Below are positions 1 to 64,000 of a stretch of DNA of 64,000 nt, piece by piece. Source of the DNA: Bacteroidales bacterium. Lineage in GTDB: Bacteria; Bacteroidota; Bacteroidia; Bacteroidales; Tenuifilaceae. Location of the stretch: positions 62,001 through 126,000 of the forward strand of contig JABFRB010000016.1 in the NCBI GenBank assembly GCA_013141385.1, in the 5' to 3' direction. The stretch's first letter is position 1; each line of letters starts with the position of its first letter. Under the pieces are notes generated by a model. The model worked only from the letters and a program-made list of their open reading frames with translations. It did not search any database and had not been told where the DNA came from. Position numbers and translations under genes: made by a program.

Positions 1-1
1 G

Positions 2-361
2 ATTGACAGGCGCTTAGTTAATGCCATATACTACCGAAGCGGAAGGAAGGAGGTCATTACCCCTAAAGCAGTTGATTTACCCCAAAGTAGTGATTGGGAA
101 AAAATTAAGATTACCGAAGATCCAAATGATATCGGCCCAACAATGATAGAGATTGATGTAATTGAAGTTGAAGTTGAAGCGAGTACTCGCGAACAATACG
201 TTAAGCCACAAACACTCCAAAACTCAGCAAACATAATACTCCGAAAAAAAGCAGCTCTCCTAAATGGAGAATTAGTTTTAATTAAAAAGAAATCGCATAG
301 TAGACCCTACGGAGAAGCCCCTTCGCTTAGAGTTGAAGCCGTTGCTTATCGTAAGATTTAG
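2..361 (+). CDS. 3' end of an unrecognised gene (partial)
   Basis: The reading frame is open from the window edge to a stop at 361 and gives about 119 residues. It is the C-terminal part of a protein whose start lies outside the window. I do not recognise the family. The visible part is hydrophilic, with an acidic, valine/isoleucine-rich stretch near the middle (around 125-180) and a basic tail. There are no membrane segments and no cysteines. It is followed by a hairpin with a T-run at 390-418 and then by an insertion sequence, so the gene appears to end naturally and not to be cut by the IS. Confidence 0.55.
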   Translation: MDRRLVNAIYYRSGRKEVITPKAVDLPQSSDWEKIKITEDPNDIGPTMIEIDVIEVEVEASTREQYVKPQTLQNSANIILRKKAALLNGELVLIKKKSHSRPYGEAPSLRVEAVAYRKI

Positions 362-389
362 TTAAGTCATTTCTCGGAAAACAATTCAT

Positions 390-418
390 AAAAAATGCGA
401 GTAATCCTCACATTTTTT
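390..418 (+). terminator. hairpin with T-run after the partial gene
   Basis: Arms AAAAAATG (390-397) and CATTTTTT (411-418), with an inner GAG/CTC pair and one C-A mismatch. The A-rich and T-rich arms suit termination in either direction. Confidence 0.5.
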
Positions 419-491
419 ACTTTATTTCTTAAGCAAATCCCGGATCAAAGTAAAATTAGGGTGGATTAATTTTTATCTCTACCTTAGATTT

Positions 492-857
492 ATGGAAATA
501 GAATCATTATTAAAGTATTTATTGCCCCAAGAGATATTTCAGTACTTTGATTTAATTGAGATAAAGGAAGAAGGCAATAACGTTTTATTACTTCAATTGG
601 ATGAGAAGTCGCTAAAACCATCAGCTCATTCGGACAAAGAATTAGTGTCCAATGGTTTTGATGAGCCTATCCGTATTCAAGATTTTCCTTTACGAGATAG
701 GGCTGTCTATTTTATAGTTAGGCGGCGTAAGTGGAAGGATAAAAAGACGGGCAAGATTTACACCACCCAATGGGATCTAACAGCAAACGGAACGAGTTAT
801 TCAAAAGGGTTTGCTGCTTTTTTAAAAGAGTTACTTGGATCATTACCCCATAAGTAG
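492..857 (+). CDS. ISAon1 family transposase N-terminal region protein
   Basis: This 121-residue protein matches the small first frame found in ISAon1-type elements. It is probably the DNA-binding part of the transposase, specified separately from the catalytic domain. It starts with ATG about 35 bp inside the left inverted repeat. Its end overlaps the catalytic frame, which is open from 826 in the +1 frame. A CCC-C stretch at 846-849 lies inside the shared window and could serve as a +1 slip site, or the second frame may be reinitiated. There are no membrane segments. The assignment rests on family resemblance and position inside the element. Confidence 0.7.
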   Translation: MEIESLLKYLLPQEIFQYFDLIEIKEEGNNVLLLQLDEKSLKPSAHSDKELVSNGFDEPIRIQDFPLRDRAVYFIVRRRKWKDKKTGKIYTTQWDLTANGTSYSKGFAAFLKELLGSLPHK

Positions 858-1818
858 CAATAGTTTAGCCAAGTTCTATTATATAAATGGCGATTACTTT
901 GGGAGGCAATACAAGGAGCACCTGAGCGGATTTAATGGTTGGGAGCAGAAAGAGCATGCTAACGACTGGATTCTTTTTCCTGATAATATAGGAGACCATC
1001 TAAGCCTTGATGAGACAAGTCTTTCAAATGGAGAGCTGTATACAATTCTAACGAATAAAGCAGGGAAAGGGAAGAAAGGCTCATTGATTGCCATGGTTGA
1101 GGGTACTAGCTCAGCTAACGTTATAAAAATACTCAATAAGATACCTCTAAAGCAAAGAAGCAGAGTAAAAGAGGTTACCCTAGATATGGCCTACTCCATG
1201 CATAAGATTGTCAAATCATCCTTCCCGAATGCCCATCGGGTTGTTGATCGTTTTCATGTTCAAAAGCTGGCCTATGATGCGCTACAGGAGATGAGAATAC
1301 AGCATCGCTGGGATGCCATTAACGAGGCTACAAATGGCATGGAGAATGCCCGGCTAAATCACAAAGAGTATGTCCCAAAACTTTTAACCAACGGGGATAC
1401 CAAAAAACAACTATTGGCTCGAAGCCGATATTTGCTATTTAAATCAGCAGAGAAATGGACCACCAAGCAGAAAGAAAGGGCAAGTATACTGTTCGAAATG
1501 TACCCTGATATTAAAAAAGCATATGGTCTAACTCATAGCTTAAGTACGATATTTACAAAGACCAAAGAAAAAGGAGTAGCGTATACCAAACTTGCTAAAT
1601 GGTTCAACGATATTACTGATTCTGGCTTCAAATCATTTAATACTATTTCTGCAACTATCTATTCGAATTACCCTGAAATACTAAACTTTTTTGATAATAG
1701 AAGCACTAATGCTTCTGCTGAATCGTTTAATGCAAAACTTAAAGCGTTTAGAAGTACTCTGAGAGGGGTTAATGACACATGTTTCTTTTTATATAGAGTA
1801 GCAAATATCTATGCCTAA
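835..1818 (+). CDS. ISAon1 family transposase, DDE (ISL3-like) catalytic domain
   Basis: Catalytic part of the transposase, 327 residues if counted from the TTG at 835. Candidate DDE residues are visible: the Asp in LDETSLSNGELYT, the Asp in TLDMAYSMHK, and the Glu in NASAESFNAKLKAF near the C terminus. The motif VVDRFHVQKL is typical of ISL3-like transposases. No ATG is present near the beginning and the frame is already open at 826, so it is probably made either by frameshifting from the upstream frame or by coupled initiation at TTG. The stop codon falls inside the right inverted repeat. Confidence 0.8.
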   Translation: MDHYPISSNSLAKFYYINGDYFGRQYKEHLSGFNGWEQKEHANDWILFPDNIGDHLSLDETSLSNGELYTILTNKAGKGKKGSLIAMVEGTSSANVIKILNKIPLKQRSRVKEVTLDMAYSMHKIVKSSFPNAHRVVDRFHVQKLAYDALQEMRIQHRWDAINEATNGMENARLNHKEYVPKLLTNGDTKKQLLARSRYLLFKSAEKWTTKQKERASILFEMYPDIKKAYGLTHSLSTIFTKTKEKGVAYTKLAKWFNDITDSGFKSFNTISATIYSNYPEILNFFDNRSTNASAESFNAKLKAFRSTLRGVNDTCFFLYRVANIYA

Positions 1819-1833
1819 TCCACCCTAGTCTTA

Positions 1834-2232
1834 TCATGACCCCAAATCCCTTATCTCGCTTAAAAGTTCTTGTTCCTTTGTTGGTGCTGGAGGACTAGCA
1901 GGTAAAGTCGCCTCCTGTTTTCGTTTAGCAGCATTCATAGCCTTTATCACCATGAATACAGCAAATGCAACAATTAAAAAATCGAATATCCCTTGCAAAA
2001 AGTTGCCATAATTTAAAGTTACTGCAGGATTAGCATCTGTAGCAGTTTTCATAATAAACTTTAACTCTGTAAAGTTTACACCACCAATAAGCAAACCAAG
2101 AGGTGGCATAATTATATCATTAACCATTGATGAAACAATTCTACCAAAAGCAGCGCCAATGATTATACCCACAGCCATATCGGTTACATTACCTTTCATG
2201 GCAAATGCTTTAAACTCACTAACAATTTTCAT
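1834..2232 (-). CDS. mscL: large-conductance mechanosensitive channel MscL
   Basis: Homopentameric inner-membrane channel that opens under membrane tension to release solutes during hypo-osmotic shock. At 132 residues it has normal length. The N-terminal amphipathic helix and first transmembrane segment ([33 protein letters not shown]) are followed by a periplasmic loop and a second segment ([22 protein letters not shown]). The C-terminal cytoplasmic helix reads [10 protein letters not shown], where most relatives I know continue with Lys-rich residues after RDL. An IS begins 6 bp past the stop, so the last codons may have been altered by the insertion. That last point is inference. Confidence 0.93.
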
Positions 2233-2244
2233 GATTATCGGGGT

Positions 2245-3177
2245 TTAGAATTTGTACGAAAATCCTACTCCAAGAATCTCTTTGAATTGTACTCTTGGTT
2301 TTGACACATTCTTTTTGTCAGCAATCTTGATCTTATCATCGTAAATTAGCTGGGTACTAAGGTTTACAGAGATGTACTTATTAATTTTTAATGCTATTAA
2401 AGTTTCCCAGTTCACAACAACATTTTGAGGGTCTTTTGTGTAGTTTGAAAACAAATCAACTTTTGTTGTGAAAGCTACATTTTTCAAAAAATCTCCCTTA
2501 AAATCATTTTTGGAGTATATCATCCTGACATAACCCCCAAATTCACTTTTTGTATTTTCCCCTTTATCAACGCCAAAAGCCCCCGCATCAGCTAAACTTT
2601 GATCGTTAACAATTGTAAGTTTACCCGTAAATGGAGCAGCAAAAATACTAAAGTATGCATTTGGCTTATAGTCAATACCCAACGCTATAACAACATATGC
2701 AGGGGCAAATTTATTCGATATTTTTATTCTTGTTGAATCGGTTGGATAGTTGTAACCAACATCCATTTGAGTTTTGAAATTGATAAGCGCAGCATAATAG
2801 AAATTCTTAAAAGCCTCCCGACCATACTTAGAAAGCAGATCGATCTTATCGTCGGTTTTTTTTGTGTATTTTACACCTTCTTGATTAAGAATTCCATATC
2901 CAATATCGAGTGAGTTATCCCAAGCATTCTTGTCTTTTTTATATGAGGCAAAAAGGCTAAGAATACCATTTGCTGCTAAAGAATTTTGCCCTCCAGCAGC
3001 CCAATTGGTTAGTGACGTTTGTCCAAAATTTATTCCGATTAAACCTCCCCTTTTCCACCCTTTAGTTGTATCGACTGATTGAGTTTTAAGAGTTTTCTCT
3101 GCTTCAGTCACTTGTCCTATTGAATAGTAATAAGGTATTGTACACAGAAAAACCGCTATGAGTTTTACAGTCTTCAT
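2245..3177 (-). CDS. DUF3078 domain-containing outer-membrane protein
   Basis: 310 residues with an N-terminal signal peptide (MKTVKLIAVFLCTIPYYYSIGQ, approximate cleavage after residue 20) and then a beta-rich chain rich in aromatic residues that ends in aromatic-Lys-Phe (GFSYKF), as outer-membrane barrels do. The segment from WKRGGLIGINFGQTSLTNWAAGGQNS is the hallmark of DUF3078, a family of unknown function found in Bacteroidota. It lies 12 bp upstream of mscL on the same strand and may be cotranscribed with it. A TAnnTTTG box and a perfect palindrome lie upstream. Confidence 0.85.
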   Translation of the reverse strand: MKTVKLIAVFLCTIPYYYSIGQVTEAEKTLKTQSVDTTKGWKRGGLIGINFGQTSLTNWAAGGQNSLAANGILSLFASYKKDKNAWDNSLDIGYGILNQEGVKYTKKTDDKIDLLSKYGREAFKNFYYAALINFKTQMDVGYNYPTDSTRIKISNKFAPAYVVIALGIDYKPNAYFSIFAAPFTGKLTIVNDQSLADAGAFGVDKGENTKSEFGGYVRMIYSKNDFKGDFLKNVAFTTKVDLFSNYTKDPQNVVVNWETLIALKINKYISVNLSTQLIYDDKIKIADKKNVSKPRVQFKEILGVGFSYKF

Positions 3178-3208
3178 ATAAGTTTAGTTTTGGTAGTTTA
3201 AATTAACT

Positions 3209-3216
3209 CAAATTTA
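3209..3216 (-). promoter_or_regulatory. -7 box for the DUF3078 gene
   Basis: CAAATTTA on the plus strand reads TAAATTTG on the minus strand, a match to TAnnTTTG about 32 bp before the DUF3078 start codon. The -33 TTTG is not obvious. Confidence 0.4.
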
Positions 3217-3232
3217 ACAATTTAAATTGTTA
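3215..3232. repeat. perfect 18-bp palindrome upstream of the DUF3078 gene
   Basis: TAACAATTTAAATTGTTA is its own reverse complement. It touches the putative -7 box and occupies the spacer side of the promoter, a position suited to an operator. It is AT-rich, so chance cannot be excluded. Confidence 0.4.
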
Positions 3233-3262
3233 GATGTTTAACAGTAGTTAATTATTTGTTAT

Positions 3263-3997
3263 TCACTCAACAACAAATGCTACCTGAAGATAATTATTAA
3301 CTGCCCCCAGCAACTTTGTTTTAATGTAGTATGATTGAGTAAAACACTGGAAAGCATGAAACTCGTGATTTGGAACATTAAACTCATCAAACAAAAGAAT
3401 ATCGCCCTTCTTTAGATAAGGTGCAATACTTGTAAGAATATATAATGTAGATGAAAATAAGTCAGCATCGAGATGGATTACCTTTACCTTTTCGCTTTTC
3501 AAACTGTGTAATTGTGAAAATGATATAAAAGTTTCCTGAAATAACCCCTTAATAAACTCAACCCTTTTATCATCAATATCAGGAATAATGGCATTCATAT
3601 CACCTTTTCTGAATACAACACCCCATGCTTCTGGAAGTCCTTCGAAGGTATCAAAACCATAAAACCTTGAATCCTGATTTTTATTCCCATTCACCCACCA
3701 ACGAAAGGAATTTCCTTGACAAACACCAAATTCAAGGTAGTCAATAGGAATATCCCCTAAATTCTTAGTTTCTAAAATATGCTGATAGAGTTTATATCGT
3801 CTGGCGTAATCCCTTTTGCTTGTATAAAAATCATTATAAGTACCCTTGCTATCCTGCTTAGATATCCATTTTGAAAGGCTTAACGTATTATAGCCAAAAA
3901 ACATAGGTTTTCGTAAAAAACCAAAAATAAAATGAGGTTTCAGTAGAATTATCAAACCCTTAATAAAAGCATTAACCTTTTTGAAGATCCTTTTCAT
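3263..3997 (-). CDS. TylF/MycF-family class I SAM methyltransferase
   Basis: 244 residues. The SAM-binding region reads DYLEFGVCQGNSFRWWV, followed by GFDTFEGLPEAW, then the typical VKVIHLDADLFSSTLYIL and KGDILLFDEF segments whose aspartates bind metal in macrocin O-methyltransferase (TylF) relatives. The N terminus is basic with one short hydrophobic stretch. Such genes in Bacteroidota often act on sugars of surface glycans, but nothing nearby identifies the substrate. It is a single gene with its own -7 box. Confidence 0.75.
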   Translation of the reverse strand: MKRIFKKVNAFIKGLIILLKPHFIFGFLRKPMFFGYNTLSLSKWISKQDSKGTYNDFYTSKRDYARRYKLYQHILETKNLGDIPIDYLEFGVCQGNSFRWWVNGNKNQDSRFYGFDTFEGLPEAWGVVFRKGDMNAIIPDIDDKRVEFIKGLFQETFISFSQLHSLKSEKVKVIHLDADLFSSTLYILTSIAPYLKKGDILLFDEFNVPNHEFHAFQCFTQSYYIKTKLLGAVNNYLQVAFVVE

Positions 3998-4024
3998 TGT
4001 TATTGAAGATGCGTTATGTTAGCG

Positions 4025-4032
4025 CAAATATA
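4025..4032 (-). promoter_or_regulatory. -7 box for the methyltransferase gene
   Basis: CAAATATA on plus, TATATTTG on minus, about 28 bp upstream of the methyltransferase start. It matches TAnnTTTG; no strong -33 element is seen. Confidence 0.4.
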
Positions 4033-4298
4033 GAGTTTTTTAGCAATGCAGAAAGATGTTAAGTTACCCGAAAAATTTCTTTTTGAAATCCCCCTTTTGC
4101 TTTAACAAAAAATAATCTACCTTGCGTTAGCAAATGGAATTTTTGGAAAATACAGAAAAGGTAATTCTTGCTACCATGCTGTAAATAAATGATTCCTTAA
4201 ATTTATTCCATTGCTACAAATCAGTTATTTGACATATTGGTTGGCATGATCCAAGTTAAAAAACTTTTTGGTCTTCCTGTTTTCGAATTCTTAAAAAC

Positions 4299-4324
4299 CC
4301 GAAAGAGTCTGCAAGACCTTTCGG
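4299..4324. repeat. compact palindromic element 1
   Basis: Outer arms CCGAAAG (4299-4305) and CTTTCGG (4318-4324), inner arms GTCT (4307-4310) and AGAC (4314-4317), loop GCA, with a single bulged A. It has the look of the short dispersed palindromes seen between genes in Bacteroidota. Confidence 0.55.
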
Positions 4325-4357
4325 AGTTTATTTTGGTTGGTATTACCCGAATAAACG

Positions 4358-4383
4358 CCTTCGGGTACTCCGTACTCCGAAGG
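4358..4383. repeat. compact palindromic element 2
   Basis: Outer arms CCTTCGG (4358-4364) and CCGAAGG (4377-4383), inner arms GTAC (4365-4368) and GTAC (4372-4375), loop TCC, one bulged T. It has the same 7 + 4 + 3-nt-loop + one-bulge architecture and length as element 1, but a different sequence. Confidence 0.55.
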
Positions 4384-4404
4384 GTTTAATTGATCGATAC
4401 AGAG

Positions 4405-4450
4405 AAAAAAAAAACTCTGGCAGTTCTATCAACGCTACCAGAGTCTTTTT
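4405..4450. terminator. bidirectional terminator after the lipid kinase gene
   Basis: Arms ACTCTGG (4414-4420) and CCAGAGT (4438-4444) are flanked by an A-run on the left and a T-run on the right. Read on the minus strand it follows the lipid kinase gene by about 26 bp with a long U-tract. Confidence 0.75.
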
Positions 4451-4476
4451 ATTTAGTATTAATAAGCTTTTAGTCT

Positions 4477-5451
4477 TTATTCTGCCTCAATAACAGTAGT
4501 TGCAGGGCTTTCAACTGAATGGAAATCGGCTCCAACAATTACATTTATACTCTTTGGAACAACGCTGAATATGAAGGGTGATACACCCAACGATTCACCG
4601 TCTACCTCAAGTCCTATAGGAATATCAGACGAAATATTGACTGTTTTTCCAATATGCCCCGAAATTTTGGGGTGAGAAAGGATGGAACCATTGTACAACC
4701 TATAAATATTACGTATCACCTCAAATCTTCTTATCTGGCGAATTACAGTAACATCAAATAGCCCATCATCGGAGATTGCATTTGGGACTTGCATCATTCC
4801 CCCGCCGTTAAAACGACCAATGCCAACCGTTAAGCTAAATATCTTGCCACCTAGTTTCTCGTCATCAACGGAAATATTAATATCGGAAGGTTTATAATCA
4901 AAAAGTGCTCTTACAAGGCTACCCATATACAGTATCTTACCCCTATGCCCTGTTTCCTTTAATTTATTTGTTCTCCGTGCAACCTCAGCATCAAATCCAA
5001 CCCCAGCGGCATTGGCAAAATAACGAGCCTGTTTTACCAAAGACTCCTCGTACTCTACCTTTCCAACATCTTGTAGGAATAATTTGCCCGTTTTAATGGC
5101 CAAAACCTTCGACTCATAGGTTGAATGTATTGCGTACATCCTCGACCAATCATTACCAGTACCAACCGCTATTACCCCAATAATTATTTCAGCTGTGGGA
5201 TACTTGGTTTGAATAAATACACCATTCACAATCTCGTTTAGAGTACCATCTCCTCCAACAGCAATTAGCCTCTTAAAGCCGTTATTAATTGCATTTACTG
5301 CTAATTCAACTGCATGGTATTTATGTGTAGTAAAAACATGTTCAAAATTGATTTCATTCACCCTAAGCAATGATTCTATTTGCAACCAGTCGGTCTTTCC
5401 CTTTCCGCTACCAGCTTGAGGGTTTATAATAACATACCACCTATCAGCCAT
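4477..5451 (-). CDS. diacylglycerol/lipid kinase family protein (YegS/DgkB type)
   Basis: 324 residues. Phosphorylates diacylglycerol or a related membrane lipid with ATP, recycling lipid headgroup by-products. The catalytic domain starts with YVIINPQAGSGKGK, followed by the nucleotide-binding GGDGTLNEIVNG (66-77) and GVIAVGTGNDWSR. The C-terminal half carries the paired motifs of this family (GVGFDAEVARRTN, GGGMMQVPNA and DGLFDVTVI). Length is normal. It is monocistronic, with a -7 box upstream and a terminator downstream. The exact lipid substrate cannot be read from sequence. Confidence 0.9.
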   Translation of the reverse strand: MADRWYVIINPQAGSGKGKTDWLQIESLLRVNEINFEHVFTTHKYHAVELAVNAINNGFKRLIAVGGDGTLNEIVNGVFIQTKYPTAEIIIGVIAVGTGNDWSRMYAIHSTYESKVLAIKTGKLFLQDVGKVEYEESLVKQARYFANAAGVGFDAEVARRTNKLKETGHRGKILYMGSLVRALFDYKPSDINISVDDEKLGGKIFSLTVGIGRFNGGGMMQVPNAISDDGLFDVTVIRQIRRFEVIRNIYRLYNGSILSHPKISGHIGKTVNISSDIPIGLEVDGESLGVSPFIFSVVPKSINVIVGADFHSVESPATTVIEAE

Positions 5452-5474
5452 TGAATTTAATTCCTTTGTGAGCC

Positions 5475-5482
5475 CAAATATA
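5475..5482 (-). promoter_or_regulatory. -7 box for the lipid kinase gene
   Basis: CAAATATA on plus, TATATTTG on minus, 24 bp upstream of the start codon; matches TAnnTTTG. Confidence 0.4.
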
Positions 5483-5795
5483 CAATTTTCCTATTATTAT
5501 GGAAGCTGTGTAAATATTTTTAAGAATTCTTATTTTGCATTCAATCATCTCATTATATGTATATTAATCAATTTAATTGAATTTTGGAAACGCCTCAATA
5601 TCTCCTTGCAATGGCTAACAATCAGCTATTTCCAAACACATTTGGTTGCAATTATTTACATGGGGGTTTCTTAAAAAGATTTTCTATTTTTGCAGATATT
5701 CAAACACAATTTGAATTGTTAATAAGTTGTTAGTAAGAATTGCGAATTTGTTTATATTCAAATTGGTAATATGCTAGCATTAAGTGGGTGATATA

Positions 5796-5803
5796 TATCT
5801 TTG
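5796..5803 (+). promoter_or_regulatory. -7 box for the parA operon
   Basis: TATCTTTG matches TAnnTTTG 48 bp upstream of the parA ATG. No clear -33 TTTG at 19-21 bp. Confidence 0.35.
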
Positions 5804-5850
5804 AGCCCGATTTTTTTTGTTTTTGATCGTATCCGTTAAATTATTAAATA

Positions 5851-6657
5851 ATGGCAAAAGTAATTGCAATTGCTAACCAAAAGGGTGGAGTTGGTAAAAC
5901 CACGACCGCTATCAATCTCGCTGCAAGTTTAGCAGTTCTAGAAAAGAAAGTACTACTTGTAGATGCCGATCCTCAGGCAAATGCAACCTCAGGAACTGGT
6001 TTTGATCTTAGAAACATCAAAACTAGCATTTATGAATGTTTGGTTGATGAAGTTAATCCCAAAGATATCATTCTGAATAGCGAGATAAAGGGACTTGATC
6101 TGATTCCATCTAACATTGATCTTGTTGGGGCTGAGATTGAAATGCTAAATCTACCCAATAGAGAAAAAATGCTAAAAGGCGTAATTGATAAGGTTAAGGA
6201 CGAATATGATTTTGTACTTATCGACTGCTCACCATCGTTAGGGCTAATCACCGTAAACGCTCTTAGCGCTGCCGATTCTGTTATGATTCCTGTTCAATGC
6301 GAGTATTTTGCGCTAGAAGGATTAGGAAAACTTCTTAATACCATTAAGATTATTCAGTCGCGCTTGAATACTGCACTTGAAATTGAAGGATTCCTACTAA
6401 CCATGTACGATGCACGTTTACGCTTATCGAATCAGGTGGTTGATGAGGTTAAAAAACATTTTCAGCAAATGGTATTCGAGACTATTATTCAGCGTAATAT
6501 CAAGCTGAGTGAGGCCCCAAGTTACGGCAAGCCTGTAATTCTTTACGACGCTGTATCTACAGGTTCAGCCAACTATGTAAACCTTGCACGTGAATTACTT
6601 CAGAGGAACAGCATGACAAAGATTAGCGGTAAGGAAAAGCAAATTAATGAGAATTAA
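5851..6657 (+). CDS. parA: ParA/Soj family chromosome-partitioning ATPase
   Basis: 268-residue deviant-Walker ATPase that binds DNA non-specifically in its ATP form and works with ParB to segregate the replication origin region. The deviant Walker A motif KGGVGKTT is at residues 11-18. VDADPQANATSG and FVLIDCSPSLG supply the other nucleotide-site motifs. The short N terminus without a helix-turn-helix is the chromosomal Soj type. It starts a four-gene operon with parB, the DUF5683 gene and a LysM lytic transglycosylase, an arrangement common in Bacteroidota. Confidence 0.95.
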   Translation: MAKVIAIANQKGGVGKTTTAINLAASLAVLEKKVLLVDADPQANATSGTGFDLRNIKTSIYECLVDEVNPKDIILNSEIKGLDLIPSNIDLVGAEIEMLNLPNREKMLKGVIDKVKDEYDFVLIDCSPSLGLITVNALSAADSVMIPVQCEYFALEGLGKLLNTIKIIQSRLNTALEIEGFLLTMYDARLRLSNQVVDEVKKHFQQMVFETIIQRNIKLSEAPSYGKPVILYDAVSTGSANYVNLARELLQRNSMTKISGKEKQINEN

Positions 6658-6686
6658 TATATTCCTTTTTAGGAGAAGACTAAGGT

Positions 6687-7583
6687 ATGAGTAAGAAAAT
6701 GGCCCTAGGGCGTGGATTAGGAGCACTAATTGAGGATGCTAACGAGCCCCAAAGAAACGAGGTGACAGAGCATCGAGTAACAAGTGAGCTGGTTAATGAG
6801 ATTGATCTTGAAAAAATTGATCTCAACCCCTACCAACCACGTACAAGTTTCGATCAAGAAGCCCTAAATGAGTTGTCTGAGTCAATAAAACGATTAGGAA
6901 TAATTCAACCTATAACCGTTCGTTCTGTTGACGGAAAGTTTCAGCTAATTTCGGGTGAACGTCGTTTACGTGCAGCTAAAATTGCTGGTCTCAAAAGAAT
7001 TCCTGCTTACATTCGTACTGCTGATGATCAGGGACTTTTGGAAATGGCTTTGGTTGAAAATATTCAGCGTGAAGATCTTGATGCCATTGAAGTTGCAATT
7101 AGCTACCAGCGTCTTATTGAGGAGTGTAGCCTTACACAGGAAAATCTTGCCGATAGGGTTGGGAAAAAGAGAGCCACTGTAGGCAACTACCTTCGATTAC
7201 TAAAACTACCTGCCGATATTCAACTTGGTATTCGCCAAACGAAACTATCCATGGGGCATGCTAGAGCCTTAATCACCATTGATGATCCTATTGCACAGCT
7301 AAAAATTTATCGTGCCATCATTGATAATGATCTATCGGTTCGAAAAACAGAGGACGAGGTTCGTGCACTCCAAGAAAAGCATCCTGAAAAATCTCAAAAA
7401 CTAAAATCAAACAAAGATCTTCCCGAAACTGAAGCTCAGCTTAAGGATCATCTAATAAATAAACTTGGTTGGGCTGCTGATATCAAAACGGGTCCAAAAG
7501 GTGATGGTAAAATCGTAATATCCTACCATAACGAAGTTGAACTACAAGAGATTATTCATAAATTTAATAGTTTGGAAGAATAA
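6687..7583 (+). CDS. parB: ParB/Spo0J/Noc family partitioning protein
   Basis: 298 residues. Binds parS sites, spreads as a CTP-dependent clamp and stimulates ParA. The N-terminal GRGLGAL motif (ParA-interacting), the CTPase/arginine patch GERRLRAAK (90-98), the ENIQREDLDAIEVA segment and a central helix-turn-helix (LTQENLADRVGKKRATVGNYLRLLKL) are all visible. A C-terminal dimerisation region follows. It begins 29 bp after parA. Confidence 0.95.
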   Translation: MSKKMALGRGLGALIEDANEPQRNEVTEHRVTSELVNEIDLEKIDLNPYQPRTSFDQEALNELSESIKRLGIIQPITVRSVDGKFQLISGERRLRAAKIAGLKRIPAYIRTADDQGLLEMALVENIQREDLDAIEVAISYQRLIEECSLTQENLADRVGKKRATVGNYLRLLKLPADIQLGIRQTKLSMGHARALITIDDPIAQLKIYRAIIDNDLSVRKTEDEVRALQEKHPEKSQKLKSNKDLPETEAQLKDHLINKLGWAADIKTGPKGDGKIVISYHNEVELQEIIHKFNSLEE

Positions 7584-7626
7584 TTTCCAAACTATTTCCT
7601 CGTTTTTCTCTAAAATCAAAAAAACG

Positions 7627-8511
7627 TTGAGAGAATCTCTTTCACCACATATTTGCAGGAATTTTCTAAAATGTTCCGCTATTTTAACTATTATTCTGCT
7701 ATTGTCGATTCAATCGGTAAAGTCGCAGAATGCGATACACCATAGGGATAGTTTAAAAACAAAGCACCTTTGGCTACTAAGCCAAACCCTTCCCGGATTT
7801 GGCCAAATCTACAACAAGCAATACTGGAAAGCTCCTGTTTTTTACGCTGGAATGGGAAGTATGCTTTACTTAGGAGTTAATGCCAACAAAACCTATAATC
7901 GGTATATGTTGGATTACAATAAAATAGATGCTTCCGATCCAAATAAGGAGTTTTTTAAGGAACGTTATACCAAAATGAAGCATACACGTAATTTATACTA
8001 TGCTGGTGTAGGCGCTTTCTATATTGCCAGTGTAGTTGATGCAGTACTTGTTTACAATAAAAACAGCCACTCTCCGGCAACAGCATCAATCCTCTCAACC
8101 TTAGTTCCTGGTTTAGGTCAGGTTTACAATAAAAAATATTGGAAGGTTCCTATTGTTTATGGTGGATTGAGCACGCTTTATTTTATGGTTGATTGGAATA
8201 ATAGGCGCTATTTAAGATTTAAGAATGCCTCAAAACAATATCCCCATGATGAATTTAATGGAGTCCGTACAAGGGATGAACTCAATATTTATAGAGACTC
8301 GTATCGTAAGAATAGGGATGTTTGTTTTCTCGGATTTGTTGCTGTTTATGTTCTAAATATCCTTGATGCAAATGTTGATGCCAACTTTTACGATTGGAAT
8401 GTGGACGATAATTTAGCATTTCGTATTGAACCTACGATTATAAATGATAATTTTGCATCAATAAATTACACACAACCAGCATTTGGTTTATCTTGTAAGT
8501 TTAATTTTTAA
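7627..8511 (+). CDS. DUF5683 domain-containing protein
   Basis: About 294 residues from the TTG at 7627. A longer frame begins with TTG at 7537 inside parB, and there is no early ATG. After a signal-like hydrophobic segment (ILTIILLLSIQSVKSQ) there are two copies of a glycine/aromatic membrane motif: LPGFGQIYNKQYWKAPVFYAGMG and VPGLGQVYNKKYWKVPIVYGGLS. These duplicated segments are the signature of DUF5683, a membrane family of unknown function encoded after parB in many Bacteroidota. The start codon is uncertain. Confidence 0.8.
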   Translation: MRESLSPHICRNFLKCSAILTIILLLSIQSVKSQNAIHHRDSLKTKHLWLLSQTLPGFGQIYNKQYWKAPVFYAGMGSMLYLGVNANKTYNRYMLDYNKIDASDPNKEFFKERYTKMKHTRNLYYAGVGAFYIASVVDAVLVYNKNSHSPATASILSTLVPGLGQVYNKKYWKVPIVYGGLSTLYFMVDWNNRRYLRFKNASKQYPHDEFNGVRTRDELNIYRDSYRKNRDVCFLGFVAVYVLNILDANVDANFYDWNVDDNLAFRIEPTIINDNFASINYTQPAFGLSCKFNF

Positions 8512-8520
8512 AACAATACT

Positions 8521-10029
8521 ATGAAGAGAATAATCAGCTACATTTTCACCCTATCTATTCTGCTGAATTACAATCAAGTTGATGCACAAAATACTAAACC
8601 AGCTATTCAAGACTCAACCCTTGAGAAAATTGGTCTTTCTGTAGATTTCAATAACAACCTCGATAGCCTATTAAATCTTTGGTATGTTCAACAATCTGTA
8701 GATTCTGCCAATTTAACTGCTAAAATGGAGTTGGATAGCACAGTTCCGTTGATAAATATTCCCGATTCTGTTTATACTAAACGCTTATCGAAAATAAATT
8801 CATTTATTGAACTACCATATAATAGTATTGTAAAGAGTTTTATCTCCATGTACACCCAAAACAGGAAGGAACTTGTTGGTGTAATGCTTGGATTATCTGA
8901 TTATTATTTCCCAATTTTTGAAGAAACCCTCGATCTTTACCAATTACCTCAGGAACTGAGATATTTACCGATAATAGAATCTGCCTTGAATCCTAGAGCC
9001 GTTTCACGAGCTGGTGCAACCGGATTATGGCAGTTTATGTATGGCACTGGCAGAATGTACAAGTTAACCATAAATTCTTATGTTGATGAGCGTCGTGATC
9101 CAATCGCTTCAACCCATGCCGCTGCTCGTTACCTAAAAGATTTATACTCTATTTACAAAGATTGGACTTTGGTTATTGCAGCCTATAACTGTGGCCCTGG
9201 CAATGTTAATAAAGCTATTCGTAGAGCAGGGGGTAAGAAAAATTATTGGGATATATACTACTATCTTCCCAGAGAGACAAGAGGTTACGTACCTGCTTTT
9301 ATAGCAGCAATTTATACCTATAACTATTATAAGGAGTATAATATTAAGCCTCAAATGGTAAATATTCCCCAAACATCAGACACCTTGATGATTAATCAAT
9401 TACTTCACCTCCAACAAGTATCTGAAGTTCTTGGGATTCCAATCGGACTGCTTCGCGATCTAAACCCCCAGTTCAAACTTGATATAATTCCTGCAAAGGA
9501 TAGAGCATTTGCTCTAAAAATTCCATTGGATGCTGTAGGTTCATTTATTGATAAAGAGAAAGAAATTTATTCATACAAGGATAGTATCTATTTCAACCCA
9601 AAAAACAGCATAAGCCCTACAAAGTTTACCTCATCGTATCAATATGATGTACCAGCAGGGAGCATTAGGTATGAATATAGGGTTCAATCAGGTGATAACC
9701 TTGGTTTTATTTCAGAGAGATTGGGCGTTAGCGTTTCACAGCTGCGATCATGGAATAACCTTTATAGTAATATGATCAGGCTAAATCAAAGGCTTGTGGT
9801 TTACGTTTCGCCACGAATAGCAACACAACTGGGCATTGCAGTTCCAACCAAAACTACACAAAAAATTGAGGCTGGTTATGTTGTGCATACCGTAAAACCT
9901 GGTGATACTTTGTGGACAATTGCTCGTCAATATCCAGGCGTATCTGGTGACGATATTATTAAGATCAATAACCTTAAAAGTGATAGGGTTTACCCAGGTC
10001 AAACATTAAAGATTAAAGCAAAGACCTAA
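8521..10029 (+). CDS. LysM-containing lytic transglycosylase (MltD-like)
   Basis: 502 residues with a signal peptide (cleavage near DAQ, residue 23). The SLT-type catalytic domain spans about 130-265: catalytic Glu153 in IIESALNPRAVSRAGATGLWQFM, then ERRDPIASTHAAARYL and the AYNCGPGNVNKAI motif. Two C-terminal LysM domains (about 386-430 and 453-500, each with a VxxGDxLxxI motif) bind peptidoglycan. It cleaves the MurNAc-GlcNAc bond with formation of 1,6-anhydroMurNAc in the periplasm. Last gene of the par operon, 9 bp after DUF5683. Confidence 0.92.
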   Translation: MKRIISYIFTLSILLNYNQVDAQNTKPAIQDSTLEKIGLSVDFNNNLDSLLNLWYVQQSVDSANLTAKMELDSTVPLINIPDSVYTKRLSKINSFIELPYNSIVKSFISMYTQNRKELVGVMLGLSDYYFPIFEETLDLYQLPQELRYLPIIESALNPRAVSRAGATGLWQFMYGTGRMYKLTINSYVDERRDPIASTHAAARYLKDLYSIYKDWTLVIAAYNCGPGNVNKAIRRAGGKKNYWDIYYYLPRETRGYVPAFIAAIYTYNYYKEYNIKPQMVNIPQTSDTLMINQLLHLQQVSEVLGIPIGLLRDLNPQFKLDIIPAKDRAFALKIPLDAVGSFIDKEKEIYSYKDSIYFNPKNSISPTKFTSSYQYDVPAGSIRYEYRVQSGDNLGFISERLGVSVSQLRSWNNLYSNMIRLNQRLVVYVSPRIATQLGIAVPTKTTQKIEAGYVVHTVKPGDTLWTIARQYPGVSGDDIIKINNLKSDRVYPGQTLKIKAKT

Positions 10030-10106
10030 TCTCCATTTTAACATTACTGGTTTTCTGCAATATTTTTCTACCTTTAAACGGGTTGAACTAAAGAAAACTT
10101 TTATTA

Positions 10107-11693
10107 ATGTTAAAACCATATAAAATATTCTTTTTTCTTTCGTTAATTCTAGTACTAGTATCTCTTCCTTCCTTTTTCTTTCCTGAAGGAGGGATTAAGT
10201 TTTGCAATATTTCTCTACACTATCCAAGTATCAATCAAATATTTGAGATTGATACGTTCCAAAATCAGAATCAACCTAATCTAAAACCCGAAATCGCTTT
10301 CCTCGATCGAATTTTAGATAGCACCCTGAAAACTAATAGTTTACAAAACCAACCTTTAAGTCCAATTAAAGATATTGATTCTACTAGCATTCAAGATTCT
10401 AGCAAAATAGCTGATTCCATTCCAAATAAGGCGTTTAGCACAGATTATCTTAAAAGTAAAATCAATAAGGTTCAATTTCCCGATAGTACAAACTACCCAT
10501 TATCTGCCTTTTTTGAAGCTCTTCGTACAAGGGAGTGCAATAGGAAACTAATTCATGTATTACATTATGGCGATTCACAGATAGAGGGTGATAGAATAAC
10601 ATCCTATTTGCGATCAAGGTTGCAGGCTAAATTTGGAGGCGGTGGTTTAGGCTTAGTACACGCCGTACCACAAAGCAGCCAACCAGCAGCTATAATACAA
10701 ACAAACTCCTCGAACTGGGAGAAAACAACACTGGCGGATCATGACAAAACACTTACTGACATTAACCGATTTGGAGTACTTGGGGGATACTCGGTTTATA
10801 CACCAAATCACAATCTTTTTTCTAAATCAACAGATGAGGCATGGGTTCTTTTTCAAAGAACGGGTGGAATAGGTTCTGTACATAATTTTCAAAAACTAAG
10901 GCTCTTCTATGGCTTTAATAGTAAGCCATTTATGGTAGAGCTAAATTCCAAAGAAAAAACTCTTGATGCAGAAATTATACCGTCAACCAATAAACTTAAT
11001 TCATTGACTCTTGATATAGCAAGCAGCATAAATACATTCGAAATTAAATTTAAAGGGGAGAACAGCCCGCTGATTTTTGGGATTTCGCTTGAATCGGAAA
11101 AAGGAGTTTATGTTGATAATATCCCAATTCGTGGCAGTTCGGGCACCAATTTTACAAAAACCAATATGGTTTTTATGAAAGATATGCTTCAAATGTTAAA
11201 TACAAAGCTTATCATACTCCAGTTCGGTGTTAATGTTGTTCCAAACATTGTTGAAAGCTACAAATACTACGAGATTCAACTTTATAGTCAAATTAAGGCC
11301 ATTCAGGCCGCCAAGCCAGATGCATCAATTATAATGATTGGAGTTTCAGATGTTTCTCGAAAGGAGGGGCTCCGTTTTGTATCGTACCCAAATGTTGAAA
11401 AAATAAGGGATGCACAAAAAAATGCCTCCTTTAAAGCAGGTATTCCTTTTTGGGATTGCTACGAAGCGATGGGTGGTAAAAACTCAATGGTTGCATGGGA
11501 AAATTCAAAACCTCCCCTTGCCACAAAAGATTTTATTCACTTTACCTATAGAGGGGCAAATCTAATTGCAGAAATGTTCTATGCCGCGCTAATGCTAGAG
11601 TATGATAATTATATTTTAAAAGTTAGCAAGCAGAAAATCAATCAATTTGTTTCAAGGGAGGATTCTTTAAATTTATCTGATAAAATGAATTAG
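10107..11693 (+). CDS. SGNH/GDSL-type hydrolase or acetyltransferase, partner of MBOAT protein
   Basis: 528 residues. An N-terminal membrane anchor (FFFLSLILVLVSLPSFFF) and a low-complexity Ser/Asp linker are followed by an SGNH-type domain. Catalytic Ser157 lies in HYGDSQIEGDR; a block III-like region is LQFGVNVVPN; Asp475 and His478 lie in KDFIHFTYRG. The adjacent MBOAT gene 12 bp downstream suggests a two-component O-acetylation system like PatA/PatB or AlgI/AlgJ, in which the SGNH protein transfers acetyl groups to a periplasmic glycan. Peptidoglycan is a plausible substrate because a lytic transglycosylase precedes it, but an exopolysaccharide is equally possible. Confidence 0.75.
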   Translation: MLKPYKIFFFLSLILVLVSLPSFFFPEGGIKFCNISLHYPSINQIFEIDTFQNQNQPNLKPEIAFLDRILDSTLKTNSLQNQPLSPIKDIDSTSIQDSSKIADSIPNKAFSTDYLKSKINKVQFPDSTNYPLSAFFEALRTRECNRKLIHVLHYGDSQIEGDRITSYLRSRLQAKFGGGGLGLVHAVPQSSQPAAIIQTNSSNWEKTTLADHDKTLTDINRFGVLGGYSVYTPNHNLFSKSTDEAWVLFQRTGGIGSVHNFQKLRLFYGFNSKPFMVELNSKEKTLDAEIIPSTNKLNSLTLDIASSINTFEIKFKGENSPLIFGISLESEKGVYVDNIPIRGSSGTNFTKTNMVFMKDMLQMLNTKLIILQFGVNVVPNIVESYKYYEIQLYSQIKAIQAAKPDASIIMIGVSDVSRKEGLRFVSYPNVEKIRDAQKNASFKAGIPFWDCYEAMGGKNSMVAWENSKPPLATKDFIHFTYRGANLIAEMFYAALMLEYDNYILKVSKQKINQFVSREDSLNLSDKMN

Positions 11694-11705
11694 CATCAAA
11701 ATTTC

Positions 11706-13235
11706 ATGTTTAATATTTGGCAATATATCATCGGCATATTCACTTACAACGAAAGCAGACCGATTATTTTTACGGAAGCATCGTTCTGGATATTCTTTAC
11801 AATATTGCTATTTGGCTATTCTATTGTTTATAAAAAACATCTATTACGCACCATTTACTTACTCCTATTCAGCTATTTTTTTTACTATAAATCAAGTGGG
11901 TTATTCTTTGTTCTGCTCATTTTTGCTACCATTTGCGATTTTACAACAGGTATTTTAATACCAATATCATCAAAAAAATGGGTGAGAAGACTTCTTGTTG
12001 GGGTAAGCGTTTCAATAAACCTTGGCGTATTATCATACTTTAAGTACTCCTATTTTTATATCGATACTATAAATCATATTTTTGGTACAAACTTAGTGGT
12101 TGTAAACTACATATCGCTTTGGACAAATCAAATCTTCAGCGCTCATTTCGATGCTTCAACCATAATTCTTCCTGTTGGAATATCATTTTACACATTCCAG
12201 ACGATTAGCTATACAGTAGATATTTACAGAGAAAAACTTAAACCGCTCCGTAATATCCTTGATTTTGGATTTTATGTATCATTCTTTCCGCAACTTGTTG
12301 CAGGGCCAATTGTGCGTGCAGCAGAGTTCATTCCTCAGATATATAAGAAATTTAGTCTAAGTTGGCAGGAGTTTAACCACGCTTACTTCCTAATCCTTAA
12401 TGGACTTATAAAGAAGATGGTTATCTCCAATTTTATATCTATTAATTTTGTTGATAGGGTATTCGATAACCCGTTGAGCTACTCAGGGTTTGAAAACCTA
12501 ATGGCAACCTATGGTTATGCAATACAGATCTACTGTGATTTTTCGGGTTATACTGATATTGCAATAGGCGTGGCTCTCTTATTGGGTTTCAGGTTACCTA
12601 TCAACTTTAACTCTCCCTATAAAGCGATAAACATTACCGATTTCTGGCGGCGTTGGCATATTTCGCTCTCATCGTGGTTAAGGGATTATCTGTATATCCC
12701 CCTAGGAGGAAATAAAAAAGGGAAAACCAGAACCTATATAAACCTAATGATTACAATGCTCTTGGGTGGTTTGTGGCATGGTGCAAATATCCGATTTTTG
12801 ATTTGGGGGGGCATACATGGAATATCTTTGGCAATTCATAAACTTTGGGTAAGCATATTCCCCGAGCCAAAGGTAAAATCTGCTGTTTGGAAAAGATTCC
12901 TAGCAGGGTTTCTTACCTTTCAGATTGTATGCTTAGCATGGATATTCTTTAGATCTACGGATATTGATAATGCGGTTAAAATGCTGCATCAAATTTTTAA
13001 TCGATTTGGTTTCTCATCAATAATATCAAACCTTACTTCGCAGCTAAACATATACGGACTTATATTGATCGGTTTTGCAATCCATTGGCTACCAATATCA
13101 TTTAAAGAAAGCTATAGGGGTGCATTTATTAAATCCCCATTAACCTTGAAAATAGTAGCAACCCTTATTATTGTCTTTATTATCATTCAAATTAAAACAT
13201 CGGATATACAACCATTTATCTATTTTAGATTTTGA
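11706..13235 (+). CDS. MBOAT family O-acyltransferase (AlgI/DltB/PatA-like)
   Basis: 509-residue polytopic membrane protein that moves an acyl group, normally acetyl, from the cytoplasm to a periplasmic acceptor. Hallmarks are LPVGISFYTFQTISYTVDIYR, FFPQLVAGPIVRA, FWRRWHISLSSWLRDYLYIPLGG and the conserved catalytic His358 in LLGGLWHGAN, with a second His in GGIHG. About ten or more hydrophobic segments are present. It starts 12 bp after the SGNH gene, so the pair is almost certainly coexpressed and works as one system. Confidence 0.9.
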   Translation: MFNIWQYIIGIFTYNESRPIIFTEASFWIFFTILLFGYSIVYKKHLLRTIYLLLFSYFFYYKSSGLFFVLLIFATICDFTTGILIPISSKKWVRRLLVGVSVSINLGVLSYFKYSYFYIDTINHIFGTNLVVVNYISLWTNQIFSAHFDASTIILPVGISFYTFQTISYTVDIYREKLKPLRNILDFGFYVSFFPQLVAGPIVRAAEFIPQIYKKFSLSWQEFNHAYFLILNGLIKKMVISNFISINFVDRVFDNPLSYSGFENLMATYGYAIQIYCDFSGYTDIAIGVALLLGFRLPINFNSPYKAINITDFWRRWHISLSSWLRDYLYIPLGGNKKGKTRTYINLMITMLLGGLWHGANIRFLIWGGIHGISLAIHKLWVSIFPEPKVKSAVWKRFLAGFLTFQIVCLAWIFFRSTDIDNAVKMLHQIFNRFGFSSIISNLTSQLNIYGLILIGFAIHWLPISFKESYRGAFIKSPLTLKIVATLIIVFIIIQIKTSDIQPFIYFRF

Positions 13236-13325
13236 TGCGTTTAGTTCTTCCTTGCCATACCCTTTATTTTAATTTTCTAAGCGACTATTTTTTATTTATC
13301 TTGCTCAATAATAGAATTTTTACTT

Positions 13326-13910
13326 ATGAAATACATAGCGATTAAATCAGGTACATTATTAAAAACCACCCTCTTTATTTTACTACTAAACGGTTGTACT
13401 GTAGAAAAACAAACTAATTTGAGTGGTTTTATTGGCCCCAATGAATTTGTATTCATTGAATATTATTTAACACAAGAAGGTGAAGTTCTTAGCGGCACTC
13501 CACCACGAGGAATGAGAATCGATGGACCAACCTATAGGTTCGATAAAGAAACAAAACAGCTTGATATCCGCAGAAAAGATAATTTACTTCGCGATTCGAT
13601 AAAAATCCTTTTAGGTAATGGTAAAATACTTAAAGGTTCTGCTGGAAGTGGGATTTCATTTAGGTTAACCAATATTACCAATCTGCCATATACCAATAAT
13701 CAGTTAACTATCAACAAAATCGATAAAAATAGAATTTACTTTACGTTCGATAAACAGAAGTATACCCTTAAAACTATTGATGAATGGCAATCATCAACTA
13801 CCAGAATTGATACAATTAAAACGGTAGAACCCACTATTATAAAAACAAAATTCACATATACATTACGATATCACGGAAAACTAAATAAAAAATCGATCAC
13901 AGGAATTTAA
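13326..13910 (+). CDS. hypothetical lipoprotein
   Basis: 194 residues with an N-terminal lipoprotein signal: hydrophobic LFILLL followed by the lipobox LNGC, so the mature protein would start at Cys24. The rest is polar with alternating short beta-like stretches. I do not recognise a family. It follows the MBOAT gene by 90 bp on the same strand and could be cotranscribed, but the gap also allows its own promoter. Confidence 0.6.
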   Translation: MKYIAIKSGTLLKTTLFILLLNGCTVEKQTNLSGFIGPNEFVFIEYYLTQEGEVLSGTPPRGMRIDGPTYRFDKETKQLDIRRKDNLLRDSIKILLGNGKILKGSAGSGISFRLTNITNLPYTNNQLTINKIDKNRIYFTFDKQKYTLKTIDEWQSSTTRIDTIKTVEPTIIKTKFTYTLRYHGKLNKKSITGI

Positions 13911-14034
13911 TAATCAACTCATAAACAATTCGATACAAAAGAGTCTTATCGATCGAAGAATTAAATTATCGGAATATTTTCTTCAAATAAAAAGACTTTC
14001 AATTATTATTGATTTTATTTGTAATGATTATTTC

Positions 14035-14042
14035 TACATTTG
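14035..14042 (+). promoter_or_regulatory. -7 box for the C10 protease gene
   Basis: TACATTTG matches TAnnTTTG, 112 bp before the start codon, which implies a leader of about 105 nt. The -33 element is weak. Confidence 0.35.
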
Positions 14043-14154
14043 AGTCCATTTATTTAAAGAAATAGGTCTCCATGATTTAGGGTTTTAAGGCAACTACAAA
14101 AAAGAATTCAAATAATATAATTCTGATAATAAACAACTTGTAAACAACGCCTCG

Positions 14155-16827
14155 ATGAAAAAAACATTTACTATTCTACTTTTATTATTACTAATTGTCA
14201 AGTTTACATCTGCCGATTCTGTTGATAAAAAAGATGCTCAACGAGTTGCCGAAAATTTTATCCGCGCTCAAATATCTGAAAAAGGCACAAATTTGACCGT
14301 TAGCAATATTTCTACCTTCGAATTTCAAGGTGAAACAACGATGTACATCATCTCTTTTAACCCTATGGGTTTTGTGGTTGTCTCTGCTGATGATAGAGCC
14401 AATCCGATTATAGGTTATTCAACAACAAACTCTGTGGGCGATGGGCTCAATAATCCTTCTGTTACAAATAGGTTTGAACTTTATAGTAAACAGATAAATG
14501 AAACAAAACTTCAAAAGGCTCAAAACATTGAGGTTAAGCAACGATGGGAAAACTATAAAGTAGGCCAACCAGCAAAAATACTCGCTGCTGTTAGCCCCTT
14601 GATTACAACAACATGGAATCAACAGGGAACTATAGCAGTTCCAACCTATAATTTATTTTGCCCCAATCATGACTATACTGGTTGTGTTGCCACTGCAATG
14701 GCGCAGATTATGAATTATCATAAATGGCCGGCACAGGGTCAAGGGTGGCATAAATATACTCCACAAACAAATCCCTCATATGGAATCCAATACGTTGATT
14801 TTTCATCGGTTAGTTATGATTGGGTTAATATGCCCAATTATCTAAATGGATCAAGTTCAACTACTCAGAAAGAAGCAATAGCAACCCTAATGTATCATGC
14901 TGGTGTTTCGGTTAATATGGATTACGCATCGGATGGTTCCGCCGCATTTAGTGCTGATGTTATGTATGCGCTGACAAACTATTTTAAATACGATCCTACT
15001 ACAATCAAAGAGTATGAATTTGATGCGAGTAAAGTAACCGAATGGTTAACCATTGTTAAAGGTGAATTAAATCAAAATCGTCCTATTTATTATTCAGGGC
15101 AGGGCACTAGTGGAGGTCATGCGTGGGTGTGTGATGGATACGATGCGTCCGACAATCTTCATATAAATTGGGGTTGGGGTGGATACTTGAATGGTTATTT
15201 CGTAGCATCTGAAATGGATCCTGATGCTACCACAAATTTTAGTACATCTAACTCAATAATAGTTGGCATTAAACCTGGGCAAGTCAACCAAAGCATACTT
15301 TGGAAGAAGCAAAGTTCTGGCTTTACAGCAGCAGGAAGAGGCATTCAGAATATTTCAGCTGTTAGCGATAGAATTGCCTGGGCCGTTGCTTTCGATGGCA
15401 GTGCTGCTAATCCTGCAGCGAAAGTAAAAGATTTCACAAGAACAATTGATGGGGGGTTTACATGGTATTCAGGAACAATCAATGCTTCTGGAACAACAAA
15501 TTATTCCGCAGCAATGATATCCGCTGTTAGCGACAAGAAAGCTTGGGTGGCGTTATTTGGTCCAACAGGGGGAGGTAAAATTGTTAATACCACTGATGGT
15601 GGAGCAACATGGCAAGTTCAATCTACTGCTACGTTTTCATCACCAAATGGCTTCCCAAATGTTGTATACTTTTGGGATGAAAATAACGGTTTTTGTATGG
15701 GCGATCCTAATGGAGGTTACTTTGAAATTTATACAACTACTAACGGAGGAAGCACATGGTCAAGAGTATCATCTTCAAAAATCCCATCGAATAGCACAGG
15801 AGAGTACGGAAATGTAAGTTACTACTCTGTATATGGCAATACTGTTTGGTTTTCAACTAATAAAGGTAGAATTTACAAATCCATCGATAAAGGATATAAT
15901 TGGACTGCATACCAAACCCCTATTACCGATGCTTCTTTTGAACTCTCATTCAAAGATGATAACATAGGTATTATTCAAAGAAGAGGAACAGGATCAAACC
16001 CTTCATATAAAACAATTAATGGTGGTCAAAATTGGACTTTACTCACCTCAACAGGTAATTTTTACAAGTCAAGTTTTATGTTTATTCCTGGCTCTAACCT
16101 TTTAATTTCAACGGGGGCGGATTATACAACTCCTGCCGAGGGTGTTTCATATAGCACTGATAATGGCTCAACTTTTACCGATTATGCAGAATTCTATAAA
16201 AGTTACCAATTCCTTGCTATAGGTGCAGCGAGTGATAAATCTATTTGGGCTGGAGGATTTAGTAGTAATCAGTACTATGGCGGGATGTGGCATTATGGTG
16301 CTATTCCTATTTCAGCAGATTTCAAAGTAAATAATACACTTGCTCACCAAAATGATTCAACGGTAGTTTTTACCGATAAATCCTATGGTTCTCCAGAAAC
16401 ATGGTCGTGGAATTTTGGCGATGGCGCACTTCCCCAAACCAAAACGGGTGTAGGTCCTCACACAATAAAATATACTACCACAGGTAATAAGACAATTACA
16501 TTGACCGTAACAAAAGGGACGGATCAACAGATTTATGTAAAAGAAAACTATGTTGCCGTTACTTGGCCTGTTGATGTTGAGACAAATGATATAAGTAAAA
16601 AATATTCAGTATTTCCTAACCCTGCTACTACCATTATCAAAATTGATGGTTATGAAAAGGGCACTGTTAAGGTATTTAGTTCTACAGGAGCGTTGGTGTT
16701 AGATATTGTAAGTTTACCAAGCGATAAATCTTTAAATATCAGTAGCCTCTCAAGCGGCGTTTACTTCATCAAGATTCAAACACCCGATGGAAAATCTGTA
16801 ACAAAAAAACTGAGCATTCTCAAATGA
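14155..16827 (+). CDS. C10 family cysteine protease (streptopain-like) with type IX secretion tail
   Basis: 890 residues. Order: signal peptide (1-20), Spi-type inhibitory propeptide (about 22-140), C10 peptidase domain with catalytic Cys177 (HDYTGCVATAMAQ) and His322 (SGGHAWVCDGY) plus the NWGWGG segment, then a beta-propeller-like region with repeated TxDGGxTW motifs (about 380-710), a PKD domain (ADFKVNNTLAHQNDS to TVTKGT) and a C-terminal Por-type sorting domain (VFPNPATTIIKIDG to the end) that targets it through the type IX system to the cell surface. Relatives include Porphyromonas and Prevotella proteases. It is monocistronic, with a strong terminator after it. Confidence 0.92.
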   Translation: MKKTFTILLLLLLIVKFTSADSVDKKDAQRVAENFIRAQISEKGTNLTVSNISTFEFQGETTMYIISFNPMGFVVVSADDRANPIIGYSTTNSVGDGLNNPSVTNRFELYSKQINETKLQKAQNIEVKQRWENYKVGQPAKILAAVSPLITTTWNQQGTIAVPTYNLFCPNHDYTGCVATAMAQIMNYHKWPAQGQGWHKYTPQTNPSYGIQYVDFSSVSYDWVNMPNYLNGSSSTTQKEAIATLMYHAGVSVNMDYASDGSAAFSADVMYALTNYFKYDPTTIKEYEFDASKVTEWLTIVKGELNQNRPIYYSGQGTSGGHAWVCDGYDASDNLHINWGWGGYLNGYFVASEMDPDATTNFSTSNSIIVGIKPGQVNQSILWKKQSSGFTAAGRGIQNISAVSDRIAWAVAFDGSAANPAAKVKDFTRTIDGGFTWYSGTINASGTTNYSAAMISAVSDKKAWVALFGPTGGGKIVNTTDGGATWQVQSTATFSSPNGFPNVVYFWDENNGFCMGDPNGGYFEIYTTTNGGSTWSRVSSSKIPSNSTGEYGNVSYYSVYGNTVWFSTNKGRIYKSIDKGYNWTAYQTPITDASFELSFKDDNIGIIQRRGTGSNPSYKTINGGQNWTLLTSTGNFYKSSFMFIPGSNLLISTGADYTTPAEGVSYSTDNGSTFTDYAEFYKSYQFLAIGAASDKSIWAGGFSSNQYYGGMWHYGAIPISADFKVNNTLAHQNDSTVVFTDKSYGSPETWSWNFGDGALPQTKTGVGPHTIKYTTTGNKTITLTVTKGTDQQIYVKENYVAVTWPVDVETNDISKKYSVFPNPATTIIKIDGYEKGTVKVFSSTGALVLDIVSLPSDKSLNISSLSSGVYFIKIQTPDGKSVTKKLSILK

Positions 16828-16848
16828 TAGTAAAAGAATAATTTCTTT

Positions 16849-16891
16849 AAAATGAAACGGTTTCAACAATAAATTGAAACCGTTTCATTTT
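16849..16891. terminator. strong bidirectional terminator between C10 protease and fumarase
   Basis: Perfect 18-bp arms (16849-16866 and 16874-16891) around a 7-nt loop. The arms begin AAAATGAAACGG and end CCGTTTCATTTT, so each strand has a U-tail. The two neighbouring genes converge here. Confidence 0.9.
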
Positions 16892-16906
16892 TACTATAGT
16901 TGAATT

Positions 16907-18529
16907 CTATTTCACTACTTGCTTGTAAAAATCATTCCCCTTATCATCAATCAAGATAAATGCAGGGAAGTTTACTACCTCTATTTTATAAATTGCCTCC
17001 ATTCCCAACTCAGGGTATTCAAGTAGTTCAACCTTTATAATATTCTCTTGTGCTAAGATTGCTGCTGGTCCACCGATACTACCGAGGTAAAATCCACCAT
17101 ATTTCTTACAAGCGTCTGTTACAACTTGACTTCTATTGCCTTTGGCAATCATTATCATGCTACCTCCAAGTGATTGAAATAGATCAACGTATGAATCCAT
17201 ACGCCCTGCCGTTGTTGGTCCAAATGAACCCGAAGCCATTCCAACAGGAGTCTTTGCAGGTCCTGCATAGTATATTGGATGATCTTTAATGTGCTGAGGA
17301 AGTTCTTCTCCTTTATCTAGTCGTTCTTTTAATTTAGCATGGGCAATATCTCTTCCAACAACAATTATTCCTGTTAACGATAAACGTGTTCCAACGGGGT
17401 GTTTGGATAATTCTGCAAGAATTTCCTTCATTGGTTTATTCAGGTCAACTTTAATTGCTTCTCCTTCATCAACCTTTCTATAATTATCTGGAATAAACCT
17501 TTCAGGGTTATTCTCCAACTTTTCGACCCAAATACCATCCTTATTGATTTTTGCTTTAATATTTCTGTCGGCAGCACAGGAGACTCCTGCACCAACAGGG
17601 CATGATGCGCCATGTCTAGGCAAGCGAATAATTCGAATGTCTAGTGCAAAATATTTACCCCCAAATTGTGCTCCAAGTCCTATACCATAAGCCAATTCTA
17701 AAACTTTTTTCTCCAACTCAACATCACGAAATGCCTGCCCATTTTCATTGCCCTCGGTTGGCAAATTATCCAAATATTTTGCTGATGCCAGTTTAACCGT
17801 TTTGATGCACGCTTCGGCTGATGTTCCACCAATTACAAATGCCACATGGTAAGGGGGACAAGCAGCAGTACCCAGTAGTTTAAGTTTCTCGACCAAATAT
17901 TTTTGTAAACTTTGAGGATTTAGAAGTGCTTTTGTTTCCTGAAAAAGCATCGTTTTATTGGCCGAACCACCTCCTTTTGCAATAAATAAAAACTCGTATT
18001 CACTCCCATCGGTTGAATAAATATCTATTTGAGCAGGCAAATTAGTTCCAGAATTTTTCTCCTTGTACATATCAAGAGGAATCGTTTGAGAATATCTAAG
18101 ATTATCCCCAGTATATGTCTTGTATACTCCAAGCGATAATGCCTCCTCATCTCCCCCACCAGTCCAAACCTGCTGACCTTTTTTTGCAAAAATTATTGCA
18201 GTACCAGTATCCTGACAGAAAGGAAGTATTCCCTTAGCTGAGATTTCAGCATTTTTAAGCATTACAAGGGCAACAAACTTGTCGTTCTTGCTCGCATTAG
18301 GATCATCAAGTATTTCTGCCATTTGCTTTATATGCTCAGTTCGAAGCATAAATGAACAATCGTGCATAGCAATTTTAGACAGCAATGATAACCCTTCGGG
18401 TTCAACCTTCAATATTTCCTTCCCTTCGAATTGAGACACTGAAATAAAATCTTTCGATAGTAAATAGTAATCGGTTTCATCTTTCCCAATGGGAAAAGGC
18501 TCTTGAAATTTAAAATCTGGTGTTGCCAT
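16907..18529 (-). CDS. fumarate hydratase class I (iron-sulfur, single chain)
   Basis: Interconverts fumarate and L-malate. 540 residues, the length of the single-chain FumA/FumB type in which alpha and beta domains are fused. The three [4Fe-4S] ligands are Cys105 ([10 protein letters not shown]), Cys224 ([15 protein letters not shown]) and Cys318 ([11 protein letters not shown]), at the same numbers as in the E. coli enzyme. The oxygen-labile cluster suits an anaerobic or microaerophilic reductive TCA branch. It is the last gene of a minus-strand operon, 5 bp after the CAP-domain gene. Confidence 0.95.
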
Positions 18530-18534
18530 AGGTT

Positions 18535-19020
18535 TTATTTTTTGAAAGGTTTCTTTAAAAGGAAAATTTGGGTAAAGTAAAGTTCACCGTCTTTACTCCT
18601 TGCAATACCAATACCTGTGAGATTGTAGCTCCCCTCAATATTTTGTTTATGCCCAGTACTTTCGAGCCAGCTCTCTAAAACACTTTCAGCATCAGGTTGC
18701 CCGCTAGCTACATTTTCAGCTATTGCATTACCACCAACTTTATTCATTAATCTATCGGCTCTACCATCAAATCCGTCATGGCTAAACGGAACAACACCAT
18801 TGGCCATGTCCTTTGAATGCTTTAATGCTTCGGCGTAAATAACTTCATTAAACTGCAATTCGCCTAATCCAATCGATTTTCGATGAGCATTTACAAGTTC
18901 CAACACTCTTGTTTCCATCTCACCAAATGATTTTTTTTCAACAACCTGTGAAAGAACCGGATAAATTGAAAGAAGATAAATGGTTAGCACCGAAATTAAC
19001 CTTATGTAGATTTTCTTCAT
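18535..19020 (-). CDS. CAP (SCP/PR1-like) domain secreted protein
   Basis: 161 residues with a signal peptide ending near YPVLSQ. The CAP domain carries [15 protein letters not shown], then [35 protein letters not shown] and a C-terminal [30 protein letters not shown]. The two His residues and acidic residues fit the CAP pocket. CAP proteins are extracytoplasmic with varied or unknown function. It lies 3 bp after the ArsC-like gene and 5 bp before fumarase, a tight but functionally puzzling operon. Confidence 0.85.
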
Positions 19021-19023
19021 CTA

Positions 19024-19374
19024 TTAGTTGCAAAATAGTTTAGTGATTTCTTCTGGTGGGTTTCCTATAACTGCTTTGTATTTTCCAACCACTATAGGAC
19101 GTTGAATCAATTTTGGATTTTCTATCATAATTTTTATCAACTCTTCATCAGTAAAACTTCTCCCTTTCAAAGATGTCTTATAGTACGCCTCATTCGTTCT
19201 GATTATTTGTATTGGCTTTAAATTGATTTTAAGTAATATTTCTTTAATCTCATTATGTGTAATTGGATCAGAAAGATAATCTCTTACCTCAATCTCTGAA
19301 GTCATTTTTTTGAGATAATCCAAACCTGCTCTACTATGCTTACAGTGTGAGTTATGGTAAATTTTATAGATCAT
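19024..19374 (-). CDS. ArsC/Spx-family reductase-like protein
   Basis: 116 residues with the thioredoxin-like fold of the ArsC family. Cys11 in NSHCKHSRAGLDYL is the redox Cys; RTNEAYYK and NPKLIQRPIVV supply the conserved arginines that bind oxyanion in arsenate reductases. Length and arrangement fit ArsC (glutaredoxin-dependent) better than Spx, which has CxxC. No arsenite pump or regulator is nearby, so a general thiol-redox role is possible. First gene of the operon with the CAP protein and fumarase. Confidence 0.8.
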   Translation of the reverse strand: MIYKIYHNSHCKHSRAGLDYLKKMTSEIEVRDYLSDPITHNEIKEILLKINLKPIQIIRTNEAYYKTSLKGRSFTDEELIKIMIENPKLIQRPIVVGKYKAVIGNPPEEITKLFCN

Positions 19375-19535
19375 ATTATTATTTTAAAAAAGGATAAGTT
19401 ACAATATCCTAAACACAGCATCAAGGAAAATGGTTATCAAAGAAACAAAATATTTGAAAGGAGAAAAAATTATAGATAATAACAGATGGTTAAATCATCT
19501 AAAAAATCATTACCCTATCAACTTATCGACATTTT

Positions 19536-19566
19536 TTTGCATTCTCGTAATATGAATTTACCTTTA
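19536..19566 (+). promoter_or_regulatory. promoter of thyA-folA
   Basis: TTTG (19536-19539), 19-bp spacer, TACCTTTA (19559-19566). This is a near-consensus Bacteroidota promoter, 26 bp before the thyA start. Confidence 0.65.
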
Positions 19567-19592
19567 GCAATTCAAATATCAAGAGGTAAAAA

Positions 19593-20387
19593 ATGAAGCA
19601 GTACATTGATTTTCTTGATCATATTCTCGAAAAGGGGGCAAAAAAAGCCGATAGAACTGGCACAGGAACTCTCAGCGTTTTTGGCTACCAGATGCGTTTT
19701 GATTTAGCAGATGGTTTTCCCCTCCTAACCACAAAAAAGTTACATCTAAAGTCGATAATACATGAACTGCTTTGGTTTCTTAAAGGCGATACTAACATTA
19801 AGTATTTGAACGAAAATGGGGTTACAATTTGGAATGAATGGGCAGATAAAAATGGGAATCTCGGACCTGTATATGGTTATCAGTGGCGGTCATGGCCAAC
19901 ACCTGATGGTAAACATATTGATCAAATTTCCGAGGTTGTAAATTCAATTATCAACAATCCAGATTCTCGACGCCATTTAGTCTGTGCTTGGAATGTAGGC
20001 GAAATCGACAAAATGGCCTTGCCCCCATGCCATGCACTTTTCCAATTTTATGTTGCCGATGGAAAACTCTCATGTCAGCTATACCAACGTAGCGCTGATG
20101 TTTTTCTTGGTGTTCCATTCAATATCGCATCCTATGCTTTGCTAACGCTAATGATGGCTCAGGTTACTGGACTAAAACCCGGAGAATTTGTACATTCATT
20201 CGGTGATGCACATATCTACCTAAATCATATTAATCAGGTTAAACTTCAGCTAAGCCGTGAACTGCGGAATCTACCCAAAATGATTATCAACCCAAACGTA
20301 GAATCTATTTTTGACTTCAATTTTGACGATTTTAAACTCGAAGGGTACGATCCTCATCCACACATTAAGGGGGCAATAGCAATTTAG
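19593..20387 (+). CDS. thyA: thymidylate synthase
   Basis: 264 residues, the standard short ThyA. It methylates dUMP to dTMP using 5,10-methylenetetrahydrofolate and releases dihydrofolate. The active-site nucleophile is Cys146 in [13 protein letters not shown], the same number as in E. coli. [23 protein letters not shown] and [23 protein letters not shown] are intact. The start is supported by AGAGG 8 bp upstream. folA follows 46 bp later and recycles the dihydrofolate product. Confidence 0.97.
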
Positions 20388-20433
20388 GACAAGATAAAAA
20401 TACAATTAATTCACTTTTAAGAAGAAGAACTTA

Positions 20434-20928
20434 ATGACCATCTCAATAATAGTTGCAGTTGCTGAAAATCAAGTAATTGGATACAACAACCAATTGCTTT
20501 GGCATATAAAAGAGGATTTACAACGATTCAAGAGTCTAACCATTGGACATCACATCATTATGGGACGAAAAACATATGATAGCATAGGTCGTCCGCTACC
20601 TGGTAGAACGAATGTAGTAATAACCCGAGATAAGAACTACCAAGCAGATGGTTGTATGGTTGTAAATTCGTTGGAAGATGCTTTAAATATCGCTAGTCAG
20701 GACAGCGAGGTTTTCATTATAGGAGGTGGAGATATTTACAGACAAACGCTTCCTTTGGTCAATAGAATATACCTTACCAGAATTCATGCTAGTTTTTCAG
20801 GTGATACCTTTTTCCCCGAACTGGATCTTAAAGAATGGGTTGCTGAAAGTGTTACAAAGGGAAAGCCCATCAATGATGATGGGCTTGGATATACATTTAT
20901 CAACTTAGTCCGGGAAAAGAAGAACTAG
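20434..20928 (+). CDS. folA: dihydrofolate reductase
   Basis: 164 residues; reduces dihydrofolate to tetrahydrofolate with NADPH. Visible motifs: [23 protein letters not shown] (substrate pocket, with Asp in the catalytic helix), [27 protein letters not shown] and [16 protein letters not shown]. Its TAG stop forms part of CTAG, which is also the stop of the convergent clpX gene, so the two coding regions overlap by 4 bp. Confidence 0.96.
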
Positions 20929-22151
20929 GCTGCTTTCAATCGTTTAACATTTACTTTCTCAAGTTTTTTCTGTGCGTATTCAAGAGAAATTATCATCTCC
21001 TGATGATCTCCGGAGGGAAGTTCGAACATTGCATCCATCATAATAGCCTCACAGATTGAACGCAAACCTCGAGCACCAAGCTTAAACTCCATTGATTTAT
21101 CAACGATATAATTCAGCACATCATCCTCAATTTCAAGTCTAATATTATCGTACTCGAAAAGTTTGATATACTGCTTCACAATCGCATTTTTTGGTTCTGT
21201 CAGAATGCTTCGCAAAGCCTCACGATCGAGTGGATCTAAGTAGGTTAAAATTGGCAACCGTCCTATAATCTCAGGAATTAACCCAAACACTCTAAGATCC
21301 TGTGGGGAAATATACTGCAAAAGGTTATCCTTATCAATATAATCGCGATTTTTGCTTGCACCATAACCCACAATTTGGGTATTAAGGCGTTGGGCAATTT
21401 TTTTCTCAATCCCCTCAAATGCTCCACCGCAAATAAACAGAATGTTCTTGGTATCCACTGCAATCATTTTTTGCTCTGGATGTTTTCGCCCTCCTTGGGG
21501 TGGAACATTAACAACAGAACCTTCGAGTAATTTAAGTAAACCTTGCTGAACTCCTTCACCTGAAACATCTCGAGTAATTGAAGGATTATCGCCCTTACGG
21601 GCAATCTTATCAAGCTCATCAATAAAAACAATTCCCTTCTCAGCCGCTTCAACGTTATAATCAGCGACCTGTAGGAGGCGCGTTAGAATACTCTCAACAT
21701 CCTCTCCAACATAACCGGCTTCGGTAAGAACCGTTGCATCTACAATTGTGAATGGAACATGAAGCATCCGAGCAATAGTCCGAGCTAAGAGGGTTTTTCC
21801 TGTTCCTGTTTCGCCAACTAGTAGTATATTCGATTTTTCTATCTCAACCTCATCTTCGGTTTTACTATTCTGCATCAATCTTTTATAGTGGTTGTATACC
21901 GCTACAGATAGAAATTTTTTGGCCTCATCCTGCCCTATTACATATTGATCAAGAAATTTCTTTATTTCTTTAGGTTTAAGAAGTTTGCTTTTATTCAGTT
22001 TAAACTCACCCTTTTTCTTCAACTCCTCACGAACAATTAGGTTTGCTTGTTCAGCGCACATATCGCAAATAAAGGCATTAACACCTGATACAAGTAGGGT
22101 TACATCACGTCGATCACGACCACAAAATGAGCATTTATCGCTATTCTTCAT
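20925..22151 (-). CDS. clpX: ATP-dependent Clp protease ATP-binding subunit ClpX
   Basis: 408 residues. AAA+ unfoldase that feeds substrates to ClpP. The N-terminal zinc finger uses Cys7, Cys10, Cys29 and Cys32. Walker A is GETGTGKT (113-120), Walker B is [10 protein letters not shown], and [22 protein letters not shown]-like ([12 protein letters not shown]) and [10 protein letters not shown] motifs follow. It ends on CTAG shared with folA. In most Bacteroidota clpX directly follows clpP; here it is separated from clpP by about 7 kb. Confidence 0.97.
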
Positions 22152-22183
22152 CTATTTTACCGTCAATTTCAATTTGTTGTGTG

Positions 22184-22191
22184 CAAAGGTA
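22184..22191 (-). promoter_or_regulatory. -7 box for clpX
   Basis: CAAAGGTA on plus, TACCTTTG on minus, 33 bp upstream of the clpX start. This exact box is also used in front of tig. It suggests that clpX has its own promoter here. Confidence 0.5.
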
Positions 22192-22253
22192 CAAATAATT
22201 TATAGTAAAATATTACCAAATATTTTCAGGCAAACTGGTTCCAATACAAATTT

Positions 22254-25013
22254 TTATTTAAGAAATCTATAGTATGATACTGCAACTATAAACACAAGAC
22301 AAATAACAATTCCTATTACCAATAAATATAATGATCCACTTTGAGTTACAGGATTATCACTTCCTAAGACTTGGTATGCCGCCCAGAAATATGGATGCGA
22401 TCGCAAAGGATCGGCTTTTCTAATAAAGTTTTTTTGAGCAGTTTGAAGCGAAACGCTAATACTTTCACCCTTTTTGATGTACTTAGAAAAATCAATAATT
22501 ATCTCGGTTCCTGAACTATCATCAACCCTCCATTGTGTAGTGACTAACGAAGGACAACCTGCATAAAAAAATCCTCGTGCCAAACTAATAATCCCTTCGC
22601 CTTTTATAAGGTTACCATCACCACTTCTACATGCGCTAATAACTGTTAATCTACTCCTAAGTTTTAAATTAAATATTTCATAGGCATTCAAATAACCATC
22701 ATTTACGGAATCAGATGTTTGGGTGAATATAAGTTTGGAGAAGTTTGGGTTTTTATCATCAATAAAAGTATGCATTGCTAAATGGATTATATCATACTTT
22801 CCGGCAATGGCCTTAAATCTACTTTCAGTTGCATCTTGATCCAAAAGTAAAACTCCTTTGAATCTTTTGCTGACCAAAACAGCTTCATTCTTTGCACCTG
22901 GAAGATCTAATAAATCCTGCCGATATACAGATCGCGATGCAATAGTGTCCCTAGTTTTTCCTTTGTATGAAGGGGCAATGGATATGCTTTTAATAAAGGT
23001 TATTTTCGGAGCATCTACCTGATCGGTTAGTAATTTTGACGAGAGGGAGTATGATATAGGATAAGTATTAACAAGATAAGGTAAACTAAAAAATTCCTTT
23101 GGGTTTAATTGCTTTTCAGTAATTAGAGCCGCAAATGGTATCGAAATTAACTCATTGTGAGGAACTATAACTAATTTTTTTCCTCTCATCTCGCTCTCAT
23201 AGGGTTCTAAAAGAACGGAGTATAAATAGTAAGAGGAACTAGCAAAGCGTTTTACGTTTTCAATTGATAGGGAACTGAAATTACTAGGAACCAACTCCTC
23301 TCTAAATTGAGCAAGGTTATCATAAAAAGTTCTATCTAACTTCTGGATACTATGGGTTACCCTATACTTGCTAATTGCGAATGAGTAAAGATTTGAATCC
23401 GTTTTATAGTAATCAATTACCAGTTTATCGTTTGGTAATATTTTTTGGAGTTGTTGTATTGATACCGATGATGTATCATATTTTAGTTTATAATACTTAG
23501 GATAGTTGGTCTCTATTTCTTTAAGAATTGTACGATACTCATTTTGAGTATTAAATAGTTGTTCTTCATTTCGCTTTACCTGTTGCGTATTTATACTATT
23601 TAACTTTCTTTCTTCATAGAATTTTTCTGTAAGGTAATCGAATCGTTGTTTAATCTGTTGCTCCTGATTTTGCACTTCCAATGATACCCCAGAGATTGAA
23701 AGTCCTTTATTTTTTGATATCAACTCATGAAGAATTGCAGCCTTACTTTTGGATATCAACATAAATGCTTCAGTCAAAAATGAGCTATCAACACTTGAGA
23801 ATTGAAAGGCACTTTCGATAGCTTTATCGTAAAAGTCGTTATATTTTCCTGAAATCAAGAGTTTATCATCTTCACTAAATAGTTTAAACCGGATATCCTC
23901 TGATAAGGAAATTGCCTTTTTATAATCCTTTAATGACTCTATAGCTTTTCCTCGATCCTTCTCAATAAGTGATTGTCTTGCATAAATATCACCGAATCCT
24001 TTAAAACTATAAGCAGCATTTGATAAAGAGAAAAAGTCGTTAGAATTAATGGTATTTATTGTTTTCGACTTTAAAAACAATTGCTCAGCTTGATCTAAGA
24101 GTCCCTGATAAAGTTTTAAATCACCGAGGTAATTGCATAATTGACATATACTTAAAATAGAATTTATACTTGTGCTTAGGCCTAGGGCTTTATTATAATA
24201 ACTCTCCGCCTCGTTCACTAAAAAAAGTTTTTGATAACATAAACCTATGTAGGTGTATACACTTACATACTCTAATGGACTTTGCTCTTTAGCGTTTTTT
24301 AAAATTTCTTCAGATGCTTTAAAATGCAATAACGCATTTCGATAATCTTTGAAATACATATAGGTAATACCTAAATTATTATGAACGGCATAAACCAAGT
24401 TTGACTGGTGATTATATGCAAAAACTAAAATTTCTTCCCCATTTCCAAGTGCTTCGTCTAAAAACCCTGCAGTTCTGAAAGCAGAAGCCAATTTGAGCTT
24501 AGACAGAATCAACTTATAGCTATCAGGAATCGAATCGCTTTCAATTAAACGTATCCCTTTTTTGATGAATGAGATTGCTGTTTGAACATCATATAAACGG
24601 AGATAGCAATCTCCCATTTCAACATAGATGGTTCCGAGAATATTTTTACTAGGTTTCTCAACCTGGCTAATTATTCCCTCTGCTTTTTTATAGTAGATTA
24701 ATGCTGAATCGGCAGATTTCAACTGCTGCTTGATGTTTGCAAGGTTTAGATAACCACTAGCCAATCTTGTTTTACTAAAACCAGGTATAAGCTGTTTTAA
24801 ATCAAGAGATTTTTTGAAGTAAATGCCTGCCTTTTCGATATCGCCAGCCACAGCGATATCTACACCTTTATTATTAAAAGATTTTGCAAGGCTATCAAGC
24901 ATCTTAGCCTTAGAACTAAGTAAATCTTGACCCTGAGAATTAACTAAATTAGAAAAAAGAATTAGTATCAATAGGGATACCGAAAATCTTAACTTTCCCG
25001 AGTATAATTTCAT
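22254..25013 (-). CDS. TPR-CHAT domain protein with N-terminal signal and C-terminal membrane anchor
   Basis: 919 residues. A signal peptide or signal anchor (1-26, ending SNLVNSQ) is followed by tetratricopeptide-like repeats over about 30-400 (for example KSLDLKQLIPGFSKTRLASGYLNLANI and AESYYNKALGLS), a coiled linker, and a CHAT domain over about 600-890. The caspase-like dyad is present: His748 in HLAMHTFID and Cys795 in VISACRSGDG. A hydrophobic helix at about 896-915 precedes a short basic tail. CHAT proteins of this class are predicted caspase/separase-like peptidases. The signal and terminal helix suggest the domain faces the periplasm. It lies between the peptide exporter and clpX, reading away from the peptide gene. 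Confidence 0.85.
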   Translation of the reverse strand: MKLYSGKLRFSVSLLILILFSNLVNSQGQDLLSSKAKMLDSLAKSFNNKGVDIAVAGDIEKAGIYFKKSLDLKQLIPGFSKTRLASGYLNLANIKQQLKSADSALIYYKKAEGIISQVEKPSKNILGTIYVEMGDCYLRLYDVQTAISFIKKGIRLIESDSIPDSYKLILSKLKLASAFRTAGFLDEALGNGEEILVFAYNHQSNLVYAVHNNLGITYMYFKDYRNALLHFKASEEILKNAKEQSPLEYVSVYTYIGLCYQKLFLVNEAESYYNKALGLSTSINSILSICQLCNYLGDLKLYQGLLDQAEQLFLKSKTINTINSNDFFSLSNAAYSFKGFGDIYARQSLIEKDRGKAIESLKDYKKAISLSEDIRFKLFSEDDKLLISGKYNDFYDKAIESAFQFSSVDSSFLTEAFMLISKSKAAILHELISKNKGLSISGVSLEVQNQEQQIKQRFDYLTEKFYEERKLNSINTQQVKRNEEQLFNTQNEYRTILKEIETNYPKYYKLKYDTSSVSIQQLQKILPNDKLVIDYYKTDSNLYSFAISKYRVTHSIQKLDRTFYDNLAQFREELVPSNFSSLSIENVKRFASSSYYLYSVLLEPYESEMRGKKLVIVPHNELISIPFAALITEKQLNPKEFFSLPYLVNTYPISYSLSSKLLTDQVDAPKITFIKSISIAPSYKGKTRDTIASRSVYRQDLLDLPGAKNEAVLVSKRFKGVLLLDQDATESRFKAIAGKYDIIHLAMHTFIDDKNPNFSKLIFTQTSDSVNDGYLNAYEIFNLKLRSRLTVISACRSGDGNLIKGEGIISLARGFFYAGCPSLVTTQWRVDDSSGTEIIIDFSKYIKKGESISVSLQTAQKNFIRKADPLRSHPYFWAAYQVLGSDNPVTQSGSLYLLVIGIVICLVFIVAVSYYRFLK

Positions 25014-25039
25014 GTATGCAATATATACTAATTAGAAGA

Positions 25040-25068
25040 AATTGGCAAGTAAAATTTACTTGCCAATT
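25040..25068. repeat. 29-nt palindrome upstream of the CHAT gene
   Basis: Perfect 14-bp arms (25040-25053 and 25055-25068) around one A; each half contains TTGGCAAGTAAA or its complement. It lies 27-55 bp upstream of the CHAT start codon in the divergent region shared with the peptide gene. It could be an operator or a leader hairpin. Confidence 0.65.
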
Positions 25069-25176
25069 CGTTAACTATTCTATTATAGAAAATTATTCTA
25101 CTACTATATTATTATGGTTGTATAATATTGAGATTCTGTTACAGAAAAAGTTTTTTATCAAAAAATAAAAAAAATT

Positions 25177-25225
25177 GTGTCACTTTTTATAGTTTTGTGG
25201 AATATATAATTGAAGGGACAAACTA
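25177..25225 (+). promoter_or_regulatory. shared promoter block, copy A (peptide gene)
   Basis: GTGTCAC (25177-25183), TTTTAT, GTTT, TGGAATATATA (25198-25208) and TGAAGGG (25211-25217) match copy B at 32143-32190 at about 40 of 49 positions with one single-base gap. GTGTCAC and the TATATA region have promoter-like spacing. A TAnnTTTG match (TAGTTTTG, 25190-25197) is present only in copy A. The peptide start codon follows 28 bp later. Confidence 0.7.
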
Positions 25226-25253
25226 AATCACTAACCAAATAATATATTAAACT

Positions 25254-25397
25254 ATGAAAACTCAAAGAAAAACTTTAGAAATGATTGCTCTTAGCATAAA
25301 TAATCAAAAAGTACTGACCAATAATCAAATGAAAAGTTTAAATGGTGGCGAGAATCTTCCAATTGGTCAAGATCCAAAAATTTATATTAAGGAATAA
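25254..25397 (+). CDS. double-glycine leader peptide (secreted peptide precursor)
   Basis: A 47-residue frame (ATG to TAA). The leader matches the double-glycine export signal: Leu at -12, Met at -7, Leu at -4, Gly-Gly at -2/-1 (KVLTNNQMKSLNGG), so a C39 peptidase should cut after residue 32. The predicted product is ENLPIGQDPKIYIKE, 15 residues, with no Cys, Ser or Thr, so it does not look like a lanthipeptide or disulfide bacteriocin and is more like a signalling peptide. A C39 ABC exporter and HlyD adaptor lie within 4 kb on the opposite strand. It has its own promoter block, shared with the TPR gene at 32431. Function of the peptide is unknown. Confidence 0.75.
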   Translation: MKTQRKTLEMIALSINNQKVLTNNQMKSLNGGENLPIGQDPKIYIKE

Positions 25398-25708
25398 TTT
25401 ACTTTCAACTAATAACTAAATTTACCAATAAACTAATTTCATGATTGTTTAAGAAAATTTTTGATGATACTTGAAAAAACATAAATTATCATGAATGATC
25501 CACACTAAATCAGAAAAAATTGTATAAGGAGTGTGGAAAATATTACCCCCTCATTATTTTCGAAAAATATAAGATTGCAAATATGTTTTCTTTTTTACTC
25601 AAACTCTACCAGGGTTTCTAACCTTGGTAGAGTTTTCTTATAATAAAACAACCTGTTTTTGGATTCTATATCTTTTACTAAAACAGTTCAGAAATCAAGT
25701 TTTTAAAT
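25398..25708. other. 311-bp gap between the peptide gene and the HlyD gene
   Basis: Holds an 8-bp-arm hairpin (TCCACACT...AGTGTGGA, about 25499-25538) and the bidirectional terminator at 25601-25635. No second double-glycine frame was found here. Confidence 0.55.
25601..25635. terminator. bidirectional terminator between peptide gene and exporter genes
   Basis: Arms AAACTCTACCA (25601-25611) and TGGTAGAGTTT (25625-25635). It separates two convergent transcription units: the peptide gene and the abc-hlyD genes. Confidence 0.8.
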
Positions 25709-27019
25709 CTACCTTTTTATCCTGTCTTTAAAAATATATTTAAGCGGGCTAAAGAATCGTTGTAACAATGTTAAATTTTCCGTTGTAATCTCTGCAATAC
25801 CCGAAAGGTCTCTTTCAAAACTTAATTCTTGTCCGTACGAAGTAATTGGTCCCTTTGGTAAACGAACAACTACTGGAAATCCCTTTTCAACTGAACCGCT
25901 TGAAACAGAATGAATTATGCCTTCAACCATTCCGAATTCCATAAATGGGTAGCCATCAAGTTTAATGGTTACTCGCTGTTCCAGTTTTACTTTACCTGCT
26001 CCTTCAAAAGGTAGTGTTAACATTGCAAAAATCTCCCCTCTTTCTTCGGGATTAATCGTAAAAAGTCTATCTCCTGATTTTACCTCTTGCAGGTTACTCC
26101 AAACATTCATATATGTTAATTTTCCTGATGATGGGGCAATTAATAGATAAGTTTTCTCCCATGTTGAAAGGGTGCTTACCAACTGGTTATAACTATTCAC
26201 CAAATCCTCTGCCAGTTTTTTGCTTTGGCTTTCTTGCTCAAGCCTAGTATCGATAATGCTTTGTTTAAGTCCTTCAATTGTTATTGCAGTTGTAGAGAGA
26301 TTCAACCGAGCACTCTCAAGTAATTGACGTTTTGATAGTAATGCTCCTTGAGAACGTTCGTAATCAACAGCAGAAATTACCCCAGTTTTAAAGAGTGAAG
26401 AATCTCTGGCAAATTGCTTTTGAGTTAGTTCAAGATCTTTAATGGTAAGATTTCGCTGTGTCCACAGTCTATTATAGTACTGATTATACTGTTTAATCTG
26501 TGCTCCAATGGCTTTTATCTTTTGTTCATGGTAACTTTGTTTCAAAAACAACCGATACTCAAAGTATGATTTTGAAAAGGTATTAAACTGAGTTTGAATA
26601 TCTCCTAAACTGAGTTTGTCGAAATATCTAGAATCAAGAAGGGTATCTGATACTTTTCTGAAATTAAACCCATCAATTATTTTTGAGAGATATTTAATAT
26701 CTTTTAGTTTGGCTGGATTCTCAATTACTGCAATAGTATCACCTTTTTTAACAAGAGAACCATCAGTAAAAAGAATATCTGTTATCTTACCATTTGCTTT
26801 TGAAATAATAACCGAAGGTGGATTCTCACTTGTGATGATTACAGGAGCAACAATAATATCAGGATATTTAAAAAATGCACTACCAATAAAAACTATAGCA
26901 ATAACCAGAAAAATAATTGTAATTCCCCACCGAACAATTCCCTTTGGAGGCACCCCAAGAATTTCGGCAATCTCCTCTGATCTGAGGTTGATTTTTTTTA
27001 ATTGATCGCTTTCTTCCAT
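25709..27019 (-). CDS. HlyD family periplasmic adaptor of a peptide exporter
   Basis: About 436 residues from the ATG at 27019; a GTG at 27031 would add four. One transmembrane helix near the N terminus (WGITIIFLVIAIVFIGSAFF) is followed by a lipoyl/barrel-sandwich half (ITSENPPSVIISKANGKITDILFTDGSLVKKGD), a long alpha-helical hairpin, the second lipoyl half (LIAPSSGKLTYMNVWSNLQEVKSGDRL) and a beta-barrel domain. It bridges the inner-membrane ABC transporter to the outer membrane. The C39 exporter gene lies upstream on the same strand. No TolC-like gene is in the window. Confidence 0.88.
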   Translation of the reverse strand: MEESDQLKKINLRSEEIAEILGVPPKGIVRWGITIIFLVIAIVFIGSAFFKYPDIIVAPVIITSENPPSVIISKANGKITDILFTDGSLVKKGDTIAVIENPAKLKDIKYLSKIIDGFNFRKVSDTLLDSRYFDKLSLGDIQTQFNTFSKSYFEYRLFLKQSYHEQKIKAIGAQIKQYNQYYNRLWTQRNLTIKDLELTQKQFARDSSLFKTGVISAVDYERSQGALLSKRQLLESARLNLSTTAITIEGLKQSIIDTRLEQESQSKKLAEDLVNSYNQLVSTLSTWEKTYLLIAPSSGKLTYMNVWSNLQEVKSGDRLFTINPEERGEIFAMLTLPFEGAGKVKLEQRVTIKLDGYPFMEFGMVEGIIHSVSSGSVEKGFPVVVRLPKGPITSYGQELSFERDLSGIAEITTENLTLLQRFFSPLKYIFKDRIKR

Positions 27020-27229
27020 TTTATTGAACACAATAGACGTTTAATAAAAAAATATTTCTGCTTTTGCTAAAAAGATCTTTTTCAAAAGAGATAGTTTCCA
27101 AATTTAATTCCTGTTTTACCCTTAGATTTTCATCTACATCCAACTAAAATACAGAACTTACATGCCCTTGATTTGTATTTCTCTATATCAGTTGTTATTA
27201 TAGCCTTTCGAAAATTCGTTGTCAACTCC

Positions 27230-29422
27230 TTAAAGTTCCAGCTGGTTTTTTACTAATGTATAGTACGCACCCTTCCTCTCGCTTAATTCCTTATGCGTAC
27301 CCACTTCAACCACCTTCCCTTTTTCCAGTACAACTATCTGATCTGCATTTTTAACTGTACTTAAACGGTGCGCTACAACAATAACCGTCCTACCTTTGAA
27401 AAACTCCTGCAAGTTTTCTAAAATAACCTTCTCGTTGTTAGCATCAAGCGCATTCGTCGCCTCATCGAAAAAGATAAACTTTGGATCTTTATAAACTGCA
27501 CGGGCAATAAGAATTCTTTGCTTCTGTCCTTGGCTCAGTCCATGACCTTCACCACCAATCTTTGTATTATAACCAAGTGGCAGCGAATCTATAAAATCAG
27601 CAATATTGGCAACGTTAGCAGCATGAAGCAATTTTATCTTATCAACCCTATCAACCCCAGGAGCAATATTATTTGCAATAGTGTCTGAAAATATGAATCC
27701 ATCCTGCATCACCACACCACATTGCTCTCTCCAACGACTAATACTAAATGCAGTAAGGTTATTTTCTCCAATCCGAATTTCTCCTTTAACAGGTGGATAG
27801 AAACCAAGAAGGAGCTTAATAAGTGTGGTCTTTCCACTTCCCGATGTACCTACAATAGCTGTTTGTTTACCAGATTCAATTCTAATATTAATATCATCAA
27901 GCACCAGATTTGAGTCTGGCTCGTCATAACGAAATCCAAGATTGCTCAGCTCAATGCTTTTATCATCAGGTATATCATTAATCCGTGAATCTTCAATATC
28001 CTCTTCATCGTTTCGAAGGTGTATTTCGCCAAGCCTTTCAAGACTTATCTTTGCATCCTGGGTTAAGTTAAAAAATGATATCAGCTGGTCAATCGGGCTG
28101 TTTAGCTGACCTATGATGTACTGTACAGCAAGCATCATACCCAAAGACATATCACCATCCACCACGCTCTTCGCCGCTATTACAGTAATAAAAATGTTCT
28201 TAATCTCATTGATAAGGACAGCTCCACTTTGCTGGTACTGGCTAAGAGCAAGACCCTTTACACTTACCTTGAATAGTTTTGCCTGAATACGCTCCCACTC
28301 CCAACGTTTCTGCTGCTCACAACTATTCAGCTTAATCTCCTGCATTCCCTGTATCAGCTGAATTACATTGCTTTGGTTTGCAGCCATCTGTGCGAATCGA
28401 CGGTAGTCTAACTCCTCTCGTTTCTTCATGAAAAGCCAAACCCAAAGGGCATAAATAGTACTTCCAAAAAGAAATATTGAGAAAATCATCACATTATAGT
28501 AAAGCAAAACTGCACCGAATATAACTAGATTGACCAGCGAAAACATTACATTCAGCGTAGTACCAGTCAAAAAACTCTCTATTCGCTTATTATCATTAAT
28601 GCGTTGAATTAAATCACCAACCATTTTGGCATCGAAATAACCCATGGGTAGGCGCATCAACTTAACTAGAAAGTCAGATATAAGGGATATATTTATTCGT
28701 GTTCCTAAATGCAGTAGTATCCATCCTCTTATAAACTCAACTGACACACGACTAAGGGTTAGTACCATCTGAGCAATTAGCACAAGGTAAATAAAACCAA
28801 TATTGCGGTTACCAATACCCTTATCAACTATACTTTGAGTTAGGAAGGGAAAAACCAATTGAAGTAAGCTACCAAGAATTAGCCCAAGTAAAAGTTGGGT
28901 TATTAATTTTTTGTAGGGACGAAGGTAGTTGAACAGGAAACGGAAACTCTTCTTATTAGGTTTTTCGTCTTGTGCCGAATAAAAATCAGGAGAGGCCTCA
29001 AGAAGTAGTGCCACACCACGCTTTTCGCCTTCCTCAACAGTCGAAACCCAGCAACGAACAAATTCTTCACGAGGGAAACTCACTAGTCCACCACCAGGAT
29101 CCGAAACATGAACAATCTCTTTACCCTTTTTTCCTGTAATATTATAAACAACAACAAAATGGCTCTGATTCCAATGAACAATGGCTGGTAGAGGTGCCTC
29201 TTTCAACAACTGCTCAAAGCTGATTTTAACCCCCATTGTACGAAAACCGATGCTTTCGGCTGCACGGCTAATTCCAAGCATACTAACCCCCTCGCGGGTT
29301 ATATAGCAACGCTCCCGTAAAGTCTGAATATTATAATGCTTACCATAGTATCGTGCTACAATCCTTAGGCATGTTGGACCGCAGTCCATTGCATCGGGTT
29401 GGTGGTAGTGGGGGAAAGACAT
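27230..29422 (-). CDS. peptidase-containing ABC transporter (C39, bacteriocin/peptide exporter)
   Basis: 730 residues. The C39 domain (1-130) has the oxyanion Gln8, catalytic Cys14 (DCGPTC), His88 and Asp108 (VSDPGGG), so the leader peptidase should be active. An ABC membrane domain (about 160-450) follows. The ATPase carries Walker A GTSGSGKTT (525-533), signature LSQGQ (629-633), Walker B FIFFDEA and H-loop His685. Such transporters cleave double-glycine leaders while exporting the peptide. The hlyD gene follows after 210 bp and the candidate substrate is the peptide at 25254-25397. It starts about 260 bp after clpP on the same strand, past a terminator. Confidence 0.93.
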   Translation of the reverse strand: MSFPHYHQPDAMDCGPTCLRIVARYYGKHYNIQTLRERCYITREGVSMLGISRAAESIGFRTMGVKISFEQLLKEAPLPAIVHWNQSHFVVVYNITGKKGKEIVHVSDPGGGLVSFPREEFVRCWVSTVEEGEKRGVALLLEASPDFYSAQDEKPNKKSFRFLFNYLRPYKKLITQLLLGLILGSLLQLVFPFLTQSIVDKGIGNRNIGFIYLVLIAQMVLTLSRVSVEFIRGWILLHLGTRINISLISDFLVKLMRLPMGYFDAKMVGDLIQRINDNKRIESFLTGTTLNVMFSLVNLVIFGAVLLYYNVMIFSIFLFGSTIYALWVWLFMKKREELDYRRFAQMAANQSNVIQLIQGMQEIKLNSCEQQKRWEWERIQAKLFKVSVKGLALSQYQQSGAVLINEIKNIFITVIAAKSVVDGDMSLGMMLAVQYIIGQLNSPIDQLISFFNLTQDAKISLERLGEIHLRNDEEDIEDSRINDIPDDKSIELSNLGFRYDEPDSNLVLDDINIRIESGKQTAIVGTSGSGKTTLIKLLLGFYPPVKGEIRIGENNLTAFSISRWREQCGVVMQDGFIFSDTIANNIAPGVDRVDKIKLLHAANVANIADFIDSLPLGYNTKIGGEGHGLSQGQKQRILIARAVYKDPKFIFFDEATNALDANNEKVILENLQEFFKGRTVIVVAHRLSTVKNADQIVVLEKGKVVEVGTHKELSERKGAYYTLVKNQLEL

Positions 29423-29628
29423 CAGAAACTAAAATTAATTACTTATTTGATAATAATTATTTTACAAAAAATAAAATTGTTTCAACTCTAAAACCTATTA
29501 TATTAAACAAAAATAGAATTAAATGAATTAAAACAGAGATTTTGAGTGGATATTTAATATAAAAAAAATTCTCTAACTTTCAATATCTTTGAATATAAGA
29601 CACTTATCCAAACATTTATCGCTAAAAA

Positions 29629-29656
29629 ACCTGTCAGGTTCCTTTTCCTGACAGGT
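29629..29656 (-). terminator. terminator after clpP
   Basis: Arms ACCTGTCAGG (29629-29638) and CCTGACAGGT (29647-29656), with a U6 tail on the minus strand. It separates clpP from the downstream exporter genes, so those need their own promoter. Confidence 0.8.
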
Positions 29657-29680
29657 CTAAAAATATAATATCGTTAAATG

Positions 29681-30364
29681 CTATTTATTCTCAATTCTTA
29701 CCAATACTTCATCAATCATACCATAATCCTTTGCTTCCTGGGCAGTCATCCAGTAATCACGATCAGAATCTTTTTGAATTCTCTCAAATGGGTTACCTGA
29801 ATGTTTAGCTACTATATTATAAAGTTCATCACGCAGTTTTAAAATCTCACGAGTGGTGATTTCAATATCTGAAGCTTGTCCCTCTGCTCCGCCCATTGGT
29901 TGGTGAATCATTACCCTTGAATGTGGAAGAGCTGTTCGCTTACCTTTTGCTCCTGCAGTGAGTAATACAGCTCCCATTGATGCAGCCATTCCTGTACAGA
30001 TTGTTGCCACATCGGAACTTATGTACTGCATTGTATCGTAAATTCCTAGTCCTGCATAAACAGAACCACCCGGTGTATTAAGGTAGATTTGAATGTCTTT
30101 GGATGGATCCGAAGATTCAAGGAAAAGGAGTTGAGCTTGAATAATATTTGCAACATCATCATTTATTGGAACTCCTAAGAATATTATCCTATCCATCATA
30201 AGGCGCGAGAAGACATCCATGGTTGCGATGTTAAGCTGGCGCTCCTCGATAATAGTTGGAGAGATATAGTTACCATGCATAGATTGAAAATTATGCAGTG
30301 TTAAACTACTAATTCCACGATGCCTGATGGCATACTTTTCGAATTCACTATTTTTTTGGCTCAT
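29681..30364 (-). CDS. clpP: ATP-dependent Clp protease proteolytic subunit ClpP
   Basis: 227 residues; serine peptidase forming the 14-mer barrel that works with ClpX. Catalytic triad: Ser129 (GMAASMGA), His154 (MIHQPMGG) and Asp203 ([11 protein letters not shown]). The N terminus is about 20 residues longer than the E. coli mature form, as usual in Bacteroidota. It follows tig with a terminator between them and has its own -7 box. Confidence 0.97.
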
Positions 30365-30417
30365 ATATTATGGTTTTTATTTTAATGGTTTCAAAAAAAA
30401 ATTATTTGATGTAAATT

Positions 30418-30425
30418 CAAAGATA
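30418..30425 (-). promoter_or_regulatory. -7 box for clpP
   Basis: CAAAGATA on plus, TATCTTTG on minus, 54 bp upstream of clpP; matches TAnnTTTG. Confidence 0.4.
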
Positions 30426-30480
30426 AACCCTTTTTTTTAATGTTGGTTTTTAAATAACAGCAATGAGGTTAAATAGTTTT

Positions 30481-30514
30481 AAAAAAAAGACCGATAGATT
30501 TATCTCTACCGGTC
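30481..30514 (-). terminator. terminator after tig
   Basis: Arms GACCGATAGA (30489-30498) and TCTACCGGTC (30505-30514), with one G-U pair and a U8 tail on the minus strand. Confidence 0.75.
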
Positions 30515-30536
30515 CAATTTTATTAATCATCAATCT

Positions 30537-31883
30537 TTATTTAAGATTGTTAAACTCATCCGTGGTTACTTCCTTCTCATCGAGTTTAACGGCCTCTCTT
30601 ATCACTGCAACAGCCTTATCTTCAATGAGTTTTTCTTGGATTCTTCGCTTTTCACCATCTTTCTTCAAAACGCTATCGGCATAGCTAACTAAATATTCAT
30701 CTGGCATCTGGCTCATACCATAAGATGCGAATTGATTACGTGCAAAATTCATGGCAAATCCGTGAATCTCTTCCTCGGTAACGGTTAGGTTGTTCTCCAT
30801 AGCAACCTTATCTCGAATTAGCTGCCACTTTAGATCTTTCTCAAACATAGGAAACTCCGTTTCGATCTGCTCACGAGTATGTTTCCCTTCGTTTACGGCA
30901 ACTAACCAACGAATTAAGAAATCTTTTGGGAGTTCAATCTTAAACTTCTCAATCAATTTATCTTTTAAATCTATTAATAAACGATAGTCACTCTCGTGTA
31001 CAAGGTTTTTGCTTATCTCCTCATCCAATTTGCTATTGAACTCTTTCTCGTTATTTATTACTCCTTCTCCATAAACCTTATTAAAAAACTCCTGATTTAG
31101 TTCTGCTTTTTCAAAAGTCAACGTTTCGGTTACAGTTAGCTGAAATTGAGGTTCAACATTGGTTAATTTTTCTTTGGCAATATGAAGTAATGCTGCTCTA
31201 TCCGCAACATTTGGGAATGATTTTAACGTATCAATAGTAACAACATCCCCAGCCTTTAAACCAATTAACTTTTTTTTCTCATCCTCATTGGCCACCAAAG
31301 CGATTGAGATTGAAGCACCTTCAACAAAAACGCCACCCTCCTTTGGAGATTCATCTGGGTTAAGCTCATTTAGGGTTGCTTTAACCAAATCATTTTCTGC
31401 AGTAATTTCTACAGGTTTGTAACTTCCATTCCTACGACGATAGCTATCGGAGTATATTTCGCGAAGTTTATCATCAACTTTAATAGAATAGTAGGGAATT
31501 TTATCGCGCTTACTAAATTTTAATTCAAACTCAGGAACTAAACCAAGATCGAATGCAAATTCAAAATTTTCCTCTGTATCCCAATCTATTTGTTTTTGTT
31601 GTTCGCTCGGTAATGGTTCACCAAGGATATTCAACTTTTGCTCAACAAGGTACTTAGAAAGTGATTCTGAGATTATCTTATTTACCTCATCTACAAGAAT
31701 GGGTTTACGATACAACTTATTGATAAGAGATGTTGGAGCGTGCCCTGGTCTAAAGCCTTTAATAGTCGCTTTTTTACGATAGTCTTTTAGCGTCTCCTCC
31801 ACTTTAGGATCATAGTCTGCCTTATCAATTTTAACTTTTAGCACTGCGTTCAGCGCATCTATTTCTTCCTTTAAAATATTCAT
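30537..31883 (-). CDS. tig: trigger factor
   Basis: 448 residues; ribosome-bound chaperone for nascent chains. The N terminus matches Bacteroidota trigger factors (MNILKEEIDALNAVLKVKI) and includes the ribosome-docking segment KGFRPGHAPTSLI (the G-F-R-x-G signature). A weak FKBP-like middle region and an alpha-helical C-terminal substrate cradle follow. It lies upstream of clpP, the usual order tig-clpP-clpX. Confidence 0.95.
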   Translation of the reverse strand: MNILKEEIDALNAVLKVKIDKADYDPKVEETLKDYRKKATIKGFRPGHAPTSLINKLYRKPILVDEVNKIISESLSKYLVEQKLNILGEPLPSEQQKQIDWDTEENFEFAFDLGLVPEFELKFSKRDKIPYYSIKVDDKLREIYSDSYRRRNGSYKPVEITAENDLVKATLNELNPDESPKEGGVFVEGASISIALVANEDEKKKLIGLKAGDVVTIDTLKSFPNVADRAALLHIAKEKLTNVEPQFQLTVTETLTFEKAELNQEFFNKVYGEGVINNEKEFNSKLDEEISKNLVHESDYRLLIDLKDKLIEKFKIELPKDFLIRWLVAVNEGKHTREQIETEFPMFEKDLKWQLIRDKVAMENNLTVTEEEIHGFAMNFARNQFASYGMSQMPDEYLVSYADSVLKKDGEKRRIQEKLIEDKAVAVIREAVKLDEKEVTTDEFNNLK

Positions 31884-32015
31884 TAACTAATTCATTTAGA
31901 TTACTTAACTCAAATTTTGTGATAAATGATTGAAACCTGTTTAAAAAATCAGTGACATAACACTGAAAATCTTTATCGTTCTGAAATACAATTTTGTAAT
32001 CAATTTTAAAGCTGA

Positions 32016-32047
32016 CAAAGGTAGAAAAATGAGATATAAGAAACAAA
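32016..32047 (-). promoter_or_regulatory. promoter of tig
   Basis: On the minus strand: TTTG (32044-32047), 20-bp spacer, TACCTTTG (32016-32023). It is a full match to the Bacteroidota consensus and gives a leader of about 125 nt before tig. Confidence 0.7.
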
Positions 32048-32142
32048 TGATAAAAAAATGATTTCAAGAACCATTTTTCTATCACTACAACAGTTTGATT
32101 TTATGTTATTTAATATTTTTTTTTCAAATTGTAAAAAAAACC

Positions 32143-32190
32143 GTGTCACCTTTTATGGTTTATGGAATATATAGATGAAGGGTCATTCTA
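32143..32190 (+). promoter_or_regulatory. shared promoter block, copy B (TPR gene)
   Basis: GTGTCAC (32143-32149), TTTTAT, GTTT, TGGAATATATA (32163-32173) and TGAAGGG (32176-32182), matching copy A at 25177-25225. It is about 240 bp before the TPR gene start, so that mRNA would have a long leader. Confidence 0.7.
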
Positions 32191-32430
32191 CTTAATAGAC
32201 AAATTGGTATTTATTAAGAGTTTTAAAGAAAATCTATAGTTGAATGCAAAGAATGAAATGGACTTTTTAAGTTGATTAATAGATACTTAATTTTTTTCTA
32301 TTAGACTTTAAGGGCTTATAATTTTTCAAGATTAAATTTAAAAACTCACACAAGAATAAATCTAAAGAGTAAACATATAGATTAAGAAAACACAACTAAC
32401 AAAACTCCGGAAATTAATAAATCAAAACCA

Positions 32431-33201
32431 ATGATTGATAGAAACACTCAACGATTAATTGAAAAGCTAATAGATGGCTCAATTAGTAAGAAAGAGGGTC
32501 AAACTCTATCGAATAAAATTGAAACGGACGTTTCATTAAAACGAGAATTTGAACTTAGAAAAGAACTAGAAACTATTGCTGCCGAAGAAGAAATTTTTCA
32601 GTTAAGACAAAAACTGCAATTAGTGGCTGCCTCGACTTCTAATTCTCTCGTCAATAGAGGTCATACCTTTAAGAAAGGTAGTATTAGGAGATATTTATAC
32701 TATGCAGCTGCACTTTCTGGTATTACTTTAGGAGGATGGGGTGCTTTAACATTGACCAATAAAACAGTTGATCCAACAAGGGTTTATCTTGATAACTTCC
32801 AACCTTATCCAGCAGTTACTGTTGTCCGCTCTGGAGGTGAATTAAATCTAGATAGTATCTTTTTTAGTGCAATGCTATCATATCAAAAAGGAGATTACAA
32901 TTCAGCAATCGTTGATTTCAAAAAAGTTATTGAGATTAATCCTAATGCATTTACTGTTCAGTTCTATTTAGGGATTACCTATATGGAATTGCTTGATTTT
33001 GAAAAAGCACATGAAAATTTAATTGCAGTTGCAGAATCAAATTCTCTTTTTAGAGATCAAGCACTCTGGTATTGCGGACTTTGCTATTTAGGTGAATTTA
33101 AGGTTGAAAAAGCGAAAACGATTTTCTTAAACTTATCAAATTCAAATTCTCCTCTTGGGCAAAAGGCAACTAACCTTCTTAGAGATTTATCTAATGGATA
33201 A
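32431..33201 (+). CDS. membrane-anchored TPR protein, anti-sigma-like N terminus
   Basis: 256 residues. The N-terminal helical part (MIDRNTQRLIEKLIDGSISKKEGQTL) resembles the cytoplasmic segment of anti-sigma-like proteins. One transmembrane helix follows at about 87-107 (YLYYAAALSGITLGGWGAL), then an external region and two to three tetratricopeptide repeats (about 143-250: LSYQKGDYNSAIVDFKKVIEINPNA, FYLGITYMELLDFEKAHENL). It shares a promoter block with the double-glycine peptide gene, so a role in the same system is likely. In other Bacteroidota, as I recall, similar TPR proteins sit near CHAT-TPR genes and sigma factors. Exact function unknown. Confidence 0.75.
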   Translation: MIDRNTQRLIEKLIDGSISKKEGQTLSNKIETDVSLKREFELRKELETIAAEEEIFQLRQKLQLVAASTSNSLVNRGHTFKKGSIRRYLYYAAALSGITLGGWGALTLTNKTVDPTRVYLDNFQPYPAVTVVRSGGELNLDSIFFSAMLSYQKGDYNSAIVDFKKVIEINPNAFTVQFYLGITYMELLDFEKAHENLIAVAESNSLFRDQALWYCGLCYLGEFKVEKAKTIFLNLSNSNSPLGQKATNLLRDLSNG

Positions 33202-33279
33202 AAATTAATTTTCAAAAAATGATTTACCAATTAACGGTTTCGGAACCGATTTTCCATAACTGAACTATAAATTACCGCC

Positions 33280-33648
33280 ATGAAAACAGAATTACTCGAA
33301 GGTGTTAAGGAAAGAGAAAAAGATCTAGCGTCTTTTATCCTAAACAAAAGTTATGAAAGAATTAATTACTTTGAATCTGATGGAATTTTAACTTACATCG
33401 TTCTTGAAGATGGTTCACGAGTTAAAATTGACTTGTTTTTACATCAACTCGAAAAAGTATTATCCCCAAAGGTTTTTTACCGCTGTGGATGGTCTTTCAT
33501 CGTTAACCTTACAAAGATTCATGAATACTGGGTATTAGAATATCCTTTTTTGGTAATGGAGAATGGAGAAATTATACCAGTTCCTCAATCAGAAAAAGAT
33601 GCTATTAGCGGGTTGATTTCAAGAGAGTTGATAATGAGGAAGGATTAG
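33280..33648 (+). CDS. LytTR-type DNA-binding protein without receiver domain
   Basis: 122 residues, almost entirely a LytTR domain: INYFESDGILTYIVLEDGSRVKIDLFLHQLEKVLSPKVFYRCGWSFIVNLTKI is the typical pattern (YxExxxxYxxL...F.R.H.SFxVNLxxI). No phosphoacceptor receiver and no membrane helix. LytTR proteins often regulate bacteriocin and peptide-pheromone genes. It follows the TPR gene by 78 bp, with an AACGGTTTCGGAACCGATT inverted repeat in between, and may be in the same transcript. Confidence 0.82.
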   Translation: MKTELLEGVKEREKDLASFILNKSYERINYFESDGILTYIVLEDGSRVKIDLFLHQLEKVLSPKVFYRCGWSFIVNLTKIHEYWVLEYPFLVMENGEIIPVPQSEKDAISGLISRELIMRKD

Positions 33649-33767
33649 GTTTTTTCTTAAATACGTTAAAATCTTTATCTTCTTTTAAACACACTGAGGA
33701 AAGTGATTCTTTTTGTGTTTATATGGGAATTAGTATTTCTTGTTAAATATTTAATGTGCAATTATAA

Positions 33768-35354
33768 TTATTCGGACTTAACAAATTCTGTTTTTGTTTT
33801 TATTCGTGATAACGCCTGATTGATTTTTTCTTCAGGCGTTATTATGTTGTAATCACCCCAAAATGATTCATCAAAACTAAATTTAGAATCAACAAGTATT
33901 GCATTTGTTTTAAAAATCTCTTCTCTATTGAACTTAACTACGTTTAATGTATCAATTTGGCAACTAGCAAGTTCTAAAAAAACTTGAAAATCGTTGGAAA
34001 AAAGGTGGTATCGTTTTTTATATCTAATGCTTAAATCACCGCGAATATGGTTGATATAATATTTCCCATTCCAAGAACTATAATAAATTGAGTAAAAAAT
34101 CTTTTCTGGCGTTACATTAAACTTTCTACTTCTCTTTACTATAAAAAGATCATCAGCATTCCTTAAATACTTGGGATTTACCTCAAAATCAGCCTTAAGC
34201 AAAGCAAAATTTTCCACATCAATGTAAAGAACTCCTTTGAAAAGAGGTTCGGTAATATTTTCTTTCTGTTCAAATGCTATAACATAAACATTACGTGAGT
34301 CTAAAGAAACAATATCCTCCTTTGAATAATTATAACTATCCGTATACTCTGGATCAATAAAATCAGGAATGTTTTTAACTAAATCTAAAGTCAAGCAACT
34401 TCTTATTCCTGCTTTAATTTTAAGCACCAATGTATCGTGCTGGTCGATGTTAACAATTTTTCTAGATTTGAGAAGTTTAACCTGATCTGATTCAAAGATT
34501 CTATAATATGGTGATTTATAAATTTTCATAACCGCTTCGGAATAGTTTAAATATTTGCTATTCTTTAAAACACCTTCCCTATAAAAACTCGTCATGTAAA
34601 CTGATTCACCACTATAGTTTACCGAACGGTTACGAAAAACTTTATATACTATATCTCGAGGATCAATATTTCGAATAATTACCTCTTGAAGTGATATATA
34701 TTCTGTTTCTAAATAAATATCGGCCTTTTGATCAACAAGCAATCTTACAGGTATATATTGGCTTTTATATCCAAGATGTGATATTGTTAATTGTGTGTGT
34801 TTTAAAAATGATGGTATTCTCAAAGTAAAAAATCCATCATAATTACTTACTGTTCCAATATTTTTTTCGGCAATACCAACAGCAACAAAGGGTAACGGTT
34901 TTTTTGTTAATTTATCAAGTATTAGCCCATTAATACTTATTGATAGTGTAGAATCTTTCGTTACCGATTCATTTTCAATTTTTTGAACCTTTTTTCTATA
35001 TACTAGAATATGCTTTTCGATAACTTTAAAATCAAGAGTATTATCAGCAAGTACTTCAGAAATAATCTGTCTAAGTGTTTTATTATCAGCATTAATTGTT
35101 ACTATTTTGTCGTTATCAACTAGTCGACTGTCATAAATAAAGAAATACCCTGTTGCATCTGTAATTTGATTTAACAGGTTATAAATAGTATTCCTTTGCT
35201 CCTTTATTATGATTTTTTGATCAAGAACAGGTTCTTGGGCATAAACTTGATTTATTGAATTCCCTGAAAACAAAAAAAGCAGAGTTACCGAAATTATTCG
35301 GTAATAAACTGCTTTATGAATGGCATTCGATTTTACTATATCTCTATTTTTCAA
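33768..35354 (-). CDS. STN plus carboxypeptidase-regulatory-like domain protein, no TonB barrel
   Basis: 528 residues. Signal peptide (to about 39, VYAQ), then an STN/secretin-TonB short domain (about 45-115: TIYNLLNQITDATGYFFIYD...LRQIISEVL), a CarboxypepD_reg-like beta-sandwich (about 138-215: INGLILDKLTKKPLPFVAVGI...GTVSNYDGFFTLRIP) and a C-terminal region of about 300 residues homologous to the protein at 37166-38428. STN domains usually sit at the front of TonB-dependent transducers that signal to FecR; here no barrel or plug follows. It starts 11 bp inside the FecR gene end, so sigma-FecR-STN forms one operon. Confidence 0.8.
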   Translation of the reverse strand: MKNRDIVKSNAIHKAVYYRIISVTLLFLFSGNSINQVYAQEPVLDQKIIIKEQRNTIYNLLNQITDATGYFFIYDSRLVDNDKIVTINADNKTLRQIISEVLADNTLDFKVIEKHILVYRKKVQKIENESVTKDSTLSISINGLILDKLTKKPLPFVAVGIAEKNIGTVSNYDGFFTLRIPSFLKHTQLTISHLGYKSQYIPVRLLVDQKADIYLETEYISLQEVIIRNIDPRDIVYKVFRNRSVNYSGESVYMTSFYREGVLKNSKYLNYSEAVMKIYKSPYYRIFESDQVKLLKSRKIVNIDQHDTLVLKIKAGIRSCLTLDLVKNIPDFIDPEYTDSYNYSKEDIVSLDSRNVYVIAFEQKENITEPLFKGVLYIDVENFALLKADFEVNPKYLRNADDLFIVKRSRKFNVTPEKIFYSIYYSSWNGKYYINHIRGDLSIRYKKRYHLFSNDFQVFLELASCQIDTLNVVKFNREEIFKTNAILVDSKFSFDESFWGDYNIITPEEKINQALSRIKTKTEFVKSE

Positions 35355-36360
35355 TAGGTTTAATAATTATGGTTGAATCAGGAGTTTCTTCAACCTCTAA
35401 GTTAAGCGATAAGCAAATAAGCTCAGTTATGGTTTTGAGTGAATTATTATAGAAAGTAACAGTTAATTTTCTTTCACCAAGTAATTGGTTTTGTAACTGA
35501 ATGCTTGTTTTATAGTTTTTATTAATCACCTTAATAATATTACTTAAAGATTCATCTTTAAACTGCATTCTTTGTGTTTTCCATAAAAAATAGGCGGAAT
35601 TGTTATTGACGACCTTAACAAGATGGTTATTACTTGTAGATATTTTCTCACCAGGAAGTACAATCTGTGTTTGAGAGGGGTCGCTTTTTAATGTAACTCG
35701 AACCTTTCCTCGTTCAACTACAAGTTCAAATTGGTTACTATTCAATGTTTTTACATTAAAAGCGGTTCCTAAAACTTCAACAATAACTTTTTCGGTCTCA
35801 ATTCTAAAAGGTTTTTGGGGATTAGATGTGATATCGAAAAAGGCTTCTCCCTTTAGGTTAACTTTTCTTTCTTTTGTGTCAAACTCGGAGGGGTAAGAGA
35901 AAGTTGTATTATTTGCCAAATAAATAACTGAGCCATCTGTAAGTGTCTGAATTAGAGTATTTGAATCACCGCCTGTTTGTAAACTTATCAGATTGGTATT
36001 ACTTTTGGTAATTGAATAAAACGAAAGACCTGCAATAACCATCAATGTAACAAATGAAGCAGCCCACTTAGCCCAAGTAGGAATTACTCTATGTTCAATA
36101 ATTCTATTACTAGGAATTAGATCTTCTGTGTTTAATCTGTTATAAAGTGTTTGCCAACCTTTATTGGTGTCAACTTCTTTCTTTTTTTGGTAACCTCCTA
36201 TTTGCTCCCACTGTTTCTTCATCTCTTCAATAAGGTTTTTGTTTTCAGGAAAAGTTTCGATTTGTTTTTCGAATTGAAAAACATCTTCATTGCTCATCTC
36301 TCCTGCAAAATATCTAGCAATGAGCTCGAAATCTTTTGTATTATTTATATCTAGTTTCAT
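35344..36360 (-). CDS. FecR domain anti-sigma factor (DUF4974 C-terminal domain)
   Basis: About 338 residues from the ATG at 36360; an ATG at 36396 would overlap the sigma gene by 17 bp. A cytoplasmic N terminus (DFELIARYFAGEMSNEDVFQFEKQI) binds sigma. One transmembrane helix (AKWAASFVTLMVIAGLSFYSI) is followed by the FecR domain (LTDGSVIYLANNTTFSYPSEF...GEAFFDITSNPQKPFRIET) and a DUF4974 domain near the C terminus. It transmits a periplasmic signal to the ECF sigma factor encoded just upstream. Confidence 0.92.
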   Translation of the reverse strand: MKLDINNTKDFELIARYFAGEMSNEDVFQFEKQIETFPENKNLIEEMKKQWEQIGGYQKKKEVDTNKGWQTLYNRLNTEDLIPSNRIIEHRVIPTWAKWAASFVTLMVIAGLSFYSITKSNTNLISLQTGGDSNTLIQTLTDGSVIYLANNTTFSYPSEFDTKERKVNLKGEAFFDITSNPQKPFRIETEKVIVEVLGTAFNVKTLNSNQFELVVERGKVRVTLKSDPSQTQIVLPGEKISTSNNHLVKVVNNNSAYFLWKTQRMQFKDESLSNIIKVINKNYKTSIQLQNQLLGERKLTVTFYNNSLKTITELICLSLNLEVEETPDSTIIIKPIEK

Positions 36361-36379
36361 AGTAGTCGGATTAATCCGT

Positions 36380-36934
36380 TTAGCATACCAGCTCATTGTA
36401 ATGTTTCAAATTCTTTCGAAAAAGCTGTAAGGCTTTACCCATATTTGCTTCAACGGTTTTTATAGAAATTGATAACTTCTCAGCAATTTCATTATATTTC
36501 AACCCCTCGAATCGGCTTAGCTTAAAAATTTGGCGACACCTTTCGGGTAATTCGTTTAATGTAACTTCAATAATCTCGTTTAATTCGCTTACTTCAAGTT
36601 CATTTGATTCAAAACTTGCTTCGGAACTATTTGTTTCCTTAAAGTTTTGTTCGTATTTTTTCACAACCCTTAAATGCTCCAAATACTTTAATGAATTATT
36701 TCGTATTGCACGAAACATATAGGATTTTATTGAAATCTGAATATTCATCGTTTGCCTGTTTTTCCAATAGTTATAGAAAAATTCTTGGACTATCTCTTCT
36801 GCCAAATCCATATCCTTAAGAAACCTAAATGCATAATGACAAAGCGGTGAGTAGAGTGATTTAAAAAGCATTTCAAATTCTTTTAAATCGTCCTGTTTAA
36901 TTCTTGTCTGTTTCAAAAATCCCGCTAGTTGCAT
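36380..36934 (-). CDS. ECF RNA polymerase sigma-70 factor
   Basis: 184 residues with region 2 (YSPLCHYAFRFLKDMDLAEEIVQEFFYNYW) and region 4 helix-turn-helix (LPERCRQIFKLSRFEGLKYNEIAEKLSISIKTVEANMGKAL). This is the FecI-like type of Bacteroidota, paired with the FecR gene downstream. Usually such pairs control a SusC/SusD locus, but none is present. Candidate targets are the genes with the shared TATA-NN-TGAAGG element, which is inference. Confidence 0.93.
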   Translation of the reverse strand: MQLAGFLKQTRIKQDDLKEFEMLFKSLYSPLCHYAFRFLKDMDLAEEIVQEFFYNYWKNRQTMNIQISIKSYMFRAIRNNSLKYLEHLRVVKKYEQNFKETNSSEASFESNELEVSELNEIIEVTLNELPERCRQIFKLSRFEGLKYNEIAEKLSISIKTVEANMGKALQLFRKNLKHYNELVC

Positions 36935-37000
36935 CGTACGTTGTAATGTTTGATAATTGTAAAGGTAATTCTTTTATATTATTTGCTAAAAAAACACGAT

Positions 37001-37145
37001 TAAAGCTATCCCGTTAAATCCAATCTAATTTTGAAAACCCAACTAAAAAACCCCACATGCAATGTATTTATTTTGCTTTTACTTACCATGTGGGGGTTTA
37101 TCTATCACTTTTCCATATACTTTAAATGTTTAACGAGATAGCTTT
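37001..37145. repeat. outer inverted repeat enclosing the terminator
   Basis: AAAGCTATCCCGTTAAA (37001-37017) and TTTAACGAGATAGCTTT (37129-37145) are complementary at 15 of 17 positions and flank the terminator hairpin, giving a nested cruciform of about 145 bp. Confidence 0.6.
37048..37099 (-). terminator. terminator after the CarboxypepD-like gene
   Basis: Arms CCCCACATG (37051-37059) and CATGTGGGG (37087-37095), followed on the minus strand by a U6 tail. It lies about 70 bp after the stop of the gene at 37166-38428. Confidence 0.8.
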
Positions 37146-37165
37146 AATTTAAAATTAATTTTGAA

Positions 37166-38428
37166 TTACTGTTTTTTAAATCTTTTATTGAATTTATTTA
37201 TCGCTGATTGAATAGATTCATCGGGTACTATAGTATTGTATTCACCCCAGTAATCTTGGTCGAAATACTCATTTACTTTATCAGCAAACACTGTGTATTG
37301 TTTAAACGATTCTTTCATTGGGAATTTTTCAATATTATCTGATTTTCTTTCAGTTACTGCCATTTCAGACATTACTGTATAGGTAGTTTTAAATATTCTT
37401 TTTTTCCAATCGCATGAAAACTTGACTTCATTGCGAACATAATTTATGTAATACTTCCCATTTTGTTCTTTGTAGGTTACCAAGTAGCTGGTGTTTGATG
37501 GAATGAATCTTAAACCCAAGGGTTTCTTCTTAACAAAACTTTGTGCAGCTTTAATTTCATCTTTTAAATCGAGACTAAACTCAGCCATTGTTATAGCTTT
37601 ACTATCTTTTGATATATATATTTTGCCGAAGTAAAGAGGATACTCAAGAGTTACAATTGGTTGAAATCCTATTACATAGTTCATTTTACCGTCAATATTA
37701 ACCATGTCCAGATATTCGTATTTATAATAATCGATGCTCTCTTTAGAAAGTAATACATCTGGATTCTTTACAATATCAAGTAGTAACGAAATATTTGGAC
37801 CACCAACAAGCTTTACAGTAAGGGTATCAAATTTTTTAACATTCGTTCCTTTTCTTCCCTTAAATATTTTTACTCTATCAGAACTATAACCAGAGTTATA
37901 AGGTGCTTTATATATATCAATTATTGCTTCAGAAATTGATACATAATCTCTACGTTGTTTAATTGTTTCACGATAAAAACCAGTAAGTAAGTTAGGATCT
38001 TGGCTATAGTTATCCTGAATACTGCCAATAGCCTGAAGAACAAGACTACGAGGATCTTCTGGTTTTACAACAAGTTCCTTTAATTCAATGGAATAGGGAT
38101 CAACAAAAAAGGTTTGTTCTCCCTGAGGGTTATCAACTACGCTAAATTTCTTATTCACATAACCTAAATGTGATACTTCGAATTCGGGTGCATTCAGTGA
38201 TTTTTGTACTTTAAGAGTAAATTCCCCATCCGAATTCGATACGGTACCAATATTAGTTCCTGGTACAGAGATACTCGCAAAAGTAATTTTTTGCTTTGTT
38301 TTAGAGTCTTTTATAACACCATTTACAGTAAAGAATGTGGTGTTGTTCTGAGCATATGAATAGCTAAATCCTATTATCAGGAGTGCTATAAAGCTCAACT
38401 TGGTAAATCGCTTAATAAAAGTATTCAT
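37166..38428 (-). CDS. carboxypeptidase-regulatory-like domain protein, paralogue of the STN protein
   Basis: About 420 residues from the ATG at 38428, which gives a standard signal peptide ending near YSYAQ; an ATG at 38455 would add nine residues. A CarboxypepD_reg-like domain (about 25-105: VNGVIKDSKTKQKITFASISVPG...GTVSNSDGEFTLKV) precedes a long C-terminal region that aligns with the protein at 33768-35354 (shared DPR, GFYRE/SFYRE, YYKY/YNYS, NGKYYINYVR/NGKYYINHIR, and YWGEYNTIVPDE / FWGDYNIITPEE). Probably envelope-located. Function unknown. Confidence 0.78.
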   Translation of the reverse strand: MNTFIKRFTKLSFIALLIIGFSYSYAQNNTTFFTVNGVIKDSKTKQKITFASISVPGTNIGTVSNSDGEFTLKVQKSLNAPEFEVSHLGYVNKKFSVVDNPQGEQTFFVDPYSIELKELVVKPEDPRSLVLQAIGSIQDNYSQDPNLLTGFYRETIKQRRDYVSISEAIIDIYKAPYNSGYSSDRVKIFKGRKGTNVKKFDTLTVKLVGGPNISLLLDIVKNPDVLLSKESIDYYKYEYLDMVNIDGKMNYVIGFQPIVTLEYPLYFGKIYISKDSKAITMAEFSLDLKDEIKAAQSFVKKKPLGLRFIPSNTSYLVTYKEQNGKYYINYVRNEVKFSCDWKKRIFKTTYTVMSEMAVTERKSDNIEKFPMKESFKQYTVFADKVNEYFDQDYWGEYNTIVPDESIQSAINKFNKRFKKQ

Positions 38429-38463
38429 AATTTTTATATTTAAATTGTTAAACATTGAATTTC

Positions 38464-38570
38464 AACCTTCACTTATAAGACCGCAATCCAATAATATACC
38501 CTATTTTTTCCTGTTTTTATTAATTAAGCTGAATATTAAACACCTAAACAACTCTTTATAAGTGAAGGTT
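38464..38570. repeat. 15-bp inverted repeat upstream of the CarboxypepD-like gene
   Basis: AACCTTCACTTATAA (38464-38478) and TTATAAGTGAAGGTT (38556-38570), perfectly complementary with a 77-bp spacer. Each arm contains TATAAGTGAAGG, which matches the TATA-NN-TGAAGG part of the promoter blocks at 25177 and 32143. One arm points to the CarboxypepD-like gene, the other to aroK. Confidence 0.65.
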
Positions 38571-38711
38571 AATTTATCTTAGAAATTTCAAAAATAGGTA
38601 ATGAGAAAAAGGAGTCCTCATATTGCAATATTCAATTATATCGCTATTTAAACTAAAATTATTAACTTGTAAAAGTTCTTCAATTAGTTATTGACCATAA
38701 AAATTGTATGT

Positions 38712-39224
38712 ATGAAAATTTACCTTATTGGTTTTATGGCAAGCGGAAAAACAACCGTTGGGCTTGAATTGGCAAAAACACTCAATTATGAATTCATTGA
38801 CCTTGATGTATATATAGAACAAAAGTATAATAAAACCATTAAGCAAATTTTTGAACAAAAGGGAGAAGATCATTTTCGAACTCTTGAAAATGAGGCACTG
38901 CGTGAAGTTTCTTCAATTGATGGTAATATTCTTATTGCTTCAGGAGGGGGTACTTCCTGCTTCTATAACAGTATTGATTTTATGAACAAAACGGGATTAA
39001 CCATTTATATTAAGGTTGATGTTGGGGAATTGGTCTCTCGGCTCATAGAATCAAAGACAGATCGTCCTTTGCTTTGGGGGAAAACGCCCCAAGAACTTAA
39101 TGATTATATTTTAAGGGTACTTAATGAACGAGAAAAGTATTACGAAAAAGCAAAAATTACTATTGAGTCTTCAAATATTAGTATTGACCAACTAGCACAA
39201 ACTATCAATGCAGCAATTGGTTAA
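38712..39224 (+). CDS. aroK: shikimate kinase
   Basis: About 170 residues from the ATG at 38712; a TTG at 38691 would be an unlikely longer start. It phosphorylates shikimate at O3 with ATP in the aromatic amino-acid pathway. P-loop GFMASGKTTVG, shikimate-binding IDLDVYIE, HFRTLENEAL and ASGGGTSC motifs are visible, followed by the lid (TDRPLLWG) and the adenine-binding NEREKYYEKA. Monocistronic as far as can be seen. Confidence 0.94.
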   Translation: MKIYLIGFMASGKTTVGLELAKTLNYEFIDLDVYIEQKYNKTIKQIFEQKGEDHFRTLENEALREVSSIDGNILIASGGGTSCFYNSIDFMNKTGLTIYIKVDVGELVSRLIESKTDRPLLWGKTPQELNDYILRVLNEREKYYEKAKITIESSNISIDQLAQTINAAIG

Positions 39225-39315
39225 TTCTTTTATATTATTATTTTTTTGAATGCAAAGTTTACTTCTGATTTTTATCGATTTGGTTTAAACCTACAAAATT
39301 CTTAAAATTTTAAAT

Positions 39316-40350
39316 ATGGCGAACCTTGAAACAACCTACATGGGGTTGAAGCTCAGAAACCCTCTTATTGCAGGCAGCTGCGGTCTTACAGATTCCTTAA
39401 CGAACATTAAAGCAATTGCTGATAATGGGATTGGTGCAATTGTCATTAAATCGATGTTTGAGGAGCAAATTCATATTGAGACTGAAAAGTACATAAAAAA
39501 TGGGCAGGGTAATGTTAACACTTCAACAAAAACTGCCGATAATCTTATTGGTAAAAGAATTTACGATTACGACGAGGCTTACTCATATATATACGATTAT
39601 GCCAAGAACAATACTTTAGAAAAATACCTATCGCTAATAAGTGAGGCAAAGAAAAGTATCGACGTTCCAATTATTGCAAGTATAAACTGCGTTTCCAACT
39701 ATGATTGGCAGTCATTTGCAAAAAGAATTCAGGATGCAGGTGCAGATGCACTTGAACTGAATATATACATCCTTCCATCCGATTTCCGCCGAAGTGGTGA
39801 TGAAAATGAAAATGTATACTTTGATATAATTAATGAGGTTAAAAAGTTTATTACAATACCCTTTGCTGTTAAGATTGGTTACTATTTCTCATCACTTGCT
39901 CAAACTGTTCAAAAACTTTCGGAGACAGGCACAAAAGGATTGGTTCTATTTAATAGACCATACAACACTGATATCGATATTGAAAAAATCAGCTTATCCG
40001 CTGGAAACATTTATAGTTCCGATTTTGAATACAACCATACGCTTCGGTGGATTTCGATACTATCGGGGAAAATAAGTTGTGATCTTTCCGCATCAACTGG
40101 CGTTCACAACTATGAAACTGCGATAAAAATGTTACTAGCTGGAGCAACCACGGTACAAATGGCTTCTGTTTTTTATAAGCACGGATTTATAGTAGTAGGT
40201 GATTTTCTTGCAAGGATGAACGATTGGATGAATCGGCACCATTTCAATAGCATTTCTGATTTTAGAGGAAAACTAAGCAAGAATAACCTTGAAAACCCCG
40301 CTGCAATTGAGCGAGTTCAGTTCATGAAACTTTATTCTGGTATTGAATAA
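39316..40350 (+). CDS. dihydroorotate dehydrogenase-like protein
   Basis: 344 residues, a TIM-barrel flavoprotein fold. The start MANLETTYMGLKLRNPLIAGSCGLTDS, the DADALELNIYI-like segment (AGADALELNIY), IPFAVKIGYYF and the C-terminal phosphate/FMN loop region (LAGATTVQMASVFYKHG) fit the family annotated as dihydroorotate dehydrogenase-like. These homologues are distinct from true PyrD, so the substrate is unclear. No pyrimidine genes are adjacent. A clear terminator follows. Confidence 0.85.
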   Translation: MANLETTYMGLKLRNPLIAGSCGLTDSLTNIKAIADNGIGAIVIKSMFEEQIHIETEKYIKNGQGNVNTSTKTADNLIGKRIYDYDEAYSYIYDYAKNNTLEKYLSLISEAKKSIDVPIIASINCVSNYDWQSFAKRIQDAGADALELNIYILPSDFRRSGDENENVYFDIINEVKKFITIPFAVKIGYYFSSLAQTVQKLSETGTKGLVLFNRPYNTDIDIEKISLSAGNIYSSDFEYNHTLRWISILSGKISCDLSASTGVHNYETAIKMLLAGATTVQMASVFYKHGFIVVGDFLARMNDWMNRHHFNSISDFRGKLSKNNLENPAAIERVQFMKLYSGIE

Positions 40351-40371
40351 TTTGTTTCTTTAAATATTTAG

Positions 40372-40402
40372 CCGCTCTGCTTTTTAGGCAGGGCGGTTTT
40401 TT
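40372..40402 (+). terminator. terminator after the dihydroorotate dehydrogenase-like gene
   Basis: Arms CCGCTCTGC (40372-40380) and GCAGGGCGG (40388-40396), one G-U pair, followed by T6. Confidence 0.85.
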
Positions 40403-40526
40403 ATTGCTTTAATTGACAGTATAAAAATTATTTAGCCTTGAATTTTTGTAGCTTTACAAAAAAATCCCAAAGGATTCAATCCTATTATATTCCTAAAAAC
40501 AAAACCATCAATTAAGAACATATACA

Positions 40527-41336
40527 TTGAGATATTTTTTACATATTGGGTATAATGGATTCAACTACCGTGGATGGCAGCGACAACATGAAGTATTAAG
40601 CATTCAGGAAGTACTTGAAACAAATCTTAGTAAACTCCTGAAAACACCTATTATCTGCTTGGGTTGTGGGAGAACAGATGCTCAGGTTCATGCAAGCCAA
40701 TATTTTTTCCATATGGACGTTGATAAAGAGTGGGATTTTGACCTCATTTTCCGTTTAAATAAAATGCTTTCGGAGGACATAGCCATTTTTGAAATCATTC
40801 CAATGGAGGGTTATCCCCATGCTCAATTGGATGCAATAAAACGAACATACGACTATTTTATTCACACATACAAAGATCCTTTTTTAAGTGGACTAAGTTC
40901 TTATTACCCACTAAAAAATCCAAATCTCAGTAAAATGAAAGAAGCCACTAATCTGCTTCTCAAGTACAACGATTTTGGAGCATTCTGTAAAAGTCCTGAT
41001 AAAAATCCAAGCAATGTTTGTAATGTAACATCTGCAATACTATTCTCTGATAAGAACGGTGATAGACTAAGGTTTCAAATTTCATCTAACAGATTTTTAA
41101 AGGGTATGGTAAGAATTATTATCAAAAAAATTATGGAGGTAGGTACAGACGAACTCAGTTTAGATGAATTTGAAAGTTATCTCGCTCTTAAAAAAATCCC
41201 CTTAAAAACAGTTCCAGCATACCCTCAAGGGCTTTACCTTTCCAAAGTCACATACCCCTTTCTCGATATACCTCCTAGAACAGAATTCTCCACCATCTTT
41301 CAGAATAAGGTAGACAATACATGGCTACAATTGTAA
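40527..41336 (+). CDS. truA: tRNA pseudouridine(38-40) synthase
   Basis: 269 residues. Isomerises uridines 38-40 in tRNA anticodon arms. The catalytic Asp is in CGRTDAQVHASQY; RWQRQ-like RGWQRQHEVLSIQEVLE, FKSPDKNPSN-like CKSPDKNPSNVCNVTSA and RFLKGMVRIIIKKIMEVG are typical. The frame has no ATG at its beginning; translation appears to start at TTG (40527), which gives the expected MRYFLHIGYNG N terminus. No Shine-Dalgarno sequence is evident. Confidence 0.92.
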   Translation: MRYFLHIGYNGFNYRGWQRQHEVLSIQEVLETNLSKLLKTPIICLGCGRTDAQVHASQYFFHMDVDKEWDFDLIFRLNKMLSEDIAIFEIIPMEGYPHAQLDAIKRTYDYFIHTYKDPFLSGLSSYYPLKNPNLSKMKEATNLLLKYNDFGAFCKSPDKNPSNVCNVTSAILFSDKNGDRLRFQISSNRFLKGMVRIIIKKIMEVGTDELSLDEFESYLALKKIPLKTVPAYPQGLYLSKVTYPFLDIPPRTEFSTIFQNKVDNTWLQL

Positions 41337-41594
41337 TGGAATCTACTGAAATTCAATTCCATTAATTCAGTTACGTTTTTTATCCATTTTAACCATTTAA
41401 TTATTAGGTATTAATCCCTCGTTTGATTGAAGATTTAAAGTTTTTCATCGAACAAAAAAGCCTATTGGTGTGTTAAAATAAGCATTAAACAAAAGTTCCA
41501 ATTTTATAGGATTTTCATAAACCCATTCGGAAGATTTACAGTTTTTTGTCAATAAATAATTTGCGATCAAAATTTAGCACCATAAATAAGTACT

Positions 41595-42008
41595 ATGCAA
41601 ACTTTATTAACAATTGTTTTCTGGCCTTTTCTAGTATATACTTTTATTGTTTTAGTTATTGTTGGTGTAATGATTGGTCTTTCTTACGTTTTAGGCGAAC
41701 GCCATAACGATAAACTAACCAATGAACCATACGAGTCAGGAATACCACCCACGGGGAATGCACGCCTTAGATTTTCATCCCATTTTTATTTAATCGCGAT
41801 ATTCTTTGTGATATTCGATCTCGATGCCGTTTTTGTTATGGCTTGGGCCGTATCATTTCGTGAACTTGGAATTGCCGGGTATATAGGAATTCTGGTATTT
41901 ATTGCAATCCTAATGGTAGTACTATTCTATGAATTAAGTATTGGTGCACTTGATTTTGGGCCAAATGGCAAACGTATTCTGAAGTTTAAAAACAAACTGA
42001 CAAAATGA
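41595..42008 (+). CDS. nuoA: NADH-quinone oxidoreductase subunit A
   Basis: 137 residues, three transmembrane helices. The conserved loop [48 protein letters not shown] is unmistakable. First gene of the complex I operon. It overlaps nuoB by 4 bp (ATGA), implying translational coupling. Confidence 0.96.
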
Positions 42009-42640
42009 ATTGGACACTAAATAAACCTAGTGATATCATTCAAAACCCCGACAATGCTATTATTGATGCAGCAATTCAGCGTTCAATTTTGTTTAGTCGC
42101 TTAGATGATATGGTTGCCTGGGGTCGTAAAAATTCTATTTGGCCTTTTGCATTTGGCCTTTCGTGCTGTTTTGTTGAAATGGCCACTTCAATCACGAGCC
42201 GTTACGACATCGCTAGGTTTGGGGGTGAAGTTATTCGCGGAACACCACGCGAAGCGGATTTGATGATAATTGCCGGAACTGTTTTTATTAAGATGGCGCC
42301 TATCATTAAAAGGCTTCATGAGCAGATGATGGCTCCTAAATGGGTTATATCAATGGGTTCGTGCGCAAACTCTGGTGGAATGTTTGATATCTACAGCGTT
42401 GTTCAAGGTGTGGATAAAATAATTCCTGTTGATGTTTACGTTTCGGGCTGCCCTCCTCGCCCCGATGCTTTCCTTGAAGGATTATTGCTTCTTAGAGAAT
42501 CAATCGATAAGGAGAAACGACCATTGAGTTGGGTTATTGGTCCACAAGGAATAACAAGAGCGGAGAAGATATCTCAACGGGATTTAAAGACCGAGGAGCG
42601 AATGAAAGTTGATAAACTTAGACCAATGGATGAGGTGTAA
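42005..42640 (+). CDS. nuoB: NADH-quinone oxidoreductase subunit B
   Basis: 211 residues. Carries the terminal [4Fe-4S] cluster N2 that passes electrons to quinone. Ligands are in [19 protein letters not shown] and [17 protein letters not shown]. It has C- and N-terminal extensions compared with the shortest bacterial forms. nuoCD follows after 222 bp that contain a palindromic element. Confidence 0.97.
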
Positions 42641-42720
42641 CCTTTATTTTAAGAAATATCTTATATTATTAGTATCTGTCTTTAATGTAAGATTTTTTTG
42701 AATTGAGAACAAGGAACAAC

Positions 42721-42790
42721 GATTAACGATTTATGAAATATGCATAATCAAATGTTTTATTACTACTTCTAAAATCAAAAATCGTTAATC
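42721..42790. repeat. inverted repeat between nuoB and nuoCD
   Basis: GATTAACGATTT (42721-42732) and AAATCGTTAATC (42779-42790) are perfectly complementary over 12 bp around a 46-bp spacer. It lies inside an otherwise continuous operon. Confidence 0.6.
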
Positions 42791-42862
42791 AATATTCGTA
42801 GATTATTTTATAAAGCATATTGAATAAGTATCAACTCAGGCTGATTTACCAATAATAAAGTC

Positions 42863-44614
42863 ATGAACGAAGATTTATCCCTATTCTCCGATTTAAAAAA
42901 CAAATTCACCGAAGGTGCTATTATATCAATGCAAAGCACAGCCGATGAGATACAAACAATTTGGATAAATAAGGATTTTATTGTTGATATTTTAAATTAT
43001 TTAAAAAATGGGCTACTTCAACCATACCAATCACTCTATGATTTAACCGCAATTGATGAACGAAGGAGAAACAATCGTCAAGGTCAACCAGAAAGCGATT
43101 TTACAATAGTTTATCATCTCACCTCGTTCGAGTATAATAAAGATCTCAGAATTAAAACACCTCTTTTAGGTGAATACCCTTCAATACCAAGTATTACTGG
43201 TGTATGGGAATCGGCAAATTGGTACGAGCGAGAAGTTTTCGACCTTTTCGGCATCACATTTATTGGGCATCCAAATCTTCGTCGAATTTTACTTCCAAAA
43301 TCGTGGAAGGGGCATCCATTGCGAAAAGAGTATCCTGCACGGGCAACAGAACTAGATCCATACGTTCTCACAGATCAGATGCAAGAAATTGAAGACAACG
43401 ATTTAAAGTTCAACCCTGCTGAGTACAGCTTAAAAACAAAAGCTGAGGATACCGATTTTATGTTTCTGAATATTGGTCCACAACATCCTGGAACACACGG
43501 ATTGTTAAGGCTTGTGCTGCAACTTGATGGTGAGGATATTGTTGACATAATTCCTGATATCGGATTTCATCATCGTGGTGCAGAGAAGATGGGCGAGCGA
43601 CAATCGTGGCATTCTTACATTCCTTATACCGACCGTATTGACTACCTGGGCGGGGTGATTAACAATCTTGCATATGTTCTATCTGTAGAAAAATTATCAG
43701 GTATCGAAGTTCCTGATAGGGTAAAGTTTATTCGTGTTATGATGTGCGAACTATTCCGCATAGCAAGCCATTTGGTATGGTTGGGAACCTATGCACAGGA
43801 TTTAGGTCAGATGTCGCCTGTGTTTTTTGCATTTAATGATAGAGAGAAGATTTTTGATATTGTTTCAGCAGTTACTGGCGGTAGAATGCACCCTTCGTGG
43901 TTTAGGATTGGTGGGGTTGCACACGATTTGCCCAAAGGATGGGAAAAGATGGTTCAGGATTTTGTAAACTATTTCCCCAAAAGGTTGAAGGAGTTCGAGA
44001 AAACAATAATTCAAAATAGAATATTCAAAGCACGAACTATTGGAATTGGTGCATACACCACTCAAGAGGCCATTGAATGGGGAATCACGGGTGCTGGATT
44101 AAGAGCTACTGGATATAATTTCGATTATCGTAAAAAGCGACCATATTCTGGGTATGAGAATTTCGAATTTGATATTCCCCTAGGAAAAAATGGCGATTGC
44201 TTCGATAGATCCTTGGTTCGTATGGGTGAAATGCGTCAGAGTTTAAGAATAGTTGAACAGTGCGTAAAGAATATGCCCGCAGGGCTATATAAATCGGAGC
44301 ACCCATTAACTACACCTCCGTTAAAAGAACGCACAATGCAAGATATTGAAACATTGATTACACATTTTCTTGGTGTTACCTGGGGTCCAGTTATTCCAGC
44401 AGGAGAGGCAATGGTCCCAATTGAGGCAGCAAAAGGAAGTAATGGTTACTATCTTATTAGCGATGGTAACACCTCTGCGTACCGTTCACGAATCCGCACC
44501 CCTTCGTTTCCGCATTTGCAGATGCTTCCTTTAATTAGTCGTGGTTATACAATTCCTGATTTGCTTTCGATTTTAGGTGCGCTTGATTTTGTGCTGGCGG
44601 ATTTGGATAGATAG
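42863..44614 (+). CDS. nuoCD: NADH-quinone oxidoreductase fused subunits C and D
   Basis: 583 residues. The N-terminal third is the 30-kDa NuoC domain ([19 protein letters not shown]...[32 protein letters not shown]). The rest is the 49-kDa NuoD domain ([54 protein letters not shown], and a C-terminal [11 protein letters not shown]). The quinone site lies at the NuoD-NuoB interface. The C-D fusion is common in Bacteroidota and in E. coli. Confidence 0.97.
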
Positions 44615-44624
44615 AAAAATGTGA

Positions 44625-44662
44625 CAATTTGAAGATTTGAGAATGAGAAAATTTGAAAATGA
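44625..44662. repeat. short ATTTGA-rich repeat between nuoCD and nuoE
   Basis: Four near-copies of AATTTGA/GATTTGA/AATTTGA separated by a few bases, all in one orientation. Such strings occur between genes in Bacteroidota genomes; it is not coding. Confidence 0.45.
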
Positions 44663-44732
44663 TGCACCTTGATCTTGCATTACTTGTGAAAAATCATTCT
44701 AGGTAAATAGAAAATATACTTGTACAAAGATT

Positions 44733-45197
44733 ATGTTGAGCGAAAAAGAAAGAGAAGAGATACTTGAAGAGACCAAACTCTATCCATTCCCAAAAGCAGC
44801 ATGTATTGATGCTTTAAAAATTGTTCAACATCACAGGGGGTGGATATCGGATGAAGCAATTGCTGATATAGCATCGGAATTGTCCATGTCTAAAGATGAG
44901 GTTGATGGAGTTGCTAGTTTTTACACTCGCCTGTATCGAAAGCCAGTTGGAAGGAATGTGATTTTAATCTGCGATAGCGTCAGCTGTATGATAATGGGTT
45001 ATGAATCAATCTACGACTATATCTCAAAGAAACTAGGAATTAAATTTGGTGAAACCACATCCGATGGACGGTTTACGCTTATTCCCAATACATGCTTGGG
45101 CGATTGCGACCATGCTCCGGCATTAATGATAAATAACGATCACTACAATAATCTAAGCATTGAAAAGATTGACTCAATGCTCGAAAAATATCAGTAG
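44733..45197 (+). CDS. nuoE: NADH-quinone oxidoreductase subunit E
   Basis: 154 residues, the 24-kDa thioredoxin-like subunit with a [2Fe-2S] cluster. Ligands lie in ICDSVSCMIMGYESI and TCLGDCDHAPALMIN. The helical N terminus (ALKIVQHHRGWISDEAIADIASELSMSKDEVDGVASFYTRLYRKPVG) is typical. Its presence, with F and G, means the complex takes electrons from NADH. Confidence 0.96.
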   Translation: MLSEKEREEILEETKLYPFPKAACIDALKIVQHHRGWISDEAIADIASELSMSKDEVDGVASFYTRLYRKPVGRNVILICDSVSCMIMGYESIYDYISKKLGIKFGETTSDGRFTLIPNTCLGDCDHAPALMINNDHYNNLSIEKIDSMLEKYQ

Positions 45198-45203
45198 TTT
45201 ATT

Positions 45204-46478
45204 ATGGAGACCCCACTAACTAAATATATCAAGCCAAATCAAGCCCCCCTAGATCTAAAGGAGTATGAAAAAACGGGGGGATACGAGGGTGTCAAAAAAA
45301 TTCTTAAGGGGATGTTGCCCGATGATATCATTGGTCTTGTAAAAACATCGAATCTATTGGGTAGAGGTGGTGCTGGTTTTCAAACTGGGCTCAAATGGAG
45401 TTTAGTGCCAAAGGAAAAGGATGTGGCTGGAGTCCGCTATCTAGTAGCCAATGCCGATGAAATGGAGCCGGGCACTTTCAAAGACAGATATCTTCTGGAA
45501 GGAAATCCTCATCAGCTGATTGAAGGAATGATTATTGCCTCGTATGCAATTCAAGCCGAAAAGGCATATATTTTCATGCGATGGGCTTATAAGAAGGCAG
45601 AGGTCATCATCAAAAAAGCAATTGAAGAAGCTTATAGTGCAGGATATCTTGGAAAAAATATTTTGGGTTCGGGTTATAACTTAGATTTACATCTTCATAC
45701 AAGCGCTGGGAGGTATATCTGCGGTGAAGAATCTGCCCTGCTGAATGCCCTTGAAGGAAAAAGAGGAATACCACGAGCAAAACCACCCTTCCCCGCAACT
45801 AGCGGATTGTTTGGTCAACCAACGGTTATAAACAATGTAGAAACACTCAGTTGGATACCTCATATCATCGAAAATGGTTCTGATTGGTTCATTAAGCTAA
45901 GCACATCGGGTGAAGGAGGAACTAAACTTTACGGAGTAAGCGGGCGAGTCAAGAAGCCCGGTCTTTGGGAGTTACCGCTTGGAACAACAATTCGTGAGAT
46001 AATAGAGGATTATGCAGGTGGAATGCAGGATGGCTATCAGCTAAAAGGAATAATTCCTGGTGGAGCATCAACTGATTTTCTTATTGCAAGTCAGATTGAT
46101 ACAAAAATGGATTTTGCGTCTGTTAGGGCAGCAGGGAGTAGACTTGGTACAGGCACCATGATGATTCTTGATGATAAAACCTGCCCAGTTGCATTTATTC
46201 ATAATCTAATTAAATTTTTTGCCAAGGAGAGTTGTGGTTTTTGCACACCATGCCGCGAAGGTCTACCATGGGTTGAAAAGGTCTTGATGAAATTCGAGGA
46301 GGGTAATGCAACTCTTAAAGACATTGAAATACTTGAATTTCATACCAAATATCTTGTCCCTGGCAATACCTTCTGTGCACATGCTCCGGGTGCAATGGAA
46401 CCACTCCAAAGCGGTTTAAAATATTTCAAAGATGATTTTTTACGGCATATTAACGAGAAACACTGTCCATGGAGGTAG
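45204..46478 (+). CDS. nuoF: NADH-quinone oxidoreductase subunit F
   Basis: 424 residues. Binds FMN and NADH and holds a [4Fe-4S] cluster. The NADH/FMN loops are GRGGAGFQTGLKWSLVP and ANADEMEPGTFKDRYLL, YICGEESALLNALEGKRGIPRAKPP follows, and the cluster site is ESCGFCTPCREG plus a downstream Cys in NTFCAHAPGA. It starts 7 bp after nuoE. Confidence 0.97.
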   Translation: METPLTKYIKPNQAPLDLKEYEKTGGYEGVKKILKGMLPDDIIGLVKTSNLLGRGGAGFQTGLKWSLVPKEKDVAGVRYLVANADEMEPGTFKDRYLLEGNPHQLIEGMIIASYAIQAEKAYIFMRWAYKKAEVIIKKAIEEAYSAGYLGKNILGSGYNLDLHLHTSAGRYICGEESALLNALEGKRGIPRAKPPFPATSGLFGQPTVINNVETLSWIPHIIENGSDWFIKLSTSGEGGTKLYGVSGRVKKPGLWELPLGTTIREIIEDYAGGMQDGYQLKGIIPGGASTDFLIASQIDTKMDFASVRAAGSRLGTGTMMILDDKTCPVAFIHNLIKFFAKESCGFCTPCREGLPWVEKVLMKFEEGNATLKDIEILEFHTKYLVPGNTFCAHAPGAMEPLQSGLKYFKDDFLRHINEKHCPWR

Positions 46479-46480
46479 TA

Positions 46481-49171
46481 ATGGTAAAAATTCAAATTGA
46501 TGGAACAACATACGAGGTAAAACCCGGTAAAAATCTACTGGAAACATGCCTTTCACTGGGTTTTGATATTCCATACTTTTGCTTTCATCCTTCCCTAGGT
46601 TCTGTGGGTGCTTGTAGACTTTGTGCCGTAAAGAAATATGCAAATTCCAACGATAAAACTGGTCGAATTGTAATGTCGTGCATGGAACCTGCTGTTGATG
46701 GGTTGATTATTTCAGTGGCAGATCCCGAAGTTAAGGCTTTTAGAGCATCTATTTTGGAGAGCCTAATGACAAATCATCCGCACGATTGCCCTGTTTGCGA
46801 TGAGGGCGGCGAATGTCACTTGCAGGATATGACCGTAATGACTGGTCATAACTATCGCCGATTTGATTTTAAGAAGAGGACTCATAAGAATCAAAACCTT
46901 GGCCCTTTTATTCATCACGAGATGAACCGATGTATTCAGTGCTATCGCTGTGTAAGGTTTTATAGAGATTATGCAGGAGGGAAAGATCTTAATGTATTTG
47001 GATCTGCAAATAATGTATACTTCGGAAGGCATGAAGAGGGAACGCTGGAAAGCGAGTTTAGCGGAAATCTTGCAGAGATATGCCCTACAGGGGTATTCAC
47101 TGATAAAACTCTCAAAAAACATTTCACCCGTAAATGGGATTTAACCAATGCTCCATCAATATGCGTTCATTGTAGCCTCGGGTGTAATACCATTGCAAGC
47201 GAACGCTACGGTTCATTACGAAGAGTTGTAAGTCGTTATAATGGAGATGTTAATGGATACCTGCTCTGCGATAGGGGCAGATTTGGCTATGAGTTTGTAA
47301 ACAGTACCAAAAGGATTAAAAATCCTCAGATACGCCAATCGAAAGGAAGTGCGCTTGAAGTAAAAGAGGTTAATGAAATTATTCCGAAACTTTCAGAAGC
47401 ATTAAAAAGTAAAAGTCTTGTTGGCATTGGTTCTCCTAGAGCTTCGCTTGAAGCAAACTTTGCACTCTCAAAATTAGTTGGTACGGAGAATTTCTATCAT
47501 GGGATTTCCGATAAAGAATATCATCTCACAAAACTTTGTCTTCAAATCCTAACCAGCAATGCAGTTCACTCACCTTCATTGAAAGAGGTTGAAAAGGCAG
47601 ATGCAATCTTTATTCTTGGTGAGGATGTGACCAATACAGCACCAATGCTAGCCTTAGCCATACGTCAAGCCACTAGAAATAAATCCATCGAAAAAGCCGA
47701 AAAAATTGGAATTCCAAAATGGAATGATGCGGCTGTTCGTGAATTGGCACAAAATATTCACAGTCCATTGTTTATTGCTTCTCCCTATTTCACAAAACTC
47801 GATGAACTTGCTGAAATTACCTATAGAGCGACATCAGAAGATATTGCAAGACTAGGATTTGCGGTTGCTTCGTATATTAGTAACGATGCTCCTTCTGTAG
47901 ATAATTTGAATATTGATATTCAAAATCAAGCCAAGAGAATTGCAGAAGGACTCAAACAGTCCAAGAATCCTCTAATTATTATTGGTGCTCAAGGAAATGA
48001 AGAGATCGCTCATGCCACAACAAATATTGCTCTGGCTCTAAACTCAATCGATAAAAAAATATCTTTAAGTATTGCCCTACCTGAAAGCAACAGTATGGGT
48101 TTAGGTATGATGGAAGGTAAGCCATTTGGAGATCTTAGGATTGAAAACGATACGACTCTAGTTATTCTAGAAAATGACCTATACCGAAGGGTCGAAAAGT
48201 CAATAGTTGATGATCTTTTAGAAAAATGCCAGAATATAATTGTTCTTGATCAACTAATGAACAATACATCAGCAAAGGCCAATATTCTAATGCCCACAGG
48301 CACTTTTGCTGAGTCAGAAGGAACACTAGTAAACAATGAGGGTCGTGCTCAACGTTACTATAGCGTCTTTCCCGCAGTTGAACCAATTAGGGAAAGTTGG
48401 CGTTGGGTTGTTGAACTCATGAGAATTCAGGGTAAACCAGAAGGTAACTCATGGCAAAAGTTTGATGATGTTGTTAATTCAATGGCTGTTTCATATCCTA
48501 TTCTCTCGAAAATTAAAGAACATCTACCAAATGCTGAATTCAGAATGTTCAACGAGAAAATCTCAAGACAAACTATGCGTTTTAGCGGTAGAACTGCGAT
48601 AAATGCGAACATCAGCGTTCATGAGCAAAAACCACCACTGGATGCTAATTCTCCTTTGGCCTTTAGCATGGAGGGATATCAAGGAGTTCCGCCATCATCG
48701 CTAACACCATTCCACTGGGCTCCAGGGTGGAATTCAAATCAGGCTGCAAATAAGTATATGGTCGAACCGAATGGTGAGTTAAAGGGTGGAAATCCGGGTA
48801 TTCGGTTAATAGAGAGTACAACTAGTCAACAACAATCATACTATAAAAGCATTCCTCAACCTTTTAAACCAAGCGATGAGGGATTATTTATTGTTCCTGT
48901 TCATCAAATTTTTGGCTCAGAGGAACTGAGTTCAAATGGGGAGGCATTGTCAAGTCGCATTCCTGAGCCATTTATCAAAATCAACCTAAAAGAGGCAACA
49001 AGGTATAGTATAAAAGGTAATGATACGGTTCATCTCACCATGGAAAATATTGATGTTTTAGTTAAAGTTGATATTGATGCTAGCATTCCTGATGGTATTG
49101 CAGGTATCTCTTTTAATCTGCCGGGGATGCCATTTATTAGTTTGCCTAAACTGGGAATAATAAAAAAATGA
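46481..49171 (+). CDS. nuoG: NADH-quinone oxidoreductase subunit G
   Basis: About 896 residues. I chose the ATG at 46481 because GGAGGT lies just upstream; an ATG at 46469 overlaps nuoF. Iron-sulfur sites run in order: [2Fe-2S] CFHPSLGSVGACRLC, the His/Cys cluster DCPVCDEGGECHLQ, CIQCYRCVRF and CPTGVF, and the molybdopterin-oxidoreductase-like [4Fe-4S] CVHCSLGC. The C-terminal part is a degenerate molybdopterin enzyme domain. The length resembles E. coli NuoG (about 908). Confidence 0.95.
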   Translation: MVKIQIDGTTYEVKPGKNLLETCLSLGFDIPYFCFHPSLGSVGACRLCAVKKYANSNDKTGRIVMSCMEPAVDGLIISVADPEVKAFRASILESLMTNHPHDCPVCDEGGECHLQDMTVMTGHNYRRFDFKKRTHKNQNLGPFIHHEMNRCIQCYRCVRFYRDYAGGKDLNVFGSANNVYFGRHEEGTLESEFSGNLAEICPTGVFTDKTLKKHFTRKWDLTNAPSICVHCSLGCNTIASERYGSLRRVVSRYNGDVNGYLLCDRGRFGYEFVNSTKRIKNPQIRQSKGSALEVKEVNEIIPKLSEALKSKSLVGIGSPRASLEANFALSKLVGTENFYHGISDKEYHLTKLCLQILTSNAVHSPSLKEVEKADAIFILGEDVTNTAPMLALAIRQATRNKSIEKAEKIGIPKWNDAAVRELAQNIHSPLFIASPYFTKLDELAEITYRATSEDIARLGFAVASYISNDAPSVDNLNIDIQNQAKRIAEGLKQSKNPLIIIGAQGNEEIAHATTNIALALNSIDKKISLSIALPESNSMGLGMMEGKPFGDLRIENDTTLVILENDLYRRVEKSIVDDLLEKCQNIIVLDQLMNNTSAKANILMPTGTFAESEGTLVNNEGRAQRYYSVFPAVEPIRESWRWVVELMRIQGKPEGNSWQKFDDVVNSMAVSYPILSKIKEHLPNAEFRMFNEKISRQTMRFSGRTAINANISVHEQKPPLDANSPLAFSMEGYQGVPPSSLTPFHWAPGWNSNQAANKYMVEPNGELKGGNPGIRLIESTTSQQQSYYKSIPQPFKPSDEGLFIVPVHQIFGSEELSSNGEALSSRIPEPFIKINLKEATRYSIKGNDTVHLTMENIDVLVKVDIDASIPDGIAGISFNLPGMPFISLPKLGIIKK

Positions 49172-49202
49172 ATTAATGAATCCAGTATAAAAAAATAAAT
49201 AA

Positions 49203-49296
49203 TGCCACCAAAACACCAACACACAAAAAACCACAAAGGGCTTAAAATAAATGAATTAAATTTGGTGATGTTTTGTGTTTTAGTGTTTTGGTGGCA
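49203..49296. repeat. palindromic element between nuoG and nuoH
   Basis: TGCCACCAAAACAC (49203-49216) and GTGTTTTGGTGGCA (49283-49296) are perfect inverted copies. The arms extend inward with a few mismatches (ACACAAAA / TTTTGTGT) to about 26 bp each. Confidence 0.65.
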
Positions 49297-49333
49297 AAAA
49301 TTTATACTGAACACATTGATTAAAAACTAAACC

Positions 49334-50278
49334 ATGGAATATATTTTCATTATCGCAGGGGTTTTGCTAATCGTACTAACAATAGCTGCCGGATTAATAT
49401 GGGTAGAACGTAGGCTTCTTGCACTTTGGCAGGATAGATATGGCCCCAATAGGGTTGGTCCATTCGGGCTATTTCAGGTGCTTGCAGATATGATCAAGAT
49501 TTTCTTTAAGGAGGACTGGATACCACCTTTTGCCGACAAAGCGGTATTCGTTATTGCTCCGGGAATACTAATGATTACAATCCTTCTAACATTTGCAATA
49601 ATTCCTTTTACTGATAGCTTTTTTGTTCTTGATTCGAACATCGGTCTTCTTTTCTTTTTAGGGAATTCATCGCTTGGAGTTTATAGTATTGTTCTTGGTG
49701 GCTGGGCATCGAATAATAAATATTCGCTTTTAGGATCTATCAGAGCATCTGCCCAGATGCTTACCTATGAGGTATTTATGGGTCTTTCGCTAATGGGAAT
49801 TGTGATGATGTCCGATAGTTTTAATCTCCGTGAGATTGTTGAAGCCCAAAGAGGTATGTGGTTCGTTTTTCCTCAGTTTATCGGGTTTGTTGTATTTCTG
49901 ATTGCTGGAGTTGCAGAAACACATCGAACGCCTTTTGATATACCCGAAGCTGAGGGCGAATTGGTTGCTGGATACCATTCCGAGTATTCAGGGATGAAGT
50001 TCGGGATGTTCTTTGTAGGAGAATATCTAGGGGTAACCTTAATATCCGCATTAATTGTCACTCTATTTTTTGGAGGTTGGTTGGGCCCATCATTCCTACC
50101 ACCAGCATTTTGGTTTTTCTTCAAAACAGCATTTTTCATCTGCTTCTTTGTTTTATTGCGAGCATCTTTGCCCAGACCTCGCTATGATCAACTGATGGAT
50201 TTTGGGTGGAAGATATTACTACCATTGGTTTTATTAAATGTTTTGGTTACAGGGGCGGTTATACTGTACCTACAATAA
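49334..50278 (+). CDS. nuoH: NADH-quinone oxidoreductase subunit H
   Basis: 314 residues, about eight transmembrane helices; forms the quinone chamber with B and D. Signature motifs are [41 protein letters not shown] and [31 protein letters not shown]. The C terminus [18 protein letters not shown] is typical. Confidence 0.97.
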
Positions 50279-50293
50279 AAAAAGTATAATAGT

Positions 50294-50809
50294 ATGTTCA
50301 GCATATTACGAAGTATTTGGTTAACATTTCTGCACGCTTTTCATAAACGTGAAACGGTTGGCTATCCTGAGAAAAAGCCATACCTGCCACCTCGATATCG
50401 AGGGAGAATAGTGCTAACACGCGACTCTGACGGGAATGAAAGATGCGTGGCGTGTAATCTTTGCGCAGCAGCATGTCCTGTTGATTGCATATCGTTACAA
50501 GCAACTGAGGATGAGAACGGGAGAAGATATCCCGAATTCTTCCGAATTAATTTTTCACGCTGCATTTTCTGTGGTTTATGTGAAGAAGCCTGTCCAACCT
50601 ATGCAATACAACTTACACCCGATTTCGAATTGGGTGAATACGATAGGCAGAGCATGGTTTATGAGAAGGAACATCTACTAATTAGCGGCGAGGGCAAGTA
50701 TCATGGGTATAATTTTTACAAAAATGCGGGGGTTGACATGGGTGTAAAAGCAAAGGGGGAAGGTGAAAACGAAGAACCTACTGTGGATTTAAAGAGTTTA
50801 TTAAAGTAA
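50294..50809 (+). CDS. nuoI: NADH-quinone oxidoreductase subunit I
   Basis: 171 residues. Ferredoxin-like subunit with two [4Fe-4S] clusters bound by [15 protein letters not shown] and [15 protein letters not shown], linking NuoG to NuoB. It starts 15 bp after nuoH. Confidence 0.97.
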
Positions 50810-50822
50810 AATACAATTACTA

Positions 50823-51338
50823 ATGAATACTATCTTTTACATTGCAGGTGCAATAGCATTGCTCTCTTCAATTCTAGCAATTACCAATCGAAATGCAATT
50901 CATGCGCTTATATATCTCATACTCTCCCTGCTTTCTATATCAGTGATATTTTATATTCTCGGAGCACCCTTTATTGCTGCACTTGAAGTAATTGTTTACG
51001 CAGGTGCAATTATGGTGCTTTTCATTTTTGTTGTGATGATGCTGAATATCGGATTAGAAGAGGAACTGGAGAATAAATGGCTAAAACCCCGCATGTGGAT
51101 TCTACCCTCAATAATTGCAGCAATTCTTCTTGCAAATTTAATTTATGCACTAAGGGTTTTGGAACATCAAACGGTTACTCCTCAGATAATTCAACCCAAA
51201 CAAATAGGTATTTCACTTTTTACAACATATCTGCTTGCCGTTGAACTATCCGCAATACTATTGTTAGCGGGTATTATCGGTGCGTATCATATAGGAAAAC
51301 AGAAGAAAAAAATTATACATCGATTTTTAAAAAAATAG
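50823..51338 (+). CDS. nuoJ: NADH-quinone oxidoreductase subunit J
   Basis: 171 residues, five transmembrane helices. The family motif ALEVIVYAGAIMVLFIFVVMML includes the pi-bulge helix that links quinone chemistry to proton pumping. It has a basic C-terminal tail and lies 13 bp after nuoI. Confidence 0.95.
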   Translation: MNTIFYIAGAIALLSSILAITNRNAIHALIYLILSLLSISVIFYILGAPFIAALEVIVYAGAIMVLFIFVVMMLNIGLEEELENKWLKPRMWILPSIIAAILLANLIYALRVLEHQTVTPQIIQPKQIGISLFTTYLLAVELSAILLLAGIIGAYHIGKQKKKIIHRFLKK

Positions 51339-51341
51339 AAT

Positions 51342-51662
51342 ATGGTAACTGTTTCGCTTGAAGTACAGATACTCTTTGCAGGATTGCTCTTTTTGATAGG
51401 ATTAGTTGGTCTGCTTGTTCGTCGAAATATCATTTTTATGCTGATGTCGATAGAAATAATGCTAAACAGTGCTGGCTTGGTTTTCGTAATTGCCGGATCT
51501 CATTGGGCTCAGGCCGATGGTCAGGTGATGTTTATCTTTATTCTAACAGTTGCGGCAGCAGAAGTTTCCGTTGGATTAGCCCTGATACTTCAGATGTACC
51601 ATCATTTTAAAACGCTCGATGCAGATGCCCTCAATACGCTTCGAGACAAAAATGAAAGATAA
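51342..51662 (+). CDS. nuoK: NADH-quinone oxidoreductase subunit K
   Basis: 106 residues, three transmembrane helices. RRNIIFMLMSIEIMLNSAGLVFV and AAAEVSVGLALILQMYHHF contain the two conserved membrane glutamates. 3 bp after nuoJ. Confidence 0.96.
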   Translation: MVTVSLEVQILFAGLLFLIGLVGLLVRRNIIFMLMSIEIMLNSAGLVFVIAGSHWAQADGQVMFIFILTVAAAEVSVGLALILQMYHHFKTLDADALNTLRDKNER

Positions 51663-51674
51663 TAATTAACAAAC

Positions 51675-53552
51675 ATGACAGCATACATTCCATTTATACC
51701 GGCAATTCCGCTTTTCAGCTCGCTGATTATTATTCTTTTTGGAAAAATTCTTTCAAAAAGAGTTGTCGCATTTCTTGGGGTTGGATCAGTTTCACTTTCA
51801 GCTCTAATCACGATTATTGCTGGAATAAGTTTTATCTCTTCTCCCCCAGCAAGTGGTTCATACACTGTAACTGTTTGGAACTGGCTGACTGCTGGAGGTT
51901 TTTCAGCAAATATTGCTTTCTCTGTTGATGCTTTATCTCTGATATTCTGTTTTGTTATCACATTTGTTGGTGCGCTTATCCATTTATATTCAGTGGAATT
52001 CATGGATCACGACGAAGGATTTGCACGCTTTTTTGCTTACATGAATCTTTTTGTCAGCTCAATGCTAATATTGGTTTTAGCAGATAATCTGTTGCTCATG
52101 TATCTGGGCTGGGAGGGCGTTGGGCTTTGTAGCTACTTGCTAATCGGTTTTTGGTATAAGGAACCCGAAAATGGGTACGCTGCCCGTAAAGCATTTATCG
52201 TTACTCGTGTTGGCGATACTGCAATGATAATCGGACTTTTCCTTCTTTTTATCAACCTAGGAACTCTGAATATTAATGAGTTGATGCAACAAGCATCGCT
52301 AAAATGGGCTGTAAGCTCTCCACTTGCGATTCTATCTGCTGCACTATTACTAGGTGGTGCATTAGGAAAATCGGCTCAACTACCTTTACAAACATGGTTA
52401 CCCGATGCCATGGCAGGGCCATCGCCTGTTAGCGCATTGATACATGCCGCAACTATGGTAACTGCGGGTGTTTATCTTATTGCCAGAACTCATGTTTTAT
52501 TTGCCCTCGCTCCTGCTGTACAAGCAGCTGTGGCAATAATCGGAGCAGCCACCTTGATCGTTGCTGGTTTTAGCGCATTAACACAACATGATTTCAAACG
52601 AGTACTAGCCTATTCAACTATCAGCCAGATTGGTTATATGTTTCTTGCGCTTGGCGTTGGCGCATGGAGTGCTGCTGTATTCCACTTCATGATTCATGCA
52701 TTTTTTAAAGCCCTTCTATTCCTTGGCGCAGGGGCAGTAATTCATTTGCTACATCATGAACATGATATGTTTAAGATGGGAGGCCTCTGGAAAAAATTGC
52801 CAATAATATTTATTACTTTTCTAATTGGTTCAGCCTCGCTTGCTGCATTACCATTGATAAGTGCAGGATTTTACAGCAAGGACGCAATACTTTGGTTCGC
52901 ATGGTCATCAACAAATGGAAGCAAATGGTTATGGCTTGCAGCGTATTTCGGAGCGTTCATCACATCCATTTATACTTTTAGGATGATTTTCGTAACCTTC
53001 TTTGGCGAAGCCAAAACCGAACCTACACACAAACCCGGAAAATTAATGACCATCCCGTTGGTTGTTCTTGCAATCTTATCTCTTATCGGAGGTTTTATTG
53101 AACTACCTGAAAATTTTGGACATTTTCAGATTTTTTCGAAATTTTTAAGCACAACACTTCCATCGATTCAACTTGCAGGTGAATCTCACAATGAATTGTT
53201 ATTCCAGATCCTTTCGGCTGTAGCATCACTATTAGGAATTTATCTGGCTTATCTTTTATATTTCAAGAAATCATCATTTGCCAAATCGTTTAGTAATAGC
53301 CAATTAGCAAACTTTTTTTACAAAGGATGGCAATTCGATTGGCTTTACGATAGGATATTCGTAAAACCTTTGGTTTGGTTCTCGGAGATCAACAAGAACG
53401 ATTTTATCGATAAAATTTATACCGCAATTGCTAAAGCTACCGACTTCCTCAATAGCCTGCTTAGTAGAACACAGCAAGGTCGCCTCAGATGGTATGTAAT
53501 GGTATTAACGGCTGGTGTTGTAATAATTTTAACATTTATGCTTAACCTATGA
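51675..53552 (+). CDS. nuoL: NADH-quinone oxidoreductase subunit L
   Basis: 625 residues, an antiporter-like proton-pumping subunit with the long lateral helix at the C terminus. Motifs: LLMYLGWEGVGLCSYLLIGFWY, the pumping lysine in GKSAQLPLQTWLPDAMAGPSPVSALIHAATMVTAGVYL, and HDFKRVLAYSTISQIGYM. Its stop overlaps the nuoM start by 4 bp. Confidence 0.97.
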   Translation: MTAYIPFIPAIPLFSSLIIILFGKILSKRVVAFLGVGSVSLSALITIIAGISFISSPPASGSYTVTVWNWLTAGGFSANIAFSVDALSLIFCFVITFVGALIHLYSVEFMDHDEGFARFFAYMNLFVSSMLILVLADNLLLMYLGWEGVGLCSYLLIGFWYKEPENGYAARKAFIVTRVGDTAMIIGLFLLFINLGTLNINELMQQASLKWAVSSPLAILSAALLLGGALGKSAQLPLQTWLPDAMAGPSPVSALIHAATMVTAGVYLIARTHVLFALAPAVQAAVAIIGAATLIVAGFSALTQHDFKRVLAYSTISQIGYMFLALGVGAWSAAVFHFMIHAFFKALLFLGAGAVIHLLHHEHDMFKMGGLWKKLPIIFITFLIGSASLAALPLISAGFYSKDAILWFAWSSTNGSKWLWLAAYFGAFITSIYTFRMIFVTFFGEAKTEPTHKPGKLMTIPLVVLAILSLIGGFIELPENFGHFQIFSKFLSTTLPSIQLAGESHNELLFQILSAVASLLGIYLAYLLYFKKSSFAKSFSNSQLANFFYKGWQFDWLYDRIFVKPLVWFSEINKNDFIDKIYTAIAKATDFLNSLLSRTQQGRLRWYVMVLTAGVVIILTFMLNL

Positions 53553-55099
53553 TACTTCTCTACCTGATTATTATACTTATGGCAGGTGGTGTACTTGCCT
53601 GGTTACTTGGAAAACGAAGCGCAATATCATCTCGGATCATTTCTCTTGTCGCCGTATCAATTGATCTAATATTAATTAGCATTGCTATACTCCAAAATGG
53701 AATTCATGATGATAAAAAATGGATATTCGAGTACAGCGTAAGTTGGATTCCAAAACTAGGAATTAGCCTACACCTAGCCATGGATGGGTTAAGTTTATTG
53801 ATGTTGTTTCTTACATTTTTCCTTGGACTAATTGCAATACTAATATCATGGAAAGAGATTCAAAAGAGTGTAGGTTTTTTTCACTTCAACATCCTATGGA
53901 TACTTTCAGGCATTATCGGGGTATTCCTCTCGATGGATCTATTTTTATTCTATTTTTTCTGGGAGGTGATGCTTATCCCAATGTACTTCCTAATAAGTAT
54001 ATGGGGTCACGAAAATCGAATTTACGCATCCTATAAATTTTTCATCTTCACACAAGCTAGCGGACTGCTTATGTTCCTTGCAATTCTTGGGCTATATCTA
54101 GCACATGGGAATGCAACAGGTTATTATACTTTCGATTACCAACAGCTACTCGGCACTACGTATAATCCTACCATCGAGATGTTGCTGATGTGTGGATTTC
54201 TAATAGCTTTTATCGTAAAACTTCCTGTTGTACCCTTTCACAACTGGTTGCCAGATGCTCACACCGAAGCACCAACCGCAGGTAGTTTAATCCTTGCCGG
54301 ATTAATGCTGAAAACTGGGGCATACGGTCTGCTCCGATTTGTAGTACCTCTATTCCCTCATGCATCCCAAACCTTTGCCCCATTCGGGATGCTTCTTGGG
54401 GTAATTGGTATTCTTTATGGTGCAAAGCTTGCCTTTTCTCAAACTGATCTAAAACGATTGGTTGCATACACCAGCGTAAGCCACATGGGCTTTGTAATTC
54501 TTGGAGTTTATGCTTTTAATGAGTTAGCCTATCAAGGTGTTGTTATGCAGATGATTGCTCACGGGATAAGTACTGGTGCTCTCTTCGTTCTGGTTGGACA
54601 ACTTTACGAACGTATCCATACACGAGATATCAGTAAAATGGGAGGCTTGTGGGAGCAAGTTCCAATAATGGGAACTATGGGTTTAGTTTTTGCAATGGCA
54701 TCGCTAGGATTACCGGGGTTAGGCAATTTTATTGCCGAATTTTTGACACTTGTTGGAACATTCAAAGCAAATATTTTGATGGCTAGCCTTGCAAGCGTTG
54801 GCCTAATTGCCGCAACCATCTATTCCCTTAGAATTGTGCAGAAAGTTTTCTTAGGCAAAAAGGATAATGAATATAAGATGAAAGATTTATCTATTCGTGA
54901 AATAGTTGTAATGGCTTCACTTGTAGTGGCTATCGTCTTTATTGGTCTTTACCCTCAACCTGTTATTAATACTGCAAAACCTGCTTTAATGAAAACCCTA
55001 AATGCTAAGCATGAAAACTATCAATCTCAAAAAATCGATGATTCTGTAGTTCCCGATAACAGAACATGCTCACCCGATACAAGAAAATTGAATAAGTAA
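53549..55099 (+). CDS. nuoM: NADH-quinone oxidoreductase subunit M
   Basis: 516 residues, 14 or so transmembrane helices. FFWEVMLIPMYFLISIWG, KLPVVPFHNWLPDAHTEAPTAGSLILAGLMLKTGAYGLLRF and TDLKRLVAYTSVSHMGFV mark the antiporter-like subunit. The C terminus has an extra hydrophilic tail of about 30 residues. Confidence 0.97.
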   Translation: MILLYLIIILMAGGVLAWLLGKRSAISSRIISLVAVSIDLILISIAILQNGIHDDKKWIFEYSVSWIPKLGISLHLAMDGLSLLMLFLTFFLGLIAILISWKEIQKSVGFFHFNILWILSGIIGVFLSMDLFLFYFFWEVMLIPMYFLISIWGHENRIYASYKFFIFTQASGLLMFLAILGLYLAHGNATGYYTFDYQQLLGTTYNPTIEMLLMCGFLIAFIVKLPVVPFHNWLPDAHTEAPTAGSLILAGLMLKTGAYGLLRFVVPLFPHASQTFAPFGMLLGVIGILYGAKLAFSQTDLKRLVAYTSVSHMGFVILGVYAFNELAYQGVVMQMIAHGISTGALFVLVGQLYERIHTRDISKMGGLWEQVPIMGTMGLVFAMASLGLPGLGNFIAEFLTLVGTFKANILMASLASVGLIAATIYSLRIVQKVFLGKKDNEYKMKDLSIREIVVMASLVVAIVFIGLYPQPVINTAKPALMKTLNAKHENYQSQKIDDSVVPDNRTCSPDTRKLNK

Positions 55100-55111
55100 A
55101 AACAACGTTAT

Positions 55112-56527
55112 ATGACAGCACTAGATTTTATATGCCTTGCGCCATTTCTTTTACTAGCAAGCGCACCCATAATAATAATGCTCACAATTACCATCACCCG
55201 TAATATTAAGGTTGTCTATGGTTTTTCATTGTTGATGTTTTTACTTTCGTTCATATCGCTTTTTATCGTAGCCCCTTATACACCTCACGTTATCACACCA
55301 CTATTTATTATCGATAGTTACAGCCTACTTTTTTTAGCAATCATAATATTTGCAGGATTTTTGATAACCATACTATCCTACATATACATCAGCCAGCAAG
55401 GGGATGATAAGGAGGAGTATTTTATTATCCTTTTTGTTGCAACACTTGGAGCATCAGTTTTGGTGGTAGCAAATCATTTTATTTCATTTTTCCTCGGGCT
55501 TGAAACTTTAAGTATCTCACTTTATATTCTTGTTGCGTACATTAAGACCCGTAGTTATTCAATTGAAGCTGGTGTGAAATTTTTGGTTATAGCATCTGTT
55601 GCCTCTGCTTTTCTTCTATTTGGTATGGGATTAATCTACACAGCAACAGGTTCAATGAATTTTAAAGCTGTGGCATCAGCATTAGGTTCTTTACATGCTC
55701 TTTCCCCAATTTTACTTACTGGTTTTGTAATGCTTCTTGTCGGCATTGGATTTAAACTTGCTCTTGTTCCCTTTCACATGTGGCTACCCGATGTTTATCA
55801 GGGGGCTCCCGCTCCTGTAACGGCACTGATTGCAACTATCTCAAAAGGAGCAGTACTAGCCATTGCCCTTAGGTTCTTTATGGATATTCAGGGATTCAAT
55901 AATCAGGCTATTTTCATTTCATTATCAGCAATCGCCATTATATCAATGTTTACGGGAAATCTACTAGCCTTGAATCAGGGAAATCTTAAAAGGATGCTGG
56001 CCTATTCATCCATTGCCCATTTTGGCTACCTACTAATAACCCTTCTGGCTGGCAGTACTGAAGGTATTCATTCAGCAATCTTCTATATAGCCTCCTATAC
56101 AATTACAACGCTTGGTGCATTTGGGATCATTTCACTCTTGTCCGTTTGTTCTGGTGATGCAGATAGCATTGATGATTACAAAGGGCTTTTTTACAAAAAC
56201 CCATTTGTTGCAATAGTAATGGCATTGGCAATGCTTTCGCTTGCAGGAATACCGCTAACCGCAGGTTTTATTGCTAAATTCTATCTTGTGCTTGCGGGAG
56301 TTAAATCTGGGCTTTGGTTACTAGCATTCAGTTTGGTGATTAATAGTGTAATCAGCTTATACTACTACCTTAGAGTGGTTACCGTAATGTTCACAACCTC
56401 TGATCAGGTCAAACCTTCCACTATTCCACTAATGGGCAATCTGGTATTGATTGTTATTGTAATAGGTATTCTATTCCTCGGAATTCTCCCCGCTTGGGTG
56501 AGTGATATTATTGCAAATTTATCTTAA
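55112..56527 (+). CDS. nuoN: NADH-quinone oxidoreductase subunit N
   Basis: 471 residues, the last antiporter-like subunit. FFLGLETLSISLYILVAY, FKLALVPFHMWLPDVYQGAPAPVTALIATISKGAVLA and GNLKRMLAYSSIAHFGYLL are diagnostic. It ends the operon; I see no strong terminator immediately downstream. Confidence 0.97.
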   Translation: MTALDFICLAPFLLLASAPIIIMLTITITRNIKVVYGFSLLMFLLSFISLFIVAPYTPHVITPLFIIDSYSLLFLAIIIFAGFLITILSYIYISQQGDDKEEYFIILFVATLGASVLVVANHFISFFLGLETLSISLYILVAYIKTRSYSIEAGVKFLVIASVASAFLLFGMGLIYTATGSMNFKAVASALGSLHALSPILLTGFVMLLVGIGFKLALVPFHMWLPDVYQGAPAPVTALIATISKGAVLAIALRFFMDIQGFNNQAIFISLSAIAIISMFTGNLLALNQGNLKRMLAYSSIAHFGYLLITLLAGSTEGIHSAIFYIASYTITTLGAFGIISLLSVCSGDADSIDDYKGLFYKNPFVAIVMALAMLSLAGIPLTAGFIAKFYLVLAGVKSGLWLLAFSLVINSVISLYYYLRVVTVMFTTSDQVKPSTIPLMGNLVLIVIVIGILFLGILPAWVSDIIANLS

Positions 56528-56718
56528 TGTCCTCTTTTTACAGCCTAAATTTGGTATTAAAGCAATAACTATATTACTGATAATCTGAATTTAAGAAGAT
56601 CTCCCTAACAATAAATTTGGATTAATAGTATTGGACACTATCCTGCTTTCCAACCCTGTTCAAGTAATTCTCTCAATCAAATAAACCATTTACATTTACT
56701 ACTATCAAAGTATTATTC

Positions 56719-56726
56719 TATTTTTG
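56719..56726 (+). promoter_or_regulatory. -7 box for the M3 oligopeptidase gene
   Basis: TATTTTTG matches TAnnTTTG 24 bp before the start codon. The -33 region has TTTA at the expected distance. Confidence 0.45.
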
Positions 56727-56750
56727 CGATAACCCTAAACACTAGTCTCT

Positions 56751-58856
56751 ATGAAAAAAATAATTATGGTATTAATTGTTCCCATTTTTCTGCTTTCATC
56801 ATGTAGTAAGGAGAAGAAACAGTCAACAAACCCTTTCTTTAGTGAGTTTAAAACTCCTTTTAATGTTCCTCCATTTGACAAAATTGATACAAGTCATTAC
56901 ATCCCAGCCTTTGAACAAGGGATGATTGACCAACAAGCAGAAATTGATGCTATTATTAATAACTCAGACGCTCCAACTTTCGATAACACCATATTAACCT
57001 ATGACAGATCTGGGGCACTACTAAGTAACGTTGGAAGGGTTTTTAGCACTGTTAATGGGGCAAATACGAACCCTGCCCTACAAGCCATAAACAGAAAAGT
57101 TGCATCTAAGACCACAAAACATCGCGATAATATCTCGTTGAATGAGAAACTCTTTCAAAGAATTAAGGCTGTTTATGAAAATAGAGAGAAAAGTAATCTT
57201 GATGCTGAACAAATAAGGGTTGTTGAAAAATATTACGAAGATTTTGTTCGCAATGGGGCAAATCTTAGCGAAACGGATAAAGCAAAACTTCGTGAAATCA
57301 ATCAGAAACTATCAAAATACTCAATTAAGTTTACCGAAAATGTATTGGCCGAAACCAATACCAACTTTAAGTTAGTCATTGACAATAACGAAGATCTAGC
57401 AGGTTTACCTCAAGGCATTATTGATGCAGCCGCAGAGGACGCTAAGAATGATAGCTTGATTGGGAAATGGAAGTTCACGCTTCAAAAACCAAGCATGATT
57501 CCATTCCTTCAATATGCTAAAAATCGAAATCTACGTGAAAAACTGTATCGTGGTTATTTTATGCGTTGCAACAATAACGATAAATTTGATAACAAAGAAA
57601 TACTTGTTAACATAGCTAACTTAAGAGTAGAACGAGCAAATTTGCTCGGGTATAAAACATATGCTGAATACTCTATAAGCAAAAACATGGCTCAAATCCC
57701 AGACAAGGTTTACGAATTTTTGAAAGGTATTTTCAATCCTGCTCAAGAGGTTGCCAAGAAGGATCTTGATGCAATGCAGAAAATTGTTGAAAAAGAAGGG
57801 GGTAAGTTTAAAATTGAACCTTGGGATTGGTGGTATTATGCCGAAAAACTTAAGAAAGAAAAGTTCAACCTTGATGAATCGGAACTTAAACCATATTTCG
57901 CTGCAGGAAATGTCCGTGATGGAATGTTTTATGTAGCCAATAAGCTTTATGGTTTAACATTCATCAAACAACTCAATGTCCCTGTTTATAATTCAGATGT
58001 TGAAACATATGAAGTTAAAGAAGCGGACGGTAGCTATGCGGGTATTCTTTATATTGATTTATATATACGTGCGGGCAAACGTCCTGGTGCATGGTGTGGC
58101 ACAATAAGAGATCAAGTATATGAGAATGGAAAGAGAGTTCCTCCTATTGTTTCGATGGTTTGCAACTTTCCAAGACCAAATGGTGACTCGCCTGCATTAC
58201 TAACTTGGGATGATGTAAATACATTATTCCATGAATTTGGACATGGTCTTCATAATTTCTGTGTTGATGGGAAATATGATCGAACAGCAGGAAGCCTCCC
58301 TCGTGATATGGTAGAACTACCTTCACAGTTTATGGAAAATTATGCAGCCCAACCAGAAATTATAAAATACTACGGGACACATTATAAAACTGGTAAAATT
58401 ATCCCGGATGAACTTTTGGAGAAGTTAAAGAAAAGTATGGTTTTCAATCAAGGTTTTGAGACTGTTGAACTAGTTGCTGCTTCATTACTTGATCTAGATT
58501 GGCACAGTCTTACAGAGCCTAAAAACATAGATGCGCTTGCATTCGAAAAAGCATCAATGGATAATATCAAGTTGATGAAAGAAATCCTACCCAGATATCG
58601 CTCAACCTATTTTAGTCATATTATTGGTGGCTACTCTGCTGGTTATTACGTATATCTTTGGGCGGCAGTACTTGATTCAGATGCTTTTCAGGCATTTGTT
58701 GATTCAGGAGATATTTTCAACCAAGAGATTGCCGGTAAGTTTAGAAAATATGTACTTAAAGAGGGCGGTAAAGATGAAGGCATGATCCAATATAGAAAAT
58801 TCAGAGGGCAAGATCCTTCTCTTGATCCCTTGCTTAAAAAAAGAGGCTTAAAATAG
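56751..58856 (+). CDS. M3 family metallopeptidase (oligopeptidase/dipeptidyl carboxypeptidase type), lipoprotein
   Basis: 701 residues with a lipoprotein signal (IFLLSSCSK, mature N terminus at Cys18), so it acts in the periplasm. The zinc motif HEFGHGLHNF has the HExxH form at residues 494-498; PRDMVELPSQFMEN supplies the third ligand region, and RYRSTYFSHIIGGYSAGYYVYLWAAVLDSDAF is the family signature. It cleaves short peptides. It is preceded by its own promoter and followed by a strong terminator. Confidence 0.93.
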   Translation: MKKIIMVLIVPIFLLSSCSKEKKQSTNPFFSEFKTPFNVPPFDKIDTSHYIPAFEQGMIDQQAEIDAIINNSDAPTFDNTILTYDRSGALLSNVGRVFSTVNGANTNPALQAINRKVASKTTKHRDNISLNEKLFQRIKAVYENREKSNLDAEQIRVVEKYYEDFVRNGANLSETDKAKLREINQKLSKYSIKFTENVLAETNTNFKLVIDNNEDLAGLPQGIIDAAAEDAKNDSLIGKWKFTLQKPSMIPFLQYAKNRNLREKLYRGYFMRCNNNDKFDNKEILVNIANLRVERANLLGYKTYAEYSISKNMAQIPDKVYEFLKGIFNPAQEVAKKDLDAMQKIVEKEGGKFKIEPWDWWYYAEKLKKEKFNLDESELKPYFAAGNVRDGMFYVANKLYGLTFIKQLNVPVYNSDVETYEVKEADGSYAGILYIDLYIRAGKRPGAWCGTIRDQVYENGKRVPPIVSMVCNFPRPNGDSPALLTWDDVNTLFHEFGHGLHNFCVDGKYDRTAGSLPRDMVELPSQFMENYAAQPEIIKYYGTHYKTGKIIPDELLEKLKKSMVFNQGFETVELVAASLLDLDWHSLTEPKNIDALAFEKASMDNIKLMKEILPRYRSTYFSHIIGGYSAGYYVYLWAAVLDSDAFQAFVDSGDIFNQEIAGKFRKYVLKEGGKDEGMIQYRKFRGQDPSLDPLLKKRGLK

Positions 58857-58884
58857 CATTAAGTCTATAAATCATTCGATTTAC

Positions 58885-58916
58885 AAAAGGGTGTCTAAAA
58901 AAAGACACCCTTTTTT
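58885..58916 (+). terminator. terminator after the M3 peptidase gene
   Basis: Arms AAAAGGGTGTCT (58885-58896) and AGACACCCTTTT (58903-58914), loop of six A, then T-run. Confidence 0.9.
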
Positions 58917-58960
58917 CGACAAATTCTTAAAAATAAAGCAATCGAATGAATAATATCTCG

Positions 58961-58968
58961 TAACTTTG
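58961..58968 (+). promoter_or_regulatory. -7 box for the cold-shock gene
   Basis: TAACTTTG, 19 bp before the start codon; matches TAnnTTTG. Confidence 0.45.
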
Positions 58969-58987
58969 AGAAAAATAATCTAATATT

Positions 58988-59179
58988 ATGTACAAAGGAA
59001 CAGTTAAATTCTTTAATGTTTCCAAAGGATTCGGATTTATTAAAGATGCAGAATCAGGCAAAGAGTATTTTGTTCATGCTTCTGGTTTGATTGACAAAGT
59101 CAAAGAAAATGATGAAGTAACATTTGAACTTCAAGAAGGTAAAAAAGGGTTGAATGCTATTAACGTAAAGCTAGCATAA
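58988..59179 (+). CDS. cold-shock domain protein
   Basis: 63 residues, one OB-fold cold-shock domain that binds single-stranded RNA and DNA. RNP1 is KGFGFIKD and RNP2 is YFVHASGL. MYKGTVKFFNVSKGFGFI is the standard N terminus. Its short leader does not resemble the long 5' regions of cold-inducible cspA genes, so it may be constitutive. Confidence 0.95.
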   Translation: MYKGTVKFFNVSKGFGFIKDAESGKEYFVHASGLIDKVKENDEVTFELQEGKKGLNAINVKLA

Positions 59180-59210
59180 CCTGGAAGTTTATAAAAACAT
59201 TAATAGTTTT

Positions 59211-59239
59211 AGCCTTACTTTTGCAGTAAGGCTTTTTTT
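59211..59239 (+). terminator. terminator after the cold-shock gene
   Basis: Arms AGCCTTAC (59211-59218) and GTAAGGCT (59226-59233), followed by T-run. Confidence 0.88.
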
Positions 59240-59250
59240 ATGCATTTATA

Positions 59251-60582
59251 TTATCCCAAAACTTCCAGTGGTACATCAACAACCTTTTCTAAATCCTTTT
59301 TATAGAAAAAGGATCCTATAAAAAACATACAGGAAGACAATACAAGAAAAATTGGAAGAATTGATAATGCAGTACTAATATCCGTTCTATCCGAAATATA
59401 ACCAATTAATATTGGACCAGCCGATGCTCCCAATAGATTTTGAAATATCACCGCAAAAGCATATGAAGTAGCTCTTAATCCTGGGTGAACTAAATCTTGA
59501 GTAACTGCGCTTGCAGCAGGGACAAACATTGCAATTGTTACCCCCGTTAATAGAAATGAAATGTACTGCAATATCCCATCAAAAACGACAAAACCAAAAA
59601 ATGCAAAAAGCGCAGTTATTAATGCAGACAATGCAGGAAAAACCATTCTTGCATTAACTCTCTTTTTTCGCCACCTATCGGCAAGATATCCACCTAATGG
59701 TGCGCCTATAATAGAAAGAAGCATTGTAATCGATGCTTTTGTTCCCGCATTTTGAAGCGGAATATTTTCCAAACGACTAAAATAACTGGGCAACCATGAT
59801 AACAAAGAGGTTGTAACAAAAATACTCCCTGTCATTCCTAAATAATTAAAAATAAGTGTTGGTTTACTAGCAAACTCTTTAACAATATCTGCAAAAGACA
59901 TTTTATTTTGTTCCCCATTATCCTCGTTATTCTCAACTTTACCAATTGCGTCCTTGTTTAAAGAGTTTCCATTTTTAAGAAGAACAACAGTTTTATAATC
60001 CTTTATGAAGAAAAAAAGAATAGCTATAACAATTCCCGGTAAAGCTACAATCCCAAACGCACTCCTCCAGCCCCATTTTGCAGCAATTATGCCACCCAAT
60101 GCCATACCAATAGCGCTTCCGAGAGTTATAGAACTATTCCAAATCCCCATCATGAACGAGCGTTTTTCTTTTGGATATAAAGCGGAAATCATCGCCGTAC
60201 CGCCTGGTGCGTAACCTGCCTCCCCAATACCAATAAAGGTTCGAGTAATAAAGAGTTGTGGGAAGGTTTTTGTAAATGACGCTGCAAAGGTTGCAAGACT
60301 CCATACTGTCGCCATTGCACCAATTGTTCGTCGTCTGCTCCATCTATCAACTAAAATAGACGCAGGAATTGTAAGAATAACTATAGACCAATAAACTGAA
60401 GAAATTAATGCACCAAGCTGTGTATCAGTTAAATTCCAATCGGCTTTAAGAAATGGGAAAAGAGAAGTAATTATCATTCTATCAATATAATCAAACATAT
60501 ATAACAGAAACAAAAGAATAAATACATAGTTAGTATACCCTTTTGAAAAAAGATACCCATCTTGTTTCGCATTAATATTCAT
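59251..60582 (-). CDS. MFS transporter
   Basis: 443 residues, 12 predicted transmembrane helices in two halves. The A-motif-like loop DRWSRRRTIG between helices 2 and 3 and FIGIGEAGYAPGGTAMISALYPKEKRS (helices 4-5) are typical of the spinster/hexuronate-like MFS group; a second loop GGYLADRWRKKRVNARM lies in the C-half. The substrate cannot be inferred. It is a lone gene. Confidence 0.88.
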   Translation of the reverse strand: MNINAKQDGYLFSKGYTNYVFILLFLLYMFDYIDRMIITSLFPFLKADWNLTDTQLGALISSVYWSIVILTIPASILVDRWSRRRTIGAMATVWSLATFAASFTKTFPQLFITRTFIGIGEAGYAPGGTAMISALYPKEKRSFMMGIWNSSITLGSAIGMALGGIIAAKWGWRSAFGIVALPGIVIAILFFFIKDYKTVVLLKNGNSLNKDAIGKVENNEDNGEQNKMSFADIVKEFASKPTLIFNYLGMTGSIFVTTSLLSWLPSYFSRLENIPLQNAGTKASITMLLSIIGAPLGGYLADRWRKKRVNARMVFPALSALITALFAFFGFVVFDGILQYISFLLTGVTIAMFVPAASAVTQDLVHPGLRATSYAFAVIFQNLLGASAGPILIGYISDRTDISTALSILPIFLVLSSCMFFIGSFFYKKDLEKVVDVPLEVLG

Positions 60583-61002
60583 GATAATACCAATTAATTA
60601 AAAGCAATTCATTTTTAAACAATGTATTGATCAACCCAAGTAAGTTGTTCTTTCATTTAACATCACCTAAAATAGGTTATTCAATATCAATTCTAATAAA
60701 AAAATAGTAAATTTAGTCTATTCAAATAATATTATTCACATAAAACACCATCTTTATAGTATAAATCTTTAGTTCTGGTTGATTTCATTTCCGTTAAACT
60801 AAATCTCTTGGCAAGATAAAAAAATAAAATCCTAATGCTACCTTCCATCTGGATTTATTATAAAAAGGCCTCCATTAATACAAAAGTATATATTTAGTTA
60901 AGTTTTAGAAATCTAAAAATTTAACAAAATACGGTTATTTAGCATCCAATATGTATTTTTATTATTCATTTTCGTAAGTTTACAATATCAAATTTAAAAC
61001 GT
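60583..61002. other. 420-bp divergent gap between MFS and AlkD-like genes
   Basis: AT-rich, with no gene. A TACTTTTG box on the minus strand (60881-60888) lies far from the MFS start, and an imperfect inverted repeat (GTTAAGTTTTAGA...TCTAAAAATTTAAC, about 60898-60926) is the only structure noticed. Confidence 0.45.
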
Positions 61003-61725
61003 ATGACTCCTTCCACACTCTTTAACGAGATTCAGACATATTGTAAGGCCAATGCTAATGAGGCTCTCGTAAAAAAATACTCCCGATATTTTAAAGAAGG
61101 TTACAATGCCTATGGATTATCTCAAGAACTTCTAACCAGTAAAATCTCTGATATTATTCAACAAGAAGGTATTGATTTCGATACAATTGAAGAAACCAGC
61201 TATCTTTTAGTTTCCTCAGGGATGTATGAAGAGATTAGTTTTTCTATTCTTCTCTTTAAGGAGTATAAAAAGCAACTTTCCATCGAAAAATTTGATGTGA
61301 TCGAAAAATGGTTTGAAATTGGAATTAGCAATTGGGCGCATACCGATGCCATCTGTAGTGATTTAATCTCTGTTTTTCTAGAAAAAAAGATTATTACTTA
61401 TGAGAGGATGGCAAACTGGAAAGCATCCCCAAATAAATTTCAACGTAGAGCTGTTCCAGTTGCATTAATAAAAATGTTGAAGTATACAAATGATTATCAA
61501 CCCTTTTTCAATTTTATTGAGCCCCTAATGATGGATTCCGAACGAGAGGTTCATCAAGGATTAGGATGGTTTCTCCGAGAAGCTTGGAAAAAAAGCCCAG
61601 AACAAACTGAAATGTACATGATGCAATGGAAAGATACCGCTCCAAGGCTTATTTTCCAGTATGCCACAGAAAGAATGAAACCGGAACAAAAGCAACACTT
61701 CAAACGCTCTAGGGGAAATAGGTAA
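61003..61725 (+). CDS. DNA alkylation repair protein (AlkD-like)
   Basis: 240 residues, all alpha-helical HEAT-like repeats as in the AlkD glycosylase family that removes alkylated bases. KKYSRYFKEGYNAYGLSQELL, DVIEKWFEIGISNWAHTDAICSDLI, SPNKFQRRAVPVALIKML and GLGWFLREAWKKSPEQTEMYM are family features. The catalytic Asp of AlkD probably corresponds to that in AHTDAICSD. It lies 21 bp before the GNAT gene and is probably cotranscribed. Confidence 0.87.
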   Translation: MTPSTLFNEIQTYCKANANEALVKKYSRYFKEGYNAYGLSQELLTSKISDIIQQEGIDFDTIEETSYLLVSSGMYEEISFSILLFKEYKKQLSIEKFDVIEKWFEIGISNWAHTDAICSDLISVFLEKKIITYERMANWKASPNKFQRRAVPVALIKMLKYTNDYQPFFNFIEPLMMDSEREVHQGLGWFLREAWKKSPEQTEMYMMQWKDTAPRLIFQYATERMKPEQKQHFKRSRGNR

Positions 61726-61746
61726 CAAAATTATTTGACTCAAAAA

Positions 61747-62181
61747 ATGAATGTCATTATTAGAGAGGCTAATTCAGATGATTTTGAATCCGTTTATTTA
61801 CTTATTTGTGATCTTGAGGGTCAACAAATGGATAACGAGTCCTTCAAAACTATTTATTCAAAAAACATAAGCGACCCCAATATTTACTATTTAGTAGCCG
61901 ATAAGGATAATTCTGTTGTTGGCTTTATTAGCCTTCATGTTCAGCATATTCTTCATCATTCGAAACCAACATGTGAACTGCAAGAATTAACCGTTAATCC
62001 CAATCTACGAGGTTCAGGTATTGGCGGTTTATTAATGAAAGAAGTCGAAATAATTGCCCGAAAATTGCACCTTGAAGAGATTGAGTTAACCACTAAAATT
62101 CATCGAGAACGAACTCAAGCATTTTATAGAAATTTGGGATATATACATACACATAATAAGTATGTAAAAAAACTTTCTTAA
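61747..62181 (+). CDS. GNAT family N-acetyltransferase
   Basis: About 144 residues from the ATG at 61747; a TTG at 61735 is unlikely. MNVIIREANSDDFESVYLLI begins the GNAT fold, VVGFISLHVQ is strand 4, and ELTVNPNLRGSGIGGLLMKEVE contains the acetyl-CoA-binding R/Q-x-x-G-x-G/A loop. The C terminus has FYRNLGY. Substrate unknown. Confidence 0.9.
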   Translation: MNVIIREANSDDFESVYLLICDLEGQQMDNESFKTIYSKNISDPNIYYLVADKDNSVVGFISLHVQHILHHSKPTCELQELTVNPNLRGSGIGGLLMKEVEIIARKLHLEEIELTTKIHRERTQAFYRNLGYIHTHNKYVKKLS

Positions 62182-62379
62182 TCAAATTAGGCACAATGGT
62201 TCATATTGTTTTTTGAACGTCGATCTATTGTGTCCGTTATGTTTCAATTCAAAGTTTATCTAACAAATATCTTTTCATTTTTCAATTTACATTTTTCGTT
62301 ATTATTTCTTAATCCTATGCTTAATAGCATGATTATCTTATTTATTGCTCGAAATGGAGTTCGCTTTAACATCATTTTA

Positions 62380-62387
62380 TAACTTTG
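62380..62387 (+). promoter_or_regulatory. -7 box for mutA
   Basis: TAACTTTG, 27 bp before the mutA start; matches TAnnTTTG. Confidence 0.5.
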
Positions 62388-62414
62388 CCATCCGAAAATC
62401 CTAAAAGAATAGTT

Positions 62415-64000
62415 ATGGCAGAAAAAAATAAAGGTTCTAAACTTTTCTCTGAGTTCCCGCCAATTTCAACTGAGCAGTGGGAGTCAGTGATTCGTGAAGA
62501 TCTAAAAGGCGCCGACTACGACAAGAAATTGGTTTGGAAAACCATGGAGGGCATTAATGCTAAACCCTACTATCGCGCCGAAGACCTTAAGAATATTGAT
62601 ACTACAAAAGTGCTACCAGGTGAATTCCCCTACATTCGTGGCAACAAAGAAAAGGGCAATAATTGGTTAGTTCGTCAGGATTTTGACGTTAACGGCGACA
62701 ACCCCACTGAAACAAATCAAAAAGCACTTGATGTACTTACTAAAGGTGTCGATTCGATCGGTTTCAGACTTTGTAAAGGTTGCGAACCATGCTTTGATGG
62801 CGTTAGCAAAATTCTTAACGGAATCGACTTTCAGAAAACTGAAGTTAACCTAATTGGAGGTGGTTCTTCACGTAAAGCTATACCGTTCTTTATCCAAAAG
62901 ATTAAAGAAACCAAGGCCGACGCTAAAAAAGTAAAAGCATCAATTGATTATAGCCCATTATCATCATTAACACTCAACGGAAAATTCTGCTGTGATGCAG
63001 AAACCTCCTTCAATAGAATGAAGGAAGTAGTTGAAAGTGTTCGTGAATTCCCCGAATTCAAAGTGATTGGCGTAAACGCTTATATTTTCCATAATAGCGG
63101 CTCAACTTTGATTCAGGAACTAGCATTCGCTCTTGCGATGGCTAACGATTATCTTGTAGCACTCACCGAGCGTGGAATTACAGTAGATGAGGCAGCAAAT
63201 AGAATCAAGTTTAACTTTGCAGTAAGCGCCAACTATTTTATGGAAATTGCCAAATTCCGTGCAGCTCGTCTGTTATGGGCAAAAATAGTAGAGGCATACA
63301 ACCCTAAATCTATTGAATCCGCTCAAATGAGCATTCATGCTGAAACAAGCACATGGAACAAAACCGTTTATGATGCTTACGTTAACATGCTTCGCACCAC
63401 TACCGAAGGGATGTCTGCTGTAATTGCTGGTGTTGATTCATTGAATATTCTTCCCTTTGATACAACTTACCAGAACGCAACTGCTTTTTCAGAGCGTATT
63501 GCAAGAAACCAACAACTAGTTATTAAAGAAGAGTCTTACTTTGATAAAATCGCAGACCCAGGGGCAGGCAGCTATTATATCGAGAACTTAACCGACTCGA
63601 TTGCACAAGAGGCTTGGAAACTTTTCCTTCAAGTTGAAGCAATGGGTGGCTATCAGGCAGCATTTACTGAAGATTTTATTCAAAATCAGATTAAAGAGGT
63701 TGCACACAAACGCGATATGAACATCACTTCCCGTCGTGATACGGTTCTTGGAACGAACCAATACCCTAACTTCACTGAGGTTGCAGACACCAAAGCCGTT
63801 AAAGAAAGTTCTGTAAAACGCACTGTTGCCAGCAAAACTGCTGAGATGATTGCTGAACCACTTGTTCCATATCGTGGTGCTCAAGCCATTGAGGAACTTC
63901 GTTATAAAACTGATGCCAGTGGTAAACGCCCAAAAGTATTTATGTTAACTCTAGGAGGATTGGCAATGCGTCGTGCTCGTGCACAATTCAGCAGCAACTT
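62415..64000 (+). CDS. mutA: methylmalonyl-CoA mutase small subunit (partial, runs off the window)
   Basis: 528 codons are visible with no stop before the window edge. With the large subunit it interconverts succinyl-CoA and methylmalonyl-CoA. The N terminus (LFSEFPPISTEQWESVIREDLKGADYDKKLVWKTMEGI) and the TIM-barrel segments (FNFAVSANYFMEIAKFRAARLLWAKIVEAY, DPGAGSYYIENLTDSIAQEAW) fit the family. KGCEPCFDG, where the catalytic subunit has different residues, marks the small chain. The large subunit gene is expected beyond 64 kb. Confidence 0.95.
   Translation, partial: MAEKNKGSKLFSEFPPISTEQWESVIREDLKGADYDKKLVWKTMEGINAKPYYRAEDLKNIDTTKVLPGEFPYIRGNKEKGNNWLVRQDFDVNGDNPTETNQKALDVLTKGVDSIGFRLCKGCEPCFDGVSKILNGIDFQKTEVNLIGGGSSRKAIPFFIQKIKETKADAKKVKASIDYSPLSSLTLNGKFCCDAETSFNRMKEVVESVREFPEFKVIGVNAYIFHNSGSTLIQELAFALAMANDYLVALTERGITVDEAANRIKFNFAVSANYFMEIAKFRAARLLWAKIVEAYNPKSIESAQMSIHAETSTWNKTVYDAYVNMLRTTTEGMSAVIAGVDSLNILPFDTTYQNATAFSERIARNQQLVIKEESYFDKIADPGAGSYYIENLTDSIAQEAWKLFLQVEAMGGYQAAFTEDFIQNQIKEVAHKRDMNITSRRDTVLGTNQYPNFTEVADTKAVKESSVKRTVASKTAEMIAEPLVPYRGAQAIEELRYKTDASGKRPKVFMLTLGGLAMRRARAQFSSN

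Follow-up and report, generated by a model that had tools for sequence, protein, structure and literature searches.

What might an ECF sigma factor and its FecR-type anti-sigma factor respond to when the genes beside them encode two related CarboxypepD proteins and no TonB receptor? This question is raised by a minus-strand set of four genes in the 64,000-nucleotide stretch of DNA analyzed here (the window), whose open reading frames (ORFs) encode, in order, a protein termed P429, an ECF sigma factor, a FecR anti-sigma factor, and a protein termed STNp. The original prediction for this locus described a sigma/FecR pair lying between two paralogous CarboxypepD proteins, and both the ORFs and their Pfam matches agree with that description.

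Gene layout and domain content

The P429 ORF opens at 38455 on the minus strand, but the likely gene spans positions 37166-38428, with the boundary given in the original prediction, because the ATG at 38455 is absent in the nearest relative. Its product carries a signal peptide, a CarboxypepD domain (about 38066-38326, from Pfam and the predicted model), and a LolA/RseB-like domain (about 37310-38059, from the predicted model). The spacer that follows contains an inverted repeat of 20 nucleotides (36999-37148, no strand assigned), whose arms at 36999-37018 and 37129-37148 are 95% complementary; it is present as a single copy in the genome, which rules it out as a repeated element. The sigma factor (36380-36934, minus strand) belongs to the Bacteroidota RNA polymerase sigma-70 group defined by NCBIfam TIGR02985 (177.1 bits, cut-off 126.4). 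It is followed on the same strand by the anti-sigma factor (35344-36396), with FecR (60.9 bits) and FecR_C (35.3 bits) domains and a single hydrophobic, transmembrane-type stretch beginning at residue 112. The last gene, encoding STNp (33768-35354, minus strand), starts with TTG, overlaps fecR by 11 bp, and encodes a predicted periplasmic sensor composed of an STN domain (about 34992-35141, Pfam), a CarboxypepD domain (about 34674-34934, Pfam), and a LolA/RseB-like domain (about 33915-34667, predicted model). As had been claimed, no TonB receptor is seen nearby among the ORFs of positions 28000-44000, of which the six ORFs of 32431-38455 were covered by Pfam.

STNp matches the Pfam models STN (PF07660; 34.5 bits, cut-off 28.4) and CarbopepD_reg_2 (59.5), and P429 matches CarbopepD_reg_2 (53.6) without an STN domain. 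The two proteins share 34% identity over 391 residues (E 2e-71), which is far above chance, and both motifs quoted originally as evidence that their C-terminal regions align fall within this alignment. No plug or barrel model of Pfam or NCBIfam matched STNp or P429, and neither element figures in the 25 families that were listed for 83 relatives. Likewise, the TIGR04056 score of 37.9 bits, against 368 required, is confined to CarboxypepD. Plug and barrel do score in a receptor from the same genome that served as a positive control.

The C-terminal domain shared by the paralogues is unnamed by Pfam and NCBIfam, and the Pfam model LolA_like reaches only E 0.089 in STNp. Sequence searches of the PDB returned matches limited to CarboxypepD and SusC N-terminal domains plus chance hits, with none to RseB or MucB chains. 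Casein kinase II matches of a P429 profile (E 0.03-0.5) were rejected as chance, given the short stretch and unrelated fold involved, and relatives of P429 were not found in viral contigs.

Predicted models of both proteins (pLDDT 84-86) place this domain in the LolA/LolB/RseB/MucB superfamily. The STNp model aligns with Porphyromonas gingivalis LolA3 (9tp6; Z 10.1, rmsd 4.4, 183 residues), MucB (6in8; Z 8.8, rmsd 3.5, 148 residues), and RseB (3m4w; Z 8.0, rmsd 3.8, 146 residues), and the P429 model with LolB (9tpm; Z 8.7, rmsd 3.8, 174 residues), within an overall Z range for such chains of 6.5-10 at 4-13% identity that is to be read against the 7-8 typical of models without a clear match. 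Foldseek gave E 1.0e-05 for STNp with RseB and E 2.2e-07 for P429 with MucB. These matches are remote, and the alignments cover only the N-terminal part of RseB and MucB. Thus, the STN protein does lack a barrel, as proposed, and its model exhibits a LolA-like sheet instead. The further suggestion that it is a receptor without a channel holds for the missing channel only; because its C-terminal region is predicted to adopt the LolA/RseB-superfamily fold, STNp looks like a soluble periplasmic sensor rather than an outer-membrane receptor. On the strength of these models, STNp may be an unrecognized envelope-stress sensor. The cavity of MucB senses lipid (PMC7400510), and by analogy the ligand of the LolA-like domain could be of lipid type, although a common fold does not by itself establish lipid binding.

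Conservation, ancestry and the promoter motif

The four-gene unit is not a local oddity. Among 27 genomes of the window's family, 21 preserve its order, and the complete cassette is found in 61 of 80 named relatives, gut Bacteroides included, with median gaps along the cassette of 61, -4 and 10 bp. The original prediction was to be abandoned if this proved to be the common form of the operon. The arrangement is indeed normal for this operon throughout Bacteroidales, but the window's genome also has a FecR operon of the usual kind, in which sigma and FecR genes are followed by an STN/plug/barrel SusC gene and a SusD gene.

Phylogenetic analysis placed 32 of 33 STN copies in one clade, and the STN-less copies fall together with solitary orthologues from another family of the class. 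The neighbors of solitary P429 orthologues (bshC, an aminotransferase, recQ, and an S66 peptidase) provide no common functional clue. Judging from this tree, the duplication that had been suggested for the pair did take place, but it is ancient rather than local, since the STN copies form a single clade across Bacteroidales. One STN copy (L084) lies outside this clade and has no sigma gene nearby. Among 11 genomes searched in which P429 has no adjacent cassette, the STN copy is absent from 10. The eleventh carries sigma, FecR and STN genes away from P429; there the sequence ATAGGGTA-N16-TCTATA lies some 60 bp upstream of sigma, and P429 has no such site in front of it. In two sigma-bearing genomes (L123 and L138) the STN copy sits elsewhere.

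A promoter-like dyad, (A/G)TAGGGT-N17-TC(T/A)TA, precedes P429. The predicted sigma-dependent promoter in the window, TAGGGTATATTATTGGATTGCGGTCTTA (38476-38503, minus strand), lies 47 bp upstream of the probable P429 start and is the only match in the window, against 0.24 expected by chance. Of 62 sigma-bearing loci, 60 contain TAGGGT, compared with none of 13 loci that lack sigma; the Fisher p of 8e-13 for this linkage ignores relatedness and counts the same loci on which the motif was discovered. The strict motif yields 56 matches across the family against 19 in the control, and a looser version shows no enrichment in the genome of the window, where it has 13 matches compared with 25 in a reversed control. 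Several sites not associated with P429 lie inside ORFs, and some of these other sites reflect chance. P429, upstream of the sigma gene, is probably co-regulated with it.

A proposed circuit and its alternatives

Taken together, these comparisons show a conserved gene order, a single duplication that gave rise to STNp and to the STN-less P429, a sigma-linked motif ahead of P429, the absence of a barrel, and a predicted LolA/RseB-type domain in both proteins. We consider it reasonably probable that the four genes constitute one autoregulated envelope-stress signaling unit with STNp as sensor and P429 as effector. The joint fall of both paralogue-type genes under sialic acid in Parabacteroides merdae and the place of P429 in a second sigma operon of some genomes, both described below, also speak for this unit. 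In this circuit STNp would be exported to the periplasm, where its LolA-like domain, by analogy with RseB and MucB, would bind an acylated or hydrophobic envelope component such as a mislocalized lipoprotein, LPS or another lipid. Its STN domain would contact the STN-like C-terminal domain of FecR, much as the signaling domain of FoxA engages that part of FoxR (PMC11637429). Ligand binding would alter this contact, leading to proteolysis of FecR and release of sigma, which would then transcribe P429, its own gene, fecR and the STN gene. P429, with the same binding domain and no signaling domain, might take up or carry the same ligand, and would therefore close a negative feedback loop. Further sigma targets may have been added in some genomes.

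Alternatively, STNp could be an adaptor whose barrel is provided in trans by a TonB-dependent receptor from another locus, with STNp only relaying the state of that receptor to FecR. The window's genome offers a candidate, in that the motif occurs 192 bp before a gene for a SusC-like protein of 1017 residues (G000:C34) and the site is kept in a second genome (G002). We nevertheless find such an adaptor role quite unlikely, as the motif is absent upstream of a 51% homologue in a third genome (G004), the strict motif is confined to the P429 upstream region in four Bacteroides genomes, and the largest gap inside the 61 complete cassettes (366 bp) is too small for a receptor gene. It is also unlikely that STNp merely shields FecR from proteolysis while its C-terminal domain serves as an anchor to the outer membrane, BAM or lipid, with the signal being something else, such as lost export of STNp. 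This possibility has a precedent in FoxA, whose signaling domain protects FoxR and which is cleaved for that purpose (PMC11637429), and is in keeping with the resemblance of the STNp CarboxypepD domain to a chain of the extended Flavobacterium johnsoniae BAM complex (Z 9.8, rmsd 2.8, 81 residues aligned), but it leaves unexplained the second, STN-less copy of the domain pair under the same promoter.

The LolA-superfamily fold, a soluble region homologous to that of DUF5686 proteins, and P429 orthologues that stand alone in other parts of the class are also compatible with both proteins being mainly Lol-like carriers or chaperones for outer-membrane building, placed by sigma and FecR under nutrient or housekeeping control rather than stress sensing. 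Consistent with this, both paralogue-type genes of Parabacteroides merdae, whose locus tags are three steps apart, fall under sialic acid (log2 -2.23 and -2.00; PMC12893687, Table 2). The STN fusion and the linkage to FecR point toward signaling, however, and three genomes that lack the cassette carry P429 in fourth position of a different operon, one with genes for a sigma factor and a small membrane protein. We regard the carrier reading as unlikely. That the pair are decayed, non-working TonB receptors or DUF5686 proteins minus their barrels is very hard to credit: they do have CarboxypepD and a portion of their soluble region in common with an 822-residue DUF5686 protein, but gene order, length and invariant residues are preserved over Bacteroidales, and the STN copy is split into separate ORFs in only 3 of 80 loci.

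Relation to known systems and significance

The proposed signaling unit resembles systems of the FecI/FecR/FecA type (for example FoxI/FoxR/FoxA) in its ECF sigma factor, cognate promoter, single-pass FecR with an STN-like C-terminal domain, and STN-bearing partner. It differs in that CarboxypepD and a LolA-like domain replace the plug and barrel of the partner, presumably without TonB contact, and in that a second, STN-less copy heads the operon. With RseB/RseA/sigmaE and MucB/MucA/AlgU it would share a LolA-superfamily periplasmic protein acting beside an anti-sigma factor, except that this factor is FecR rather than RseA and contact would run through STN. The C-terminal domain has the predicted fold of Bacteroidota LolA and LolB, but those are stand-alone lipoprotein carriers or acceptors, whereas here an N-terminal CarboxypepD precedes it in both proteins and an STN domain is added in one. 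In DUF5686 proteins (PF18939), too, a soluble region homologous to that of the window proteins (24.8 bits) comes after CarboxypepD, but unlike the window proteins they continue for some 400 residues that probably form a barrel. The DUF5686 Pfam model is unmatched by STNp and P429 at E<=1 and is matched by only 4 of 83 relatives at E<=0.1. The Dma and Reo anti-sigma factors of Bacteroides, which act with the Das and EcfO sigma factors, likewise belong to envelope-linked ECF circuits of Bacteroidota. In those circuits the anti-sigma factor itself reaches the outer membrane via a barrel domain (PMC13088901, PMC13114119), whereas here the proposed sensor is a protein apart from the anti-sigma factor and a barrel plays no part.

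We found no study of the four-gene unit in the open-licence PMC literature. The accessible text of two papers on Bacteroidota LolA and LolB (PMC11885536, PMC13103446) makes no mention of FecR, RseB or carboxypeptidase-domain proteins, and in that of PMC12596196 neither FecR, STN nor the promoter motif was matched. BT4460-4462, considered as a Bacteroides thetaiotaomicron candidate, was rejected when its third gene proved to encode an acyltransferase (PMC10434189).

As a variant of cell-surface signaling, the four-gene unit could, more tentatively, be viewed as a headless transducer: a FecA-type partner would have exchanged its channel for a lipid-binding domain of RseB/LolA type, yielding for Bacteroidales an RseB-like sensor of envelope lipids on a FecI/FecR chassis, with a nearly single-promoter regulon led by the sensor's own paralogue, which lacks the signaling domain. 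The outer membrane of Bacteroidota is rich in surface lipoproteins, and we know of no obvious sigmaE/RseA/RseB system in this phylum. How these bacteria detect disturbances in the traffic of lipoproteins or lipids is still largely unsettled. The unit is found in common gut species with a recognizable promoter, and it provides direct predictions for the sensing protein, the anti-sigma contact, and the responding gene. If the proposed circuit is true, an STN signaling domain can act apart from TonB-dependent transport.

Operon layout and predicted fold of the two outer proteins

Four genes on the minus strand occupy 33768-38455 of the window and are transcribed in the order P429, ECF sigma factor, FecR anti-sigma factor and STNp, where P429 carries a CarboxypepD domain and a C-terminal domain without STN, and STNp carries STN, CarboxypepD and a related C-terminal domain. 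The sigma and fecR genes overlap at 36380-36396, the stnp gene starts with a TTG within the end of fecR, and a gap of 231 bp lies between P429 and sigma. The original prediction that the C-terminal regions of the two outer proteins align is confirmed by an alignment of 391 residues (34% identity, E 2e-71) that includes CarboxypepD, and the two motif matches on which it was founded thus belong to homology spanning the full CarboxypepD and C-terminal regions. Between P429 and sigma lies a 20-nt inverted repeat (36999-37018 and 37129-37148, arms 95% complementary), present as a single copy in the genome, which is a possible attenuator or terminator. Beside the operon on the opposite strand are genes for a TPR protein of 256 aa that probably has a membrane helix (32431-33201) and a 122-aa LytTR protein (33280-33648), both found at the same place in the related genome G002 and absent there in G003 and G004.

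Structure models drew on 83 aligned relatives for STNp and 41 for P429. The proposal that the STN protein lacks a barrel agrees with these models, which have mean pLDDT values of 85.5 and 84.2, respectively, and give a LolA/RseB-type fold instead. STNp residues ~136-221 match the N-terminal extension of SusC (9hfj; Z 13.2, rmsd 1.7, 80 aligned). For residues ~229-480, Foldseek matches include DUF1329 (4z48, E 1.0e-07), a LolA-superfamily protein (3buu, E 2.9e-06), Porphyromonas gingivalis LolA3 (9tp6, E 3.2e-06) and RseB (3m4w, E 1.0e-05). The same region is aligned by VIA-align to LolA3 (Z 10.1, rmsd 4.4, 183 aligned), 3bk5 (Z 9.7, rmsd 5.0, 188 aligned), MucB 6in8 (Z 8.8, rmsd 3.5, 148 aligned) and RseB 3m4w (Z 8.0, rmsd 3.8, 146 aligned), values that only modestly exceed the tool's stated background of 7-8. 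Independently, the P429 model has MucB 6in9 as its best Foldseek match (E 2.2e-07), which is of the same superfamily, and the lipid-transfer barrels of lipovitellin, MTP and ApoB are present in both match lists. The Pfam model LolA_like matches weakly (E 0.089 in STNp, and 0.0021 in the best of the four matching relatives among 83). We trust the predicted assignment of both C-terminal domains to the LolA/RseB fold, with no barrel, since the two models and the two programs concur on a coherent set of lipid-binding families and this weak sequence match is in line with it.

A lipobox-like motif occurs in only 4 of 85 P-type and 2 of 61 STN-type open reading frames, and thus the majority resemble soluble proteins of the periplasm that carry an ordinary signal peptide. 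In the same genome, an 822-aa DUF5686 protein (L174:978-3446, contig C23) has a region after CarboxypepD that is partly homologous to the C-terminal domain of STNp and P429; its soluble region scores 24.8 bits against the P429 C-terminal profile, which suggests that DUF5686 consists of a LolA-like domain and a barrel. A third, distant member (L175:2190-3497, contig C22; 435 aa) also combines CarboxypepD with a related C-terminal region, and no cassette-type sigma or FecR gene was found in the surrounding 12.5 kb.

Distribution and origin of the cassette

STNp matches at E<=1e-15 occur in 24 of 27 genomes of the window's family, its own counted, and the fetched loci contain all four genes in the same order in 21 family genomes. 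The remainder comprise one locus cut at a contig end (L086), one split over two contigs (L067/L091) and one with P429 only (L085). A scan of named genomes with the P429-family alignment, from which the best 80 of 223 confirmed stretches were kept, yielded loci from Bacteroides, Phocaeicola, Parabacteroides, Tannerella, Paludibacter, Perlabentimonas and many MAGs. Among these best 80, the entire cassette is present in 61, the STN copy is split in three more (L129, L147, L153), L118 breaks off at a contig edge after fecR, two have P429-sigma-fecR without an adjoining STN copy (L123, L138), and 13 have P429 alone, two of them on short contigs (L110, L171). The two sets overlap, several genomes being in both, and so the counts are not additive. 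Median gaps are short (P429-sigma 61 bp, sigma-fecR -4, fecR-stn 10), and therefore we regard the cassette as an operon. It is not a local oddity.

Whether this is simply the common form of a FecR operon has a divided answer: the cassette is widespread, but a FecR operon of the same genome has the usual receptor form. FecR_C is found at six places in this genome and STN at four. A sigma-FecR pair on contig C23 leads into a 1101-aa STN/CarboxypepD/plug/barrel protein and a SusD protein, and a pair on contig C6 leads into an 887-aa FecR_C-or-STN/CarboxypepD protein whose plug match is weak (22.0 bits, below cut-off). The same models thus recognise the usual architecture in this genome, and the window operon is therefore an exception. 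On contig C6 (L177:3380-8616), the genes for sigma, FecR and an STN receptor are followed by another FecR gene that lacks a sigma of its own.

The suggestion that the pair arose by duplication is borne out by a tree of 88 hand-picked rows and 391 columns, in which 32 of 33 STN copies fall into a single group (SH-aLRT 95) and 40 of 44 copies without STN form another with eight orthologues from f40, another family of the class (SH-aLRT 99). The exceptions are L084_S, on a long branch, and four early P copies. By this phylogeny, a single old duplication gave the STN and non-STN copies. No cassette-type sigma/FecR genes adjoin the f40 orthologues in 11 fetched loci (L210-L220); L220 has one FecR-type gene, 4.2 kb from the orthologue. 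The data fit a scheme in which the free-standing protein P429 is the older one and STNp is a derived sensor, although this direction is an argument rather than proof because the tree was rooted by hand, on three distant rows.

Three genomes that lack the cassette (L152, L156, L159) have P429 in fourth place behind another ECF sigma, which shares ~41% identity with a second Bacteroides sigma. The genes in between encode a protein of 123-128 aa that has a single hydrophobic stretch and an exported protein of 158-166 aa, with gaps of 25-115 bp. A related trio of sigma, small membrane protein and small exported protein is found downstream of the cassette in seven Bacteroides loci (L128, L133, L158, L161, L163, L165, L172). 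P429 may have been handed over from one sigma circuit to another. PMC13114119 describes colitis-induced sigma/anti-sigma operons in P. vulgatus that are followed by Spy-like chaperones and may be the same genes. The only link measured is a weak similarity, of the small exported proteins to each other (33.5 bits) and of the small membrane proteins to each other (29.6 bits).

A predicted promoter and its possible further targets

Unbiased k-mer counts drew on 62 of 67 sigma-bearing loci, the other five having insufficient upstream sequence, and took in 260 bp before P429 plus 40 bp. TAGGGT is present in 60 of 62 (missing from L099 and L107); 41 loci have ATAGGGTA, and 38 have the dyad TAGG-N19-TCTT. 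In first-order Markov shuffles, the commonest 8-mer reached 14 (four shown) and the commonest dyad 12-16. The consensus, (A/G)TAGGGT-N17-TC(T/A)TA, mostly lies ~70 bp before the P429 reading frame. In contrast, TAGGGT is found upstream of P429 in none of the 13 P429-alone loci (Fisher 8e-13, relatedness ignored). STN copies were sought in the genomes of 13 loci, namely 11 P429-alone loci (L110 and L171 left out) plus L123 and L138. None was found in 10 of the 11; in the eleventh, L167, sigma-FecR-STN resides elsewhere in the genome with ATAGGGTA-N16-TCTATA ~60 bp before sigma, and the motif is missing before its P429. In L123 and L138 an STN copy is retained at another place. Given the motif counts and the separate sigma locus of L167, the promoter seems to travel with the sigma operon.

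ATAGGGT-N17-TCWTA has exactly one match, before P429, in each of B. cellulosilyticus, B. stercorirosoris, B. oleiciplenus and B. congonensis (reversed control, 2-4 matches), and 2-8 in each of the other eight handles searched, of which G022 and G471 are one genome. This pattern misses the P429 site of B. xylanisolvens, which starts with GTAGGGT. In the window, a perfect 15-nt inverted repeat (38464-38478 and 38556-38570, 77 nt apart) flanks the predicted P429 promoter and overlaps its -10. This repeat, which was not found in the three nearest relatives, may make the promoter invertible or form a hairpin.

Across 26 family genomes, ATAGGGTW-N16-TCWTA has 56 matches versus 19 for the reversed control, and sixteen stretches picked by eye were read for wider targets. 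At four unlike sites (G004, G007, G013, G018), the motif lies 33-145 bp upstream of homologous exported proteins of 332-341 aa (L323:190-1188, L324:2422-3447, L330:840-1865, L331:1257-2255), which are candidates for a second target of this type of sigma promoter. Other sites lie before genes for exported proteins, some of them small and lipoprotein-like. In the window's genome, the motif (L263:2467-2494; contig C34:69966-69993) precedes a 1017-aa SusC-like gene by 192 bp, followed by a 494-aa gene that is SusD-like by position and lipoprotein start. This site is kept in G002 and absent before a 51% homologue in G004, and before a 41% homologue in G001 a near match, ending in TCATT, is found about equally far upstream. 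A regulon beyond the P429 operon is tentatively proposed.

Expression and a proposed lipid-sensing mechanism

Table 2 of PMC12893687 lists two P. merdae genes that go down with sialic acid: NQ542_RS07340, 'carboxypeptidase-like regulatory domain' (log2 -2.23), and NQ542_RS07355, 'STN and carboxypeptidase regulatory-like domain' (log2 -2.00). Their tag spacing fits exactly two genes between them, and from names and spacing we infer that they are the cassette ends. The STNp-type architecture thus already carries an annotation name in that table. Among open-licence PMC papers, we found no published description of the P429-sigma-FecR-STNp unit; to our knowledge, the parts are known and the combination is new.

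FoxR is bound at its C-terminal domain by the signalling domain of FoxA (PMC11637429). Lipid A is sensed by the LolA-like domain of MucB, which then frees MucA (PMC7400510). By analogy, the window unit would join STN signalling and MucB-like lipid sensing in one protein, STNp, with ligand binding, STNp-FecR contact and proteolysis as the proposed steps. P429 would be the effector, since it has the predicted promoter and shares the binding domain but carries no STN.
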